NCBI GenBank assembly: GCA_017405375.1
Contig: JAFRAO010000016.1
Span: 78,206 to 142,205 of the forward strand
Direction of reading: 5' to 3'
Source of the DNA: a bacterium
Lineage (GTDB): Bacteria; Cyanobacteriota; Vampirovibrionia; Gastranaerophilales; Gastranaerophilaceae
DNA: 64,000 bases
This document shows, in pieces, positions 1 through 64,000 of this stretch. The notes beneath the pieces are model-generated. The model was not told where the DNA came from and searched no databases. It saw only the letters and a list, made by a program, of their open reading frames with translations. Made by a program: the position numbers and the translations under genes. Every line of letters starts with the position of its first letter. The stretch's first letter is position 1.

Positions 1-1
1 T

Positions 2-391
2 ACTGATATAGTTCATGAACTATATCATGTAATGCAATCTACTCCCGCAAGTCAAAGTAAGTCAGAGGATGTTGATGAGCTTTGTGCATCTTTAGATACA
101 CTTATCAGAAATGATGAATTATATAAGTTGGCAAACGGAATCTCGCTTAGTGAAGTTGTAAATTATGATAAACCTATAAAAATAAGTATACGCAAAAATG
201 ATGAAGAAGTTGAGCATGTTGAAATTAATCTTGGTCAGATAGCAAATACATTTAGAGAAATAATGAAAAAATATAATTTCCAAACTTATGAAGAGGCAGT
301 TATGTCACCTGAAGGGCGTGCATTTATTGAAAAACCTTTTGAAAAATTAAATCATATGTCATCAAGCGAAGCTAGTTATACTGTAAAATAA
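2..391 (+). CDS. C-terminal fragment of a possible HExxH zinc metalloprotease (cut by window edge)
   Basis: The frame is open to the left edge, so the true start lies outside the window. An internal ATG at 32 gives a 119-residue product, but reading the frame from position 2 adds TDIVHELYHV, which contains HELYH. This matches the HExxH zinc-binding motif of many metallopeptidases, so starting at 32 would remove the possible active site. Downstream residues include a charged stretch and no recognisable domain. The gene ends with TAA at 389-391, 68 bases before the likely start of the next gene on the same strand. HExxH occurs by chance, so the protease assignment is an inference; a coding fragment running in from the left is well supported. 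Confidence 0.6.
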   Translation, partial: TDIVHELYHVMQSTPASQSKSEDVDELCASLDTLIRNDELYKLANGISLSEVVNYDKPIKISIRKNDEEVEHVEINLGQIANTFREIMKKYNFQTYEEAVMSPEGRAFIEKPFEKLNHMSSSEASYTVK

Positions 392-459
392 TTTATACCG
401 GAATCATTACAGATTCTTAACATTTTTGATTATAAAAAAATGTGGGCTATTATGTAGTT

Positions 460-2028
460 ATGGAAAGTGGAAAAATTGTTGTCGTAGATGATGAGCAAAT
501 GGTTACATCTGCTTTTAAAGCTCTTTTGAAATTGGAAGGGCTTGGTGAATGTGTAACTTTTAATAACCCCATAGAGGCTGTTGAATATTTAAAATATAAC
601 TGCCCAAGTATTATTATATCTGATTTTATAATGCCGGAAATGAACGGTTTGGAATTTTTGACAAAAGCAAATGAAATGTATCCGCACGTTAGTAAAATCT
701 TGCTTACTGGTTATGCAGATAAAGAAAATGCTATAAGAGCTATTAATGAAGTCGGCTTGTATAAATATATAGAAAAACCTTGGGATAACGATGATTTGAT
801 TATAAACATTCAAAACGGAATTGAGAGAACTAATTTGATTGAAAAGTTGAATGAAAAAATCAGCGAATTGAAAGTTGCAAATACAAAATTAGAAGAATAT
901 TCTCAAAACTTGGAATCTTTAGTCGCAGAAAAAACAAAAGATTTAATTCAAGCTAATTCTAAATTAGAAAGTATTATTGCAAACTGTGCAGATGGTATTA
1001 TCATCGTCGACAATAATCTTAAAATAGAACAATTGAATCCTGCTGTCGAAAATTTATCAGGTTTGAGCGAAACAAATTTGCTAAATCATAATGTATCTGT
1101 ATTGTTGAATTCAGATAATATAAAACAAATTTTGGATGATTGTATTGAAAATGGCGAAGCAGTATTGAGAGATTGTTATATTCAAAACAAATTAAGCGAA
1201 AAACAAATACCTGTTGAGGTTAATTTTGCCGTAATAGCAGGTAATGAAGAAAATAGTCAGGAACAAAAATTTGTCGGTGTAATTCGTGATGTAAGCGTTC
1301 AAAAAGAAACAGACAGACTTAGAGATGATTTTATTGCAACATTAACTCACGATATGCGAACTCCTCTTACTGCATCTATTCAAATGTTGGATTTCTTCTT
1401 AGACGGTACTGTAGGAGAATTAAACAACAAACAGCATATGTTGTTATCCACAATGAAATTTAATAACGAAGGGCTGTTGGGGCTGGTAAACAGCTTGTTG
1501 ACTGTATATAAGTTCGATGCAGGAAAAGTTCAGCTTATGAAAAGTAATTTTAGTATAAAAGAACTTGTAACACAACGTTATCAAGAATTGAAACCTCTTG
1601 CTGATAAGAAAAATATTGATTTTATTATAAAGTTTGAATCAGATGAGGATTTAATTATTAATGCCGACAGACAGGAAATAGGACGTGTAATTGCTAATTT
1701 GTGTGGCAATGCAGTTAATTATACTAATGAAAACGGAAAAATAGAAGTATTTATTAAAAATCAAGAGGGTGATTTATTATTTTCCGTATCTGATACAGGA
1801 AACGGTATTCCAAAATCGGATATTCCTAATTTATTTAAAAGATTTTCTCAAGGTACAAGTAAAAAACGTTCTACAGGTACAGGTTTAGGTTTATATTTAT
1901 CCCGTCAAATTATTGAAGCTCATGGCGGAAAAATATGGCTCGAAAGTAAAGTAAATCAGGGTAGTGAATTTTCATTTATATTGCCTGAGGTTGTAGTTAA
2001 ATCCGTTAAAGAAAGGTTGTCAGTATAA
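460..2028 (+). CDS. Hybrid response regulator / PAS / histidine kinase
   Basis: About 522 residues from ATG 460; a GTG at 442 would add six residues, and no clear ribosome site separates the two. Order of domains: receiver domain (about 3-120, acidic pair D10/D11 and phospho-acceptor D55), coiled coil (130-165), PAS-like domain (165-285), HisKA with phosphorylatable His in LTHDMRTPL (H297), then HATPase_c with N-box NLCGNAVNY, DTGNGIP and a GTGLGL box. There is no transmembrane segment, so it should sense or relay signals in the cytoplasm. An N-terminal receiver suggests phosphorelay or feedback control. Its stop overlaps the start of the next gene by one base (TAATG), so it is almost certainly coupled to the regulator at 2028. 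The signal is unknown. Confidence 0.93.
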   Translation: MESGKIVVVDDEQMVTSAFKALLKLEGLGECVTFNNPIEAVEYLKYNCPSIIISDFIMPEMNGLEFLTKANEMYPHVSKILLTGYADKENAIRAINEVGLYKYIEKPWDNDDLIINIQNGIERTNLIEKLNEKISELKVANTKLEEYSQNLESLVAEKTKDLIQANSKLESIIANCADGIIIVDNNLKIEQLNPAVENLSGLSETNLLNHNVSVLLNSDNIKQILDDCIENGEAVLRDCYIQNKLSEKQIPVEVNFAVIAGNEENSQEQKFVGVIRDVSVQKETDRLRDDFIATLTHDMRTPLTASIQMLDFFLDGTVGELNNKQHMLLSTMKFNNEGLLGLVNSLLTVYKFDAGKVQLMKSNFSIKELVTQRYQELKPLADKKNIDFIIKFESDEDLIINADRQEIGRVIANLCGNAVNYTNENGKIEVFIKNQEGDLLFSVSDTGNGIPKSDIPNLFKRFSQGTSKKRSTGTGLGLYLSRQIIEAHGGKIWLESKVNQGSEFSFILPEVVVKSVKERLSV

Positions 2029-2705
2029 TGTCAAATATCAGATTATTGGTAGTTGAAGATCATTTAATGGTAAGAATGGGACTTTCCATGATGATGGAAA
2101 AGATTGATGGAATCGAGCTTGTTGGTGAAGCAGAAGATGGACTTGACGGAGTTAATAAAGCAAAAACTTTGCTGCCTGATGTTGTTTTAATGGACATAGG
2201 TTTGCCGGAAATTGACGGTATTGAGGCAACTAAAAGAATTAAAGAATTTAATCAGGGAATTAAAATTTTAATGTTTACATCACGTGATAGTGAAGACGAC
2301 GTTTTAACAGCATTTGAGGCAGGTGCAAACGGTTATATAATGAAAGGTGCTAATATTGAACAAACGGAAAGAGCTATTAAATCGGTAGCTGACGGCACCG
2401 GGTGGTTAGATCCTCAAATTGCTAAGATAGTTTTGTCTAATATCCAAAGAAATAATAAACCTATAATAAATAATTCTCAAACAGGTATAAATTATAAGGA
2501 TGGAAAAAATCTTTACGGATTAACAGAAAGAGAGATGGAAATTTTATCTTTGATGGTGGAAGGTTTGTCAAATCCTCAAATAGCTGAAAAATGTGTTATA
2601 ACAAAATCTACTGCAAAAGCACACGTTCATAGTATTCTTCAAAAACTTTGTGTTTCAAAACGTACAAAAGCCGTAAGAATTGCTATGGAAGAAGGCCTTG
2701 TTTAA
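2028..2705 (+). CDS. NarL/FixJ-family DNA-binding response regulator
   Basis: The 225-residue protein has a receiver domain (residues 3-120, acidic pair E10/D11 and phospho-acceptor D56 in LMDIGLPE) and a C-terminal LuxR-type helix-turn-helix (about 160-225, starting LTEREMEILSLM and including the recognition region TKSTAKAHVHSIL). It should bind promoter DNA when phosphorylated, most likely by the hybrid kinase whose stop codon overlaps its start by one base. Its own TAA overlaps the ATG of the secreted protein that follows, again as TAATG, so kinase, regulator and secreted protein form one coupled operon. Confidence 0.95.
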   Translation: MSNIRLLVVEDHLMVRMGLSMMMEKIDGIELVGEAEDGLDGVNKAKTLLPDVVLMDIGLPEIDGIEATKRIKEFNQGIKILMFTSRDSEDDVLTAFEAGANGYIMKGANIEQTERAIKSVADGTGWLDPQIAKIVLSNIQRNNKPIINNSQTGINYKDGKNLYGLTEREMEILSLMVEGLSNPQIAEKCVITKSTAKAHVHSILQKLCVSKRTKAVRIAMEEGLV

Positions 2706-3829
2706 TGTTGCGTAAATTTTTAACTGCATTTTTGCTTTTTGTTTTTGCTTGTAACGGATTTTGTTTTGCAAAACAAGATAAATCACAATATGATAAGTAT
2801 AAAGCTCGTAAAAAAAGTATTAAGAATCAATATAAAATGAAGAAAAGATACTCAGAATCAGGTTATATGACTGTTGATGAGTATGAAAAAAAATCAAAGG
2901 TAAAAGATAAAAGTGCAGGAAATGGAGATTTCATACCAAAAGTTACGTATGATAAGATGAAGTATGTGCCTCAGCCAAAGTATAAATTAACATATTATAA
3001 TAATCCGGTTGGTAGTGTCGAATTAAATATAGACAGAAAATTGCACTATAATCGTCAAGATGTATTACCGGGTATAATTTCACCTAATCATGATTTTATG
3101 ATTGTACCGATTTTGGATTATTATCCGCAAATTAAATCAACCGAATGTGATTTGTATGTTGTATATCTTAAAAATAGTTTATCCGAAGTTGATAGAGTTG
3201 TAAAAGCTAATATTGCACAAAAAAATCCGGAACCGATAATGTCAACGCCAAGGTATCCTGTTGTAAACGGTTTGTTCCGTTCTTTAACTCCTGTAGATTT
3301 TTCTTCTGATTTAAAATATTTGGCGATAAAGCAAAAAACGGGTCATGTTGATGATGGTATTTGGCAAACAGATTTGTATATATATGATTTTAATAAAAAA
3401 AAACTTACAAAATGCGATAGTATACGTGATGCTGTCAGATATTATTGGCAAAAACAAAAAGGTTTTGATTTAAAAGATGTAAGATGGGATATAACTCCTT
3501 TAGGATTTGATTCAGGAAATCCAGACAGAGTTATAGTAAAGGCCTATGCATATACCGGAAAAGCTCCTGATAATTTAGGCTATTGGAGTGTAGATGTAAA
3601 CGGCGAACAAGTTCGTTTGGAATCTTTGTATGATGATATAGTAAACGTTAGTATGGTTGGTTTAAAGTTAGAACAAGACGGCGTAAAAGAGATTAAAGTT
3701 GTTCGTGCGGAATCAAAAGCCGCTAAAAAAGAAGAGAAAAAAGAAAAAAATACAAAAACTGTGAAAAAAGAATTAAAAAAAGAATATAAAAATGAGCTTA
3801 ACGAATTGAAAAATAATTACAAAAAATAA
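2705..3829 (+). CDS. Secreted hypothetical protein with Lys-rich tail
   Basis: I place the start at ATG 2705, giving 374 residues, because it overlaps the preceding stop by one base and begins with a clear signal peptide (MLRKFLTAFLLFVFACNGF, likely cut after FCFA). Starting further upstream would bury that signal inside a frame overlapping the regulator gene. The mature part is hydrophilic, with a mixed central region (about 90-335) that may be beta-rich, and it ends in a long Lys/Glu-rich tail likely to be disordered. I do not recognise the family. Being third in an operon with a two-component system suggests it is an export product or accessory of that pathway. It is probably periplasmic or surface-associated. 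Confidence 0.85.
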   Translation: MLRKFLTAFLLFVFACNGFCFAKQDKSQYDKYKARKKSIKNQYKMKKRYSESGYMTVDEYEKKSKVKDKSAGNGDFIPKVTYDKMKYVPQPKYKLTYYNNPVGSVELNIDRKLHYNRQDVLPGIISPNHDFMIVPILDYYPQIKSTECDLYVVYLKNSLSEVDRVVKANIAQKNPEPIMSTPRYPVVNGLFRSLTPVDFSSDLKYLAIKQKTGHVDDGIWQTDLYIYDFNKKKLTKCDSIRDAVRYYWQKQKGFDLKDVRWDITPLGFDSGNPDRVIVKAYAYTGKAPDNLGYWSVDVNGEQVRLESLYDDIVNVSMVGLKLEQDGVKEIKVVRAESKAAKKEEKKEKNTKTVKKELKKEYKNELNELKNNYKK

Positions 3830-3858
3830 CACATAATATATATATATTATGTGTTATT
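3825..3858. terminator. Perfect 34-bp AT-rich palindrome between convergent genes
   Basis: A self-complementary 34-base sequence with arms AATAACACATAATATA spans the stop codon of the secreted protein and lies 19 bases from the end of the convergent DUF1015 gene. Being symmetric, it can form the same hairpin on both transcripts and most likely ends both. The flanking T-run is weak (TTATTTAAT), so termination efficiency is uncertain. Confidence 0.6.
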
Positions 3859-3877
3859 TAATATATCGTTGTTTATA

Positions 3878-5179
3878 TTAAGCAAGAGGATTTATAACTA
3901 TTCCTGATAATAATTTTGGATAAAAATATGTAGATTTTTGCGGCATACGTTCACCGGCTTCGGAAATTCTTTTTATATCTTGAATTTTCGGATATGCCAT
4001 TATAAATGAGGCTTCAGCTTTGCCTGAATCTATCATATCAAATGCTTCATCTTCTTGTTTAATGTACATAATTCCGTCTTGTGCCATTTGTTCTTCTTGC
4101 GTATAACCTAATTCTTTAGATATTATAACTTTATGTAATACAATCAAATCCAGCGTACGCAACACTTCAGGTACATCATATTCTTCCAAAATCTTATTTA
4201 CATTTTCACGTAACTTTAATAAATAAAATTTATTGACATTTTTTAAATATAATCCCATTGAAATTTGTTTTGCTGATTCTTTTTCAATTTTTTCCAATAA
4301 TTCAGTTTTTTTCGCAAGTTTATTTTTACTATCGAAAACGATTTCTTCTACGTCAAAGTATTTTTTTACTTTGTCTAATAAAACGTATGGTTCAACCCAG
4401 CGAGTTAAAATTCTGTGCGTAGGGAATATTAATAAATCATCTTCCATATTTGTAAAATAACTCATTACGAATTTTGTATTATCATTTGCATCTGATGAAT
4501 TTATATAATTTCTGTAATTCATAGCTGTTTCATATCTGTGATGACCGTCAGCAATCAAACAAGTTTTATTGCTTAATACTTGTTGTATCAATGAGATAGT
4601 TTTTTCGTCATCAATTTTATAAACGATATTTTGAACGCCTAAATCATCAGTTACGTCCATAAAAGGTTTTTGGGTATAATCAATGGCATTTTCAATTTGT
4701 TTTTGAGGGTCTGAATATACTAAAAATACTTGTGAAAAATTAGCTTTACATTTTTTAGTCAAATTAAGTCTGTCTTCTTTTGGCCCGCCCATAGTGTATT
4801 CATGCGGTAAGATATTCTTTGTTGAAAAATCTTCAATTCTGTTTCTTGCAATAAAACCTTTTCTGGTTATTTTTTTCCCGTTTTTCTCATAATTTTGGAT
4901 GATATAAAATATGCAAGGTTTTTCGACTTTTTGTAAAACTCCGTTTTCCAACCAATTTTTAAAATTTTTGTAAGCTGTATTGTACCTGTTATTTTCATCG
5001 GATAAATCAGTTGAATTGTTTGCCAAAATCAGCTTTACAAAATTGTATTCACTGCGAGATTCTAATTCATCTCTGTATTCGTCGGATATAACATCGTATG
5101 GCGGAGCAATTACATCCTTCATTTTTACTTTGTCTTGATTGTACACAATCGCATCTATCGGTCTAACTTCTATAGTCAT
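3878..5179 (-). CDS. DUF1015-family protein
   Basis: The 433-residue length and landmarks fit the DUF1015 (COG4198) family: an N-terminal region with RPIDAIVYNQ and APPYDVIS, a central TRKGFIARNRIED-like region, and ADGHHRYETAMNYR near the middle. The HHRYE block is the family hallmark and suggests a metal or phosphate site. The biochemical role of the family is not established. The start is supported by a GGGGGA ribosome site just upstream on the minus strand. It is a single gene transcribed towards the palindrome at 3825-3858 and diverges from the FlhA-like gene at 5278. Confidence 0.9.
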   Translation of the reverse strand: MTIEVRPIDAIVYNQDKVKMKDVIAPPYDVISDEYRDELESRSEYNFVKLILANNSTDLSDENNRYNTAYKNFKNWLENGVLQKVEKPCIFYIIQNYEKNGKKITRKGFIARNRIEDFSTKNILPHEYTMGGPKEDRLNLTKKCKANFSQVFLVYSDPQKQIENAIDYTQKPFMDVTDDLGVQNIVYKIDDEKTISLIQQVLSNKTCLIADGHHRYETAMNYRNYINSSDANDNTKFVMSYFTNMEDDLLIFPTHRILTRWVEPYVLLDKVKKYFDVEEIVFDSKNKLAKKTELLEKIEKESAKQISMGLYLKNVNKFYLLKLRENVNKILEEYDVPEVLRTLDLIVLHKVIISKELGYTQEEQMAQDGIMYIKQEDEAFDMIDSGKAEASFIMAYPKIQDIKRISEAGERMPQKSTYFYPKLLSGIVINPLA

Positions 5180-5277
5180 ATTTCCCCCTATATGTATAAT
5201 TTAACTTTACAATTATATTACAAAAAAACATGCTTGTGATTAATTGACTTTTTAATATTAAACATTAAAAAAAAAGT

Positions 5278-5910
5278 ATGATAGAAAAAATTAAAAATTT
5301 GCTAAAACTAAATACAAAAACGAAATTAACTGTTGAAACACAAATAAACGATATGTTTAAATCTCTTACAAGCGATGAGTTAAAAATTGCACTTGGTGAT
5401 GATTTAACCTTTATTGCACCGAAAATTTGTTATCGGATACAGGAATTGAGAAAGAAAATAAAAGATGATAACGGATTTATAATGCCAACAGTCAGGTTAT
5501 TCGACGACAATAAATTACAAGAGAATGAATACCAAATCTCTATTCGAAGTAAAAAAATATTTACGGGATATACGGTCCCAAATGAAGATTATGCTTGTAA
5601 TGAAATTTTAAATAGTCTGGAAGCAAGCTGCATGGATAATTTAGAGCTTGTATTTACAAATGAATTAACCGAAAAGTATATAAATGCCGTACAATCTCAA
5701 AACAGTTTGTTAATTTGGAACGTATCGCATTTAGTGCCGGTTACGGGAATAAAAGCTATATTGATAAACTTATTAAAAAATGGAAAGTCGTTAAAAGATA
5801 TAACATTCATATTTGAAAAAATATGTGAAGCTGCTACTCAAGAAAAGGACTGGTTTTCGATGAGGGATCCGGAAAAAATATCCAAGATAATTAATTCTCA
5901 AATTATATAA
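5278..5910 (+). CDS. Orphan soluble FlhA/SctV-like cytosolic domain
   Basis: The 210-residue protein has no signal peptide and no membrane segment. Residues 30-100 align by eye with the start of the cytoplasmic domain of FlhA-type flagellar and type III export gate proteins: RIQELRKKIKDDNGFIMP corresponds to the family pattern RI.giRkk...elGF..P, then RLFDDNKLQENEYQISI corresponds to .irDNl.L.p.eY.I.i.g. Residues 125-190 follow the next part (HLVPVTGIKAILINLL, then a K-S-L-K-D-I stretch), matching LVP....l.kvLqnLL.E.v.IrD. The membrane half of FlhA and its C-terminal subdomain are absent. In flagellar systems this domain docks chaperone-substrate complexes. No other export gene is adjacent, so its partner is unknown. 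A degenerate fragment of a lost flhA is the alternative, but the intact frame argues against that. Confidence 0.75.
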   Translation: MIEKIKNLLKLNTKTKLTVETQINDMFKSLTSDELKIALGDDLTFIAPKICYRIQELRKKIKDDNGFIMPTVRLFDDNKLQENEYQISIRSKKIFTGYTVPNEDYACNEILNSLEASCMDNLELVFTNELTEKYINAVQSQNSLLIWNVSHLVPVTGIKAILINLLKNGKSLKDITFIFEKICEAATQEKDWFSMRDPEKISKIINSQII

Positions 5911-6207
5911 AGCAAAAGAAAAAAATACCATACATATCATACCAATCATAAGCACTCTTAATAGTGACGATGTATATATTACATTGCCACTATTCTTCTA
6001 TATAAGTGTTCAAATAACGTAAATTTAAGCAAAGGTCATTTCTTTTTTATTGATTCAAAAAGATAAAAATGTGGAATATATATCATGTTTGAAGAGTGAA
6101 TTAAAGCATCCGATAAATAGATTTGTACCCTAACGCAAGCTATATTTGCGTTGTTACATCAGACGAGTTTTTACCATGTGTACCGATTTTGCTCGTCTGA
6201 TGTTCTT
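5911..6207. other. 297-bp intergenic region with two hairpins at its right end
   Basis: Between the FlhA-like gene and the convergent YhcH-family gene I see no convincing reading frame. The left 220 bases show nothing I can name. The right end has an AACGCAA / TTGCGTT hairpin (6132-6152) and a larger one at 6157-6202. Confidence 0.4.
6157..6202. terminator. 11-bp stem hairpin between convergent genes
   Basis: CATCAGACGAG (6157-6167) pairs perfectly with CTCGTCTGATG (6192-6202) around a 24-base loop, followed on the plus strand by TTCTTTTAATT. Together with the smaller stem at 6132-6152 it sits just past the stop of the minus-strand gene at 6208, as expected for a terminator region. The long loop is unusual for a simple intrinsic terminator. 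Confidence 0.5.
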
Positions 6208-6672
6208 TTAATTATCCGATAAAATTTTCAAAACAGCTTTTCTGACGTGTTTAGAAGAATCATCTCGAATAATTTGAGGCATATGTACATCGTTCGGATA
6301 CAAAATCATAAACTCCTTTTTGCCTAAATCAATAAATTGTGTTCTCTTTTTTGTTTCTAAAAATTCCAAATCTTTTTGGTCATCGTAAGGTATAAGGCTT
6401 GAAAAATCTTTTAATGAGCCAACTCCGATTTTTTCAGAACCTGATATTATATATTGAATATCAATATATTTTCTATGAGCTTCCCACTTGCCTTCATTTT
6501 TAGGTTTTGTGTCATAATCTTGAATATTTACAAACACTTCATTTCCCAATATTTCATACTTACCTTTTTCTAACTTTGAAAAATCGGTTTCAGCCAAATA
6601 TTGCAAGCCTAACTTTATTTTATCGGATAATCCAAAATAATTTTTAATATATTCTAATGAATCTTTTATCAT
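6208..6672 (-). CDS. YhcH/YjgK/YiaL family protein
   Basis: The 154-residue length is normal for this family of small cupin-like proteins, which includes EbgC and YiaL and is often linked to sialic acid or other sugar use. The core features are visible: EAHRKYIDIQYIISG in the middle and a DVHMP motif (near 130) followed by VRKAVLKI at the end; the His and Glu residues resemble the family's metal ligands. The start is close to the divergent GIY-YIG gene, separated by only 26 AT-rich bases. The exact sugar substrate cannot be told, and no sugar operon surrounds it. Confidence 0.88.
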   Translation of the reverse strand: MIKDSLEYIKNYFGLSDKIKLGLQYLAETDFSKLEKGKYEILGNEVFVNIQDYDTKPKNEGKWEAHRKYIDIQYIISGSEKIGVGSLKDFSSLIPYDDQKDLEFLETKKRTQFIDLGKKEFMILYPNDVHMPQIIRDDSSKHVRKAVLKILSDN

Positions 6673-6698
6673 ATATATATTATATTATAAATATATAT

Positions 6699-7010
6699 AT
6701 GAGTGAAATATTTTATACATATTTAATATTAACAAAAAACGACACATTATATTGTGGATATACAAACGATATAAAGCAGAGGTATTATAAGCATTTAAGC
6801 GGGACAGGTGCGAAATATACGAAAGTAAATAAACCGTCAAGGCTGGTTTATATAGAATCGTTTGACAGTAAATCCAATGCGATGAAACGTGAAAATGAGA
6901 TAAAGAAATTAACCAGACGGGACAAATTAAAGATTGTAGAATTGTTTAACCGAACAAAAAATGAGTTATATTATAAGGCACTGGATATAAATAAAATGTA
7001 TGAGCAATAG
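6699..7010 (+). CDS. GIY-YIG nuclease superfamily protein (UPF0213-like)
   Basis: I choose ATG 6699 (103 residues), since the upstream extension would begin inside the divergent gene and adds only a Tyr/Ile-rich stretch encoded by AT-rich spacer. The protein is a single GIY-YIG domain: YTYLILTKNDTLYCGYTND carries the two beta-strand motifs, followed by R (KQRYYKH), a G-T-G-A-K-Y-T segment, the conserved E in LVYIESF, and KREN.IKKL near the end. These short proteins resemble the nuclease domain of UvrC and homing enzymes; their biological role is mostly unknown. Confidence 0.9.
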   Translation: MSEIFYTYLILTKNDTLYCGYTNDIKQRYYKHLSGTGAKYTKVNKPSRLVYIESFDSKSNAMKRENEIKKLTRRDKLKIVELFNRTKNELYYKALDINKMYEQ

Positions 7011-7080
7011 ATGATGTTTGAGTCATCGAATTATGTAACATATACAAGAATTACAAAATTTAAGAAATGTTGCCCTGAAT

Positions 7081-7200
7081 TTATTTGACTACTTTTTCCA
7101 AAATCTGTGATTTTGAGAAAAATGTCCGGTTTCCCGCAGGATCTGTAACATTCGGTTTTTTCAGTATCAATTCCAAATCTTTTATCAGACTACAAAAATA
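7081..7200 (-). pseudogene. Possible remnant of a coding C-terminus
   Basis: On the minus strand a 39-codon open stretch between two stops reads with a protein-like composition, including KKPNVTDPAGNRTFF and SKSQILEKVVK before TAA. There is no ATG and it is preceded by TGA, so if it ever coded it is now a fragment. A short chance frame is the alternative. Confidence 0.25.
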
Positions 7201-7482
7201 TCATCCAAACGAATGAGTTTAAAAGGGTAATTAGCTAGTAGTATATAGTAGAGTATAATAGTGTCGATATACTGTGGAAGTAAAGAATATACATAAAAGT
7301 TAATAAAAGTTAATAAAAATGTTTAAAAAAAGGAAAAAGATGGAATAGGAAAAATGGAGAAGATAAAATCGTAAAGTGTTGCTATAAGGTCGATTCAGGA
7401 GATTGTGCGTGGCAAGATGTAAAGTTTTGTAAAATTGATAATGAAGTAATAGCAATAATTTTGAATCACGAGTGTTACATGT

Positions 7483-7510
7483 TTGTATAGTCATGTATTT
7501 ATGGTAGAAT
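7483..7510 (+). promoter_or_regulatory. Candidate sigma-70-type promoter for the autotransporter
   Basis: TTGTAT (7483-7488) and TAGAAT (7505-7510) are separated by 16 bases, about 105 bases upstream of the ATG at 7616. In AT-rich DNA such matches arise by chance, so this is a candidate only. Confidence 0.3.
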
Positions 7511-7615
7511 TGAATACGATAGTATGTATTTAATTCATTGAGATTATAGATACAGGTTGTATTATAGAAGTTAGGAATAGAAGTTATATAAAAGATTATA
7601 TAAAGAGGAACTAGT

Positions 7616-10600
7616 ATGAAGAATAGAATTACGAAGAAGTTATCATTGGTAGTATCAGTTGCGTTTTTAACAATACTGACAATGCTGTATTTTATAAATA
7701 TCGCTTCGGCGATTACTTTGGACCAGCTGAATGCTTCAAGACTAAAAACAACAATTTTTGAATATACAGCTACCGGAAATAAATATTTTAGTATTTCCGG
7801 CAGTGATATTACTGTAAAATTGCATGACTTTGGATATGATTATTCTTCTTCTTCTGGTGCTGGGTTATGGATAAATAATCCTTCATCAACAGCTATTGGT
7901 TATACTTATATTGGTTCTGGGTCGTTATATAATAACAATGGTAGTAAGACAAATTTCTATAATTTTTATAATGATGATGTCGAAAGTAATTATTATATGT
8001 ATGGTGATTCAAATAATGTTTCTTATCAGTTTAGGACAAATCCTACTCAATTTAATATTTTTAGAAATTTTAAAAAAAAGTCTGGAATAGAAACTTTTTT
8101 TACAAAATTAGTTCAAAATGGTTCAATCACTTCAGATTCTAAAACAAATGCGGATGCTTTTTTAAGTAAATACAATGTTGGTGCTGGTAGTGGTGAAAAT
8201 AATTATGTAAGAATATTTAATGGCACGAGTATATATGGATCTGATACGAACGGATATGATTACAAAATAACAAATAAGAAGGACAATACATATTACTATC
8301 TTGTTACGGGTACTCATAGAGAAAATACTGCTTATAATTTAACCCCTGGTTATCAGGATGTTAAATATGTTGATAATATAGATCGTGGTACTGTGTATGT
8401 AACTAATTCTGTTAGCGGATCAAATAAAATGAGTAAAGGTTACAGATTAAGATCTATCAATAATAGTGATATGTCTTTACGTAATTATGGTGTTATAGGT
8501 GATGGCAGTAATAGTGGTGCATCTTTGGATGGTATTATTACTGGTAGTAAAACTAATGGACAACAAGTTGTTTTCAATACAGGCACGATTTATAATTTTA
8601 ATTTAGACTTCACGGGTAATTATGCTAACAGCTCTAATGGTTTTGTTTTTGATATGTTGTATAATAGTGGTACGATTGGAAATTTTGAGAGTTCGATAGT
8701 TGGAAATTATGCTAGTGATTCTATCATTTACAGTAGCAATATGATAGAGTCTTTGAAGAGTGATTTTGTGTCAAATTCTGGCCGTTATACTTTATATAAT
8801 TCAGGAACAATAAATGATATTGCTAGTAATTTCATTGCAAATAGTTCTACAGGTGGTGGCGGTGCTATATATAATATTGGTACTATTGGTACTGATACAA
8901 CTTCAAGTCATATAAGTGGTATATTTATAAGTAATACTACTTCGAATAAAGGCGGTGCTATATATAATCTAGGCACAATTAATGGTCCGATAGGTGGAAC
9001 GTACTTAGGTAATACTGTATCAAGTACAGCAGATACCGATGGTGGTGGTGCGATATACAATGCAGCTAACAAAACTTTAAATGTTGGTAATGCTACATTT
9101 GGTACAAGTGGTAGTGACACAGATGCAAACCATGCGAAATATGGTGGTGCGATATATAATGCAGGAACCTTAACTACTGCATCAGGCTCCAGATTTTATA
9201 ATAACTATGCAAGTACATCGTCATCAAGTATGAATGGTCAAGGTGGTGCAATATATAATGCATCAACAGGTAATATAACAGCTTTAGATGGTACTTATGT
9301 CGGTAACAAAGCCGATAAAGGCGGAGCTATATATAATGCTAAGAAGACTAGTGGTAGTACTACTGTTACAAATATAAATGGTGTATCAGGAACATTTACA
9401 TCAAGCAGTGCAACAACAAGCGGTGGTGCTATATATAATGAAGGCAAAATGGAATCTGTAGGCGGCACATATACATCAAACAGCGCAACAACAAGCGGTG
9501 GTGCGATATATAATGCGGCCAATGCAAGTATAGCTTTATCATCAGCAAAATTTGGGGGTTCATCAAGTTCTACTTATGCAAACCATGCAAAAAATTATGG
9601 TGGTGCGATATATAATGCCGGCACATTAGCAATCAGTAATTCTAGATTCAACTACAACTATGCCGGTACATCATATGATAGTGCAACCGGTTTTGGTGGT
9701 GCGATATTTAATGAATCAACAGGCAGTATAACAGCTTTAGATGGTACTTTCACAGGTAATAAAGCAGCTAAAGGTGGTGCGATATATACTACAAATGGTG
9801 TTACTGTGAATGGCGGGACAACATTTACAGGAAATATTGCTAGTGAGGGTGCTGCTATATATAGTGAAGCCGGAGTTGTTAACTTACTTGCAGATACCGG
9901 CAATATAACATTTACAAATAATAATAGTACGGGTACTGTTTCAGGAACAGGTTCAGGTATATATTCGGGTGCTGGTTTGTTGCTTGCTGCAAATGATGAA
10001 AAATATATATCTTTAAATGACAGACTTGCTATAAATGGTACAGTTCAATTTGGTAATAGTACTGTATCAGGTGGTACTGTTAAAATGGGAACTAATGTAT
10101 TTACCTCCAATACTATTCCAGGTTCAGTTGAAGGCGTTACATTTAATACTATTGATATAGTTAATGATATGACTTTAGATTTGGGTAATTCTCAGGCAGG
10201 TGATATTATAAATATTACAAATAAACTTATGACCACCGATAGTAGTAAAAAATTGTCATTGTTATTGGATTATGATCCGGGTGCTACTACTGATGAGCAT
10301 GGTACTATAGATAAGATATTACTTTCTGATACTGTTACTGCAACTAATATAAGTGGTTCTCCATACGTATTTTTAGAAGATATTAATATAGTAAATCCTT
10401 ATACTTCAGAACAAGTTACTTCTGAGTTAGATAGAACGATTAATTATATTTCGCAAGAAAGTAATGATTATACGAATTATGATGTTAGAAATAATATTAA
10501 AGTAAGAACAACGACTGATGGTAGTATAGCAAAAAATATTAATGGTGTTATCTATAGATTCACACCTGCTGATGATGTACATCGTGGTCTATTAAATGTA

Positions 10601-13600
10601 AATATTTCTAATGGTGGTTATTTAAGTATTTACGATTTGGAAGATTATTACAATAAAGTTGTATTAACTGAAAGCTTTACTCCAATAGTAAATTATACTG
10701 CTGATAAGAATAAAGTTAATCTAACTATACCTGAAGATGATACAACTACTCATATTGTGCCAATTAAAAATAGTATAGGTGTTCTGTATGGATATATGTA
10801 TAACAACTTTGTTATACCTGGTGAGATAGATCTTACAAAATTTGATGAACATGGCGATGGTGAGTATTATACACTTAAAGATGGTGCTGGAGACTATAAT
10901 AGTGTTGCCTATATATATGAAAAAGTTGGTGGTAAGTATCATGAATACTTTGATGCAAATGCAGGTGATGTCAACGGTGATTTAGCAATGTTGGCATCTG
11001 GCAGTAGATCGTTAACTGTTGAAGGTGTTAAAGAAGGAGATAGATTAATTTCTGAAGTTCACGGTTATAACATTGATGATCCTTCAATTAAACATAAGGG
11101 TATAAATATTTCCTCTGATGGTCAAAAAATTTTCAAACTTAAAAATATTGCAAGCTATGATAATTTTACGGATTATGCATTGAGTATTGAAAATGGTAGT
11201 AGATTCAATGATTTAGAAATTGAAAATGTTACTTTTAAAGATAATGATGTAGATATTATTAATAATAGCTATAGGGCGCCTCTTAAATTTAAAGGAACAA
11301 ATGTTTTGGATGTAATTAAAGGTGACGGTCATTCCTATATTTTAAGTGGAACTACTACTATAAAAAAATCTATTAATCAATCAGATTTAGTTGTTGATAA
11401 ATCTACTTTATTATTAGATAATGCTAAGTTTGGTAATAAAGTAAATGATACGACATATAGCAGCATAAATATTAATCTAACATCAGCAGATAGTATTTTA
11501 GAATTGCGTGATTATTATGATTTGGATTTAGAAACAAGTTCTATTATACCGGCTAGTATTAATAATGTTTCAGTTCAATCAACACGTGTAAATTTTGGAC
11601 GTACAAAATTAACAGGTAATTCAAATATTATTTTGGCAGATGTAAATGATACAGCTTTTTATGATACAGAAATTTACAATAATGCAACATTAAGAGCTGT
11701 TGCAGGTCAATTAGGCGGATCAATAAAAAATGCCGGTAAATTGTATTTATCAGGCAGATTGGATAAAATTGTTGACAATGTTGTTGATTATTCTGATCCT
11801 GAAAATCCTGTTATTATGGATGGTGGTACTACATATGTTAATGGCAATTTAGAATTTCAAGCAGTTACTGATTCGAATGGTAATATTACTCAGCAAGCTG
11901 GTGTTGCAGGTACATTGGACATGCAAGATAGTGCTAATACTTTAGCATTATTAGGTTCTAATGTTGGATATAGTGTTGGTACATTAAAAACAACTGGTGC
12001 TACATCTGATAGTCAATCTAAATTATTAACTACTGCTTTAGCGCAAGGCTATAGTGGAGAAGGTTCTTATTCAGAAAATTATACGGGTAACGTTGTTGCT
12101 AGCTATATAGAATCAGATAATTATGTAAATAACCCAAATATAATAGTTACTTTGAATGGTATCGAAACTGCTGTAACTAATGTTTTAGGCGATACAGGGA
12201 TGGGTAATTATAACAGATTAGAAGGTGATAGTAAAACATATCAATTCCGTATATTAGCTAATGCTGATGGTTCTCGACATGTTTTTGGAAGTAACCAAGC
12301 TCTATTTATTGATAATCCTGATAGTATTGAGAGTGATGATAAACTTGTTGGCAGAACAGCAGGCAGCAAAAAACTAAGTGCTCAAAGCGTTAATTGGTCT
12401 GAAAGATTTGGTGATGCTAATTGGAATGAGCATTATGAAGTATCAGGCTTGAAAGTTGTTGATTTAGGTAATGAAGAAAATCATTTATATACCGGTGATA
12501 TTGAATTTACCGCTAAAAAGAAAAAAGAAACAGATTTTAAAGGTACTGATACATTAAGATTAGTTAATGCATTATTACCTGCAGATTATTTAGAAACAGG
12601 TTATGATGAATCTGAAAGAGAATTCAAAGCAGATGTTGCAGGTTCTACATACAAAGTTTCTGATGCTCTTTATAATGAAACAACTCATGCATATGATATT
12701 GAGGACTTTACATTAGACACAACTGTAGGAACTGTAACCGTTGATGGTAATTCAGACTATGAAAACAATGTAATATCAACATTAGATATGAATAATAAAG
12801 GTGGATTTACTGTTAATAGTGATGATACTACTTTAAATATTAAAAACTTAAAAGTTGAAAATATGCTTGATGCTGAAGGTGGCTTTATTGCATTAAACTC
12901 AGGTACAGTTAATCTAGAAAATGTAGTATTGGCTGCAACTCACGTTGTTTCTGAAGTTGATACTCCTTATGCTAATGCAGTAATCAGAAATAATTCAGTT
13001 ACTGATGAGGCAGGTAATTATGGTTTGAACTTAAAAGGTACAAACAACTTAGGTGCAGGTGTTGCCGGTGCAGGTACAACAAATGTACTTAACGGTGAAA
13101 CAACAGTTGATAGTATTGCACAATCAGTAATCAATATATCAAATGGTGCAGCATTAGTTGTGGATGGTGGAACACTTTCTGCTACTAATGGCGTTGCAAA
13201 TGCCGGCACCTTGACATTAAATGATTATAATGGTGGTACAGCTGTAGATAGCTGGTCCGTAAAAATTACTGGTGATGGTACAACTCAATTTAAGGGTACA
13301 ACAGATATTACGTTGGATACTGCAAATACAGGTACAGAAGAAAATCCTGTTTATACATATAGCATAGCAAATAATGTAGAAATACATGAAACAGTAGATA
13401 CTACTGATCCAGATAATCCTGTTGTTACTGGTGTTGCAACATTAACAGCAAAAGGTGAACAATTATTAGGTAATATATTTAATGCCGGAAAATTGAAATT
13501 ATCCGGAAAATTAGATAAAGAAGTTAAAGCGTTACCTGGTTCGGTTGGTACCGGCGTAACAGAAGTTAACGGCACATTAACATTTGCTAAGAATACCGAT

Positions 13601-16600
13601 GCAGGTACTCAAGCAGGTGTTGAAGGCACATTGGATATGGGTCGTGATGCTGATAATCCTAATAAATTAATATTGACTGGCTCAAATGTAGGATATTCAG
13701 TTGGTAAAGTTAAAGCAGGTACAAAATCTTTAGATCCTGAAGTAGATTCTGTTCGTGCAAAATTAGATACCTCTCTTACTAAGAGTGGTGTTACAATGGT
13801 TGCAAACACTATCAATTCTGATTATTACGATAGAAATGGTGCTAGTCAGGAAGCTCGTATAAGTTTATCTTCATTGGGTAACTTTGCTGATGCTTATGTA
13901 AGTGATGGTACTTATGAAACTATCGGTACAAAAACTCATCATCAAGTTACAATATTGGCTAATGCTTTAGGTGCTTCAACAATATTTGGTGCAGATGATG
14001 TACTTGGTATTGATTCTTCAATAGTTAAAGAAGCTACAACTTCTGACTATAGAACTGCAGGTGGCAGAAAGCTTTCTGATCATTCGGTTGATTGGACTGA
14101 AAAGTTCGGTAATGCTCAATGGAAAGATGTATATAAATTAGACGAATTAAAAGTTGTTAAGTTTAACAATCAATATACAGGTGATGTAGAATTTGATTTA
14201 ATAAAAACAGATGAAACAGATTACAGTGGTGTTGATACATTAAGATTAGTTAATGCATTATTACCTACAGAAGCTTTAGTAGACGATTATGATGAGCAGG
14301 TAAGAGAATTCATAGCAGGTGTTGCAGGTTCTACATACAAAGTATCTGATACTGTAGGTGCAGGTGAACCTGCTGAAACATTACCTGGTACTTTAGGTAT
14401 AACTGTAGGTACATTAACTGTTGATGGTAATTCAGACTATGAAAACAATGTAATATCAACATTAGATATGAATAATAAAGGTGGATTTACTGTTAATAGT
14501 GATGATACTACTTTAAATATTAAAAACTTAAAAGTTGAAAATATGAATGATGCTGAAGGTGGCTTTATTAAATTAAACTCAGGTACAGTTAATCTAGAAA
14601 ATGTAGTATTGGCTGCAACTTACGTTGTTTCTGAAGTTGATACTCCTTATGCTAATGCAGTAATCAGAAATAATTCAGTTACTGATGAGGCAGGTAATTA
14701 TGGTTTGAACTTACGTGGTACAAACAACTTAGGTGTTGGTATCGACGGATCTGGTACAACAAACGTTTTAACAGGTCATACTACATTAGCTAAGATTAAT
14801 CAAACAAATATTAACATTCTAAAAGATCCTGCTGATGGTGCTCCTTTAACTACATTAACAGTTAGTGATCTTGGTAACTCTGTTAATATCACTAATGATA
14901 GCATTTTAGAATTGTATAATTATGTACCTGCCACATTGGCTAAAGATATCAAAACTTCTGATAGCTCTGCAATGGGTACAACTCAATTTACAGGTACAAC
15001 AAATGTTAAATTGGGCGATACTACTGAAATTGATAACCATGTTGAAATAGCTTCAACAGCTCAATTAAAAGCAAACGCTGAACAGTTATTAGGTAATATA
15101 TCAAATGCCGGTAGATTGTATTTATCTGGCGAATTAAATAAGACAGTTAATAACTTGGGTACTGATACTGACCCTCGCACAACGTATGTTGGTCGTGATT
15201 CAGAAAATAAGAATTTAACATTTGCTGCTGTTGCTGACACAAATGGTAATGTTACAAGCAAAGCAGGTGTTGAAGGCACATTGGATATGGGCAATGCTTC
15301 TAATACCCTAACATTAACAGGTGTTGATGCAAGTGATAACTTTATAACAGGTTTTGATGCAGAGGAACATCCAATTTCCGAAGTCCTAGATTATCAAGTA
15401 TCAAATGTTGGATACTCAGTTGGCACATTAAAAGCAGGTACAGCTGATTTTGATAATCCTGCAAATGATGTTCGTGCAAACTTAGTAACAACTCTAAGTA
15501 AAAATCTTGATGTAAATTATACAAATAACCGTGATATGGTTGCTAATTATATAGTCGCTGATACTTATGATTATGCTGGCGGACATCATAGTGCTCGTGT
15601 TCTTTTATCATCATTAGATGGATTAGATAAAGCTTATCAAAAAGTTTTAGGTGATAAAGTTGAATCTGTTGATAATGTGTCTTCACATAGAATTACAGTT
15701 TTGGCAAAACCTGATGACGATACAGAATTTGCAGTTATGAGTTTCGGCGCTGACAAAGTTCTTGATGTAAATGGCGCAATAGAAAATTCTACATTCGACA
15801 TTAACAGAGAATTTACTGATAAACAAATTGAAGACCTTGATGCTGTAAAATGGACTGATCGATTTGGTACATTTGGCTTAAAGGAAACTTATAAAGTAAG
15901 TTCTATTGGCGTTGTAGATTTAGGCGATGATGACAATCATAATTATACAGGTGATGTAGAATTTAATTTAACTAAGACAGAAGAAGAATCTTTTGGTTTA
16001 ACTGATGATACATTAAGAATAATGAATACTCTTCTACCTGAAGACTTGATTAAAGATGGTATTGCAAGAGATCCAAGATCATTCACTGCAAATGCAGCAG
16101 GTGAAACATATAAAGTCGCAGATAAAATTACTGTAATAGATGAAGACGATAATGTTTCAGAAGTAACTAATTTTGATTTAGGTGTTACTGAATCAGGAAC
16201 ATTTACTATTGATGGTATATCTAAAGAATCAACATTAGATATGAATGGTAAAGGTGGATTTACAGTTGCAAAAGCTGATACAACTTTAAATATTAGAAAC
16301 TTACAAGTTACAAATGTTAAAGATGAATTAGGCGGATTTATAAAAACATTAGCTTCTGCAGGTGAAAATTCATCTATCAATCTTAAAAATGTTGATATAG
16401 TTCAATCTAATACAGAAACTTCAAAAGCAATTTCAAACGTTATTACATTGAATTTGGAAGGTACAAACGATTTAGGTAACGGAGTTGTTGGAGAAGGTAC
16501 AACAAACGTTGTTAGTGGAAAAACAACAGTTGGTAGTATTAAACAATCTGTAATCAACATATTTTCCGGTGATCCTGCTGCAACATTAAAAATAAATGGT

Positions 16601-19600
16601 GGAACAATTTCTGCTGGTACAGTTGCAAACGGTGGTATATTAGAATTATTTAATTACGATGGCAGCACAGCCGATACACAAAAAGATTTGGAACAAAGTA
16701 TCGGTAATAACGGTACAGCTGTTGGTACAACTCAATTTACAGGTACAACAAATGTTAGATTGGGTGCTGATAATGTAATCAATAATAACGTTGAAGTTAA
16801 TGCAGGAGCTAAATTAAGAGCTGCAGCTGAACAATTAAAAGGTACAATTAAAAATGCAGGTACATTAGCTCTATCAGGAACATTAGATAAGACAGTTAAT
16901 AAATTAAATGATGTTCCGGGTACAACAGAAGTTGATGGCGCTTTAACTTTTGCTCAAGATACAACAAAAGGTACTCAAGCAGAAATTAAAGGCACATTGG
17001 ATATGGGCAATAATGCTAACACTTTGACTCTAACAGGTTCAAAAGTTAATTACTCAGTTGATAAAGTTAAAGCAGGTAACAAAGCTACAAATGTTCGTGC
17101 AAACTTAGAAACTTCGGTTACTAAAGTTGTAGAAACAGACCCTAGTGTAGAATATCATCTTGACTTGGTTGCAAACACAATCAGATCAAATAATTATGAT
17201 GGTAACAATGCTCGTGTTGGTTTGTCTTCATTAGTTAATATAGCTGAGGCCTATATAAGCGATGGTACTTATGAAACAGTAGGTACAGAAACTAAACATG
17301 AAATCAGAATATTAGCAAATGCTGATGGTACTCGAGCAGAATTTGGTGCAGATAAAGTATTGGATAAAGCTAGTACGTTCAAAGATACTTATGAAGCAGC
17401 ACATACTGGTGGTGGTGATATATTAGATAAATATAATGTAAAATGGACTGATTTATTCGGCAATGCTGAATGGACAGATACTTATAAAGTAAAAGACTTA
17501 GTAGTTGTAGATTTAGATGATAATAATGAAGATGATATTCATAATTATACAGGTGATATTCGTTTCACATTAGAAAAAACAGCTGAATCAGATTATAGCG
17601 GTACTGATACATTGAGATTAGTAAATGCTCTTGAACCTGATGATTTTGTTGATCCAAATTTAATTCGAACTACAGAAAGAACATTCACACCAAATAATGC
17701 AGGTGATACTTATGTTGTTAGATCTACTGATGTTGAAGATTTAGGTGAAACTGTAGGTACATTTACTGTTAATGGTAATTCAGACTATGAAAACAATAAA
17801 ATATCAACATTAGATATGAACGGTAAAAAAGGATTTACAGCTTCAGATAAGACAACAGCTTTAAATATTAGAAATATAAAAGTTACTAATATTAAGGATG
17901 AATTAGGCGGATTTATTTCGTCAAGAACTTCAAATTCGAACATCAATCTTGAAAATGTTGAATTAGTTCAGGCTGATTCTGAAACTTCAAACCCAATTTT
18001 GAATGTCGTTACATTGAATTTGACAGGTGATAATAAATTAGCTAATGGTATTAATGGTACAGGTACTACTAATGTTAATGGCGGTACTACTGAACTTAAA
18101 AATATCAGACAAAATAACATTAATATAACAGATGATAACGCTACATTAGTTGTAACGAAGAATATCAACGCATTAACAAGTCTAAAGAACAGAGGTACTT
18201 TAGAATTAAGAAATTATAACGGTGGTGATGCAGGTACACCTGTTGAATTTGCTAATAGCGTGAACAGATATGATGATGTACAAGGTACAACTAAATTTAC
18301 CGGTACAACATACGTTGTATTGAATGACAATAATAAAATTGATAACCATGTAGATGTTGTTGGTACTAATGCTACATTGAAAGCAAAAGCAAACAACTTA
18401 TTAGGTTCAATTAATAATACAGGTACTTTAATCCTTTCAGGTTTATTGAAAGATAAAACTGTTGCAGGTAATGGTATAACTCAAGTTGATTCTAACTTGG
18501 CAATGGCAAAAACTACTAGAAATACAGGTGTTGACGGTACTTTAGACCTTAATAACGGTACTGTTGACTTTACTCAAGATGGTAATGCAGCTAATGTATA
18601 CAATATTGGTAGAGTAATTAATAATGGTACAATAATGATTGATGCTGATTTCTCAAACATTGGTGCTGGAAATAAAATTTCAGGTGATACGATTGCTTTA
18701 ACTTCGAATGATGTAAGCGGTAAAACTACCATTATGGTTGATGCAGTAAAATCTAACGGAGATTGGTCTACATTAGGTAATGGAACATACTATCTTCCTG
18801 TAATAACTAAAGAAACTGCTAATGCTACTGAATTTGGTAAAATTGCCGAAGGAAAAGATGTTGAAATAAAATCAACTGATGTATCAGAAAGCATTGATGA
18901 TTATATTATAAGAATATATGACAGTAGTGTATGGCATAATACAAATGCTCAACCTAGTGATGCATCTAATCCTAAAACTATGTCTCATAAAGCAGAAGTT
19001 CCACCAGAAGATCCAAATGCAACAGATCTTGCAGTAACTTACACAGTTGCAGAAAAAGTTAATAATACAGGTAATAGTACTGCAGATAGAACAAAAGCTC
19101 TAAACAAAGGTAATATGAGAAATGTTTCTTGGACTAAAAATAGTGATATTTTAGTTGAAAGATCTCATGTAACCGGTGATTTAGCTGTATCTACATATGT
19201 TGAAGGAACTAATGAATATGGTATAAAATACGATGTTACAAATGTTTCAAATGATCAGAAAAATGATAAATATGCTATTGACGCATTAGCTTATTTGAAC
19301 CAAACTGAAGATTTTGGTAAATATTTAAGAAATGACGATGGTAGTGTATCATATGACAGATCATATATAACAGACGATAATACAGCTGCTCATACATTGT
19401 TAGCAAACATTGGTGAAACAGCTCAAGGTAAATACACTGTTCAAGGTGGTTCTGATATCGCTGAAATCGGCGTTCAAGAAAAAGTAATGCCTACAAATTC
19501 AAAAATTTATATGAATGGCCATACCGGTTTTGAATTGAACAATCCGGCTTCAGAATTGTTATTAGAAAACTTACATATTAAAGATGTAGTTGATGACGAT

Positions 19601-22600
19601 GGAAATCATGGTAATTTCTTGAGAATATCATCTACTGCAGCTGCAGGTCACAGTGAAACAAATCCAAATGCAACATTGAGAAATGTTATATTTGATAATC
19701 CATATGATGATCCTGATAATTATGACCCACTAACGCACAGACCTGTCCAAAATGACGGATTCCTTGCTTTAGATGGTAGAAATGAATTCAATTCGGGTAT
19801 TACAGGTTCAGGTACTACTGTCGTTGATAAACCTGCAGGTAGTGCCGGCAGTATCACATCATTAGATGCTATTGATCAAGGCAAAGTATATGTACGTCCT
19901 GGTGCTAGATTAATTGTAAGAGGTTCCGTAGGTGAAGGTACATCAATTGAAAATGAGCGTGATCCTAACGGTTCTGGTGAAACTACTTTAGGTGATGGTG
20001 GCGAAGGTTCTTCTACAACTAACAAAGGTGATATCACTGGTGGTGGTAGTACAGGCATTAATGGTGATGTAATTAACGAAGGTACAATTGGTACAGACTT
20101 GATTATAATTTATCCTGATAAATCATTAACATCAGATCCTGATAAGATTGATTCAATAATACATAGCTATGGCGACTATATTATAGGTGGCGACGGCGGA
20201 ACTATCGGCAGAGATGTTATCGGTGATAGCAATAACGGTGGTCGTGCATTAGACCCTGAAGATCCTTCAGATCCTACTTATAGAGCAATAGTTGGTCATA
20301 CATATGTACCTGTTGATACAACTCTAGGTAAAGATGGTGATCCTGAAAATGGAACCATAATGACAGGTGATGTATCTGTTGGTTTTAGACCTGGTCATGA
20401 CGATTCTAATTTAGAACCTGCAGGAAGACCATCAACACCTGCCGGTGAAAAAGGTGTTACATTCACTATTAATGATAGTGGTAATGTAGATGATGCAAGA
20501 AATCTTTACTTGGCAGATTGGTCAACATTAGACTTAGACCAAGGTACAAAGAAAAACCCTGTTACTGCAGGTAAAAAAGATAATATTAAAGCTAATATTG
20601 TAATCGCAAAAGATGATTTGGCATACTTAGAAACAGATTGGCAAGATAGTATATCTTCTATAAAAGGTATTGACTCTTCTATTCCTGCAGGTCCGGCTCA
20701 AGCTCCTGGCCAACGTCTTGATTACAGTACAAGAGTTGTAGATAATGCAGCTAAGACAGGTAAGTTAGATGTTGTATCCGTAAATATTGCAAATAATACT
20801 GCAAGTGCAACTGATGCTTCAAATGACTTTGTTAAAGCTGATGCAACAAATAAAGATCACGTTAGATTATCTCATTATATTGATTTGAAAACTACTGATA
20901 ATGATAACAGTGCAAATTATATAAGATATAATTCTAACGATGGCAAAATGTATACAAACAGAAAAGATTTAGCGGGTGCTGTTAACGCAAATTCAGCAGC
21001 TACTGAAACTACAGTATACAAAATGAAAAATAGTGAACCTGCTTCTACTACGGGTGCAGGAAACTTAAAAGCCGGTAAATTGATTGTATACGGTCAAGGT
21101 AATGATACAGTAACTGATATTCAATCAGGTGTGGATGTTGGTACTACAGCTCCTGCTCACTTAGTTGCAAGAGATGTGAATATTAAAGCAACACGTCCGG
21201 GTGAAGCAGCGATAACTGTTAGAGGCGGAAGTACTGCTACAATAATACCTCGTTCACAAGACCTTGTTGTATCATCTGAAAATGATAAATCAGTAAGATT
21301 GTTAGCTGGTGGTTCAAGAGCTACATTGAATGTAAATGAAGTAGATCGTCTAGCTCCGGAAAATCAAAATCATAAAGTAACAATCGAAAACGGTATATAC
21401 TCTGATAATAAAAATAACCTTGTAAACTTCAACAGAGGAACAGTTGATGTTAAAGGTGATGTTGAAAATGTAACTGCCAATGTTAATTCAACATTGTTAG
21501 GTGAAGAAGAATTAAGACCTGGCGCTACTCGTGGTGGTGTTACAACTCTTGTAACAAGAGTATCTGGTCATGATTCAGACGTTACTTATAACTTGAATCC
21601 TGGTGGTACATTAGTATACAACAATGACTCTACATTGTATGATCCAAACTATCATACATCTGCAGACAGATTAAATACAATGAACTTCAATGGTGGTACT
21701 TTGAGTACAGTAAATGGTACTGTAACTAACTTCCACTTGGCTAATATGGATTTAGGTAATCCTGGTACTGTATCTAACTACTTTGCTGATGTAGATTTAT
21801 ATAATGAAACAATGGATAAATTCACTGTTTCAAATCCTGTAACAGGTAGTGGTGCATTGAACGTTGCAGGTTTGAATTTGATTTCAGATTCAAAAAATCC
21901 TGTAACAGTAATTAACTTTACTGATGATCCTGTATTAATGGCAGCAACAAACTACACAGGCGGTCAACAGTTGACAGCTTTAGCTCCAATTTATAAATAC
22001 GATGTATCTTATAATAAAGGTGATGGTAACTTCACATTTGTTCGCTCAGGCGGCGGCGGAAACGGTGGCGGTGGCTTCTATCCATGGGGTGGCAACTCAT
22101 ACAACAGCTACAACCCTGCGGTTATGGTTGCTCCTGTTGCAGCTCAGTTAGGTGGATACTTAGCTATGGTTCACAACTATGATGATGCATTCCGTAATAT
22201 GGATATGTATATGCTAATGACTCAAAAAGAACGTCAAGCTATGAAGTACAATAACAAATATGCTTCAGCAGCGACTGATTCAATGGCATACTATCCTGGA
22301 TATGACAGAAATAGTAGTGCTTCAGGTTGGGTTCGTCCATCTACAACATTTGAAAGAGTTAACTTCAAAAATGGACCAAAAGTTAATAACATTGCTTACA
22401 GTACATTCGTTGGTGGTGAATCAAAAATGCATGATTTAGGCCACGGTTGGGACGGTATGGCAACAGGTTATGTATCATACCAAGGTTCGCATCAAAGCTT
22501 TGATAACGTAGGTATGTATCAAAACGGCGGTACATTGGGCGTAGTTGGTATGGCTTATAAAGGTAATTTCTTTACAGGTTTAACAGCTGGTGTTGGTGCT

Positions 22601-23140
22601 AGCGTTGTTGATGCTGATACTATGTATGGTAAAGAAGACTTCACAATGTTAATGACAGGTATAGCTTCTAAAACAGGTTATAACTTCGAATTAGGCAGAG
22701 GTGATAATAAAGGTAAATTCGTAATTCAACCAAGCTTGTTAATTTCATACTCGTTCATTGAAACATTCAATTACACAAATGCTGCGGGTGTTGCTATTAA
22801 ATCAAGCGGATTGCACGCAATTCAACTTGAACCTGGTATTAAATTCATAGCTAACTTGAAGAACGGTTTACAACCATACGCAAGCGTATCAATGGTTTGG
22901 AACTTTATGGATAAAACACACTTCAGAGCTAACGACGTAGCTTTACCTGAGTTATCTATCGATCCGTTTGTTAAATACGGTCTAGGTGTTAGAAAAACTT
23001 GGGGTGAAAGATCTACCGGTTATGTTCAAGCATACGCTACTAACGGCGGTAGAAACGGTATCGGTTTACAAGCTGAGTTACGTTGGTTGCTAGGCAGATT
23101 GTATTATCCTGATTTATACTCAGAATACTTAGATTATTAA
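7616..23140 (+). CDS. Giant autotransporter with Pmp-like GGAIYN repeats and large internal repeats
   Basis: One uninterrupted frame of 5174 residues. It has an N-terminal signal peptide (hydrophobic core about 9-28, likely cut after ASA near residue 32). Residues about 414-750 hold twelve GGAIYN-type repeats spaced by FxxN motifs (FTGN, FYNN, FISN), as in Chlamydia polymorphic membrane proteins. Residues about 1359-3590 hold four long repeats plus a partial fifth. A Gly-rich linker (about 4812-4827) precedes a C-terminal autotransporter barrel (about 4900-5174) ending in Tyr. The passenger is rich in Asn, Thr, Gly and Asp and should fold as a very long beta-helix on the cell surface, probably as an adhesin. 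An AGAGGA ribosome site precedes the start. A Skp-like chaperone gene follows 41 bases later. Adhesin function is inferred from family resemblance. Confidence 0.93.
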   Translation: MKNRITKKLSLVVSVAFLTILTMLYFINIASAITLDQLNASRLKTTIFEYTATGNKYFSISGSDITVKLHDFGYDYSSSSGAGLWINNPSSTAIGYTYIGSGSLYNNNGSKTNFYNFYNDDVESNYYMYGDSNNVSYQFRTNPTQFNIFRNFKKKSGIETFFTKLVQNGSITSDSKTNADAFLSKYNVGAGSGENNYVRIFNGTSIYGSDTNGYDYKITNKKDNTYYYLVTGTHRENTAYNLTPGYQDVKYVDNIDRGTVYVTNSVSGSNKMSKGYRLRSINNSDMSLRNYGVIGDGSNSGASLDGIITGSKTNGQQVVFNTGTIYNFNLDFTGNYANSSNGFVFDMLYNSGTIGNFESSIVGNYASDSIIYSSNMIESLKSDFVSNSGRYTLYNSGTINDIASNFIANSSTGGGGAIYNIGTIGTDTTSSHISGIFISNTTSNKGGAIYNLGTINGPIGGTYLGNTVSSTADTDGGGAIYNAANKTLNVGNATFGTSGSDTDANHAKYGGAIYNAGTLTTASGSRFYNNYASTSSSSMNGQGGAIYNASTGNITALDGTYVGNKADKGGAIYNAKKTSGSTTVTNINGVSGTFTSSSATTSGGAIYNEGKMESVGGTYTSNSATTSGGAIYNAANASIALSSAKFGGSSSSTYANHAKNYGGAIYNAGTLAISNSRFNYNYAGTSYDSATGFGGAIFNESTGSITALDGTFTGNKAAKGGAIYTTNGVTVNGGTTFTGNIASEGAAIYSEAGVVNLLADTGNITFTNNNSTGTVSGTGSGIYSGAGLLLAANDEKYISLNDRLAINGTVQFGNSTVSGGTVKMGTNVFTSNTIPGSVEGVTFNTIDIVNDMTLDLGNSQAGDIINITNKLMTTDSSKKLSLLLDYDPGATTDEHGTIDKILLSDTVTATNISGSPYVFLEDINIVNPYTSEQVTSELDRTINYISQESNDYTNYDVRNNIKVRTTTDGSIAKNINGVIYRFTPADDVHRGLLNVNISNGGYLSIYDLEDYYNKVVLTESFTPIVNYTADKNKVNLTIPEDDTTTHIVPIKNSIGVLYGYMYNNFVIPGEIDLTKFDEHGDGEYYTLKDGAGDYNSVAYIYEKVGGKYHEYFDANAGDVNGDLAMLASGSRSLTVEGVKEGDRLISEVHGYNIDDPSIKHKGINISSDGQKIFKLKNIASYDNFTDYALSIENGSRFNDLEIENVTFKDNDVDIINNSYRAPLKFKGTNVLDVIKGDGHSYILSGTTTIKKSINQSDLVVDKSTLLLDNAKFGNKVNDTTYSSININLTSADSILELRDYYDLDLETSSIIPASINNVSVQSTRVNFGRTKLTGNSNIILADVNDTAFYDTEIYNNATLRAVAGQLGGSIKNAGKLYLSGRLDKIVDNVVDYSDPENPVIMDGGTTYVNGNLEFQAVTDSNGNITQQAGVAGTLDMQDSANTLALLGSNVGYSVGTLKTTGATSDSQSKLLTTALAQGYSGEGSYSENYTGNVVASYIESDNYVNNPNIIVTLNGIETAVTNVLGDTGMGNYNRLEGDSKTYQFRILANADGSRHVFGSNQALFIDNPDSIESDDKLVGRTAGSKKLSAQSVNWSERFGDANWNEHYEVSGLKVVDLGNEENHLYTGDIEFTAKKKKETDFKGTDTLRLVNALLPADYLETGYDESEREFKADVAGSTYKVSDALYNETTHAYDIEDFTLDTTVGTVTVDGNSDYENNVISTLDMNNKGGFTVNSDDTTLNIKNLKVENMLDAEGGFIALNSGTVNLENVVLAATHVVSEVDTPYANAVIRNNSVTDEAGNYGLNLKGTNNLGAGVAGAGTTNVLNGETTVDSIAQSVINISNGAALVVDGGTLSATNGVANAGTLTLNDYNGGTAVDSWSVKITGDGTTQFKGTTDITLDTANTGTEENPVYTYSIANNVEIHETVDTTDPDNPVVTGVATLTAKGEQLLGNIFNAGKLKLSGKLDKEVKALPGSVGTGVTEVNGTLTFAKNTDAGTQAGVEGTLDMGRDADNPNKLILTGSNVGYSVGKVKAGTKSLDPEVDSVRAKLDTSLTKSGVTMVANTINSDYYDRNGASQEARISLSSLGNFADAYVSDGTYETIGTKTHHQVTILANALGASTIFGADDVLGIDSSIVKEATTSDYRTAGGRKLSDHSVDWTEKFGNAQWKDVYKLDELKVVKFNNQYTGDVEFDLIKTDETDYSGVDTLRLVNALLPTEALVDDYDEQVREFIAGVAGSTYKVSDTVGAGEPAETLPGTLGITVGTLTVDGNSDYENNVISTLDMNNKGGFTVNSDDTTLNIKNLKVENMNDAEGGFIKLNSGTVNLENVVLAATYVVSEVDTPYANAVIRNNSVTDEAGNYGLNLRGTNNLGVGIDGSGTTNVLTGHTTLAKINQTNINILKDPADGAPLTTLTVSDLGNSVNITNDSILELYNYVPATLAKDIKTSDSSAMGTTQFTGTTNVKLGDTTEIDNHVEIASTAQLKANAEQLLGNISNAGRLYLSGELNKTVNNLGTDTDPRTTYVGRDSENKNLTFAAVADTNGNVTSKAGVEGTLDMGNASNTLTLTGVDASDNFITGFDAEEHPISEVLDYQVSNVGYSVGTLKAGTADFDNPANDVRANLVTTLSKNLDVNYTNNRDMVANYIVADTYDYAGGHHSARVLLSSLDGLDKAYQKVLGDKVESVDNVSSHRITVLAKPDDDTEFAVMSFGADKVLDVNGAIENSTFDINREFTDKQIEDLDAVKWTDRFGTFGLKETYKVSSIGVVDLGDDDNHNYTGDVEFNLTKTEEESFGLTDDTLRIMNTLLPEDLIKDGIARDPRSFTANAAGETYKVADKITVIDEDDNVSEVTNFDLGVTESGTFTIDGISKESTLDMNGKGGFTVAKADTTLNIRNLQVTNVKDELGGFIKTLASAGENSSINLKNVDIVQSNTETSKAISNVITLNLEGTNDLGNGVVGEGTTNVVSGKTTVGSIKQSVINIFSGDPAATLKINGGTISAGTVANGGILELFNYDGSTADTQKDLEQSIGNNGTAVGTTQFTGTTNVRLGADNVINNNVEVNAGAKLRAAAEQLKGTIKNAGTLALSGTLDKTVNKLNDVPGTTEVDGALTFAQDTTKGTQAEIKGTLDMGNNANTLTLTGSKVNYSVDKVKAGNKATNVRANLETSVTKVVETDPSVEYHLDLVANTIRSNNYDGNNARVGLSSLVNIAEAYISDGTYETVGTETKHEIRILANADGTRAEFGADKVLDKASTFKDTYEAAHTGGGDILDKYNVKWTDLFGNAEWTDTYKVKDLVVVDLDDNNEDDIHNYTGDIRFTLEKTAESDYSGTDTLRLVNALEPDDFVDPNLIRTTERTFTPNNAGDTYVVRSTDVEDLGETVGTFTVNGNSDYENNKISTLDMNGKKGFTASDKTTALNIRNIKVTNIKDELGGFISSRTSNSNINLENVELVQADSETSNPILNVVTLNLTGDNKLANGINGTGTTNVNGGTTELKNIRQNNINITDDNATLVVTKNINALTSLKNRGTLELRNYNGGDAGTPVEFANSVNRYDDVQGTTKFTGTTYVVLNDNNKIDNHVDVVGTNATLKAKANNLLGSINNTGTLILSGLLKDKTVAGNGITQVDSNLAMAKTTRNTGVDGTLDLNNGTVDFTQDGNAANVYNIGRVINNGTIMIDADFSNIGAGNKISGDTIALTSNDVSGKTTIMVDAVKSNGDWSTLGNGTYYLPVITKETANATEFGKIAEGKDVEIKSTDVSESIDDYIIRIYDSSVWHNTNAQPSDASNPKTMSHKAEVPPEDPNATDLAVTYTVAEKVNNTGNSTADRTKALNKGNMRNVSWTKNSDILVERSHVTGDLAVSTYVEGTNEYGIKYDVTNVSNDQKNDKYAIDALAYLNQTEDFGKYLRNDDGSVSYDRSYITDDNTAAHTLLANIGETAQGKYTVQGGSDIAEIGVQEKVMPTNSKIYMNGHTGFELNNPASELLLENLHIKDVVDDDGNHGNFLRISSTAAAGHSETNPNATLRNVIFDNPYDDPDNYDPLTHRPVQNDGFLALDGRNEFNSGITGSGTTVVDKPAGSAGSITSLDAIDQGKVYVRPGARLIVRGSVGEGTSIENERDPNGSGETTLGDGGEGSSTTNKGDITGGGSTGINGDVINEGTIGTDLIIIYPDKSLTSDPDKIDSIIHSYGDYIIGGDGGTIGRDVIGDSNNGGRALDPEDPSDPTYRAIVGHTYVPVDTTLGKDGDPENGTIMTGDVSVGFRPGHDDSNLEPAGRPSTPAGEKGVTFTINDSGNVDDARNLYLADWSTLDLDQGTKKNPVTAGKKDNIKANIVIAKDDLAYLETDWQDSISSIKGIDSSIPAGPAQAPGQRLDYSTRVVDNAAKTGKLDVVSVNIANNTASATDASNDFVKADATNKDHVRLSHYIDLKTTDNDNSANYIRYNSNDGKMYTNRKDLAGAVNANSAATETTVYKMKNSEPASTTGAGNLKAGKLIVYGQGNDTVTDIQSGVDVGTTAPAHLVARDVNIKATRPGEAAITVRGGSTATIIPRSQDLVVSSENDKSVRLLAGGSRATLNVNEVDRLAPENQNHKVTIENGIYSDNKNNLVNFNRGTVDVKGDVENVTANVNSTLLGEEELRPGATRGGVTTLVTRVSGHDSDVTYNLNPGGTLVYNNDSTLYDPNYHTSADRLNTMNFNGGTLSTVNGTVTNFHLANMDLGNPGTVSNYFADVDLYNETMDKFTVSNPVTGSGALNVAGLNLISDSKNPVTVINFTDDPVLMAATNYTGGQQLTALAPIYKYDVSYNKGDGNFTFVRSGGGGNGGGGFYPWGGNSYNSYNPAVMVAPVAAQLGGYLAMVHNYDDAFRNMDMYMLMTQKERQAMKYNNKYASAATDSMAYYPGYDRNSSASGWVRPSTTFERVNFKNGPKVNNIAYSTFVGGESKMHDLGHGWDGMATGYVSYQGSHQSFDNVGMYQNGGTLGVVGMAYKGNFFTGLTAGVGASVVDADTMYGKEDFTMLMTGIASKTGYNFELGRGDNKGKFVIQPSLLISYSFIETFNYTNAAGVAIKSSGLHAIQLEPGIKFIANLKNGLQPYASVSMVWNFMDKTHFRANDVALPELSIDPFVKYGLGVRKTWGERSTGYVQAYATNGGRNGIGLQAELRWLLGRLYYPDLYSEYLDY
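8850..9870 (+). repeat. Array of twelve GGAIYN-type repeats within the passenger
   Basis: Nine exact GGAIYN copies and three variants (GGAIFN, GGAIYT, GAAIYS) occur at irregular spacing of 20-60 residues, corresponding to passenger residues 414-750. A higher-order duplication is visible: the block from about 9040 to 9330 (AAN..., NHAKYGGAIYNAGTL, ITALDGTYVGNKADKGGAIYN) recurs at about 9510-9790 with ITALDGTFTGNKAAKGGAIYT. The pattern matches the paired GGA[ILV] and FxxN motifs of Pmp-type passengers. Confidence 0.85.
11690..18620 (+). repeat. Four tandem 1.56-1.75 kb repeats plus a partial fifth in the passenger
   Basis: Units begin near 11690, 13442, 15065, 16813 and, as a partial copy, 18377, judged from a recurring motif of the type LKA.AEQLLG.I.NAG.L.LSG.LDKTV. 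Each full unit then carries GTLDMGN..., a YSVG or YSVDKVKAG segment, a W(T/S)..FG.A block, YTGD(I/V)EF, DTLRLVNALLP and a closing STLDMN.KGGFT segment. Period varies from 521 to 584 residues, so the units are diverged except for one stretch that was recently homogenised (12740-13055 against 14420-14735). Confidence 0.85.
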
Positions 23141-23181
23141 TAGATAGAAGGCAGTTAGGTTAAAAGAAAAAGGAGAAAAAA

Positions 23182-23640
23182 ATGAAAAAAATAAACTTAT
23201 TAATTGCATTTACAGTATTAGCAGTTGGTTTAGGCTTTGGAACAGTTGCTCACGCAGACGCAGTTGTTAAAAAAGTAGCTGTTGTTGATGTTCCTGCAGT
23301 TGTTGCAAAATCAGCTCAAGTTCAAGCATTGAAAAAAGAACAACAAGCAAAAATGCAAGAATTGGATAAATGGTTAACTACTGTAAGAGCTGATGTTAAC
23401 AAACAACAAACAAAAGAAGGCAAAGAAAAGTTAATTAAGAAATACGATGCTGAATTCGCTAAGAAAAAAGAAGTTATCTCTCAAAATTATAAAACTAAAT
23501 TACAAGCTATCGATAAAAGTATTTCAACTACTATCGTAAATGAAGCTAAAGCTCGCGGATATAATTTAGTTTTATCTAAAGGTGTTGTATTATACGGTGG
23601 TGATGATATAACTGCAGCAATTCAACAAGTTGTTAAATAG
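23182..23640 (+). CDS. Skp/OmpH-family periplasmic chaperone
   Basis: The 152-residue protein has a signal peptide (MKKINLLIAFTVLAVGLGFG, cut after AHA near 26), a short beta segment KKVAVVDVPAVVAKSAQVQALK that resembles the family start (iavVDv..v...s...qa...e), a long Lys/Gln-rich helical stretch (about 50-115), and a C-terminal GYNLVLSKGVVLYGGDDIT matching the OmpH pattern (y.lVl....vly...diT). Skp proteins hold unfolded outer membrane proteins in the periplasm. The start has a strong AAAGGAGAA ribosome site. It lies 41 bases after the autotransporter gene, with no terminator between, which suggests co-transcription and a dedicated role in its secretion. Confidence 0.9.
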   Translation: MKKINLLIAFTVLAVGLGFGTVAHADAVVKKVAVVDVPAVVAKSAQVQALKKEQQAKMQELDKWLTTVRADVNKQQTKEGKEKLIKKYDAEFAKKKEVISQNYKTKLQAIDKSISTTIVNEAKARGYNLVLSKGVVLYGGDDITAAIQQVVK

Positions 23641-23661
23641 TCGATTGAATTTGATAATATG

Positions 23662-23696
23662 AAAAATGGTATTCTTTCAAGAATACCATTTTTTTA
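23662..23696 (+). terminator. Intrinsic terminator after the autotransporter-chaperone operon
   Basis: AAATGGTATTC pairs with GAATACCATTT around TTTCAA and is followed by a run of T. It begins 22 bases after the chaperone stop. The A-rich left flank makes it usable for the convergent minus-strand gene as well. Confidence 0.85.
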
Positions 23697-23723
23697 TTAG
23701 TTTAGTAATGAAAAAAATATTAA

Positions 23724-24506
23724 TTATTTTATTCTGTTTTTGTCATTTTTACTGTTTTTATCATTTTTACCAATTAAATTTGTAATTACCATGTTTATTT
23801 TTGGAATTATTATACCGATAATAGCTAATGTCGTTGCAAATCCTGTGAATTTTGATGCAGTTTTTAGTAATTCTGCTTTTTTAGCTATTTTATTACCGCT
23901 GTTTTTTAATGATTCTAATATTTCATTTGATAATGTTTTATCTTTTCCAAGCGCTTTTAAAAATTCTTCATTTTTTTCGGGTAATGCTTTTAGCTTCACT
24001 TTTATATCTTCAGAAAGATTGGAAAATATTTTTTTTACATCTCCGCCCATATCTGAAAGTCTTTGCCCAAAAGCATTCAATCCGATTTTAGAATCTTTGC
24101 CTACAGAATACCAATCTTTTATTGTTTCATAATTTATGCTGCTTGAAATTACTTTATTTTTACTGTTTAAACTTTTTTCAGTTATGGCAAATCCGGTTTT
24201 CTTTTCTAGCAGTTTTGCTGTTAATTTTTCTAATGCGGGTACGCCTGAAACAGCTATTATGATTGTAGGAACATCTCTTATTAGTGTTTCACGTCTTTCG
24301 TCTTTGTCACGTGAAGTTATTAATCTGCTTCCCAATAAAAAAGTAAAAGCATTAAGTATGAATAGGTTTCTATTCATTGGACCGGCTTTTTGTAATTTCA
24401 TAAAGTCGTTTAATTTATTTGTACAATTTTTGCTTCCTGCATTTGCTGCTGCATTTGAAGCTGAACCGAACGTTGGTTGTATATTACTACTTATACTATT
24501 TATCAT
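23724..24506 (-). CDS. Anonymous membrane-associated protein (second of a coupled pair)
   Basis: The 260-residue protein starts with MINSISSNIQPTFGSAS, then a polar region, a hydrophobic segment (NLFILNAFTFLLGSRLI, about 47-63), a charged RDKDERRETL loop, a second hydrophobic segment (TIIIAVSGVPAL) and a third near the C-terminus (FATTLAIIGIIIPKINMVITNLI), ending in an Asn/Lys-rich tail. I do not recognise a family. Its ATG overlaps the stop of the upstream minus-strand gene (24506-25561) by one base. The arrangement of hydrophobic segment, R-D-x-D loop, E-x-R-E and second hydrophobic segment is shared with that neighbour, which suggests distant paralogy. Confidence 0.8.
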   Translation of the reverse strand: MINSISSNIQPTFGSASNAAANAGSKNCTNKLNDFMKLQKAGPMNRNLFILNAFTFLLGSRLITSRDKDERRETLIRDVPTIIIAVSGVPALEKLTAKLLEKKTGFAITEKSLNSKNKVISSSINYETIKDWYSVGKDSKIGLNAFGQRLSDMGGDVKKIFSNLSEDIKVKLKALPEKNEEFLKALGKDKTLSNEILESLKNSGNKIAKKAELLKTASKFTGFATTLAIIGIIIPKINMVITNLIGKNDKNSKNDKNRIK

Positions 24507-25561
24507 TATACTTTTGCTCCTTGTCCTTTACTTGCTCGTAAAGCACTCTCTTGTGCAGGAGATAATCCTTTTTGTTGGTATAATTTAGGTAATGCCTTCA
24601 AAAATGTTCCAACAGCTAAAAATGCAGTAATTGCAGTTGCAAATTTTATTGTGCTTCTGTTCTTTTTTAGTTTTTCAATAAATTCCGGAATATTTTTCAC
24701 ATTTGAGGAATTAACTTTTTCAATAATATCATTTTTGAATGCTTTAAATGCGTCAGCAAGGTTTTCTGCAGAAATAGATTTTGTGCTAAGATTTAATTCT
24801 CTGGCCGCGCTGCTGTTTATTTTTTCTAAATTAAACATAATGGTATCTGCGTGTATTGGTGCAGTTTTAGATGCTGAATTATTATTTAATGATTTTATAA
24901 ATTCTACAAATTCATTTAATGCTTGTTTTCTTTCTTTTCCCTTTGTTTGTGTAGTTTTTTCCAATAATTCAACGAATTTATTTTTATTTTCTTTTGTATG
25001 TCCGGAAATTGCATCACATATTCTTTCTGCCACATTTTCTTTTGTCTCACCGAAACTTGCTTCGTATATTTTTTCTGCGATATTTTTTGAATTTAGTTTA
25101 TTATTTTGAGTTGTGGCTTTAGCGACTTCTGAAAGATACGCCAAATCATTTCTTTCAATTCTTGAAGCTGGTTTTAGTGCGCTAACAGCAGTCAAGATAC
25201 CCATCGGAATAAGGTTCATGCTTGGACCTGATAACACTTCGCGTCCGGCTTCTTCTTTTGCGGATTTCCAATTTAAGTGTCCGAGTTTATCCCTATCTCT
25301 AAAAAGTCCCATCATAATTCTTGGTACGACCATGCTCAAAGTATCTACAATCAAGAATTCCACGAAGAAACTACTTCTGTCTATGTACTTGAATACTTTA
25401 TTTGCGCCGTTTGCAAGAGTGCTGCCAACGCCGTTAAATGAAACATTATTATTTGAAACGTTTACTTTTGGAATATTCGTTGATAGTTGTTTTTCTCCTG
25501 TATTTATAACAGGTCTTTTAACACTATTTTGAGTAGAACTAACGACTTTTGATATATTCAT
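24506..25561 (-). CDS. Anonymous membrane-associated protein (first of a coupled pair)
   Basis: The 351-residue protein has a Ser/Asn-rich N-terminus containing NNVSFNGVGS, a hydrophobic segment (about 66-85, FLIVDTLSMVVPRIMMGLF), an RDRDKLGHLNWKSAKEEAGRE loop, a second hydrophobic segment with SGPSMNLIPMGILTAV, a long charged helical region (about 140-300) and a final hydrophobic stretch (TIKFATAITAFLAVGTFLKAL). No signal peptide is evident. The function is unknown. It is the first gene of a two-gene unit, with the one-base TAATG overlap to the gene at 23724, and both share a similar layout. Confidence 0.8.
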   Translation of the reverse strand: MNISKVVSSTQNSVKRPVINTGEKQLSTNIPKVNVSNNNVSFNGVGSTLANGANKVFKYIDRSSFFVEFLIVDTLSMVVPRIMMGLFRDRDKLGHLNWKSAKEEAGREVLSGPSMNLIPMGILTAVSALKPASRIERNDLAYLSEVAKATTQNNKLNSKNIAEKIYEASFGETKENVAERICDAISGHTKENKNKFVELLEKTTQTKGKERKQALNEFVEFIKSLNNNSASKTAPIHADTIMFNLEKINSSAARELNLSTKSISAENLADAFKAFKNDIIEKVNSSNVKNIPEFIEKLKKNRSTIKFATAITAFLAVGTFLKALPKLYQQKGLSPAQESALRASKGQGAKV

Positions 25562-25822
25562 TACTATCTAACCTATAAATTTTTTTCTTTGACACGTGGT
25601 AAAATTTAAAAATTTTCTGTTTATTATAAGTATAGTAAATAAAAAAATGTGCTAAATTTTGCCAATTTTATGAAAATTTTTTACAAAAATTAATATACTT
25701 TAAAAATTGTATCTGCCTAATCTATTGTCTTATTTAATTATCAAGGTGTTCCACTTACTTATTAAACTTTTAAACAAATCTCTTGTAAAGTTTTGTAACA
25801 GTTTTTCAAAGTTGCGCAATTT

Positions 25823-25850
25823 TTGATTAGAAAAATACTTTATATATATA
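25823..25850 (+). promoter_or_regulatory. Candidate promoter for the structured RNA
   Basis: TTGATT (25823-25828) and TATATA (25845-25850) are 16 bases apart and would start transcription near 25857, just before the first hairpin. The surrounding DNA is AT-rich, so confidence is moderate to low. Confidence 0.35.
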
Positions 25851-25869
25851 TACACGAGGATTTAACACA

Positions 25870-25950
25870 ATGTTAAATCATAGGTGTCAGAAGACACCGA
25901 ATACTACACTAACCTACCACACACTAACCTTCTACACGAGGAATTACTGA
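25870..25950 (+). CDS. Possible 26-residue small protein inside the RNA candidate
   Basis: ATG at 25870 is preceded nine bases upstream by CGAGGA, an acceptable ribosome site, and opens a 26-codon frame rich in Thr and Tyr ending at TGA 25948-25950, right before the third hairpin closes. The ATG lies at the first hairpin, which could mask it. Nothing identifies the peptide, and such short frames are common by chance. Confidence 0.25.
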   Translation: MLNHRCQKTPNTTLTYHTLTFYTRNY

Positions 25951-25962
25951 AAAGAATTCCTA

Positions 25963-25997
25963 AACCACTTAAAAGATTTTCTAAGTGGTTTTTTTTT
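25963..25997 (+). terminator. Intrinsic terminator of the small RNA candidate
   Basis: AACCACTTA (25963-25971) pairs with TAAGTGGTT (25982-25990), and the second arm runs into nine T. The orientation is plus strand, so it cannot serve the minus-strand gene at 26050 in the usual way. Confidence 0.85.
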
Positions 25998-26049
25998 GCT
26001 TAAAATTCATTTTTTAGATAAATTTTATTTTATTAAAACATTTTAAAAT

Positions 26050-26667
26050 TTATAGAACCGGCAAATTGTCTTTTGCAACAGCTAAAATATTATCGTGCCA
26101 ATTATTGACTTTTTCAAAATAAAAATCGGCGCCTTTTATTTTACAAATTTGTTTATGTTCTTTTTTGGTTGAGGCTGTTATTATACCAATTTTTATAGGT
26201 CTTTGCGTTATTGTAATTAATCTTTTCAATTTTTCCAATAAAATAAGACCTTCTCTTTCTGTTGGTATAAATAAATCCATCAATACTAAATCGCATTTCA
26301 TTCGCTTAAATTTTTCAATAGCATCAAAAACTTCGTTTGATGTTATTGTATCATATCCTGCTTGTTCAAAAATAGTCTTTAATTGGTACGTGATAACACC
26401 CAAATCGTCAATTATGAAGATAGTTTTTCTCGGACCAATGCTTCTTGAATCGGTTCCTGTTTCTAATTCTTTTGCTTTTTCCGGATTTATTTTATCTCCG
26501 ACAATTTTTTTTAATGTCTGAAATTTGTTATACAAATCTTCAATTTTTACCAAATTACTTTTTAATAAGGACAGATTAATCTCAGTATCATCACTTATTT
26601 CAGTATTTGTTACCTGAAAAAAACGAGTAAGAAAATCTTTATCCAGTTTTATTTCAACTTCTTGCAT
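26050..26667 (-). CDS. Receiver-domain protein with N-terminal helical extension
   Basis: The 205-residue protein has an N-terminal helical region (about 1-78) and a C-terminal receiver domain (82-205) with the acidic pair D87/D88, phospho-acceptor D131 in LVLMDLFIP, the hydroxyl residue in ITAS, and Lys in YFEKV. It lacks an output domain after the receiver, so it should act through protein contacts made by the N-terminal part. It is transcribed away from the chemotaxis locus start at 26912 and shares that 244-base intergenic region, so it may belong to the same signalling network. The partner kinase is unknown. Confidence 0.88.
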   Translation of the reverse strand: MQEVEIKLDKDFLTRFFQVTNTEISDDTEINLSLLKSNLVKIEDLYNKFQTLKKIVGDKINPEKAKELETGTDSRSIGPRKTIFIIDDLGVITYQLKTIFEQAGYDTITSNEVFDAIEKFKRMKCDLVLMDLFIPTEREGLILLEKLKRLITITQRPIKIGIITASTKKEHKQICKIKGADFYFEKVNNWHDNILAVAKDNLPVL

Positions 26668-26911
26668 GTTTTAGTCCTTATTTTTACTATAATTTATTTT
26701 CTGTATTGCTTGTAGGTTTAATATTTTTAAACTTAAACAATTTTTAATAAATTCTCAACCAAAAAATAATTTCTTATACTGTTTATTCTACCACATCTGA
26801 TACAGATATAATATAGTATAATTAAAGTATTTAAAATGTCAAATTATATGTTAAAATGTCTGTTGTACTGAGTAGTATTGTATTATAGGATAGGATAAGT
26901 AATAACTAAGT

Positions 26912-27703
26912 ATGAGAAAGATATGTTCATTGGATTTTATAAAAATTGCGCAGCTTCCTACCGATGTATTAGACAGTTATGGCAATGTGGTCTTGCAAGC
27001 TAATACAAGTCCTGATGAACAATGGATATTGAAGAATTATTTTAAAGACTTATATACGGAAGAAGTAAAAATTATTATCCAAAAACCAGAAAGTGTTGAA
27101 AATAAAGTTGTACTTGATGAAAAATCCGTTGGTGCTTGTGATGATGTAACCGGAGCAATAACCGATGATTTATCGAATGACCAAGCAGATGATGACAATT
27201 TGGTTGTTGAAGAAGAAACATTAGATACTAATTTAAAAGCATTTAGTGAAGAAAAAATTGCTAAAATTTCTGAAGTAGCATTTGAGTTGGCTTCTATGTT
27301 TGGATATGATAATTCTGAGAAAGAAAAATTAAAACTAATTGCAACGTATTTTAATGCCAGTTTGAATCAGTTTACTAAAAAAGATTTGTTAGATAAAAAG
27401 TTTAGTGCTAACAAGGCTAATAAAAGTTATGAAATGTTAAATACAAAAGCAGGTATTCCTGATGATGTTAAATTGGCTCTTAAGAATATAATTGAACCGT
27501 ATGATACAGTTAAATTCAATCTAAGTAATAAAATCCCTTTAAATCACATAATGACACCAATTTATGTATATGAAGATTTAATGTTAAAATTTAATAACAA
27601 TAAGGATAAGGTATTAGAAAAAATGTTACAATATGGAGGAAACAGATTTAACATTTTTGTTTTGCATAAATTTCTAAAGATAATGAGGGATATGAATGAT
27701 TAA
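26912..27703 (+). CDS. Degenerate HD-GYP-like protein
   Basis: The 263-residue protein starts with a segment resembling the N-terminal module of HD-GYP phosphodiesterases (LPTDVLDSYGNVVLQANTSPDE, pattern l...v.d..G.vLl..nt.lt). An acidic linker (about 60-105) is followed by a helical domain (110-263) whose spacing follows HD-GYP: ISEVAFELASMFGY, then SYEMLN..AGIPDDVKLALKNIIEPYD, then MTPIYVYEDLMLK and a closing helix. The HD, GYP and other metal-binding His/Asp residues are absent, so it should not hydrolyse cyclic di-GMP and may bind a nucleotide or act as a scaffold. It overlaps the FliY-like gene by eight bases, placing it in the chemotaxis locus. Homology is by eye. Confidence 0.6.
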   Translation: MRKICSLDFIKIAQLPTDVLDSYGNVVLQANTSPDEQWILKNYFKDLYTEEVKIIIQKPESVENKVVLDEKSVGACDDVTGAITDDLSNDQADDDNLVVEEETLDTNLKAFSEEKIAKISEVAFELASMFGYDNSEKEKLKLIATYFNASLNQFTKKDLLDKKFSANKANKSYEMLNTKAGIPDDVKLALKNIIEPYDTVKFNLSNKIPLNHIMTPIYVYEDLMLKFNNNKDKVLEKMLQYGGNRFNIFVLHKFLKIMRDMND

Positions 27704-28550
27704 ACAAACCCAAAAAAATCTGGAAACATTTTTTCAATGCTGCTCAAAACCAATAGAAAAAATTTTGAGTAATTATGTTAATGATATGTCTTGCAGTTTC
27801 AAAAACTTTTATGAAGTTGAAATGGCAGCTAATCTATTGCAAACAGGCGATGTAATTTACAAATTTGAATTTATTATTAATGATAGATTGAATTTTACAT
27901 ATGTTTTAATTCCGGAGATAATGATTGCCAAATTATCTGATATAATGACCGGTGGTGATGGTAATGTACGATTCAATGGTACTCTTACTGAAATTGAAAC
28001 AAATTCCATAAAAAATATAATTTCTTCAATCACAGAAGAAATTATGAATTATTTTAGTGTTAATTTCCAGAAAGATATGGTTTTGGGAAGTGATTACAAT
28101 ATATACTTGAAGGATATGTATGAGTATGACAATGTTTTGTCAAACAGTAATACAACATTTGTAGCTTCTGCAGATATTGTTTTAAACAATTCAGATCCGA
28201 TGGAATTAAAAGTTTTGGTAAACCACAGACTTTTAGACGATTTTATGACAAGTTTGGGTTTTTTGGAAAACTCAATAAAAAAAATCAAAACAGCAATCGA
28301 TTTTCAACAGTTATCAGATATAAAGATGAATATTACGGCTGAATTCGGACATACAAAATTGCCGATAAAATGTACATCTGAATTGACAAAGAATTCACTG
28401 ATAATGTTAGATGAAAATATAGATGAAGATATAAAAGTTTATGCAAACGGTTTATTATTTGCAAATGCGCAGATAGTTTTAGTAGGTGAGAATTTCGGGT
28501 TAAGATTAACTCGAATAATTCCGGCAGAAGAAAGGTTGAATGATAAATAA
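27696..28550 (+). CDS. FliY-like protein (CheC-like domain plus FliN/SpoA domain)
   Basis: The 284-residue protein has an N-terminal CheC/FliM-middle-like domain (about 1-190) with MTGGDGN and LTEIETNSIKNIISSITEE, followed by a SpoA/FliN domain (about 205-275): LSDIKMNITAEFGHTKLPI, then VYANGLLFANAQIVLVGENFGLRLTRI, which matches FliN (l.v.l.velG.t.lp... vyvNG..iA.gevvvv.e.fgvRit.i). In FliY the first domain removes phosphate from CheY through E-x-x-N; here the matching positions read N-I-I-S, so activity is probably lost. FliY sits in the flagellar switch, but no fliG or fliM is present here. The gene touches its neighbours: eight-base overlap upstream, directly adjacent downstream. Confidence 0.8.
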   Translation: MIKQTQKNLETFFQCCSKPIEKILSNYVNDMSCSFKNFYEVEMAANLLQTGDVIYKFEFIINDRLNFTYVLIPEIMIAKLSDIMTGGDGNVRFNGTLTEIETNSIKNIISSITEEIMNYFSVNFQKDMVLGSDYNIYLKDMYEYDNVLSNSNTTFVASADIVLNNSDPMELKVLVNHRLLDDFMTSLGFLENSIKKIKTAIDFQQLSDIKMNITAEFGHTKLPIKCTSELTKNSLIMLDENIDEDIKVYANGLLFANAQIVLVGENFGLRLTRIIPAEERLNDK

Positions 28551-29645
28551 ATGTTTTTTCTGTTTTTAGGTTTTATAGCTTTAATATTAATTATTATACT
28601 GGTATTTTTATTGTTTTTTACAACGTCGCAGAAAAAATATTCAAATTCTGATGTGGAAGAAAATAGTGAAAGTATTTCTGAATATAAAGAAAAGGAAGAA
28701 GTAAAAAAAGAGGAAAAAACTGAAGAAGCAAAAAAGAATGAAGATTTAACTGAAAAAAAAGAAACGGAAAATAAGGAAAAAGAAAAAGAAAAAGATAAAA
28801 AAATAGACAAAGACAAAGACAAAGAAGGCTTTTTATCAAAAGTTTTTTGTAAAAAAGATAATAAATTGAAAAAAAATCTTGCAAAGGCTGATACCTTTTT
28901 GGAACAAGGTAATCTTGCCGAGGCAAAAAAAATATTAACAGAAGCATTAAAAAATTGTGAAAAAAGTAATAATCTTCCGTTTGTATATTTCAAACTTGCG
29001 CATATTGCAATGTTAGAAGACGATGAAGTTGGTGCAGTATATTATTATATGGACTTAGTAAAAGAAAGACCTGAATATTTGGAAACGCTTATACTTTTAG
29101 CAGATACATATATGAATAGTCAGAAATATGATTTGGCGTTGGATATGTATAAAAGAATAAAAGAAATGCGTGCAAATAATCTTCATGTTGATTTAAACTT
29201 GCTACGTTGCAAAGTAAATTCAATAAATGATGAAGATAATGAAAATGCAAAAAAATTAATCGAAGAAGAATATAAAAATTTTGCAAATCAGCACCAGCAA
29301 GATGCAAAAGTTAATTATGAAACAGCAAATTACTTTGCACATACAGGTGATATTGATACAGCATATGAATATTGTCAAAGGGCATTAAATACTTTGCAAG
29401 AGGCACAAAGCTTGCAAACAGATAATATTGAGCCAATAAAATTAATGGGTTTGTTACTATTAATAAAAGGTAATGTGGAAGATGCAAAAATATATTTAAA
29501 TAAAGCGTTAAAATATGATAAGAAAAATGCAGAAGTTATAAATTTGATTTCATATATAGTTTGTAATGGCGAAACTTATGATGAGTTTTATGAGAGTAAG
29601 GAAAAATACTTAGCAATGATTCATAAGATGTTAAATATCAGCTAA
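28551..29645 (+). CDS. Membrane-anchored TPR-repeat protein
   Basis: The 364-residue protein has one N-terminal membrane helix (2-24), a very charged Lys/Glu/Asp linker (about 28-100) and a run of tetratricopeptide-like helical pairs (about 105-350): ADTFLEQGNLAEAKKILTEAL, VYFKLAHIAMLEDDEVGAVYYY, LADTYMNSQKYDLALDMYKRI, YFAHTGDIDTAYEYCQRAL and LLLIKGNVEDAKIYLNKALKY. TPR domains mediate protein binding, so it is likely a cytoplasm-facing scaffold at the membrane. It follows the FliY-like gene with no gap (TAAATG) and ends 69 bases before cheY, which has its own promoter. Confidence 0.9.
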   Translation: MFFLFLGFIALILIIILVFLLFFTTSQKKYSNSDVEENSESISEYKEKEEVKKEEKTEEAKKNEDLTEKKETENKEKEKEKDKKIDKDKDKEGFLSKVFCKKDNKLKKNLAKADTFLEQGNLAEAKKILTEALKNCEKSNNLPFVYFKLAHIAMLEDDEVGAVYYYMDLVKERPEYLETLILLADTYMNSQKYDLALDMYKRIKEMRANNLHVDLNLLRCKVNSINDEDNENAKKLIEEEYKNFANQHQQDAKVNYETANYFAHTGDIDTAYEYCQRALNTLQEAQSLQTDNIEPIKLMGLLLLIKGNVEDAKIYLNKALKYDKKNAEVINLISYIVCNGETYDEFYESKEKYLAMIHKMLNIS

Positions 29646-29653
29646 TGTCAGTA

Positions 29654-29682
29654 TTGATTATTATTGAAATTTATATTATAAT
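29654..29682 (+). promoter_or_regulatory. Strong sigma-70-type promoter upstream of cheY
   Basis: TTGATT (29654-29659) and TATAAT (29677-29682) are separated by exactly 17 bases, with the start expected near 29689, about 26 bases before the cheY ATG. This separates the che genes proper from the three genes upstream. Confidence 0.6.
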
Positions 29683-29714
29683 GTAGAGGAATACATATAG
29701 GTAGGAGAACTGGA

Positions 29715-30077
29715 ATGAGTAAAAAGGTATTGGTTATTGATGATTCACCATTTGTGTACAAAGCTGTAACGAAGGCTTTAACAGATTCAGAGTATGAAGT
29801 AGTTGGTAATGCATTAAACGGCAGTATGGGTTTGGAAAAATATTCTCAACTAAAGCCTGATGTAGTTACGTTAGATGTTACGATGCCAATTATGGATGGT
29901 TTGGAAACGGCATCAAATCTGTTCAAAATGAATCCTGATGTGCGTATTGTAATGCTCTCTGCAATGGGTGATGAAACATTGTTAAATCAGGCAAAAGAAA
30001 TCGGTGTAAAACATTTTTTAACAAAACCGTTTAAACCTGATGCATTAAAAGAAAAATTAGCAGTAGCTTTACAATAG
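29715..30077 (+). CDS. cheY: Chemotaxis response regulator CheY
   Basis: A single receiver domain of 120 residues with acidic pair D9/D10 (VIDDS), phospho-acceptor D54 (VTLDVTMP), the hydroxyl residue in MLSAMG and the conserved Lys in LTKPF. In chemotaxis it takes phosphate from CheA and controls the motor or another output. A GTAGGAGAA ribosome site precedes ATG 29715. It heads the che operon and lies next to two CheX-type genes that would control its phosphorylation. The TLDVTMP..DGLE form is typical of stand-alone CheY in Firmicutes and spirochaetes. Confidence 0.92.
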   Translation: MSKKVLVIDDSPFVYKAVTKALTDSEYEVVGNALNGSMGLEKYSQLKPDVVTLDVTMPIMDGLETASNLFKMNPDVRIVMLSAMGDETLLNQAKEIGVKHFLTKPFKPDALKEKLAVALQ

Positions 30078-30093
30078 TTGATTGGAGATAAAA

Positions 30094-30594
30094 ATGGCAA
30101 CAACAGAAAAAAGTAAATATGAAACATTATATGAATTGGCAAAGAAATCGTTTCAAGAGGTTATTGAAGAAGTAACAGGTGATAATGTTACATCTTGTGA
30201 TCCTTTTGAAATTGTTACGGAAAAACAACTTTCATTGTCAATTATCATTTCTTTAGCCGGCAATACAAATGGTCGTATTTTATTAAATACAACAGTAACT
30301 GACGGTATGAATATTGCAGTTGCAATGAATTTTGGCGAACCATTGGATAACAACGAGGATTTGCATGTGTACTTAGCTGAATTTGCAAATATGTTCTGCG
30401 GTAGAGCTGCAACACACATTAACAATGAATTTGGCAAAAGAGAAATTTGGATTAGTCCTCCTTCAATCTTCTCTGCTATGGATTTGGATATTATTACGCC
30501 AAATGTTACATCAATGAAAGCCTATTACGATTGTCCTTTAGGTAAATTCATTATAGATATGGGATTCAGTGAAAATACTTATGATGAATTCTAG
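30094..30594 (+). CDS. cheX: CheX-type CheY-P phosphatase
   Basis: I choose ATG 30094 (166 residues) because GGAG lies seven bases upstream; an earlier TTG at 30082 would add MEIK and overlap that site. The protein matches CheX: LAGNTNGRILLNTTVTDGMNIAVAMN, then LAEFANMFCGRAATHINNEF and WISPPSIF. The catalytic E-x-x-N motif is present as E96-F-A-N99. CheX removes phosphate from CheY, resetting the signal. It sits 16 bases after cheY and overlaps the next gene slightly. The pair cheY-cheX is a coherent phosphorylation and reset module. Confidence 0.88.
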   Translation: MATTEKSKYETLYELAKKSFQEVIEEVTGDNVTSCDPFEIVTEKQLSLSIIISLAGNTNGRILLNTTVTDGMNIAVAMNFGEPLDNNEDLHVYLAEFANMFCGRAATHINNEFGKREIWISPPSIFSAMDLDIITPNVTSMKAYYDCPLGKFIIDMGFSENTYDEF

Positions 30595-31078
30595 TATAAT
30601 AAAAATATTCGAGAAAACATTTCGCGAATTATTTACGTATGTAAATTTAGATAATAAGTTTATGTGCGAGGTGCCGGCAAGTTCCATGGATTCTTCCGAA
30701 AAACTGAATACGCTTGTTAGTGTATCCGGAGATATGGAAGGTAACATTATGTTCGGTTATACTCCTGAAATAGCAAAGAATATAGTTGAAAAAATGCAAG
30801 GAGTGCAAAATGTTGAAACGATAGGTTTATTTGAAAAAGGCGCTTTGGTTGATTTTTTTGCCGAGTTTTGTAAGTTGTTTATAAAAAATTTATTAAAAGA
30901 ATCGGCTTTCAGGTCATCAGAAGATCCGACAGAGGAAAGAATTAATTGCTTATTATCATCAAATCCGACATATATCGCGGGAGAAGATATGTATGGTGTT
31001 ATAAGTAAAGTACCATCCAAAAAATTATTTTTTAAAGTGAATGGTGAAAAATTTAGTATAGCATATTATTTGGAATAG
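30581..31078 (+). CDS. Second CheX-like protein with altered catalytic motif
   Basis: I choose ATG 30581 (165 residues; 30584 is equally possible), overlapping cheX by 14 bases; a GTG at 30569 would lengthen the overlap. The fold follows CheX/CheC: SVSGDMEGNIMFGYTPEIAKNIVEKM, then ALVDFFAEFCKLFIKNLLKES. At the phosphatase motif it reads E-F-C-K instead of E-x-x-N, so the catalytic Asn is replaced by Lys. It is probably inactive and may bind CheY-P, dimerise with CheX or have a different target. A tandem duplication of cheX followed by divergence is the simplest origin. Confidence 0.78.
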   Translation: MMNSSIIKIFEKTFRELFTYVNLDNKFMCEVPASSMDSSEKLNTLVSVSGDMEGNIMFGYTPEIAKNIVEKMQGVQNVETIGLFEKGALVDFFAEFCKLFIKNLLKESAFRSSEDPTEERINCLLSSNPTYIAGEDMYGVISKVPSKKLFFKVNGEKFSIAYYLE

Positions 31079-31084
31079 AAAATT

Positions 31085-33367
31085 ATGGATAGAAATCAAG
31101 AAATTAATATCGAAAAAGATTTTTGGGATGATTTTGTTGTAGAAGCATTCGAAAATATAGACGAAATTGAACAAAATGCGATGTTATTAGAGCAAAACCC
31201 GGAAAATACCGATATTTTACATGCTATGTTCAGATGTTTTCATACCGTAAAAGGTTTGGCCGGTTTCGTTGAACATGTAATTGTACAAGAAATTGCTCAT
31301 AAAACTGAAACGATGATGGATTATTGCAGAAAAGGTATTCTTCATGCAAATACTGATATTGTTAATATGATTTTAACTTCAGCAGATTGTATTAAGACCT
31401 TATGTAATGATATGAATGCATACAAAGATTCTGCATTTATGGATAAAGTTGAAGTTTTAATAGAAAATCTTGAAACTACATCCGCAAAAGCGGAAAATTC
31501 CGGTGATGAAGCAAATTCACAAGAACAAAGTATTTCTCAGCAACAAGCTGAGGTCCAAGAATCTCCTCAAGAACAGCAAACAGAGTATTCTCAAAATAAT
31601 TTTGATAATAATCAAATGCAAGAAAATTCAAACGTAGTTTTTGAAAATAGTGAATCAGGACAAGTTAATGAGAATGATGAAAGTAATGTTGATGCGGATT
31701 TGGCGCAGTTTTCAAGTGAAATAACCAAAGTTGAGCATGAAGTGGAAGAAAAAGAACGTCAACACGAACAAATGGTTCATGACGTTCAAGAACAACAAAT
31801 GTCTCATCTTGATGATTCTTCAAATGAGATTGCTGTAGAAACCTCAGCGTCTGCTGTTCCACAATCACCTGCTGTTCAGCAAATTTCTGTTGAACAGGCA
31901 CCTCAAGTTGTAAAAGTTGAAGTTGAACAAGTTCCACCTCAAAATGTTGTGCAGCCTGTTGTTCAAGGTGTTGTAGAAGTTCCTGTTGCTCCTGTTCCTG
32001 AATCTGTTCAACAACAAATTAATCAAGCTAATCAAGAAATCGCGGAAAACAATTTAAATGAAGAAGATTACAGCAGGTCTGACGATTCTAATTCTGAACC
32101 TCAAAAAGAGTTAAATCCTTTCCAAAAGGAAGTTTTGAAAAAGTTATTACCTAATGTTATGGTTTCGTCTGAAGATTCATCCGTTACAAACAGAACAGTA
32201 GGTAATGATGAATATATGAAGGTTGCGAACTATAAAATTGATCATTTGGTTGATATAATAGGTGAGTTAATTATTAACCAAGCATTGGTTGAGCAGAATA
32301 TTATAAAAAATCATAGTGAAGATAAACAATTAACTTCTGATATGTCAGGTTTCTTGCGTGTAACAAGGGATTTGCAAGGCTTGTCTATGTCATTAAGAAT
32401 GGTTTCATTAAAATCTACGTTCCAAAAGTTAGCAAGAATTGCAAGAGATACAATTCAGCAGCTTAAAAAAGATGTTGAATTTGTTATGACCGGAGAAACG
32501 ACAGAAATTGACAGAGCCGTTGCAGAAAGGTTACTTGAACCATTAGTTCACATGATTAAAAATGCAATTTCGCACGGTGTTGAAAAAAATCCTGAAGACA
32601 GAGTTGCTTTGGGTAAGCCAAGAAAAGCCAGAGTTGAATTAAATGCATATAATAAACGTGGAAAAATTTATATTGAAGTAAAAGATGACGGTCGCGGTAT
32701 CAACACTGATGTTGTGTATAAAAAAGCTCTTGAAAAAGGAATAATTGATCCGGATAAACAATATAGCCAGGATGAAATAAAAGAATTTATTATGTTACCT
32801 GGTTTTTCAACGGCAGAAGTTGTAGATAATATATCAGGGCGCGGAGTTGGTATGGATGTTGTAAATACACAAATCCAAAAGACCGGCGGTCGTGTTGAAA
32901 TTATAAGTAATTTGAACGAAGGTTCTACATTTGTACTTGAAGTTCCGGTAAATCATTCAATTATGAATGGTACAATTATCGAAATGAACAATCAGTACTT
33001 TGTTGTACCGACAATTAATGTAAAAGAATTTTTACAACCAAAAGAAGAACAATGGGTATTTACAAAACAAGAACGTACAATGATAAAAGTTAGAGATAAC
33101 TTAATTCCGATTATTCCGTTATCTGTGTTCTTTGGTTCTGAGTGTGAGGAACCAAAAGAAGTTCCTTTGGTAATGGTGTTAGAGCTTGAACAAGAATTAA
33201 GGGCTGTTCCTATTGTTGATGTAATAAGCAGACAAGAAATCGTTGTAAAACCTGTTGGTGAAGAATTCCAAAAATTGAAATATATATCTGGTATGTCTAT
33301 ACTTGGCTCAGGTAATGTTTCATTAATCTTAGATATAGATTATTTGTTCAAGAAGGAGGTAAAATAG
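31085..33367 (+). CDS. cheA: Chemotaxis histidine kinase CheA
   Basis: The 760-residue protein has an Hpt domain (about 10-115) with phosphorylatable H53 in CFHTVKGLAGF, a long Gln/Glu/Val-rich low-complexity linker (about 135-350), a dimerisation domain (about 375-440, YKIDHLVDIIGELIINQ), a HATPase domain with HMIKNAISHGVE, DDGRGI and GRGVGMDVV, and a C-terminal CheW-like domain (about 625-760). The P2 domain that binds CheY in enteric CheA is not evident; the linker stands in its place. It phosphorylates CheY and CheB in response to receptor arrays. It starts six bases after the CheX-like gene and is followed directly by cheW. An AAGGAGGT at its 3' end serves cheW. Confidence 0.96.
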   Translation: MDRNQEINIEKDFWDDFVVEAFENIDEIEQNAMLLEQNPENTDILHAMFRCFHTVKGLAGFVEHVIVQEIAHKTETMMDYCRKGILHANTDIVNMILTSADCIKTLCNDMNAYKDSAFMDKVEVLIENLETTSAKAENSGDEANSQEQSISQQQAEVQESPQEQQTEYSQNNFDNNQMQENSNVVFENSESGQVNENDESNVDADLAQFSSEITKVEHEVEEKERQHEQMVHDVQEQQMSHLDDSSNEIAVETSASAVPQSPAVQQISVEQAPQVVKVEVEQVPPQNVVQPVVQGVVEVPVAPVPESVQQQINQANQEIAENNLNEEDYSRSDDSNSEPQKELNPFQKEVLKKLLPNVMVSSEDSSVTNRTVGNDEYMKVANYKIDHLVDIIGELIINQALVEQNIIKNHSEDKQLTSDMSGFLRVTRDLQGLSMSLRMVSLKSTFQKLARIARDTIQQLKKDVEFVMTGETTEIDRAVAERLLEPLVHMIKNAISHGVEKNPEDRVALGKPRKARVELNAYNKRGKIYIEVKDDGRGINTDVVYKKALEKGIIDPDKQYSQDEIKEFIMLPGFSTAEVVDNISGRGVGMDVVNTQIQKTGGRVEIISNLNEGSTFVLEVPVNHSIMNGTIIEMNNQYFVVPTINVKEFLQPKEEQWVFTKQERTMIKVRDNLIPIIPLSVFFGSECEEPKEVPLVMVLELEQELRAVPIVDVISRQEIVVKPVGEEFQKLKYISGMSILGSGNVSLILDIDYLFKKEVK

Positions 33368-33823
33368 ATGAAAATGGATTATAGACCAAAGCTATTAACA
33401 TTCTCCCTTGGAAATGAAGAATACGGTATGTCTATTATTATGGTTAAGGAATTAATCGGAATGATGCACATAACACCTGTTCCAAAAACACCTGAATATT
33501 TAAAAGGTGTTATAAATCTTCGCGGAAAAATTGTTCCGGTAGTTGATTTAAGATTAAAATTTGGCATGGAACCGCAAGAATATACGGATAGAACTTGCAT
33601 TATGGTTGTTGAAACATATGTAAGGGACAGTATTAAAACGATAGGTTTAATAATTGATTCCGTATCAGAAGTTGTTCAAATATCGGCTGATACGATTGAT
33701 CCGCCACCTGAATCTACATCAGGTATTGATGCATCCGTAATATTAGGTATGGCAAAGCACGAAAATAATGTATTTATTATATTGGATACAGAAAAAATAT
33801 TTGATTTTTATGACACTATTTAG
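33368..33823 (+). CDS. cheW: CheW coupling protein 1
   Basis: The 151-residue protein is a single CheW domain: LTFSLGNEEYGMSIIMVKELIGMM, ITPVPKTPEYLKGVINLRGKIVPVVDLR and IDPPPESTSG. It couples receptors to CheA. The ATG follows the cheA stop with no gap, and the ribosome site AAGGAGG lies within the end of cheA, which implies translational coupling. It is clearly related to the second CheW that follows (33839), with near-identical core segments, so the pair arose by duplication. Confidence 0.95.
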   Translation: MKMDYRPKLLTFSLGNEEYGMSIIMVKELIGMMHITPVPKTPEYLKGVINLRGKIVPVVDLRLKFGMEPQEYTDRTCIMVVETYVRDSIKTIGLIIDSVSEVVQISADTIDPPPESTSGIDASVILGMAKHENNVFIILDTEKIFDFYDTI

Positions 33824-33838
33824 AGGAAAAATATAAAT

Positions 33839-34324
33839 ATGGCTAATTATGAAGAACAGAAGATATTAACATTTTTTCTTGATACAGAGGAATATGGCAT
33901 ATCAATTCAAAAAGTAAAAGAGCTGATTGGAATGATGAAGATTACAAGCGTTCCAAAAACTCCGGATTTTGTAAAGGGTGTAATCAATCTTAGAGGTAAG
34001 ATTATTCCTGTAATTGACTTGAGAATAAAATTCGGTTTAGGAGAAAAAGAATATACCGGAAGGACTTGTATTCTTGTTATTGAAGTATTATTATCAGGAA
34101 AGAAAAAAATATTAGGCTTGATAGTTGATGCCGTATCAGAAGTTGTTTCATTATCTTCTGATAATATTGATCCGCCACCTGAATATGCTGAAAATGTTTC
34201 TACACAAAATGCAATATTAGGTATGGCAAAAATTGGGGATGAAGTTGTAATTATCTTAGATACAGATAAAATGTTTTTGACAGATGAAATTACAAGAATT
34301 AATACGTATGCAAAAGAGGTATAG
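33839..34324 (+). CDS. cheW: CheW coupling protein 2
   Basis: The 161-residue CheW domain is paralogous to the gene just upstream, sharing VKELIGMM, VPKTP, KGVINLRGKI and NIDPPPEYA. It starts 15 bases after the first CheW, preceded by AGAGGAAAA. Two coupling proteins next to one CheA suggest that they serve different receptors, for example the sensorless MCP at 34331 and the Cache MCP at 39338. It has a slightly longer C-terminus (DEITRINTYAKEV). Its role in array assembly is inferred from family knowledge. Confidence 0.95.
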   Translation: MANYEEQKILTFFLDTEEYGISIQKVKELIGMMKITSVPKTPDFVKGVINLRGKIIPVIDLRIKFGLGEKEYTGRTCILVIEVLLSGKKKILGLIVDAVSEVVSLSSDNIDPPPEYAENVSTQNAILGMAKIGDEVVIILDTDKMFLTDEITRINTYAKEV

Positions 34325-34330
34325 GGTAAA

Positions 34331-35629
34331 ATGAAGAAAATAATTATTGTAACAATGAATATTTTAATTACAGCAGCGTTATCATTGGCGTGTGGTTATT
34401 TTTACTGCAAAGGCGCGCTAAATTTAAGTTTATTGTTGTTAATAGTTATATTTTCAACTTTTATGTTTATAGCAATTTCAATACTTGCATTAAGAGATAG
34501 TCGTTTTGGTGATATAGGTTTAGTTGAAGATAAATTACGTGAATTGGTACCTTTATCAGAAAAATTGATTGAGAATAATAAATTAGTATTTGATTCTTCG
34601 CATGAACAATCAGATATAGTGAAGCAGGTTGCCAGAGTTGTTGAAGATTCAATGGCACATATATTGGATTCTACAAAGAATAATCAGCAAGTATATGAAT
34701 TAGCAAAAGAAACAAAAGATGTAATTGACAGAAGTGTTGATGAAATGATTGCGATGAGAGATTCAGTTGTTGAATTAAAAACATCAAGTGATGAAATAGG
34801 CAAAATTATAAAAATGGTTGATGATATTGCATTTCAGACGAACATATTGTCATTAAATGCTGCAGTTGAAGCTGCAAGAGCCGGTGAAGCCGGAAAAGGT
34901 TTTGCTGTTGTTGCGGAAGAAGTTAGAAATTTGGCACAACGCTCAGCCGATGCGGCAAAAAGTACGTATGATATAATTAAAAAGAATAATGTTTTAGCGG
35001 ATAACAGCTTATCAATTTCTGAAAAAGTTGCAAAAGAATTAACAGAAATGAACAATGATTCTGAAAAAGTTGTTTCTTTGTTAAGTGAAATTATTCCGTT
35101 AACAAACGATGATAAATCAAGTTTAGAACAAATATATTCTCTTGTTTCAAACTGTGATAAAGTTTTAAACAGAATGTTGGTTGCTTTGAACGAAAATGAA
35201 ACCAAAATTAATGACTTATCAAAATTTGCGGATTCTGTGAAAGGTTTATTAAATAAATCACAAGAAGAACAAATACAAGAAACATATTCAACAGAAGATA
35301 GCGATTCTTCGAAAGTATTTTCATCTGAAAGTGTAGAAGATAATTTGTTAAGTAAAGAATCTGACGAACGATCATTCGATTTTGAAAAGACAGAAAATAA
35401 AAGCAGTTCTCTAAAAGAAGAGGATTTTAGTAAATTTGTTCTTGATGAAAAAGAAAGTTCAAGTGCTTCTTCCAAGTCTGATTTTGATTCAGAGGATGGA
35501 CTTGAGGCTTTAAAAGCTGATATGTTTGAAGAAAGTTTTTCGGATAATACGAAGGTATCTTCTTTGCAGTCATCAGATTTTTCAAAAAATGTAAATCCTA
35601 ATGATGTTATTCCGTTAGATGATTTTTAA
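34331..35629 (+). CDS. Methyl-accepting protein without sensor or HAMP domain
   Basis: The 432-residue protein has two closely spaced N-terminal membrane helices (about 4-24 and 30-53) with only a few residues between, so there is no periplasmic sensor. A coiled coil leads to the conserved MCP hairpin tip (about 165-205, [21 protein letters not shown]...[11 protein letters not shown]), which binds CheA and CheW. No HAMP domain is seen. After the hairpin comes a Ser/Glu/Asp-rich tail (about 315-432), probably disordered, ending DDF. It may sense membrane state or a cytoplasmic partner rather than an external ligand. It starts six bases after the second cheW. Confidence 0.9.
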
Positions 35630-35685
35630 TATTTTTTTGAAAATAAAAAAGTGTTTACAGTACAATAGTTGGAGCGTTAAGATAT

Positions 35686-36513
35686 ATGGAAGGTTATAAA
35701 GAAATAGATTCAGAGTATTTAGAACTTTTTTGCGGGCATTTATACAAAACAATGGGTATATTTGTAGAAGAATCACAAAAACCTGTTCTATCGCAAAAAC
35801 TTTCAAAAATGATGAAAGAATATGGCATTACAGATTCAAGCCAATTTTATCATATGATTTTGTCTCCACCAATTTCGCAAAGACAAATTGATATGCAAAA
35901 AAAATTTACGGACATTGTAACAGTTCACAAAACGAATTTCTTTAGAGAAAATAATCATTTTGAATTTTTAAAAGAGAATATCGTAAATATTGTTAATAAA
36001 AGTGAATCAGTTTATAATACCGGTGAATTGCGAATTTGGAGTGCAGCTTGTTCTACGGGTGAAGAACCTTATACGCTTTCAATGTTGATGAAAGAAATAT
36101 TGCCTACAACAGTAAGAGCAAAAATTCTTGCAACGGATATTAGTCCTGATTCATTAAAAAAAGCTATGATGGGGTCGTATGTTTTTGGTCCTGAAGATTA
36201 TATCCCTTTAGAATATGCTGTAAAATATTTTACGTCTTTGGGTGATAAAAAAATTATAAAAGATGAAGTAAAAAGTCAGGTAACTTTCAGATTGTTTAAT
36301 TTGATGGATCCATTCCCGTTTAAGCATCCGTTTGATATCATATTCTGTCGTAATGTAATGATTTATTTTGATAAAATAGTACAAGAAAATTTGGTTAATA
36401 AATTTTATAATGCAATGGCAAAAGGAGGATTTTTATTTATCGGACATTCAGAAAGTTTAATGCAGTTAAAGCATAATTTTGCATATCATGCTCCTACTAT
36501 TTATAGAAAATAG
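35686..36513 (+). CDS. cheR: Chemotaxis methyltransferase CheR
   Basis: The 275-residue protein has the small N-terminal helical domain (about 1-85) and a SAM-dependent methyltransferase domain: THKTNFFRENNHFEFL-like entry, the SAM-binding WSAACSTGEEPYTLSM, ILATDIS, and DIIFCRNVMIYF, closing with GGFLFIGHSESL. It methylates glutamates on MCP coiled coils. It lies between the MCP and cheB, 56 bases after the MCP. No TPR or CheW extension is present. Together with cheB it provides adaptation for this chemosensory system. Confidence 0.95.
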   Translation: MEGYKEIDSEYLELFCGHLYKTMGIFVEESQKPVLSQKLSKMMKEYGITDSSQFYHMILSPPISQRQIDMQKKFTDIVTVHKTNFFRENNHFEFLKENIVNIVNKSESVYNTGELRIWSAACSTGEEPYTLSMLMKEILPTTVRAKILATDISPDSLKKAMMGSYVFGPEDYIPLEYAVKYFTSLGDKKIIKDEVKSQVTFRLFNLMDPFPFKHPFDIIFCRNVMIYFDKIVQENLVNKFYNAMAKGGFLFIGHSESLMQLKHNFAYHAPTIYRK

Positions 36514-36564
36514 ATATCTTTGCAGGTTATGTCGGATTTTTGTATGTAAAAGAAGGTAAGTATT

Positions 36565-37608
36565 ATGGCAATAAAAGTTTTAGTAATTGATGATTCAGCA
36601 ATGATAAGAAAGGTCTTTGAGCAAGAGCTTAATAAAGACCCGCAAATAGAGGTTGTTGGTACAGCTCCTGATCCTTTTGTAGGCAGGGATATGATAGTTA
36701 AATTAAAGCCTGATGTAATTACATTGGATATAGAAATGCCACGTATGGATGGTTTAACATTTTTAAGCAAGTTAATGAAGTATTATCCGATACCGGTTGT
36801 AATTGTCAGTTCATTAGCCAAAAGAGGCGGAGATGTTGCTTTAAAAGCGATGGAATTGGGTGCTGTTGAGGTATTATCAAAACCCGGAACGGCATATTCT
36901 GTCGGTGATATGAGTGAACAATTAATAGAAAAGGTAAAAGCCGCATCTTTAGTTAGGGTTCATAAAAGAGATAACAGTGTAATTTCGCCTGTGCATTCTG
37001 CAGGCTCTGTTATAAGTACGGCTTCATTGGGTATAAAAACAACAGACAAAATATTTGCAATAGGTTCTTCAACAGGTGGGACTGAGGCTTTAAGGGAAGT
37101 TATTACAAAATTCCCGATGAACTGTCCGCCTACAGTTGTTGTTCAACATATGCCACAAAACTTTACTAAATCTTTTGCGGAAAGATTAAATTCTTTATCA
37201 TCAGTAGAAGTAAAAGAAGCTACTGATAATGAGCGTTTGTCTATTGGTAAAGTTCTGATTGCTCCTGGAAATTTGCATATGGAAATCAGACGTCGTGGTA
37301 TTGAGTATTTTGTAACTTTATTTGACGGACCTATGGTTTTTCACCAAAGACCTGCGGTTGAAATATTATTCAATTCTGTTGCACAGTATGCAGGACAGAA
37401 TGCAGTTGGTGCAATACTTACCGGTATGGGTGAAGACGGTGCGCAAGGTTTATTAAATATGAGAAATGCCGGTGCAAATACAATAGCACAAGATGAAAAA
37501 ACATCGGTTGTGTTCGGTATGCCTAAAAAAGCTATTGAATTGGGTGCAGCGCAAGTTGTAAAACCTTTAAACGAAATTGCTCAAACAATGTTAGATTTTT
37601 GTAAATAA
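36565..37608 (+). CDS. cheB: Chemotaxis protein-glutamate methylesterase CheB
   Basis: The 347-residue protein has an N-terminal receiver domain (D9/D10, phospho-acceptor D55 in ITLDIEMPRMDG) and a C-terminal methylesterase domain with the catalytic triad visible as S169 (GSSTGG), H195 (VVQHMP) and D291 (TGMGEDGA). It removes methyl groups from MCPs and deamidates them when phosphorylated by CheA. It is the last gene of the che operon. A ribosome site AGAAGGTAAG precedes ATG 36565. A strong bidirectional terminator follows. Confidence 0.96.
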   Translation: MAIKVLVIDDSAMIRKVFEQELNKDPQIEVVGTAPDPFVGRDMIVKLKPDVITLDIEMPRMDGLTFLSKLMKYYPIPVVIVSSLAKRGGDVALKAMELGAVEVLSKPGTAYSVGDMSEQLIEKVKAASLVRVHKRDNSVISPVHSAGSVISTASLGIKTTDKIFAIGSSTGGTEALREVITKFPMNCPPTVVVQHMPQNFTKSFAERLNSLSSVEVKEATDNERLSIGKVLIAPGNLHMEIRRRGIEYFVTLFDGPMVFHQRPAVEILFNSVAQYAGQNAVGAILTGMGEDGAQGLLNMRNAGANTIAQDEKTSVVFGMPKKAIELGAAQVVKPLNEIAQTMLDFCK

Positions 37609-37641
37609 ATAGTGTTTATTATTTATTAATTAAGTAATTAT

Positions 37642-37682
37642 AAAAAAAGAGTAACGATGAAATTAATCGTTACTCTTTTTTT
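37642..37682. terminator. Bidirectional intrinsic terminator between cheB and the porin gene
   Basis: AAAAAGAGTAACGAT pairs with ATCGTTACTCTTTTT around a seven-base loop. The runs of A on the left and T on the right make it work for both convergent transcripts. Confidence 0.88.
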
Positions 37683-37703
37683 AATTAATATTTTTTATTT
37701 AAA

Positions 37704-39020
37704 CTAGATATTTACCCTAACTTGTAATTGAAGTTGATGAGCGTGTACTTCAGAGTTATTACCCGGTTTGTTTTTATAAGTATAAGCAAATAGCAATCGC
37801 ATATTTTTAGAAATCTTATAAGTTAGACCTGCAGTATAGTCAATATTAATAGTATCTTTTTTGGATTGAATATCTGTATCGTACCAGTCAATTCTGCCTA
37901 ATAATGACCATTTATCCGTAATATCTAAAATAACAGTATCATAGAAACCGTGAGTTTTCTTGGTACTTGCTAAACCTGTACCACCGTTATATCCGTCGCC
38001 GTATGCGTATTCGAATTTATTATGGAATCTTCTCCAGTCATATCCTACGTAACCGCCCCAAACACAATAATCGTTTCCGCTTTTACCTACGTCTATACCT
38101 GTACCAAGAGTTAATTTACCCCATTTATTAGAATCAAGAGCTGCTAATGGTTTGAAGTTTACCCAACCTACAAATTCTCCGCCGCCACCGTAACTTCTCA
38201 TATATCTTCTGCCATCGGTTACAGCCAAATCTAAATCAGCGTATTTGAAGTTACCTTGGTATCTGATACCGATAGAACGAGTGTTACCAAAAGTTCTACC
38301 AATATAAGCTCTTGTTGGTAAATCATAACCAAAAGCACCTGCAGAACCTTCAACACCGATAGGAAGACGTGGACCTTGACCTATGATAACTCTGTTATTT
38401 TTATTGAATTTATGCATAACGTAAACTTCGTTAATTTGGCTGAAGAATTTACGTTTGCCATCATCACTTTTACTGAAAAAGTTATATGACATATTGAATA
38501 AAGTTTTGTCATCTCTAAATCTAAATTCGATAGACGGAATTAACAAATCATTAGTATATTTGCTTGTTGATTTTGGAAATTGTTCTGTCCAAGTACCGTT
38601 GTACATAACGCCCAATTTAATACTTTTAATAGGTCCTTTGTCGAATTCAAGACCTTCTTTTTTGAATATAGATAATTGGCTTGGCCATTTATCTGTTGAA
38701 GTTACATTTTCAACGGCTGCACTTAATTCAAATTTTGGTTTTACATTTTCGTTGTAATCTTCTGCTTCTACATCAGAAGTAAAATTTTCTTGAACTTCTT
38801 TTTGTTGATCAATAATTGCAACTTTTTTACCCTGAACATCATCTTCATCCTCATCATCGAGCGAAACTGCGAGATTTTCGATTGTATCTATCAAATCTGA
38901 GCTAAAGTTTTCGTATCCGTAGTAATCATCAAAAGCTTTAGCTGATGGCAATTGAATAAGCGCAATTATTGCGATAATTGAAGCAATAAATTTTGCATTA
39001 AAAAAACTTTTCCTTTTCAT
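37704..39020 (-). CDS. Porin-like outer membrane beta-barrel protein
   Basis: The 438-residue protein has a signal peptide (hydrophobic core about 11-24, likely cut after AKA at 29), an acidic linker region with DDEDEDDVQG (about 30-90), and then alternating polar/aromatic strands typical of a 14-18 strand barrel (for example KLGVMYNGTWTEQF, YVMHKFNKNNRVIIGQGP, KFEYAYGDGY, WSLLGRIDWYD). The last strand HQLQLQVRVNI ends in a short hydrophobic pattern. It resembles phosphate-selective porin O/P-type proteins by eye. Substrate unknown. The 24-base ribosome region carries AAGGAAGAAAA before the ATG. It is convergent with cheB. Confidence 0.82.
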   Translation of the reverse strand: MKRKSFFNAKFIASIIAIIALIQLPSAKAFDDYYGYENFSSDLIDTIENLAVSLDDEDEDDVQGKKVAIIDQQKEVQENFTSDVEAEDYNENVKPKFELSAAVENVTSTDKWPSQLSIFKKEGLEFDKGPIKSIKLGVMYNGTWTEQFPKSTSKYTNDLLIPSIEFRFRDDKTLFNMSYNFFSKSDDGKRKFFSQINEVYVMHKFNKNNRVIIGQGPRLPIGVEGSAGAFGYDLPTRAYIGRTFGNTRSIGIRYQGNFKYADLDLAVTDGRRYMRSYGGGGEFVGWVNFKPLAALDSNKWGKLTLGTGIDVGKSGNDYCVWGGYVGYDWRRFHNKFEYAYGDGYNGGTGLASTKKTHGFYDTVILDITDKWSLLGRIDWYDTDIQSKKDTINIDYTAGLTYKISKNMRLLFAYTYKNKPGNNSEVHAHQLQLQVRVNI

Positions 39021-39337
39021 TTTTCTTCCTTAATTTCTGTTTGCTATTATTTACTATTGTTCAATATTGTTAATACTCGTGTGCTTATTTATATTATTTA
39101 TCTATGTTGTATAATACCAAATTTTTTCATATATGACAAGTAAATCAATGTAAATTTTCTAATATTATCCAAAAATTCATCTGTTTGGATGATATTTTGG
39201 CTTATATTAAGTTTTACTATTGCTAAAATTTAAAATCTGTGATAAAATATATGCTATGATTCAAAATCTTCATTTATGTTTTTGAATTGGGGTAGGATAG
39301 TAATAAAAAATAAAATATTTACAGATGGAGTAGTTGT
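39021..39337. other. 317-bp divergent promoter region, no gene seen
   Basis: This AT-rich region separates the divergent porin and MCP genes and must hold both promoters. GGAG at 39326-39329 is the ribosome site for the MCP. I find no well-spaced -35/-10 pair and no structured RNA. Confidence 0.4.
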
Positions 39338-40756
39338 ATGAAAAGAAAGACAAACTTGGGTGGTCAGTTAAAGCTAGCAAATATTGGGATAGGTATTGCT
39401 TTAGTTCTGGTATTCGTAGTATTTACTGTGATGTTTGCGCATGATATGCGTAAAGGAATTATGGATTCTGAAATGCTAAAATTGGAAAGTATTTTGGAAA
39501 TTGGACAAAAACGTATAAATTATTGGATAAATCAAGCTGCGGCAGGTCATGTTACAACACAAGATGCTCAAGAAGCTGCAATTCGTGAAATTTCAGATTT
39601 TAGGTATCAAGATAACTATGTATGGATAAATGATTATACTGTAAAAATGTTAACAAATCCTACAAAAAAACGTGGTGAAGATTGTTCAGGTGTAAAAGAC
39701 CCTGATGGTATAACATTCTACAAAGATCTAACCGATGAAGCAATAAGAACCGGAAAAGGCGTATCACATTATCATTGGGTAAAACCGGGTCAATCAACAA
39801 GCAAATTCTTCCCAAAAATGTCCACAGCGATTAAGATTGAGGCTTGGAACTGGATATTAGCTACCGGAGTTTATACTGATTCAGTAGATAAAAAAATCCA
39901 CGCTATTTTATGGAGCATAATTATATTAGTAATTTTATCTCAAGTTGTATTCCAAGGCATATTGGTTTGGTTGTTCAACTTTATTGAAAGAACTTTAGGC
40001 AAATCTATTGATATGATTGAAGATTCTGAAAAAAGTTTAACTTCAGTAATGAGTAAATTGGAAGATGCTTCACATTCATTGTCAGTATCAACAGAAGAAC
40101 AAGCTGCAACAGTTGAAAGTATTGTTTCAACAGTAAACGAAACAGCATCAATGATTACAAAGACAGATGAAAATACAAAATATGTAGCTGCTCTATCAAA
40201 AGATACAAGAAAATCAACAGAAAATTCAAACGAAGAAATGAAGAGTTTGATAGATGCTATGGATAAGATTAACAATTCAAACGGTGAAATTTCAAAAATT
40301 ATCAAAGTAATTGATGAAATAGCATTCCAAACAAACATTTTATCATTGAATGCGGCAGTTGAAGCAGCAAGAGCCGGTGAAGCAGGAAAAGGTTTTGCTG
40401 TTGTTGCAGAAGAAGTAAGAAACTTAGCTCAAAGATCAGCAGAAGCAGCAAAGGATACAGCGCAATTAATCAGATCAAACGAAGCATTGTATAGTAATTG
40501 TAACAAAATTGTTGACCAAGTAAATACTTCAATCACACAAATTAGTGTAGATATGGGTAAAGTTGACAGTTTGATTCAAGAAGTTGCTGCCGCAACGCAT
40601 GAACAAGAAATCGGTATGCATCAGTTGAATAATGCAGTTGAACATATCAACGTAGCTATGAATGAAAATGCTAAAATTGCAAATCAAACAAGTGGCTTGT
40701 CAGAAGAGTTGAGAGTTCAAACGCAAAGAATGGCAGCAAATGTTAAAAAGATTTAG
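39338..40756 (+). CDS. Methyl-accepting chemotaxis protein with single Cache domain
   Basis: The 472-residue protein has a membrane helix (about 15-35), a periplasmic sCache_2-like sensor domain (about 36-185; landmarks [18 protein letters not shown], a [12 protein letters not shown] segment and [13 protein letters not shown]), a second membrane helix (about 188-212) and a cytoplasmic coiled coil with the hairpin tip [22 protein letters not shown]...[15 protein letters not shown]. Such Cache domains often bind small organic acids; the ligand here is unknown. A canonical HAMP domain is not obvious after the second helix. It should feed the CheA at 31085. It is a single gene, ended by tandem terminators. 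Confidence 0.92.
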
Positions 40757-40780
40757 TTTTTTAGATTAAATTAAACAAAT

Positions 40781-40816
40781 AAAAAGCTGTGTGTTAAAAC
40801 ATACAGCTTTTTGTTT
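40781..40816 (+). terminator. Intrinsic terminator of the Cache MCP gene
   Basis: AAAAAGCTGTGTGTT pairs with AACATACAGCTTTTT (one G-T wobble) around a two-A loop region, followed by TTGTTTTG. It lies 24 bases past the stop. Confidence 0.85.
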
Positions 40817-40834
40817 TGTAAAGTATATAAAAAT

Positions 40835-40873
40835 AAAGGAGAAGATAATTTCTAAAAATATCTTCTCCTTTTT
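40835..40873. terminator. Second hairpin, probably ending the convergent gene too
   Basis: AAAGGAGAAGATA (40835-40847) pairs perfectly with TATCTTCTCCTTT (40859-40871), with T on the right and A-rich sequence on the left. It sits 48 bases from the end of the minus-strand coiled-coil gene and can act on either strand. Confidence 0.75.
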
Positions 40874-40914
40874 GTGTAAGTTTTTTGATATTAATATTTA
40901 TTAATATTTATTAC

Positions 40915-42345
40915 AATTTTACTATTTTTCGTCTTTTTTCTTATTCTTTAATTTGTCATTATTGTTATCTTCTGTTTGTTTCGTTTCGTAATTATCAATT
41001 TTTTCTGATGCTTTACCTGTTTCTTTTTTCTTAGCTTCTTCAGTTGCTTCTTCTTTTGTTATAGTTGTTTGAAGATTATTAACAGTTCTTTCGGTTGAAG
41101 AATGTTTATTGATAGCTAAATTATTCTGTTGAGCTACTTTGTTTGCTACATTTTTCGTGTCATTGGCTTTAGCTTTTAATTGTGAAGCACTATCCATTGC
41201 ATTTTGACCCAATTCAATTTTTTCACTACCGAACATTGAACCAACAGCTAAACCTGCACCAATACCGGCTACTGAGCCACTTACATCCCCAATTATTTGA
41301 GTTCGTGTTGCATGAATTGCATCATTTACTTCTTCTTCATTTGGTGTACTTATGACTGTTGTTTTATTTCCTTTACGATCTTCATAAATTGTGGTTGTGG
41401 TGTGTTCTTTTATATATATTTCTGCATTTTCATTATTAACCGAGTTAGCAACAGCAGCTCCGGCAACGAAACCACCTAAGCCACCAAGTAGTCCGGCGAT
41501 AGCCATACCAATTTTTTGTATTTTTTTGCCTTTGTCGTATATTTTTTTACCTAATTCTTGAGTTTCTTTTGCTATTTCTATGCCGTTGTTTGCTTGTGTT
41601 AAGCCTTTACCAACTTTTTGGGCAACATCGCTTAATCCTGCATTTATTGTATTTGATTGTGATGTGGCATCATCTGCAACTGCTTGTTTTTGTGAAATAG
41701 TTGAACTGTTTTGATTCATAATATCTGCAATCTCTTTATTTAGTGATTTTGCTTTATCTTGTTCTTCTTCTGTTGCAGTTCCGTCTTCAATTTTTTCTGA
41801 TAATTGATTTAATTCCTTTTGTTTATTTTCAACTTTTTTCTGTGTTTCATCAATTAGTTGTCGTACAACTGCTTGTTCATCATTTGCAGTTGAAGCTAAT
41901 TTTTGAGATAATTCTTGATTTTGCGAAATATAAGAAATATTATTATTAAGTTCATTTAAAACAGCGTTTAAATCTTGTGCTGTCTGATTGCTTTTCTCTT
42001 TAAATGTTTTTACCATTGTTTCTAAACTTGCACCTTCTGATTTTAATTGTTCATGTAGTTGTTTTGCTTCATTAACCTCTCCTGAAAAATCTTCAACAGC
42101 GTAGCTTACATTTGTTGCATCACTGGATGTAGTTTGAACTTGTTGCGCTAATTCCGCTTGTGCATTATTGTATGTTTCATCAGGAATGGCAACTCCTGAT
42201 TTTTTCATTTCTACAATCTGGGAACTTGTATAGGATTGTCCGTTTAACTCATAAATCATAAGAATATCCTCCGTTTTAAATTATTTCATCAGTTTATTTA
42301 TTATAATTTTACTATTTTTCGTCTTTTTTCTTATTCTTTAATTTA
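40915..42345 (-). repeat. Near-identical 40-bp repeat at the 3' ends of the two coiled-coil genes
   Basis: Bases 40915-40953 and 42305-42343 are identical across the stop codon and the last ten or so codons, encoding the shared tail. The nucleotide identity exceeds that of the rest of the two genes, so it reflects either recent conversion or constraint on the tail. Confidence 0.7.
40922..42259 (-). CDS. Coiled-coil protein with glycine-zipper hairpin and shared C-terminal tail
   Basis: The 445-residue protein has no signal peptide. It begins with a short motif SSQIVEMKKSGVAIPDETY (12-30), continues with long Gln/Asn/Glu-rich coiled coils (about 50-245), then two Gly/Ala-rich hydrophobic segments (250-273 and 322-345) that look like a glycine-zipper membrane hairpin, separated by a polar loop, and more helix to the end. 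The last residues, DKLKNKKKDEK, are identical to those of the neighbouring paralog (42312-43328). Ribosome site GGAGGATATT precedes the start. Function unknown. The layout of coiled coils plus two hydrophobic segments recalls type III translocator proteins, but no sequence match supports that. Confidence 0.85.
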   Translation of the reverse strand: MIYELNGQSYTSSQIVEMKKSGVAIPDETYNNAQAELAQQVQTTSSDATNVSYAVEDFSGEVNEAKQLHEQLKSEGASLETMVKTFKEKSNQTAQDLNAVLNELNNNISYISQNQELSQKLASTANDEQAVVRQLIDETQKKVENKQKELNQLSEKIEDGTATEEEQDKAKSLNKEIADIMNQNSSTISQKQAVADDATSQSNTINAGLSDVAQKVGKGLTQANNGIEIAKETQELGKKIYDKGKKIQKIGMAIAGLLGGLGGFVAGAAVANSVNNENAEIYIKEHTTTTIYEDRKGNKTTVISTPNEEEVNDAIHATRTQIIGDVSGSVAGIGAGLAVGSMFGSEKIELGQNAMDSASQLKAKANDTKNVANKVAQQNNLAINKHSSTERTVNNLQTTITKEEATEEAKKKETGKASEKIDNYETKQTEDNNNDKLKNKKKDEK

Positions 42346-43328
42346 TCATCATTGTTTACATTTGAATCTGCTAAACCGTTAATAGTATTTTTTGAATTGC
42401 TTATTGCATTATTAAGTTTCTCATTAGCTTGTTCAGTTGAAGATTGTTTAGTTATTGTTATATTATTTTGTCTTGCAACTTTGTGTGCTGCTCTATCTAC
42501 CTTACGTACGTTATTTTCTAATTTGTCTGCAGCAGTTGCACCGTGATTTGCTATTCGTTTTTCAGCTTTGCTGCCACCAAAACCCATAAATCCTTTATTC
42601 TTATTACGTAATTTGTGTACTTGTTCACGTGTTTCATTAACAAATTCCATACCGTCGTTAACTTTATTGATAGCTTTGCCGACAGTTTGCGCTACATTTG
42701 CAATATCTGAATTAATATTTACTATTTTTGTGTTTGTTTGTTGTACAAGTGATTCTTTTGATGCAATTTTTGCATTTCCATCTTTTGAAATATCTGTAAT
42801 TTCTTGTCCTAATGTCTCAGCTTTTTGTTGGTCTTCTTCCGTTGCTGTTCCATCATTTATTTTTGTATAAATACTATCAAATTCATTTTGCTTTTCTGCA
42901 ATTTTTTCTTCTGTTTCTTTAGTTGCAGATTCAATTTCTGCTTGTTGTGCATTAATATTTTGTGATAATTCGTTTAATGTTGTTGTATTTACTGAAACAT
43001 ATGAAATATTATTGTTAACTTCTTCTAATAATCCGCTTAATTCTTCAGTAAAGCTATCGCATTTTTCTGTTAAGGCTCTTACGATATTTTTTAGTTTTGT
43101 TCCGTCGGCTTTCAATTCATCAACCATTTCTTTTGCTTCATTTGCTTCCCCGGAATAGTCATTAACGCTATAACTAACTTTTTGTTGGTCGTTTGAAACG
43201 CCATTAACTTCTTGCGACATAGCTGTTTGTGCTTTTTCATATATATCTTGAGGAACTTCAATACCTGAATTTTTCATTTCCACAATCTGTGAATTTGAAA
43301 AATTATTCCAATTTAAACTTTGTACCAT
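42312..43328 (-). CDS. Coiled-coil protein paralogous to the downstream gene, without membrane segments
   Basis: The 338-residue protein shares with the gene at 40922 its N-terminal motif (NSQIVEMKNSGIEVPQDIYEKAQ), the segment VSY.V.D.SGE.NEAK, the pair NNNISY, the DGTATEE[ED]Q segment, a KVARQNN.[IA]..K.SSTE block and the terminal DDKLKNKKKDEK. It lacks the two hydrophobic segments; a short basic KNKGFMGFGGSKAEKR lies at that place. No signal peptide. The ribosome site AGAGAGGATATT matches that of its paralog. The two genes are 52 bases apart and probably co-transcribed, with this one first. The product is probably soluble and may pair with the membrane-inserting paralog. Confidence 0.85.
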   Translation of the reverse strand: MVQSLNWNNFSNSQIVEMKNSGIEVPQDIYEKAQTAMSQEVNGVSNDQQKVSYSVNDYSGEANEAKEMVDELKADGTKLKNIVRALTEKCDSFTEELSGLLEEVNNNISYVSVNTTTLNELSQNINAQQAEIESATKETEEKIAEKQNEFDSIYTKINDGTATEEDQQKAETLGQEITDISKDGNAKIASKESLVQQTNTKIVNINSDIANVAQTVGKAINKVNDGMEFVNETREQVHKLRNKNKGFMGFGGSKAEKRIANHGATAADKLENNVRKVDRAAHKVARQNNITITKQSSTEQANEKLNNAISNSKNTINGLADSNVNNDDKLKNKKKDEK

Positions 43329-43580
43329 AATATCCTCTCTTTCTAATTTATATATATTTATTTGTAATTATACTTTCGTGTATAAATTATATAACGGAAT
43401 TTAATCTTAAAAGTTGACTTGATAAATTCTACATTATTGCTAATTTTTGTCGATTTTTAAAATTATAACTGGAATTCTGCGATTTGTAAATATTTGTAAA
43501 AGATGTAAATAAAACTTAATATAAAAAATATTAAAATTATTTTTGAAGTTTAAGTAAATTTGTGCAATACTTTATTTATT
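43329..43580. other. 252-bp divergent region upstream of uvrA
   Basis: AT-rich spacer between the first coiled-coil gene and uvrA. TTGACT at 43414-43419 looks like a -35 element reading towards uvrA, but no well-placed -10 follows. I see no LexA-type palindrome. Confidence 0.3.
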
Positions 43581-46424
43581 ATGAAAGATAAAATTGTTGT
43601 TCGTGGTGCAAAAGAGAATAATTTAAAAAATGTTTCTTTAGAAATACCTAAAGACGAATTGGTTGTATTTACGGGTGTTTCTGGTTCAGGAAAGAGCTCA
43701 TTGGCTTTTGATACAATATTTGCAGAGGGACAAAGACGTTATGTCGAGAGTTTATCAGTATATGCAAGACAGTTTTTGGGACAATTAGACAAACCGGATG
43801 TAGAAAGTATAGACGGTTTATCACCTGCAATTTCGATTGACCAAAAATCTACAAGCAACAATCCTCGCTCAACTGTCGGAACTGTTACGGAAATATATGA
43901 TTTTTTACGTCTGTTATATGCTCGTGTAGGAATACCGCATTGTCCAAAATGCGGCGAAGAAATTAAACCGCAAACTATTGATGAAATTGTAAATTCCGTT
44001 TTGAAACTTGAAGAAGGAACAAAAATTCAACTTTTAGCTCCTATTGTGAGCGGGAAAAAAGGTGAATTCCAAAATGTATTTAAAGACTTACAGCAAGAGG
44101 GATTTGTAAGAGTAAAAGTTGATGATGAAATATATAATTTGGATGAGGACGACATAGAACTTGCAAAAACTAAAAAACACGATATATCTGTTGTTGTTGA
44201 CAGATTGGTTATTAAATCGTCTATTCGCTCAAGATTGACTGACAGTATAACAACTGCTTTAAAAAAGGCAAATGGTGTTGTTATAGTTGATTTGGTGCAA
44301 GAAAATAAAGAATTGTTATATTCGGAAAAATTTTCTTGTGAAAAGTGTGGATTAAGTTTTGATGAATTAACCCCGAGAAATTTTAGTTTTAACAATCCAT
44401 ACGGTGCTTGTGAAAAATGTTCCGGACTTGGTGCAGATTTTGTGGCTGACCCGAATTTGATTGTGCCTGATGATAGCTTATCAATTAATCAGGGCGCGAT
44501 TTACCCTTGGTCTAAAAAAACTTCTACTGATTATTATGATGATGTTTTAAAATCGGTTTGCAATTTTTATAAAATTGATATGGATATTCCATTTAAAGAT
44601 TTGCCGGATGAACATAAAAACATTATTCTTTATGGTTCTGATGAACCTATAAAAATTACGGTTAAACAGTTTGGAACACATAGATACAGAACACAATATC
44701 AATTGTATATGGGAGTTATTCCATATATTGAAAAAAAATACAATGAAGATTCAAGTGAATATTGGCAGCAAGAAACTGCAAAATATATGGTTACAAAACC
44801 TTGTACTGCTTGCCATGGTGCAAGATTAAAACCGTTTCCGCTTGCAGTTACAGTCGGTGGTAAAAATATTTATGAATTTACAAAAATGTCTGTAGACGAA
44901 GAAATATCTTTTGTTGATACGTTATATTTGGAATTAACTGATTTTAAACTTCAAATTGCAAAACAAATTTTGGATGAAATCCGCGGAAGATTAAGATTTT
45001 TGCAAGATGTTGGTTTAGGTTATTTGGATTTGGCAAGAATGGCCGGAACATTATCAGGCGGAGAAGCCCAGAGAATAAGATTGGCAACTCAAATAGGAAG
45101 TGGACTTTCGGGTGTTCTTTATGTTTTGGACGAGCCTTCAATCGGATTGCATCAGCGTGATAATGATAGATTAATTAAAACATTGGTAAAACTTAGAAAT
45201 CTTGGAAATACTCTGATTGTTGTTGAACATGATGAAGAAACAATCAGAAGTGCTGATTATATTGTTGATATTGGTGTCGGTGCAGGTATAAACGGCGGAA
45301 ATATTATTGCACAAGGCTCTGTTAACGATATAATAGCATCAAAAGATTCTGTTACCGGTAAATATTTGAGCGGTGAAAGATTTATCCCGATTCCGACAAA
45401 ATTAAGAGAAGGCAACGGTAACTTTTTGTCTGTAAAAAATGCTCATTTGAATAATTTAAAAAATATTAATGTAGATATTCCACTTGGTAAAATAGTTGTT
45501 TTAACAGGTGTTTCAGGTTCAGGCAAATCGACATTAATGCAGGATTTAATTCATGAGTACGCTATTTATAAGTTATTAAAAAACAAACCGAAACCGCATG
45601 GGGTAGATGAAATTTTAGGATTTGAAAACATTGATAAAGTTATAAATATAGACCAATCTCCAATAGGCAGAACTCCGCGTTCAAATCCTGCTACCTATAC
45701 AGATGTTTTCACTCCGATTAGGGCATTGTTTGCAAAAACTAATGAAGCAAAAGTCAGAGGATATACTCAAGGACAGTTTAGTTTTAACGTAAAAGGCGGC
45801 CGTTGTGAGGCTTGCAAAGGTGATGGCGTTACTAAAATAGAAATGAACTTTTTGTCTGATGTTTATGTCAAATGTGATGTTTGCAAGGGTAAACGTTATA
45901 ACAGAGAAACATTAGAAGTTAAGTATAAAGGAAAAACAATTTCGGATGTTTTGGAAATGTCAGTTGGTGAGGCATTGGAATTTTTTGAAAATATTGCGCC
46001 AATAAAAAGAAAATTGCAAACGTTGTATGATGTCGGGCTTGATTATATAAAACTCGGACAAAGTTCTACAACACTTTCAGGTGGTGAGGCTCAGCGTATA
46101 AAACTTGCATCTGAATTAAATAAGAAGGCAACAGGTAAAACTTTGTATTTGATGGATGAACCTTCTGTCGGTTTGCATTGGGCAGATTTGGATAAACTTA
46201 TAAAAATTATTCACAGACTTGCAGATGCGGGCAATACGATTTTTATTATTGAGCATAATTTGGATTTGATTAAAATTGCAGATTATATAATTGACTTGGG
46301 TCCTGAAGGTGGTAACGCAGGCGGAGAGGTTATTGCTTGCGGTACTCCGAAAGAAATTGCAGAATGCGAAAAATCGCATACAGGAAAATATCTCAAAGAA
46401 TGTTTTAAAATTCAAAACACCTAA
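43581..46424 (+). CDS. uvrA: Excinuclease ABC subunit A
   Basis: I choose ATG 43581 (947 residues, normal for UvrA) since homologues start at this point with KIVVRGAKENNLKN; an earlier TTG would add seven atypical residues. Two ABC-type ATPase halves are visible: Walker A GVSGSGKSSLAF and GVSGSGKSTLMQD, signatures LSGGEAQRIRLATQIGS and LSGGEAQRIKLASEL, and Walker B VLYVLDEPSIGL and TLYLMDEPSVGL. Three zinc-finger cysteine sets occur (CPKCGEE, CEKCGLS with CEKCSGLG, CEACKGDG with CDVCKGK). It recognises DNA damage for nucleotide excision repair together with UvrB. No uvrB is nearby. Confidence 0.98.
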   Translation: MKDKIVVRGAKENNLKNVSLEIPKDELVVFTGVSGSGKSSLAFDTIFAEGQRRYVESLSVYARQFLGQLDKPDVESIDGLSPAISIDQKSTSNNPRSTVGTVTEIYDFLRLLYARVGIPHCPKCGEEIKPQTIDEIVNSVLKLEEGTKIQLLAPIVSGKKGEFQNVFKDLQQEGFVRVKVDDEIYNLDEDDIELAKTKKHDISVVVDRLVIKSSIRSRLTDSITTALKKANGVVIVDLVQENKELLYSEKFSCEKCGLSFDELTPRNFSFNNPYGACEKCSGLGADFVADPNLIVPDDSLSINQGAIYPWSKKTSTDYYDDVLKSVCNFYKIDMDIPFKDLPDEHKNIILYGSDEPIKITVKQFGTHRYRTQYQLYMGVIPYIEKKYNEDSSEYWQQETAKYMVTKPCTACHGARLKPFPLAVTVGGKNIYEFTKMSVDEEISFVDTLYLELTDFKLQIAKQILDEIRGRLRFLQDVGLGYLDLARMAGTLSGGEAQRIRLATQIGSGLSGVLYVLDEPSIGLHQRDNDRLIKTLVKLRNLGNTLIVVEHDEETIRSADYIVDIGVGAGINGGNIIAQGSVNDIIASKDSVTGKYLSGERFIPIPTKLREGNGNFLSVKNAHLNNLKNINVDIPLGKIVVLTGVSGSGKSTLMQDLIHEYAIYKLLKNKPKPHGVDEILGFENIDKVINIDQSPIGRTPRSNPATYTDVFTPIRALFAKTNEAKVRGYTQGQFSFNVKGGRCEACKGDGVTKIEMNFLSDVYVKCDVCKGKRYNRETLEVKYKGKTISDVLEMSVGEALEFFENIAPIKRKLQTLYDVGLDYIKLGQSSTTLSGGEAQRIKLASELNKKATGKTLYLMDEPSVGLHWADLDKLIKIIHRLADAGNTIFIIEHNLDLIKIADYIIDLGPEGGNAGGEVIACGTPKEIAECEKSHTGKYLKECFKIQNT

Positions 46425-46574
46425 TTAGTTGATTCTTGCCACTTAATCGTTTCACTTGCTTATATAATGCAGGTTTATAAAAATTGTAAACTTTTGTAAA
46501 AGCATGTGAACAAAACTAGCAATTAAAAATTTTTACGAACATTATATGGACAGTAGTGTTTATTCGGTGGTTTT

Positions 46575-47747
46575 ATGAAAATAAATTTAAATTTATCAAG
46601 AATTCAAAGTTTTAGAAGTAACGAATTAGTTAAAAATCAGCAAATGACAAGTGTTACGGCTCAAAATGAACCACAAAAGAAAACTGAAATGGTTCAAACT
46701 GCGGGTGAAAATGTAAAATCTGCTGATATTAATTTATCTGATTCTAACAATCAAATTCCACAAAAAGAACAAGCTCAAAACGTTAAAAAATTAAAATATG
46801 ACAGAGATACAATAATTGAACATAATCCTTTAACGAGTGCAAAAATCGCGGGCACAAAGACTCTTGATTCTTTTACTGTTTATCCTGTAAAGGGTCTTAA
46901 GGGTGATAAAAATTTTAATTTCTATGAATTTTTATCATTGGGAATTGTACCATATCTAATTGGTAGTGCAGGTTTTATCAGTGTGTTTAATTTAGCAAAC
47001 AAATATTTTCAACCTGCTGCAAAATTTCAAGCTGATAAAATCGGAAATAAGATGGGGCTTGGAGTTTTATTTTACGGACTTGCAAAATGGGCTTCTAAAA
47101 AATTTGTTAGTGCACCGGTTCATGCTTTAACGGGTGTTGATACAGAATTGCCTTACGCTCGTGTTGTTGAAAATCATCCGAAGTTTGAAGGTGATAAAAA
47201 TACTAAAACAATCGAGTATCATAAAGTGTTCGAAAGTGTAGAATTCCCTCGTTTTGATTTATTAGACAGGGATAAAAACGGTAATATTACATCGGAATAT
47301 TACGATAAAGTCGCTAAAAAATTAGGTTTAGGCGATAAATTAAATGATTCAAGGCAAGAAGTTCAACCGCGAATAAGAGATATAATTTCTCGTTCGACTG
47401 CCGCTAAGAATCTTTCTTCTTATTTATGGGCTGCAACAGGTGTAGGCTTTGCTTTTCAGACTCCTTGGGAAGATTTCTTTGTTTCATTTAAACAAGGTCA
47501 GGGCATGGACAAAGTTAAAAACATAGCAAGAGCATTTGGTAAATGTTCTGTTGATGCGATAAAATCATTGTGGAACGGCGGAGTTAATCCGACAAAATTA
47601 ACTAAATGTGCAGGTAAAATTTTATTAGGTTCAGCGGTTGCATCAACTGTTTTGGGTGTTGTGAATGTAGTATCGAATGCAAGAAAATCGCCAAAACTTG
47701 AAAATGAAAAAGTGTTTGATTCAAACAGAAAGGTAGTAGTTGACTAA
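46575..47747 (+). CDS. Anonymous membrane protein with EF-hand-like loop (tandem paralog 1)
   Basis: The 390-residue protein has a Gln/Asn-rich N-terminus, hydrophobic segments near 119-143, 160-172 and 281-296, and a final hydrophobic stretch (350-367). Between them, PRFDLLDRDKNGNITSEYY (225-243) resembles an EF-hand calcium-binding loop, though the last ligand position is shifted. Residues about 160-295 align by eye with 93-200 of the next protein: KKFVSAPVHALTGVD against KLAISLPVRALYGFD, and KVAKKLGL...YLWAATGVG against KIGDKLGI...TIWMLTAGI. The stop overlaps the next ATG by one base. No known family; probably membrane-associated. Confidence 0.82.
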   Translation: MKINLNLSRIQSFRSNELVKNQQMTSVTAQNEPQKKTEMVQTAGENVKSADINLSDSNNQIPQKEQAQNVKKLKYDRDTIIEHNPLTSAKIAGTKTLDSFTVYPVKGLKGDKNFNFYEFLSLGIVPYLIGSAGFISVFNLANKYFQPAAKFQADKIGNKMGLGVLFYGLAKWASKKFVSAPVHALTGVDTELPYARVVENHPKFEGDKNTKTIEYHKVFESVEFPRFDLLDRDKNGNITSEYYDKVAKKLGLGDKLNDSRQEVQPRIRDIISRSTAAKNLSSYLWAATGVGFAFQTPWEDFFVSFKQGQGMDKVKNIARAFGKCSVDAIKSLWNGGVNPTKLTKCAGKILLGSAVASTVLGVVNVVSNARKSPKLENEKVFDSNRKVVVD

Positions 47748-50221
47748 TGGATATTTCTGTAACAAACAACGTAAAAGAAAGACAATTAATAAAACCTAAT
47801 CCTCACAAAGGATATTTGGTACCGCCATATATTATTCCAAGTCCTAAAATGGTTGTATCAGACATGAAATATGATTTAAAAGCTGTTAAAGACGGACTTT
47901 TGGGTAAAGCAAATGACCACCAATTAGGAAAAACTAATGATGTTGGTTTAAAACTTGGCGGATTAGCTATTGCAGCATATTTATCAACAAAAAGACCTAC
48001 ATTAAGAGGCAAATTAATGGAATTCATAGGTCTTGGAACATTTTTGGCAACAATGAAATTCTGGCCAAAATTAGCAATAAGTTTACCTGTTAGAGCCTTA
48101 TACGGATTTGACCCCCATCAAGAATATGTAGATAGTTTTGGCAGAAAGAAACCTCTATTCCAAGACCCTCAATATATTCCTGATTTATATCCTCAAAAAG
48201 AATTAGATAAAATTGGTGATAAATTAGGTATTGATAGAAATGCAAAAAATAGAAATGAATTGATTCAAGAAAAAATGAAAAGCATTTCTATAAAAGCTAA
48301 CACTATTTGGATGCTAACCGCAGGTATTGCTTCCGCTATCGGTACTGCAATATTGTGTAGCAAAATAGAAAAACCTTTAGAAAAACAACTTGGCAAATAT
48401 AACGATAAAAAGGCTGAGGAATTATTAAATAATTATGATAGCGAATCTGAAAAACGTGTAAAATCGGCTAACGAATCTATGAAAAAAGATTTGAACGCTA
48501 TTTTTGATGAATATAAAAATAAATCTCTTGATGAATCATTTGTTGAAAAAGTTGTAAAAAGATTATCAAAGAATTTGGATAATGCAACTATTTTGGGTGT
48601 TACTAATGATGTAAGAGGTATTATCGAAGATACGGGTAATAAAAAAATTGTTAATATTGATGTAAAAGATATAGAATCAAAATTCAGACCAAGTTTAGAA
48701 CAAAGAAATTTAAGCGATAAGACGATTACGGCATTAATCCCTTCTCAACAAGAAATAGATAAAAAGATTGATGAGCTTGTACCTCTTGTATCGGTAACAG
48801 AAAAAGACTCAGAAGGAAAAGATGTTACAAAACAAGTAAAAGCAAAACCAAATAATGATATGCTTCTTAATATAAGAATGAGCATAGTTGATATGTTTAT
48901 GAATAACGCAAATGCTCAGAATCCAAAATTAAGTGAATATAAGTTAAAAATTATTAAATCAGAAGCAAGTAATATTGTAAATCAACTGCTAAGAGTTAGT
49001 ACAAAAGAACAATTTAATAATCAAGTAAAAAATAAAATTCTAAAACTTGGCGAGATAATGAGTACACTTGATGCAAAATCTTCAATTCTTGATGAATATG
49101 CACAAATGAAAGTTGCAGATAAAGAAGATTCTACATTAGCTCGTTATTGGAACGAAGTTGCTCCCGGTATTGTTAAAGCTTTAGGTATTGACTTCAAGAA
49201 CATGGAAAAGAACAGATGCAACAGAGAATTAATTCAACAAATGTTACGCGATAAACTTGAAGAAATTACTTCGGATGATGCAAAATATACAAAAGTTTTT
49301 GGAGAAATATCAAAACTTGTTGCCCAATTAGATAGCAAGGTAAGTCAAAAATCTGTTAATAAATACAATGAACTTGTAGGTAAAATTTTTGATGAAGCTG
49401 CAATCGCAACCGGTGAGAATAATTTTGGTAATACTTCAACAAAATTGACGGAATGCAGTAACGGTACAGCAGGTTCATTAAAACGTGCAAAAATAAAATA
49501 TTTTGAAGAAAGAGTTGCCGGTGTAAGAAATTCATTCTTAAGATTTTTGAGCACAATGGATGTTTACAGAAGAATATCAAAAGGTAATTTAAGTGCAGCA
49601 TTAACGGATGGTAATAAATCTCGTGAAGAAAAAGAAGCGATGATAGAATTGATAAAACAAGTAACTTTACAAGGACATTCTGCTGATCATTCTACTAAAT
49701 TCTATATAAACAGAGATTCAAATGTACAAATTTCTGATAAAACAGATAAAAGTGCAGTAGAAATAGAAAAAGGTAAAGTTAAGAATAAGCATTTTGGTAA
49801 AAATAACGGAGTAAATATTCTTGATGATGATATGTTCTACAAAAATGTAATGAAATATATGTATGGATCAGATTTAGATAATGTTACAAAATATGTATTA
49901 TCAGGTTCAAACAATAATAACTCAGAGAATGCAAATGCAGCAAACAATACAAATGACAAAAAAGCTAAAGAACAATTAGAACAACAACGATTATCACAAC
50001 AATTATTACAACAATTAAAAGATTATAATAAAAATATCCTTACATATCTTGGCGGTGCGGACGATTTTACAAGACCTCGTCATATAATAGATTATTCCGG
50101 CATGTCATCGGAAGATAAATTTATATTGCTGGGTGTGGCACCTGATGAGATGATGACAAAAACAATTCAGCAAATGTATAATACAAATAAATGGAACAGA
50201 ATGTTTGGAGCAGGCAGGTAA
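47747..50221 (+). CDS. Large anonymous protein, paralogous to its upstream neighbour (tandem paralog 2)
   Basis: The 824-residue protein starts with a Pro-rich stretch (KPNPHKGYLVPPYIIPSPK), contains hydrophobic segments near 69-80, 90-115 and 187-205, and then long charged helical regions (about 215-780) with an Asn-rich stretch near 723-745 and a Gln/Leu-rich coiled coil. Its N-terminal 200 residues share landmarks with the protein at 46575 (LPVRALYGFD, KIGDKLGI), which indicates a duplication followed by a large extension. The ATG overlaps the preceding stop (TAATG). I do not recognise the C-terminal part. It is likely anchored at the membrane by its N-terminal region. Confidence 0.85.
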   Translation: MDISVTNNVKERQLIKPNPHKGYLVPPYIIPSPKMVVSDMKYDLKAVKDGLLGKANDHQLGKTNDVGLKLGGLAIAAYLSTKRPTLRGKLMEFIGLGTFLATMKFWPKLAISLPVRALYGFDPHQEYVDSFGRKKPLFQDPQYIPDLYPQKELDKIGDKLGIDRNAKNRNELIQEKMKSISIKANTIWMLTAGIASAIGTAILCSKIEKPLEKQLGKYNDKKAEELLNNYDSESEKRVKSANESMKKDLNAIFDEYKNKSLDESFVEKVVKRLSKNLDNATILGVTNDVRGIIEDTGNKKIVNIDVKDIESKFRPSLEQRNLSDKTITALIPSQQEIDKKIDELVPLVSVTEKDSEGKDVTKQVKAKPNNDMLLNIRMSIVDMFMNNANAQNPKLSEYKLKIIKSEASNIVNQLLRVSTKEQFNNQVKNKILKLGEIMSTLDAKSSILDEYAQMKVADKEDSTLARYWNEVAPGIVKALGIDFKNMEKNRCNRELIQQMLRDKLEEITSDDAKYTKVFGEISKLVAQLDSKVSQKSVNKYNELVGKIFDEAAIATGENNFGNTSTKLTECSNGTAGSLKRAKIKYFEERVAGVRNSFLRFLSTMDVYRRISKGNLSAALTDGNKSREEKEAMIELIKQVTLQGHSADHSTKFYINRDSNVQISDKTDKSAVEIEKGKVKNKHFGKNNGVNILDDDMFYKNVMKYMYGSDLDNVTKYVLSGSNNNNSENANAANNTNDKKAKEQLEQQRLSQQLLQQLKDYNKNILTYLGGADDFTRPRHIIDYSGMSSEDKFILLGVAPDEMMTKTIQQMYNTNKWNRMFGAGR

Positions 50222-50232
50222 ATGTAAAAAAA

Positions 50233-50261
50233 TTGCAAAAATTTTAAAATGATATTATAAT
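50233..50261 (+). promoter_or_regulatory. Candidate promoter for the GH13 gene
   Basis: TTGCAA (50233-50238) and TATAAT (50256-50261) are 17 bases apart, with transcription expected near 50268 and the ATG at 50300. This suggests the GH13 gene can be expressed apart from the two upstream genes. Confidence 0.5.
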
Positions 50262-50299
50262 AGTTAAGTAATTTAGTGTACATGATTTAGGAAATTTAT

Positions 50300-52105
50300 A
50301 TGACAAGTGTTGATGCGATAAAAACGAAAGTTTTTAATATTAAGGAAAGCAATGTTGTTCTTGATAAGAATAAGATTGAAACTGTTAGAGTCGGACTAAA
50401 AGAGGCTTTGACGTCAAATCCGTTAAAGAAATTTTTGGAAAAAGAAGCTATATTGGGTGAAGCACTTGTGGCTTTGAGCGCAGTTGGTGTTAATAAATTA
50501 TCAAAAACTTTAAAAAATACTCCTGTAGGCGTAACAGAAGTAAAAGGAGTTGATGATAAAAATACAAAAACTGTATATCAAAACGGTTTCAAATCAATGT
50601 TACAACAAGGACAAGCAAAGATTTTGGCAATCATTCCAAGAACTTTTAATGCAAAAGATACAAACGGTGATGAAAAAATTTCTGATGGCGAAGAGCATGG
50701 AACTTTTTTAAACGCTATTGCCAGATTAGATGAAATTAAAGCTGAAGGATTCAATACTTTCCACATTTTGCCGATTCATCCGACAGGTAAAAAACGTGCG
50801 ATGGGTATTGCAGGCTCATTATATTCTCCTTTAGATTTTCTGCAAATTGACCCTAATTTGATTGATAAAAATGACAAACGTTCAGGCGAAGAACAATTTA
50901 AAACATTTGTTAATGAGTGTCATAAGAGAGGCATCAGAGTAATGTTAGATTTACCTAGTTGTGCATCTTATGATATGTATTTGAGAAAACCAAAATTAAT
51001 GGCAAAACAACAAGATGGTCAAGCAAAAACTCCTCAAGGTTGGAATGACATAAGAATGTTGGAACCATTTGAAGATACATCTAAAAGAACTTTAAATAAA
51101 GATTTAATTAACTTGCATAAGAAATATGTTGACATGTGCATAGATTTGGGTATAGATGGCATAAGAGCAGATGTTGCGCGTGCGAAACCTACTGAATTCT
51201 GGGATATTATTATTCCGTATTCACATTCTAAAGACCCTCAATTTGGATGGTTAGCAGAAACTTACACTTATGAAGATGCTTCTCCGCAAGCCAATATGCC
51301 TTATGACAGGCCTGAAGATTCACTAAAAGCAGGATTTGATGCTTATTACGGACAATATCATATATTCCACGAATGGCATGGCGCAAAAGATTTGATGGAT
51401 TTTGTAAAAGAAAATCTTCAAATGTCTAAAAGATTGGAAAAAGGAAAATCATTAATTGGTTCATTTACAACTCATGATGATATTTCTCCTATGTTCCATG
51501 GCGGTGTTGAATTCTGTAATTTGACGGCAGGTTTGCAAGCTACATTACCAATGTTGAATCCTTATTATGTTGATGGTTATCAATCAGGTGATGATTATGT
51601 TTATGATTACGCAAGATCTCGCTCTGAAAAAACAGAAACTGATTCACATATAATGACGGTACACCCTGCGAAATTGGATATATTTAATTTGTCAAGAAAA
51701 CCCGGCGGTAATAATCCTGAAATCGGTAAATTTATGACAGAAACCTTTAAAATGCGTGATAAATACCAAGATTTAATAACAAAAGGTTCATTTATTGAAC
51801 TTTCTAAATCAAAAGATAAGGATGACCAAGTTATTGCCTATGCAAGACATAAAGATGGAAAAACATTATTGGTTTTGGCGAACAAAAACGTTAATAGAAA
51901 TGTAACTGCGAAAGTAAATGTACCAACATTGAAAGCAAATCAAGAGTTAAAGAATCTATTACCGTCTTATGGTAAAAAATCAAAATTTCAAGTAAAAAAT
52001 GAACAAATTAATGTGAATTTGGGTCCTGGAAGAGTTCATGTATTTGAAATAGATACGCCAAATATTGAAAAAAATAATAAAAATGTTTATAAACAAAATT
52101 TATAA
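50300..52105 (+). CDS. Glycoside hydrolase family 13 protein with atypical first motif
   Basis: The 601-residue protein has a GH13 barrel (about 105-520). The catalytic residues are visible as D291 (GIDGIRADVARA), E320 (WLAETY) and H392-D393 (FTTHDD). In the first conserved region, the usual D-x-x-x-N-H reads D217-LPSCA, so the Asn-His pair is replaced. An EF-hand-like loop, D120-TNGDEKISDGE, precedes the barrel and may bind calcium. There is no signal peptide; the first 80 residues include a mildly hydrophobic helix. It probably acts on alpha-glucans such as glycogen in the cytoplasm, or is exported by another route. It lies just after two anonymous membrane proteins and could work with them. 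A transferase is as likely as an amylase. Confidence 0.85.
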   Translation: MTSVDAIKTKVFNIKESNVVLDKNKIETVRVGLKEALTSNPLKKFLEKEAILGEALVALSAVGVNKLSKTLKNTPVGVTEVKGVDDKNTKTVYQNGFKSMLQQGQAKILAIIPRTFNAKDTNGDEKISDGEEHGTFLNAIARLDEIKAEGFNTFHILPIHPTGKKRAMGIAGSLYSPLDFLQIDPNLIDKNDKRSGEEQFKTFVNECHKRGIRVMLDLPSCASYDMYLRKPKLMAKQQDGQAKTPQGWNDIRMLEPFEDTSKRTLNKDLINLHKKYVDMCIDLGIDGIRADVARAKPTEFWDIIIPYSHSKDPQFGWLAETYTYEDASPQANMPYDRPEDSLKAGFDAYYGQYHIFHEWHGAKDLMDFVKENLQMSKRLEKGKSLIGSFTTHDDISPMFHGGVEFCNLTAGLQATLPMLNPYYVDGYQSGDDYVYDYARSRSEKTETDSHIMTVHPAKLDIFNLSRKPGGNNPEIGKFMTETFKMRDKYQDLITKGSFIELSKSKDKDDQVIAYARHKDGKTLLVLANKNVNRNVTAKVNVPTLKANQELKNLLPSYGKKSKFQVKNEQINVNLGPGRVHVFEIDTPNIEKNNKNVYKQNL

Positions 52106-52147
52106 TAAATACAAATGTTGACAAACATTAAATGACACGATGGATAT

Positions 52148-52172
52148 AGGAGATTTAATCTCCTTTTTTTTT
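52148..52172 (+). terminator. Intrinsic terminator after the GH13 gene
   Basis: AGGAGAT pairs with ATCTCCT around a TTA loop and runs into nine T. It lies 42 bases past the stop. Confidence 0.85.
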
Positions 52173-52211
52173 ATGCTAAACTTTTTATATTAGGTATTAT
52201 GGAGTGATATT

Positions 52212-53957
52212 GTGCAAAAAATTTTAGAATATTTAAAAAATAATTATATTGACGTAATAATGGTAACTATTATAACAATATTTGCGTTGATTATCAGGTT
52301 AATTACATTACAAAATTTTGGTGATTTATGGTTAGATGAATTGTATTCTCTTAGTTTTGCCACTTATGGTAATATTTTTGAAACAATCACGGAATTAATC
52401 AGGCAAGATGTTCATCAGCCGTTGTATTTCGTTATTTTAAATATCTTTTTAAAAATATTTGGCGCAAATACAATATCAGTTCATGCTTGTTCTATAATTT
52501 TAGCAATTCCGCTAATTCCGTTATCATTTTACTTTATGAAAAATCTGTTTAATAGATTTACGGGATACGTTGCGGCAATATTGTTTGCGATAAATACATT
52601 CTGCGCTTATTATTCGGTGGAAGTAAGATTTTATTCTTTGGTTTTACCTTTAACTTTCTTATCTGCTGTATTTTTCGTAAAAATGCTGACAGATTCAAAA
52701 GAAAATATAAATAGAATTTGTTTTATTATTTTTCAGATACTTTTGATTTACACATTTACAATAGCTCCTTTATTGTCATTTTTCTACTTTATTGTCGGTT
52801 TTGTATATTTAAAAAAGTATAATGCCAATATTCTTAAAAAGTATTTAATGACTTTTTTATATATCTTTTTATTAGCTATCCCTGCAATATTGATACTAAT
52901 TTATAATTTTATTGCAACCCAAACATCATTAGTTCCATTTCAAAACGTTATATATGTTTTTAATTGGAAAATAATATTTGATATATTGGAAAATTATTTT
53001 TCTACCGAAAATTTTCAAATTGTATCAATGGCAATGAATTATTATAATCATATGTTTGACGGTTTAAAAAATTGGATATATATATTGTATGTATTAGTTC
53101 CAATAATTATAGGGTTGATTGGTTTTACAAAATCAATGTTATCAAAAGATAAAAAGTTGTATTTATTTGTTATTCCATCAATTTTATATTTATTAACAGC
53201 TTGTTTATTTGCAAATTTAGGTGTAATTTTATTTTTAACAAGATACAGTATTATTGTTTATCCAATGATTGTATGTGCTGCATGGTATGGTTTGAGTTTA
53301 ATTAAATATAGAAATATAGGTTTCTTTTTGATAGTATGCTTAATTTTACTTAACTATTTCTATTTGTTAATACATCCGTATAATGTTTTAAATTTACACA
53401 GAGTAGATAGCGGATACATGCCTAAAGTATTGAGTCAACTTAATATTAAAAAAGACGATTTATTTTTGGTTCCTTATTCCGGCAAAAGATTGAAAGCATA
53501 TATACGGAGAGATAATTTGATTGATTTTACGGCAGATGACATGCTTTTGATGAAAGATAAGAAATCTAAAATTTTCTATTTTGGTGAAAATTTCGATAAA
53601 ATTAACAAGAAGAATGTATCTGATTTGATTTACGGTTACATAAAGAATGATAAAGTTATGGAATCGTACGAAGATAATTTATGTAAATTTTACATTAATA
53701 ATATGAAAAAGGGACAAAAATTAATTTTTATAATATATAGATACGGTATGGTTCAAGGAGATTTACTAAATCATTGGGATTTATTAAAGAATAGAACTAT
53801 TTATTCAAATTCAAACATATTTTTTACGATAATGACAAAAATTTCTTATGATAGTATAAAAATAGCAGAAAAGCATTTAAAATACGTGAATAGGTATGTA
53901 TGTCGTAATAATCAAGGCTATCCGTTATTTGCCGTTTACGTTTATGAAAAGCAGTAG
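52212..53957 (+). CDS. GT39/ArnT-like membrane glycosyltransferase
   Basis: The 581-residue protein has an N-terminal membrane helix, then the W-L-D42-E43-LYS motif typical of ArnT and protein-mannosyltransferase-type enzymes, where the Asp-Glu pair follows the first membrane helix, and about ten further membrane helices (through about 395). A soluble C-terminal domain (about 410-581) follows. Such enzymes move a sugar from a polyprenyl-phosphate donor to lipid A, protein or another acceptor on the outer face of the membrane. The acceptor cannot be told. It starts with GTG eight bases after GGAG. It stands alone between a terminator and gatB. Confidence 0.85.
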   Translation: MQKILEYLKNNYIDVIMVTIITIFALIIRLITLQNFGDLWLDELYSLSFATYGNIFETITELIRQDVHQPLYFVILNIFLKIFGANTISVHACSIILAIPLIPLSFYFMKNLFNRFTGYVAAILFAINTFCAYYSVEVRFYSLVLPLTFLSAVFFVKMLTDSKENINRICFIIFQILLIYTFTIAPLLSFFYFIVGFVYLKKYNANILKKYLMTFLYIFLLAIPAILILIYNFIATQTSLVPFQNVIYVFNWKIIFDILENYFSTENFQIVSMAMNYYNHMFDGLKNWIYILYVLVPIIIGLIGFTKSMLSKDKKLYLFVIPSILYLLTACLFANLGVILFLTRYSIIVYPMIVCAAWYGLSLIKYRNIGFFLIVCLILLNYFYLLIHPYNVLNLHRVDSGYMPKVLSQLNIKKDDLFLVPYSGKRLKAYIRRDNLIDFTADDMLLMKDKKSKIFYFGENFDKINKKNVSDLIYGYIKNDKVMESYEDNLCKFYINNMKKGQKLIFIIYRYGMVQGDLLNHWDLLKNRTIYSNSNIFFTIMTKISYDSIKIAEKHLKYVNRYVCRNNQGYPLFAVYVYEKQ

Positions 53958-54003
53958 AAAAAAAATTTTTATGATAGAATAAAATAAAAATCAGGAGAAT
54001 ATA

Positions 54004-55446
54004 ATGGAAGATTTAAGAGAAAAATATGAAGTAGTCATTGGATTAGAAGTACACGCTCAATTAAAGACAAAAACAAAGATATTTGCGCCGGACGGTTGTG
54101 AATTCGGGAATGAACAGAATACACAAATCAGTCCAATTACATTGGGTATGCCCGGAGTTTTGCCGGTATTAAATAAAGCTGTTGTTGATATGGGTATACT
54201 AACAGGTTTAGCTCTAAACTGCAAAATTGCACACAGATGTAAATTTGACAGAAAACAATATTTTTATCCTGATTTACCGAAAGGTTATCAAATTTCTCAA
54301 TATGATGAACCTATTTGCGGAAAAGGTTATTTAATGGTAAATGGCAAGAAAATAGGTATTACGCGTGCTCACTTGGAGGAAGATGCCGGAAAGTTAGTCC
54401 ATGCCGGAGCAGATGGTTTAGCCGGTTCATCTTATTCATTAGTAGATTTAAACAGAGCGGGTACACCGTTGTTGGAAATTGTATCAGAGCCTGATATGAG
54501 GTCGCCTCAAGAAGCTCGTGAATATATGGAAGAGCTTAGAAATATTGTTCGTTATGTAGGCGTTTGCGATGGCAACTTAGAAGAAGGTTCAATGAGATGT
54601 GATGCAAACATTTCAATCATGCCAAAAGGTTCAAATAAGTTTGGTACTCGTGCAGAAATTAAAAATGTTAATTCATTTAAAGCATTGGAAAGAGCGTTAG
54701 AATATGAAATAGACAGACAAATTGAACTTGTTGAAGACGGAGAAGAAGTTGTTCAAGAAACAAGATTATGGGATGATAATGCAGGTGTAACGCGTTCAAT
54801 GCGCGGTAAAGAAGATGCACACGATTACAGATACTTCCCTGAGCCTGATTTAATGCCTTTAGAAATTTCTGATGAATGGATTGAAAGAATTAAGTCAACA
54901 ATGCCTGAATTACCGGAGCAAAAACGTCAACGTTATATGGAATTAGGCTTAAGTGAGTATGATGCAAGCGTTATTGTCGCTCAATATGAATTGGCAATGT
55001 TCTTTGACGAAGTTCTAAAAGCCGGCGGAAATCCGAAAATTGCAGTAAACTTTTTAATGGGTGAAGTTGCAGCATATTTGAAGGAACAAAAATTATCAAT
55101 AAATGAAACAAAATTAACTCCTGAAAATTTAGTTGAATTAATTGGTTTAATAGAAAAGGCAACTATTTCAAACAACATTGGTAAACAAATTATTGTGGAT
55201 ATGTTGAATACAGGTGAAAAAGCATCTGCAATAGTTGAAAAGAAGGGTTTAAGCCAAATTTCAGATACAGGTGCCATAAAAGAAATTGCGCAAAAAATTA
55301 TCGATGCAAATCCATCACAAGTTGAAGCATACAAAGGTGGAAAAGACAAATTGTTTGGTTTCTTTGTAGGTCAAGTAATGAAAGAAACTAAAGGCAGAGC
55401 AAATCCTCAATCCGTAAATGAAATATTGAAAGAATTATTAGGTTAA
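54004..55446 (+). CDS. gatB: Aspartyl/glutamyl-tRNA amidotransferase subunit B
   Basis: The 480-residue protein is a full-length GatB with the family start (YEVVIGLEVHAQLKTKTKIF), PGVLPVLNKA, KFDRKQYFYPDLPKGYQISQ, LEEDAGKL, LVDLNRAGTPLLEIV and ending with FFVGQVMKETKGRANP. It works with GatA and GatC to convert Glu-tRNA(Gln) and Asp-tRNA(Asn) to the amidated forms. Neither gatA nor gatC is in this window. A CAGGAG ribosome site precedes ATG 54004. The following gene starts 24 bases after its stop. Confidence 0.97.
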   Translation: MEDLREKYEVVIGLEVHAQLKTKTKIFAPDGCEFGNEQNTQISPITLGMPGVLPVLNKAVVDMGILTGLALNCKIAHRCKFDRKQYFYPDLPKGYQISQYDEPICGKGYLMVNGKKIGITRAHLEEDAGKLVHAGADGLAGSSYSLVDLNRAGTPLLEIVSEPDMRSPQEAREYMEELRNIVRYVGVCDGNLEEGSMRCDANISIMPKGSNKFGTRAEIKNVNSFKALERALEYEIDRQIELVEDGEEVVQETRLWDDNAGVTRSMRGKEDAHDYRYFPEPDLMPLEISDEWIERIKSTMPELPEQKRQRYMELGLSEYDASVIVAQYELAMFFDEVLKAGGNPKIAVNFLMGEVAAYLKEQKLSINETKLTPENLVELIGLIEKATISNNIGKQIIVDMLNTGEKASAIVEKKGLSQISDTGAIKEIAQKIIDANPSQVEAYKGGKDKLFGFFVGQVMKETKGRANPQSVNEILKELLG

Positions 55447-55470
55447 AAAATTAAAACTGAAAGAGGTTTT

Positions 55471-56538
55471 ATGGAAAATTTTATTTCTAATAAAAAAACA
55501 TGTATGGATTTGGAAATACATGAACAACCGGTAATTTTAGGCAAAATTATTGAAGAGTATATTCAGACAAACGGGCGTGTAAAATTGGTTTTGCCTGATG
55601 ATGTGAGTAATATAATTCTTGTGGCAAGTGGTTCTTCATATCACTGTGCAAGGTTTGGGGCGGATTTGTTCGGCAAAATAGCAGATATGTCTGCAAGAGC
55701 AATTTATTCAAGTGAATATTTACTAAAACCAAAAGCACCTGCAGATAAAGATTCTTTGTATATATTTATAACTCAATCAGGAGAAACAAGTGATACATTA
55801 CGTGCTGCAAACCGTGCTAAGCAATTAGGAATGAGAATAGCTTGCATAACCAATAATAATAATTCTTCAATCAGTAAAATTGCTGATTATACAGTAAATT
55901 GTTTTGCCGGAATAGAAAAAAGCATAGCTGCAACAAAATCTTTTACCGCTCAAATGTTATGTTGCTATTTAATTGTTTTAAAATATGCACAAATAAAGGG
56001 AATGGACGTTTCAGATTATATTGAAAACGTAAAAGCGCTGCCATATGTTGTTTTACAGACATTTGATATGAACAAAAAAATTAATCAACTTGCAAACATG
56101 TTGAAAAAAGAAAAAAGTTTTATTGTAACAGCGGATGGTATTTCTTATGCAATGGCAAAAGAAGCAGCATTAAAGATTCAGGAAACTTCATATTTGAACG
56201 TTACAGGCATAATTTTAGGTGAATTTATGCATGGCCATGTTGCTGTATTGAATAATAAAATGCCGTTGATATACATTTCGGCATCAGGAGTTTCTTATTC
56301 GGCGGCAAAGAATTTGGAAAAAATAAAAAAAGATTATAATCCGCCAATATATATTATAGGCCGTTCGCATGAAAGAATAACTCCTAATTTTAATATAACA
56401 ATTGATAATGATGATTGGATTTCTCGTATGTTTTCAAATGCAATTATAATTCAAATGTTAGCGTTGGAATTAGCGAAAAAATTAGGCAGAGATGTTGATA
56501 AACCAAAAGGATTGGTAAAAGTAGTTACTGAAAATTAG
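55471..56538 (+). CDS. GlmS-like double SIS-domain protein without glutaminase domain
   Basis: The 355-residue protein corresponds to the isomerase half of GlmS: DLEIHEQP at the start, then two SIS domains with ASGSSYHCA, ITQSGETSDTLRA and EKSIAATKSFTAQ, and a second domain with EAALKIQETSYLNV...LGEFMHGHVAVL, closing with KPKGLVKVVTEN. The N-terminal glutamine amidotransferase domain is missing, so it cannot use glutamine in the GlmS way. It may be a ketose-amine deglycase, glucosamine-6-phosphate deaminase or a free-ammonia isomerase. The MHGH in place of the usual K-HGP suggests altered substrate. It follows gatB by 24 bases and is probably co-transcribed. Confidence 0.85.
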   Translation: MENFISNKKTCMDLEIHEQPVILGKIIEEYIQTNGRVKLVLPDDVSNIILVASGSSYHCARFGADLFGKIADMSARAIYSSEYLLKPKAPADKDSLYIFITQSGETSDTLRAANRAKQLGMRIACITNNNNSSISKIADYTVNCFAGIEKSIAATKSFTAQMLCCYLIVLKYAQIKGMDVSDYIENVKALPYVVLQTFDMNKKINQLANMLKKEKSFIVTADGISYAMAKEAALKIQETSYLNVTGIILGEFMHGHVAVLNNKMPLIYISASGVSYSAAKNLEKIKKDYNPPIYIIGRSHERITPNFNITIDNDDWISRMFSNAIIIQMLALELAKKLGRDVDKPKGLVKVVTEN

Positions 56539-56715
56539 AAAGTACAAAATAATATTTTAAAAGCATTGGCTCACAGAAAAATCAAATTCAAAGTTGCAGC
56601 AAATTTATATATTGTATAACGTAACAATGTTTATCCGTTAAAATAGCCTGACTGGAGTTAGAAAAATCATTTTTTTGTAGTATTCTTTTTATATGTATAG
56701 TGTAAAGGAGAAATT

Positions 56716-57105
56716 ATGAGAAAAAATTTAGTTATAATCTTAGCAATATTTATTATTCCTATGATTTGTTATTTCGTTTTATCAAAATCGCAGACAGTAT
56801 CTGCGGCAAAATCTGTTGCAGGACAGCCACAAGTTATAAAATTTTCATCGAAACTTTGTATGGATTGTCAAAAATTAAAAAGAGAGTTTGATATTGTAGC
56901 GCCAAAGTATAAAGATAAAATTTCTATTTTCGAATATAATGTACAAGATAGTGACAAAACAGTTAAATCAGCAATAAATCAGTATGATATTTCATTAGTG
57001 CCTACAATAATTTATATAGATAAAAACGGAAAAGAAGTTAATCGTACTGAAGGCTATATTAATCAACGCGATTTAGAAAAATGTTTTAATGAGTTACTAA
57101 AATGA
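56716..57105 (+). CDS. Membrane-anchored thioredoxin-like protein
   Basis: The 129-residue protein has an N-terminal membrane anchor or uncleaved signal (4-22) and a thioredoxin fold with the active pair C48-M-D-C51 and a cis-Pro region in SLVPTIIYID. It should face the periplasm and take part in disulfide exchange. It overlaps the CcdA-like gene by four bases (ATGA), and that protein would supply reducing power across the membrane. An AAAGGAGAA ribosome site precedes the start. Confidence 0.9.
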   Translation: MRKNLVIILAIFIIPMICYFVLSKSQTVSAAKSVAGQPQVIKFSSKLCMDCQKLKREFDIVAPKYKDKISIFEYNVQDSDKTVKSAINQYDISLVPTIIYIDKNGKEVNRTEGYINQRDLEKCFNELLK

Positions 57106-57809
57106 TAGAATTCTTAAATAACTTACAAAATATAAGTGGTGATACATTCCGATTCACAATGTTAATTGCATCTTTTATAGGTGGAATTGTAGTATCGGTA
57201 AGTCCATGTTCTTTGGCGATGCTGCCAATTATAATCGGATACATAGGCGGATATTCAAAAGAAAAACCAATAATAGCATTTTTACAAATGTGTGTGTTTA
57301 TTTTAGGTAATGCTGTAATATTTAGTCTTATAGGAACAATTTGCGCATTAAGCGGCAGAGTTTTTGTTTCATTTTTAGGAAGCTATTTCGGATTGTTTAT
57401 TGCATCATTTTTGATTGTTATGGGTTTAAAATTGATGGATATTTTGGATTTCGAGTTTCCTGTTTTAATAAAAGCAATACCTAAGAATGAGAAAAATACA
57501 AGATTTTTATATCCGTTTTTAATTGGTATGTTGTTTGCACTTGCAGGTACACCATGCTCAACACCTGTTTTAGCAGGTATAATGGCTTTTGCATCTGTTT
57601 CTGCAAATGTATTGTTAGCTGCGTTAATGCTGTTCCTATTTGCTTTGGGTCAAGGACTAATATTAATCTTTGCCGGAGTTTTTGTTTCTGCAATAAAGAA
57701 TTTTGGGAATTTGGCTAAATTTACTGATATTATAATGAAAATAAGCGGATTTTTGCTTATACTATCCGGCTTGTATATTTTTTATAAGATTTTCGCTCCG
57801 CTATTGTAA
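57102..57809 (+). CDS. ccdA: CcdA/DsbD-type thiol-transfer membrane protein
   Basis: The 235-residue protein has six predicted membrane helices and the two conserved cysteine-proline motifs of the CcdA/DsbD membrane domain (VSVSPCSLAMLP near residue 34 and LAGTPCSTPVLAG near 150). It moves electrons from cytoplasmic thioredoxin to periplasmic thiol proteins. The four-base overlap with the thioredoxin-like gene makes a donor-acceptor pair. The usual targets are cytochrome c maturation or disulfide isomerases; none is nearby, so the final target is unknown. Confidence 0.9.
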   Translation: MIEFLNNLQNISGDTFRFTMLIASFIGGIVVSVSPCSLAMLPIIIGYIGGYSKEKPIIAFLQMCVFILGNAVIFSLIGTICALSGRVFVSFLGSYFGLFIASFLIVMGLKLMDILDFEFPVLIKAIPKNEKNTRFLYPFLIGMLFALAGTPCSTPVLAGIMAFASVSANVLLAALMLFLFALGQGLILIFAGVFVSAIKNFGNLAKFTDIIMKISGFLLILSGLYIFYKIFAPLL

Positions 57810-57853
57810 AATTAATCTTAGTATGTACAATATATATATAAGGAGTTCTTACA

Positions 57854-58315
57854 ATGAAAACGATTGAAGGTTTATTAGTTGCACGTGAAGAAAAATTTTG
57901 TATTGTAATATCAAGATTTAACGAATTTATAGGTTCAAAATTATTATCCGGCGCTCTTGATGAATTAAGGCGTCATGGAGTAAAAGATGATAATATTGAC
58001 GTTGTTTGGGTTCCTGGGGCATTTGAAATTCCTCTTGTTGCCAAAAGGGTAGCAAAGTCAAGTAAATATGATGCAATAATTACTTTAGGTGCGGTAATAA
58101 AGGGTGCTACTGACCATTATGATTACGTATGCGCAGAGGTTTCAAAAGGAATAGCCTTGGTTAGCTTGGAATCTGAAATTCCTGTAATATTTGGTGTATT
58201 AACAACCGAAAATATAGAACAAGCTATTGAAAGAGCAGGTACAAAAGCCGGCAATAAAGGCTCTGAAGCTGCAAAATCCGCCATTGAAATGGCAAATTTG
58301 GTACAGCTTATTTAA
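57854..58315 (+). CDS. ribH: 6,7-dimethyl-8-ribityllumazine synthase
   Basis: The 153-residue protein matches Rib[35 protein letters not shown], the [14 protein letters not shown] block with catalytic H88, and [12 protein letters not shown]. It makes the penultimate intermediate of riboflavin from 5-amino-6-ribitylaminouracil and dihydroxybutanone phosphate. An AAGGAG ribosome site precedes ATG 57854. Other rib genes are not adjacent, and I see no FMN riboswitch in the 44 bases upstream. It ends nine bases before murQ and is likely co-transcribed with it. Confidence 0.96.
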
Positions 58316-58323
58316 GGATAATA

Positions 58324-59217
58324 ATGAGTGAAGTAATAACGGAATGTTTAAATCAAAATACCATAAATATTGATTTATTGGATAGTATAGGTATTGTGAA
58401 AAAGATTAATGACGAAGATAAAATTGTTGCTTTTGCAGTAGAAAGAGAAATTAATAATATAGCAAAAGCAATAGATTTAATATCTGAACAATTTTTGTCG
58501 GGTGGTCGATTAATATATTTTGGTGCAGGGACTTCAGGAAGATTGGGAATATTAGATGCTTCTGAATGCCCGCCGACATTTAGTGTAGATTCGCAAATGG
58601 TTCAAGGTATAATGGCAGGCGGAGATACAGCTTTTAGAACACCTGTTGAAGGTGCGGAAGATGATTTTGAATTGGGTGAAAAAGATGCTGAAATATTAAC
58701 CGAAAATGATATTGCGGTGGTTATATCAGCAAGCGGGAATCCAAAATATTTGTTAGGAGTTTTATCAAAAGCGAATGAAAAAAATGTTAAAACCATTGCT
58801 GTTACTTGCAATTCAAATGCAAGAATTATAGATGAAGCGACAATGACAATATGTGTTGAAGTGGGGCCGGAGGTTATTGCGGGTTCCAGCAGAATGAAAG
58901 CAGGTACTGCACAAAAAATGATTTTAAACATGCTTTCAACAGGTTCAATGATAAAAATTGGTAAAACATATAAAAATCTTATGATAGATTTAAATCCGAC
59001 AAATGAAAAACTAAAAGACAGAGCAATAAGAATAGTTGCGCAAATAGCAAATGCAACTCATGCAAAGGCTTTTGAAGTTCTTCAAAAATGTAACTGGGAA
59101 GTTAAAACAGCAGTCGTATCAATTATGAAAAATATAGATATCGAACCGGCAAGAATTGAACTTAAACGACATAATGGAATTTTGAGAAAAGTTTTAAATG
59201 AAAAGGATGTAGTATGA
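58324..59217 (+). CDS. murQ: N-acetylmuramic acid 6-phosphate etherase
   Basis: The 297-residue protein matches MurQ: YFGAGTSGRLGILDASECPPTF with E81, EGAEDDFELG with E112 (equivalent by position to the two catalytic glutamates of the E. coli enzyme), VVISASGNPKYL, and GSSRMKAGTAQKM. It splits the lactyl ether of MurNAc-6-phosphate, which serves recycling of peptidoglycan. No MurNAc transporter or AnmK is nearby. Its stop overlaps gpsA by four bases (ATGA). Confidence 0.96.
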   Translation: MSEVITECLNQNTINIDLLDSIGIVKKINDEDKIVAFAVEREINNIAKAIDLISEQFLSGGRLIYFGAGTSGRLGILDASECPPTFSVDSQMVQGIMAGGDTAFRTPVEGAEDDFELGEKDAEILTENDIAVVISASGNPKYLLGVLSKANEKNVKTIAVTCNSNARIIDEATMTICVEVGPEVIAGSSRMKAGTAQKMILNMLSTGSMIKIGKTYKNLMIDLNPTNEKLKDRAIRIVAQIANATHAKAFEVLQKCNWEVKTAVVSIMKNIDIEPARIELKRHNGILRKVLNEKDVV

Positions 59218-60212
59218 AATTAACAGTTTTAGGTGCAGGTTGCTGGGGGGCAACTTTGGCTTGGCTATTAAATAATAATTTTGATAAAGTTTGTCTTTGG
59301 TCAAGAGAACAAGATTTAACAGACGAGTTGAAATATAAAAAACATATTTCAAAACCATTGGATATTCAATTACAAGATAAAATTGATATAACTTCTGATT
59401 TAGAATTTGCAATTAAAGATGCAGATATTATTTTATCGGTTATTGCGACTGTCGGTGTGAGAAGTGTTTGTGAACAGTTGAAAGAAGCCGGCATAAAATC
59501 AGAACAAATTTTAGTAAACGCATCAAAAGGTTTAGAATTACCGTCATTGATGACAATGTCTGATGTTATAAAGGATGTTTTACCAAATCAAAAATTAGCA
59601 ATTCTTTCAGGCCCGACACTTGCAAGAGAAGTTTTAAACGGTTGCCCGACTGCTGCATGTGTTGCAAGTGAAGATATGAAAACAGCAGAGTTTGTACAAA
59701 AACACTTAAATGTTCCAAATAAGTTCAGATTATATACTAATTCAGATGTGATAGGTGTTGAATTAGGCGGAAGTTTAAAAAACGTAATTGCAATAGCTGC
59801 AGGTTTTGCAGCAGAAATGAAGTTAGGTGATAATACAAACGGTGCTCTATTAACGCGCGGTATGGCAGAAATAGTTAGAATAAGCGTAAAATTAGGCGCA
59901 AATCCTTCAACTCTTTACGGCCTTTCAGGCATGGGCGATTTGATTGCAACTTGTTCTAGTCCATTGTCAAGAAATCATACAGTAGGTGCAATGCTTGCAA
60001 AAGGGAAGAAAATTGATGATATTTTAAATGAGCTTGGTTCTGTCGCAGAAGGTGTAAAAACAGCAAAAGCATTATGTGAACTGGCAAAAAAATTGAATAT
60101 AGAAGTACCTGTGTCTTCTGTAATTTACGAAGCATTATACACAGACATTACACCGAAACAAGTTTTAGAAAAATTAATGAACAGAAAATTGAAAGAAGAA
60201 GAAAAATACTAA
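59214..60212 (+). CDS. gpsA: Glycerol-3-phosphate dehydrogenase (NAD(P)+)
   Basis: The 332-residue protein has the Rossmann motif LGAGCWGATLAWLL, the LVNASKGLE segment, LSGPTLAREV, and the GVELGGSLKNVIAIAAGFA region with the catalytic Lys, followed by GLSGMGDLIATC. It makes sn-glycerol-3-phosphate from dihydroxyacetone phosphate for phospholipids. It overlaps murQ by four bases and ricT by one base (TAATG), so the three are translated together. Confidence 0.97.
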   Translation: MKLTVLGAGCWGATLAWLLNNNFDKVCLWSREQDLTDELKYKKHISKPLDIQLQDKIDITSDLEFAIKDADIILSVIATVGVRSVCEQLKEAGIKSEQILVNASKGLELPSLMTMSDVIKDVLPNQKLAILSGPTLAREVLNGCPTAACVASEDMKTAEFVQKHLNVPNKFRLYTNSDVIGVELGGSLKNVIAIAAGFAAEMKLGDNTNGALLTRGMAEIVRISVKLGANPSTLYGLSGMGDLIATCSSPLSRNHTVGAMLAKGKKIDDILNELGSVAEGVKTAKALCELAKKLNIEVPVSSVIYEALYTDITPKQVLEKLMNRKLKEEEKY

Positions 60213-61138
60213 TGACAAATTTAGCAGTAAGATATTTGAAAAATGCATATTATCCGCTTGATATATCTGAAAATATCAGTGTGAATTGTGGTGATACAGT
60301 GCTTGTTCGAACGGAAAAAGGTGAAGAAGCACTAAAAGTTATATGCGTAAATGATAAAATAGTTGAATTGTGGGAAAAAGATAAACAAAAACCACAACCA
60401 TTTAAAGTTTTGCGTGTATTGAATGAAAAAGAATTGCAGATTCTGGATAAAATAAAACAAGAAGAAGTTGAAGCATTTTTTAAATGTAAATCACTGGTAG
60501 AAAAGCATAAACTTGTGATGAATTTAGTTCAAACCAGAATTACATTTGACAGAAAAAAAATAACGTTTTACTATACTGCGCCTGAACGCGTTGATTTTAG
60601 AGAACTATTAAAAGATTTAACTCAAGTATTTAAAAGGGTAAGAATTGATTTACGCCATATTGGCGTAAGAGATGAAACCTCAATTATGGAAGGTTGCGGT
60701 ATTTGCGGCAAAGAATTTTGTTGTTGTTCTTTTTTAAAAAAATTCGGTTCAATAAATGTAAAATTAGCAAAGGACCAAGGAATGCCAATTACTCCGGGTA
60801 AAATTTCAGGTACTTGCGGACGTTTGCTATGTTGTTTAAATTATGAATATTCAAATTATATAGAAGCAGCAAAAGGAATGCCGCCTGTTGGTGCTTCAGT
60901 TATGACTTCAGATGGGCTTGGTAAGGTCTGCGCGTTACATTTTTTAAATAATTGTATTCAGGTTAAACTTGAAGACGGTAAAATAAAAGATTATCAAAAA
61001 GCTGATATAGAAGTTGTTGAAACAGAAGTTAATGTTGATATTGATATTAATCAAAATTTGTCATATGAGGATGATTCTAAAGATATTGATTTGAAATCGT
61101 TAGAAGATGATAAAAATAGTTCTACAGGTAATATTTAG
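60212..61138 (+). CDS. ricT: PSP1-domain protein RicT (YaaT)
   Basis: The 308-residue protein has a PSP1 domain with the Cys-rich block GCGICGKEFCCCSFLKK and TCGRLLCCLNYEY (about 164-215), known in RicT to hold iron-sulfur clusters with partners RicA and RicF. In Bacillus it supports RNase Y-dependent RNA processing. The C-terminus is acidic and variable. It starts with a one-base overlap to gpsA and is followed nine bases later by the STAS gene. This family is found in Firmicutes, cyanobacteria and relatives, consistent with the guessed lineage. Confidence 0.93.
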   Translation: MTNLAVRYLKNAYYPLDISENISVNCGDTVLVRTEKGEEALKVICVNDKIVELWEKDKQKPQPFKVLRVLNEKELQILDKIKQEEVEAFFKCKSLVEKHKLVMNLVQTRITFDRKKITFYYTAPERVDFRELLKDLTQVFKRVRIDLRHIGVRDETSIMEGCGICGKEFCCCSFLKKFGSINVKLAKDQGMPITPGKISGTCGRLLCCLNYEYSNYIEAAKGMPPVGASVMTSDGLGKVCALHFLNNCIQVKLEDGKIKDYQKADIEVVETEVNVDIDINQNLSYEDDSKDIDLKSLEDDKNSSTGNI

Positions 61139-61147
61139 GGGAAAAAT

Positions 61148-61459
61148 ATGGAAATAAAATTACAAAAAAACAATTCATCATTACTGGTTACGGTAGATGG
61201 GAAAATAGATACTAATACAGCCGTTGATTTTGGTCAAACAATTATTGATAATCTTGATGATACTGTTGATAACTTGGTTATTGATTTTGCAATAGTAGCT
61301 TATATATCCAGTATGGGTTTGAGAATGTTGCTTGAATGCCAAAAAACAATGAAAGCAAAAAATGGCGATATGAAATTAATGAACGTTCAATATGCAGTTA
61401 TGGAAGTTCTTGAAATGACAGGTTTTGTAAAGATTCTAAAAATTATAAATTATGATTAA
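61148..61459 (+). CDS. STAS-domain anti-sigma factor antagonist
   Basis: The 103-residue STAS domain has the conserved phosphorylation loop AYISSMGLRMLLECQ, where S55 is the expected target. In RsbV/SpoIIAA systems the unphosphorylated form binds the anti-sigma kinase. It overlaps the RsbU-RsbW-like gene by eight bases, so the switch components are made together. The sigma factor or other final target is not in the window. A GGGGAAAA ribosome site precedes ATG 61148. Confidence 0.92.
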   Translation: MEIKLQKNNSSLLVTVDGKIDTNTAVDFGQTIIDNLDDTVDNLVIDFAIVAYISSMGLRMLLECQKTMKAKNGDMKLMNVQYAVMEVLEMTGFVKILKIINYD

Positions 61460-63782
61460 AACGCTTAAAAATAAATTATTGTTCTTTACTTTAGGAATGT
61501 TATTAGTTCTATGTCTTTTGTTGACTACAATATCATTCTTGGAGTTTTCCGTGAACAAACATCTTAAAAAAAATAGCTGTGCTCTTTCAATAAATTATTT
61601 TTCAGAAAAAATAAAATTGACAGTTTTACATTTGCAAGAAGATGCTTTGGACATGGCTACTTTTGGTGAGTTTTTGTATAAAGAACAAAATTTATTAAAA
61701 CAAGCCAATTTAGATTTGTTTGTTTTTAGATTTTTTAAGAAAGAATCTTTAGCGATTGGGGGTGGAATTTGGTATGAACCAAAATTTCATAACAATCAAA
61801 GATTATGCTCTTATGCTTTCATAAAAGATGAAAATGTAATTTTGGATTCAAATAATTTTTCAAATGATAAATATGATTATCCTAATCAAACATGGTATAA
61901 AACAATAAAATCTTACGTTTTACAAAATCAACGTGCTGTTTGGACAAAACCGTATTATGATGATTCCGGTTCACGAGCATTAATGACAACAGTTGGTACT
62001 GCTATTTATAATGAAAATAATAAAGTTGTAGGAATTACTACAGTTGATTGGGATTTGAAATCAATTATTGAAAACTTACACACAATTCAACCAACTGAAA
62101 ATAGTTTTGTACTATTTGCGGATGAAGATGATGATTTTATTATCAGCTTAACAGATAAATCTGTTAACGAAAATGATTTTATAGGAAAATCCTTAAAAAA
62201 TATCCCTTGGTATTCCAAAAATCTAAAGAATGCAAAACGAATAAAGTATAATAACAGAATATATTTATCTTTTAAACAACATTTTATCGAAAATAATATG
62301 ATTATAATTGTCAATGTACCGGAAGATGAATTATATGCTCAATTAAAAAAATACTTTAAAATAAGATTGTTCGTATTATTTATAATTTCTGTGTTAATAA
62401 CATTGATGATTTTTGTTATATTATTAAAACATGTTTCTATGCCTATAAATTACTTGATGAAAACAGCAGAAAAAATAGGTAATGGCAGCTTAGATGAAGA
62501 AATTAAAATTGATAATCCTGAAGAATTTGCAAAATTAGCTAATTCGTTTAATAAAATGACTAAAAATATAAAAACACAAATTATGGAAAATGATAAAATT
62601 AAATTAGAAAAAGAAAAAATTGAGCAGGAATTAAATATTGCAAAATCAATACAACATTCGGTTTTGCCAAGTAAATTCCCACCATATCCAAATAGACGAG
62701 ATTTTGATGTATATGCTTCAATGAGAACATCAAAACTTGTTGGCGGTGATTTTTATGACTTTTTCTTTATTGACGAGAATAATCTGTTATTTTTAATTGC
62801 AGATGTTTCAGGCAAAGGTGTACCGGCGGCTTTGTTTATGATGCGAGCTATAACTTTAGTTAAAAATTATTCAAAATACAATTCAACAGCTTCAGAAATT
62901 CTGACAAATGTTAATAAAAGACTTTGTGAAAGTAATTCTGAAAATTTATTTGTAACAATGTTTTTGGGAATTCTAAATACAAAAACCGGTGAAATAAATT
63001 GTTCCAATGCAGGTCATAATCAGCCATTTATAAAGAAAGATGTTAGCATTGAAAATATAACATTTAGTCCGGATTTAGTTTTGGGTGTTGAATCAAATAT
63101 TCAATATTCAAACTACAATTTTCAATTAAGCAAGAATGAATGTTTATTCTTGTACACCGATGGTGTAACGGAAGCAATAAATGAATCCGACGAGTATTTT
63201 GGCAATAATAGACTTATAAATGTACTGGAAAATGTTGAGAACAACGTTGAAACCATAATAAATACAGTACAGGAAAAAGTTGATGAGTTTGCAAACGGTT
63301 ATGAGCAAGCTGATGATATTACAATGTTAGCATTAAAGTATAATGATTGCGAAAATATGATTGAACAAAACGATGTTAAGATTAAGCATTTAGTGTTACC
63401 TGCTCAATTACAGAATCTAAATGAAGTACATGATTGGATTTCAAGTATTGTTAATGAAGAAAATCTCTCAAATGATTTGTTAAACAAATTAACGCTTGTT
63501 ATAGAAGAAGTTTTTGTAAATGTAGCAAATTATGCATATACGGATGAAATAGGTAATATTGATATGTATTTCAAAAAATATGAAAACATAATTGAACTAA
63601 AATTTGTTGATGGTGGAAAATATTTTAATCCGTTACAAAAAGAGAATCCGGATATAAATTTATCATTAGAAGATAGACAAATTGGCGGACTAGGAATATT
63701 TCTTGTAAAACAAATTATGGATTCTGTCAAATATGAATATGTTGATAATAAAAATGTATTAACTGCAAAAATTTATATATAA
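61452..63782 (+). CDS. Sensor phosphatase fused to an RsbW-like kinase domain
   Basis: The 776-residue protein has a membrane helix (9-30), a large periplasmic dCache-like sensor region (31-297; landmark GGGIWYEP and NQTWYKTI), a second helix (about 300-323), a HAMP domain (about 324-375), a coiled coil, a SpoIIE/RsbU PP2C-type phosphatase (about 400-615; LVGGDFYDFF, IADVSGKGVPAALFM, SNAGHNQPF, LYTDGVTEA, ADDITMLALK), and a C-terminal HATPase (about 635-776; EEVFVNVANYAY, DGGKYFNP, GGLGIFLVKQIMD). One protein thus carries both the phosphatase and kinase for the STAS protein encoded just upstream. The sensor signal is unknown. Confidence 0.93.
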   Translation: MIKTLKNKLLFFTLGMLLVLCLLLTTISFLEFSVNKHLKKNSCALSINYFSEKIKLTVLHLQEDALDMATFGEFLYKEQNLLKQANLDLFVFRFFKKESLAIGGGIWYEPKFHNNQRLCSYAFIKDENVILDSNNFSNDKYDYPNQTWYKTIKSYVLQNQRAVWTKPYYDDSGSRALMTTVGTAIYNENNKVVGITTVDWDLKSIIENLHTIQPTENSFVLFADEDDDFIISLTDKSVNENDFIGKSLKNIPWYSKNLKNAKRIKYNNRIYLSFKQHFIENNMIIIVNVPEDELYAQLKKYFKIRLFVLFIISVLITLMIFVILLKHVSMPINYLMKTAEKIGNGSLDEEIKIDNPEEFAKLANSFNKMTKNIKTQIMENDKIKLEKEKIEQELNIAKSIQHSVLPSKFPPYPNRRDFDVYASMRTSKLVGGDFYDFFFIDENNLLFLIADVSGKGVPAALFMMRAITLVKNYSKYNSTASEILTNVNKRLCESNSENLFVTMFLGILNTKTGEINCSNAGHNQPFIKKDVSIENITFSPDLVLGVESNIQYSNYNFQLSKNECLFLYTDGVTEAINESDEYFGNNRLINVLENVENNVETIINTVQEKVDEFANGYEQADDITMLALKYNDCENMIEQNDVKIKHLVLPAQLQNLNEVHDWISSIVNEENLSNDLLNKLTLVIEEVFVNVANYAYTDEIGNIDMYFKKYENIIELKFVDGGKYFNPLQKENPDINLSLEDRQIGGLGIFLVKQIMDSVKYEYVDNKNVLTAKIYI

Positions 63783-63793
63783 ATATATAAAAT

Positions 63794-63820
63794 AAAAGTC
63801 CTTTTATAGGACTTTTTGAT
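63794..63820. terminator. Bidirectional terminator at the end of the Rsb pair
   Basis: AAAAGTCCT pairs with AGGACTTTT around TTTAT, with T on both sides of the stem when read from each strand. It ends the operon at 63782 and probably the convergent partial gene at the right edge. Confidence 0.85.
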
Positions 63821-63860
63821 TGCTTATGATTAATTTTCCTCGTATATTTTTAAATCTATT

Positions 63861-63998
63861 TTAAACTAAAACTTTTTGAGCCATACTGTGCGTGTATATA
63901 GCGTTTTGGACATTAATTTTTGAACATACCTGTTTCAGTTTATTATTAAGGTACAAGAAATCTCTTTGAATAGCTGCGCAATTATTCATTGCTGTCAT
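63861..63998 (-). CDS. C-terminal end of a minus-strand gene (cut by window edge)
   Basis: A minus-strand frame is open from TAA (63861-63863) to the right edge, 45 codons, with a plausible composition (for example AIQRDFLYLNNKLKQV and a closing THSMAQKVLV). ATG codons occur at 63998 and inside, but the frame may extend beyond the window. Its convergent placement next to a bidirectional terminator supports a real gene. No family is recognised. Confidence 0.4.
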   Translation of the reverse strand: MTAMNNCAAIQRDFLYLNNKLKQVCSKINVQNAIYTHSMAQKVLV

Positions 63999-64000
63999 CA

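Follow-up and report, generated by a model that had tools for sequence, protein, structure and literature searches.

A conserved free-standing derivative of the FlhA cytoplasmic domain in the Gastranaerophilaceae, a candidate modulator of a second flagellar-type export gate

Introduction

FlhA/SctV lies at the core of flagella and injectisomes, where it is one membrane protein with a nonameric cytoplasmic ring of four domains (D1-D4). The window analysed here, meaning the whole stretch of 64,000 nucleotides, encodes a 210-residue protein that looks like part of this ring made on its own, which raises the question of what it is, where it came from and what a free piece of an export gate might do. 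A preliminary description of the sequence had recognised landmarks of the FlhA cytoplasmic domain (FlhA-C) in it and had suggested a decoy, adaptor or regulator of export, or a non-flagellar role. It had also asked whether a full flhA exists in the same genome; two full FlhA proteins were found, designated FlhA1 and FlhA2.

Results and Discussion

Gene, fold and domain layout

The protein, termed O210 (its relatives of the same type are referred to as orphans), has the following features.

5278..5910, + strand: orphan FlhA-C-like protein (O210 type) with linker anchor, D1 and D3, without D2, D4 and membrane part
5332..5367, + strand: FlhA-linker-like helix, residues 19-30, helical in the predicted model
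5353-5358, + strand: hydrophobic-aromatic pair M26-F27, at the place of the ring-anchoring Salmonella FlhA Trp-354 and the next residue
5368..5580, + strand: first part of D1, residues ~31-101, with G40-x-D42 at the GYXLI switch site and a Q81-E82-N83-E84 loop
5572..5589, + strand: D2 excision junction, residues ~99-104, with ~45-50 residues gone (FlhA2 430-478)
5584..5643, + strand: second part of D1, residues ~103-122, from the predicted model and alignment
5644..5907, + strand: D3, residues ~123-210, ending before D4, with the family motifs TNExTEKY and NGKS

The 210-aa open reading frame starts within the linker region of FlhA. It matches the FHIPEP profile (PF00771) at 63.1 bits against a cut-off of 29.1 (E 2.4e-17), residues 108-195 match the SctV model hrcV (1.1e-8), and the predicted fold matches FlhA and SctV strongly, with the model stopping at Salmonella FlhA 583 and YscV 591. 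The FlhA-C landmarks noticed earlier are therefore real, and no refuting result was found. The membrane domain, eight helices in FlhA/SctV, is absent from O210, in which the highest 19-residue hydropathy mean is 1.52 and falls within a D3 helix. The absence of a membrane segment and of the last FlhA subdomain, both pointed out in the preliminary description, is thus confirmed, and D2 is missing as well: by alignment count D1 and D3 are present in 27/27 orphan rows, D2 and D4 in 0/27. The pLDDT is 94-96 (blocks) across the D2 junction and low in the linker helix (block means 53 and 68).

O210 is a conserved free-standing piece of a flagellar-type export gate, derived from FlhA-C. Compared with FlhA-C (PF00771), it is a separate 210-aa gene without the membrane domain, D2, D4, the chaperone-docking dimple and a ring salt bridge; since membrane domain, D2, D4 and dimple are all missing, it is classed as an FlhA-C-derived variant and not as FlhA. 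It has the same fold as the cytoplasmic domain of SctV (InvA/YscV/SsaV), to which the hrcV match points, and shows the same losses relative to it.

Relatives and distribution

A search of 5.8 billion proteins yielded 366 candidates, with 33 proteins (query counted) at E <= 1e-3, all of 207-219 aa except one 138-aa piece; 24 columns are invariant among 32 aligned O210-type proteins. The orphan is present in 47 fetched loci, representing 27 distinct intact ORF sequences with the window's own counted, which refutes a truncated duplicate confined to a single strain. Ten chosen orphan pairs were compared for dN/dS: seven gave 0.026-0.230, two were saturated in dS, and one near-identical pair with few changes gave 0.41. 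On these substitution ratios O210 is under purifying selection.

Labels of 19 relatives are mostly Candidatus Gastranaerophilales, Cyanobacteria bacterium or uncultured bacterium, and the carriers are likely gut relatives of cyanobacteria. Two relatives (L043, L046) labelled uncultured Acinetobacter sp. were taken as mislabelled. In a family sample of 146 genomes, at least 11 encode an orphan, at least 3 a related protein of ~290 aa and at least 5 one of ~590 aa, a count resting on matches down to ~E 3e-17 that would miss weaker ones. A phylum sample of 386 genomes gave 19 matches at E <= 1e-22, all within the Gastranaerophilaceae, comprising 7 orphans, 4 proteins of the 290-aa type and 8 of the 590-aa type. 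Together, the family and phylum searches identified 14 orphan genomes with seven genus codes; G426 is a fifteenth, from a separate search.

Other spin-off types of the FlhA cytoplasmic domain

The 94-row alignment contains 16 FlhA1, 17 FlhA2, 19 490-aa, eight 590-aa, five 290-aa, two 240-aa and 27 orphan rows. D2 is present in every row of FlhA1, FlhA2 and the 490-aa type and missing in 42/42 rows of the other four types, while D4 is missing in 34/34 rows of the orphan, 290-aa and 240-aa types and kept in the remaining ones.

The 490-aa type (S490) is soluble, with all four domains, an extra N-terminal region and no membrane domain. A protein of this kind, judged by frame length and profile range, is encoded in 27/27 genomes that carry a tallied D2-less protein. 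The 19 distinct rows were those fetched, and the type also occurs in other families of the order (e.g. L052 8823-10292). In the window's genome its gene directly follows genes that we take to be bamA-like and skp-like. A literature search found no published name for a 490-aa free-standing FlhA-C of the Gastranaerophilales. The preliminary description had known of no free-standing version in this kind of genome; such proteins are in fact not rare in this lineage, as the 490-aa proteins and the 290-aa and 590-aa types show. NCBI already gives one relative, P0004, the name 'FHIPEP family type III secretion protein [Candidatus Gastranaerophilaceae bacterium]'.

The 590-aa type (574-595 aa) is a D2-less FlhA2-C joined to an N-terminus resembling protein X of the second export system described below (BLASTP 25% over 214 aa, 8e-10). 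At L024 712-2487 and L071 5042-6823 the X-like N-terminus is followed by hydrophobic segments and the D2-less FlhA2-C, with a histidine kinase gene 60 bp downstream. The 240-aa type consists of D1 and D3 with one hydrophobic N-terminal segment; genome G025 (L054 8037-10520, L075 3001-3750) encodes an orphan and two 240-aa versions, with 1.1 kb between the orphan and the nearer version. The 290-aa type (285-296 aa) is modelled with the same strand-helix order in D1 and D3 as O210, with pLDDT blocks mostly 81-90 there and an overall mean of 74.6. It is closer to FlhA2, sharing 44/77 D3 consensus residues with it, compared with 20/77 for the orphans. When a 290-aa member was used as query, 36 of 504 candidate proteins reached E <= 1e-3; 22 of them lack D2 and D4 (189-328 aa), and the 14 that have D2 may include contig-end fragments of FlhA2. 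P0062, of 363 aa, has D1-D2-D3 without D4. Three proteins of 358-361 aa (P0055, P0057, P0060) all start at one internal FlhA2 methionine (MQDLVN), which probably reflects gene-calling on fragments; an internal start yielding free FlhA2-C is the alternative. Other FHIPEP matches (G307:C9:41516-42175, G126:C112:3607-4488 and G039:C1:27892-28944) may be additional spin-offs, broken copies, or genes cut by a contig end.

The array could be read as decay, with O210 a functionless relic of an FlhA2 duplicate, as the losses look stepwise: D4 alone in P0062, D2 alone in the 590-aa type, and both in the shorter forms. Against this stand the 27 distinct intact ORFs, the 24 invariant columns, the low dN/dS in seven of eight unsaturated pairs, and excisions that fall at domain boundaries, which together make a relic hardly credible.

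Descent

On a tree of D1 and D3, all 78 non-FlhA1 rows form one clade (100/100), within which the orphans form a clade of their own (100/99) on a stem of 0.91 changes per column. This supports an origin of the orphans on the FlhA2 side over one from FlhA1, and O210 most likely derives from FlhA2. The 240-aa type is placed next to the orphans (97/96), a position that is unsure because both are on long branches. By the AU test, neither a single origin of D2 loss (p 0.261) nor descent of the orphans via the 490-aa type (p 0.374) was rejected.

Sites kept and lost

Salmonella sites were mapped through a HMMER alignment and residues were counted over the 94 rows. The FlhA/SctV linker is described as fitting into a D1/D3 groove of the adjacent subunit, a contact that the ring needs (PMC8166844, PMC8213127, PMC8635156), with Trp-350 or Phe-367 inserting into the neighbour's groove (PMC8213127); one passage of PMC9431611 names D1 and D2 for the linker instead. 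Salmonella FlhA Trp-354 aligns with Met-346 of FlhA2, and the anchor place reads M-Y in 17/17 FlhA2 and [MLI][FY] in 27/27 orphans. In the orphans the aromatic residue lies one place past Trp-354, in a stretch of low local model confidence, and its groove contact is a prediction. The second residue is also aromatic in the 290-aa (5/5), 590-aa (8/8), 240-aa (2/2) and 490-aa (17/19) types, and is Met or Leu in 16/16 FlhA1.

FlhA-C is the docking platform for chaperone-substrate complexes, with a dimple formed by Asp-456, Phe-459 and Thr-490 (PMC8166844). The dimple is intact in FlhA2 (D/E, Y/F, T/S in 17/17) and FlhA1 (D/E, F, T in 16/16). In 27/27 orphans the Asp-456 and Phe-459 positions are deleted with D2, and the Thr-490 position is Thr in 0/27. 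Across the four D2-less types the dimple is cut out in 42/42 rows and the third residue is Thr in 1/42, while in the 490-aa type it is changed by substitution, with the Asp kept in 18/19, an aromatic residue in 0/19 and Thr in 0/19. Loss of the dimple by two routes, D2 excision and substitution, is the pattern expected from selection for docking-dead subunits. FliJ, in turn, binds the linker and the D4 cleft (PMC8166844). The proposal that O210 docks export chaperones in the manner of FlhA-C is consequently not borne out, given that D2 is gone with two of the three dimple residues and that the third is never Thr. A decoy that binds export chaperones in the cytosol would draw on the docking role of FlhA-C (PMC8166844), yet it is very improbable given these dimple losses and the missing stalk-binding D4.

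Sites of ring contact are altered as well. SsaV rings are held by four salt bridges and by the linker peptide in an SD1/SD3 pocket (PMC8635156), and SD4 together with SD3 is reported as necessary for ring formation (PMC9163089). The SsaV pair E482-R563 corresponds to FlhA2 496/578, which is acidic in 17/17 and Arg in 17/17 FlhA2; it is acidic in 17/19 and basic in 18/19 of the 490-aa type, and acidic in 7/27 and basic in 11/27 orphans. In FlhA2 itself neither E488-R534 nor E502-R490 carries charge on both sides, so that these two pairs are uninformative for the orphans; E407-R567 was half mapped.

Eight residues are conserved in the orphans and not in FlhA2: D42, Q81, E82, N128, E132, Y134, G169 and K170 (FlhA2 numbering 362 D, 406 Q, 407 E, 500 N, 504 E, 506 Y, 542 G and 543 K). 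The first of these aligns with the GYXLI motif, so that the switch site reads GxD[LI] in the orphans, and 406-407 QE align with Gln-414/Pro-415 of Salmonella FlhA, beside which Cys-368 packs in a GYXLI mutant (PMC9431611). Since the orphan-specific residues fall at both sites, the switch region looks rebuilt.

These changes are the basis of the main rival to a role at the gate, namely that O210 works outside export altogether, the FlhA-C fold having been co-opted for a cytosolic role, as adaptor or in signalling, with a partner of its own that the residues invariant in this family would recognise. The long stem of the orphan clade, the eight orphan-specific residues, the altered switch site, the lost salt bridge and the low D3 agreement with FlhA2 would all fit such a role. 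The linker anchor, kept in 27/27 orphans, argues against it, as do the 290-aa relatives with their 44/77 D3 residues in common with FlhA2. On balance recruitment outside export is possible, though we doubt it.

A second export system and its co-occurrence with the orphan

The window's genome encodes two each of full FlhA, FliF, FlhB and FliP. System 1 comprises fliP-Q-R-flhB-flhA1 on contig C48 and fliF-G-H-I on C37 (FliP, FlhB, FlhA and FliF by profile, the others by look). System 2 is dispersed: fliE-fliF2-X-fliH2-flhA2 lies on C32 (L051 5707-11649; Pfam FliE, YscJ_FliF and FliH), fliP2, fliQ2 (both by profile) and fliR2 (by look) on C3 (L132 7183-9884), and flhB2 on C27 (L070 4212-5270). 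Protein X, of 335 aa, is encoded between fliF2 and fliH2, where fliG would normally lie, and does not match FliG in Pfam. A FliS protein (Pfam match) is encoded at G000:C32. By look at the sequence, the fliE-fliF2-X-fliH2-flhA2 block is also present in G006 and G227, both without flagellin.

Among 31 genomes, flagellin is found in 10/10 with full FlhA1 and 0/21 without; as these genomes are related to one another, a Fisher test on the counts overstates the association. The 21 genomes without full FlhA1 have FliF2 in 20, and FlhA2 is full in 19, cut by a contig end in G126 and missing in G045. These tallies indicate that system 1 tracks the filament and that system 2 is kept without it. G045, rated 99% complete, encodes a 490-aa and a 290-aa protein and neither FlhA2 nor FliF2; it either breaks the co-occurrence or reflects one gap in its assembly.

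The orphan co-occurs with FlhA2 of system 2. Full FlhA2 is encoded in 13 of the 14 tallied orphan genomes, and the remaining one, G126, has the contig-cut FlhA2 with FliF2 on the same contig; FlhA1 and flagellin are found in only 8/14. The presence of FlhA2 in all 14 also counts against a function of O210 outside export. In G039 and the untallied orphan genome G426, FlhA2-like matches are partial only.

For ACD20, Di Rienzi et al. 2013 give two flhA genes, of which one has the number right after fliH (PMC3787301). The same article describes the gut genome MEL.A1 as without filament, cap and outer-ring genes and reads this as possible ongoing reduction; its methods nevertheless name flagellin genes from MEL.A1 (PMC3787301). 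That a second flagellar-type gate outlasts flagellin and FlhA1 in gut Gastranaerophilales bears on how such flagellum remnants are read.

Genomic surroundings

In the window the O210 gene stands by itself, flanked by genes for DUF1015 and DUF386 proteins, and no export-gate Pfam match was found among its neighbours up to position 7010. A two-component pair lies 2.6 kb upstream, given here as context only.

442..2028, + strand: receiver-PAS-histidine kinase, with 58-69% identity to the kinase pieces next to the 590-aa gene in each of the eight loci fetched
2028..2705, + strand: LuxR-type response regulator paired with the kinase

Relatives of the kinase lie within 0.75 kb of the 590-aa gene in 8/8 such loci (identity taken over the pieces compared), and one further orphan, L044, has relatives of both kinase and regulator within 5 kb. 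Further downstream in the window, positions 7616-23140 hold a single repetitive 5174-aa ORF with an autotransporter-barrel-like end by sequence look.

No FlhA1 or FlhA2 ORF was found in the 47 orphan loci (flanks of ~1-6 kb or more), nor any FlhA-family ORF there besides the 490-aa neighbours in L049 and L086 and the 240-aa neighbour in L054. The 490-aa gene is near the orphan in 2/27 orphan rows from different parts of the tree, 9 bp away in L049 and 1.7 kb away in L086. Varied addresses, some next to kinase or regulator genes (window, L037, L044), would suit an adaptor or signalling protein outside export; adjacency to a 490-aa FlhA-C paralogue in two lineages speaks against one. By look, a 290-aa form and orphans of other genomes (pairs L046/L073 and L047/L073) have like genes nearby (CHASE2-like, aldolase, kinase; RNase G-like). 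Such common neighbours hint at positional orthology of the orphan and 290-aa types.

Within the window's genus the orphan has three kinds of address, that of the window, a neighbourhood with a 76-aa ORF (L031, L033, L034) and that of L054, so the gene has moved, or has been gained and lost. A terminase gene lies just upstream of the orphan in L033 (Terminase_3 1.3e-19). By sequence look, L031-L032 also hold terminase-like genes, and a portal-like gene is close upstream of the orphan within L031-L033; the window's genome has genes of the terminase/portal kind elsewhere too (L050 15611-18670). The terminase genes, the three addresses and the patchy distribution are what would be expected of a mobile-DNA decoy, a poison subunit blocking assembly of flagellar-type gates and spread among Gastranaerophilaceae by phage-like elements. 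The viral_contigs collection yielded no relative (none of 385 pattern matches was confirmed) and there was no PADLOC match; in addition, several orphan loci adjoin genes that we take to be housekeeping (gyrB-like, scpB-like). A mobile decoy is accordingly unlikely.

Proposed role

We tentatively propose, with somewhat less than even confidence, that O210 is a docking-dead modulator of the FlhA2-type export gate; that it binds there, and which way it would shift export, are both conjectural. O210 would attach by its linker anchor and D1-D3 face to FlhA2 or to the 490-aa paralogue, in the groove between subunits that the FlhA linker usually occupies. Without D2 and D4 it would present no site for chaperone-substrate complexes or for a FliJ-like stalk, and export might therefore be lowered or timed, the FlhA2 ring being interrupted, capped or diluted. 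The target would be the second, flagellin-independent machine rather than the flagellum, and the other D2-less types (~290, 240 and 590 aa) may do a similar job in other lineages.

The modulator reading draws on the retention of linker, D1 and D3 with a dimple broken in every spin-off type, on the co-occurrence with FlhA2, the placement on the FlhA2 side of the tree and the 490-aa neighbours in two lineages, and on the fusion of the 590-aa type to an X-like N-terminus and the purifying selection. Against it are the lost 496/578 salt bridge, the missing D4 and the orphan-specific residues, which may mean a new partner; the 20/77 D3 agreement and the lack of an FlhA2 gene in the 47 loci; the patchy spread (at least 11/146 family genomes); the 290-aa genome G045 without FlhA2 and FliF2 and the partial matches in G039 and G426; and the AU test, which rejects neither a single origin of the D2-less types nor a route via the 490-aa type. 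Among the roles first suggested, a regulatory or non-flagellar one fits best. O210 could be a decoy or modulator acting on the gate ring, whereas a chaperone-sequestering decoy is unlikely.

It is conceivable, though doubtful, that Gastranaerophilales more generally regulate their second flagellar-type export machine with a diversified set of docking-dead dummy FlhA subunits from separate genes, O210 being the most reduced plug. If true, this would be a new principle of type III export control, in which a gate is tuned by docking-dead subunits encoded apart from it. Separate genes for cut-down gate rings, each with its chaperone site broken, are unexpected in one bacterial family, and the spin-offs offer naturally occurring deletion variants for dissecting the part played by each of D1, D2, D3 and D4.

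Comparison with known systems

The internal-start products of SctQ/HrcQ offer a likeness, being a separate C-terminal piece of an export apparatus made beside the full protein (PMC8553256). They belong to the sorting platform or C-ring, whereas O210 is a separate, diverged gene derived from a gate protein, so the comparison is by analogy only. Set against SctV systems, the second system of this lineage has flagellar-type FliE, FliF and FliH by Pfam. A further comparison is the 490-aa FlhA-C, which like O210 has no membrane domain, falls on the FlhA2 side of the tree and combines an aromatic anchor (17/19) with an altered dimple; unlike O210 it keeps D1-D4 and the salt-bridge pair and has an extra N-terminal region.
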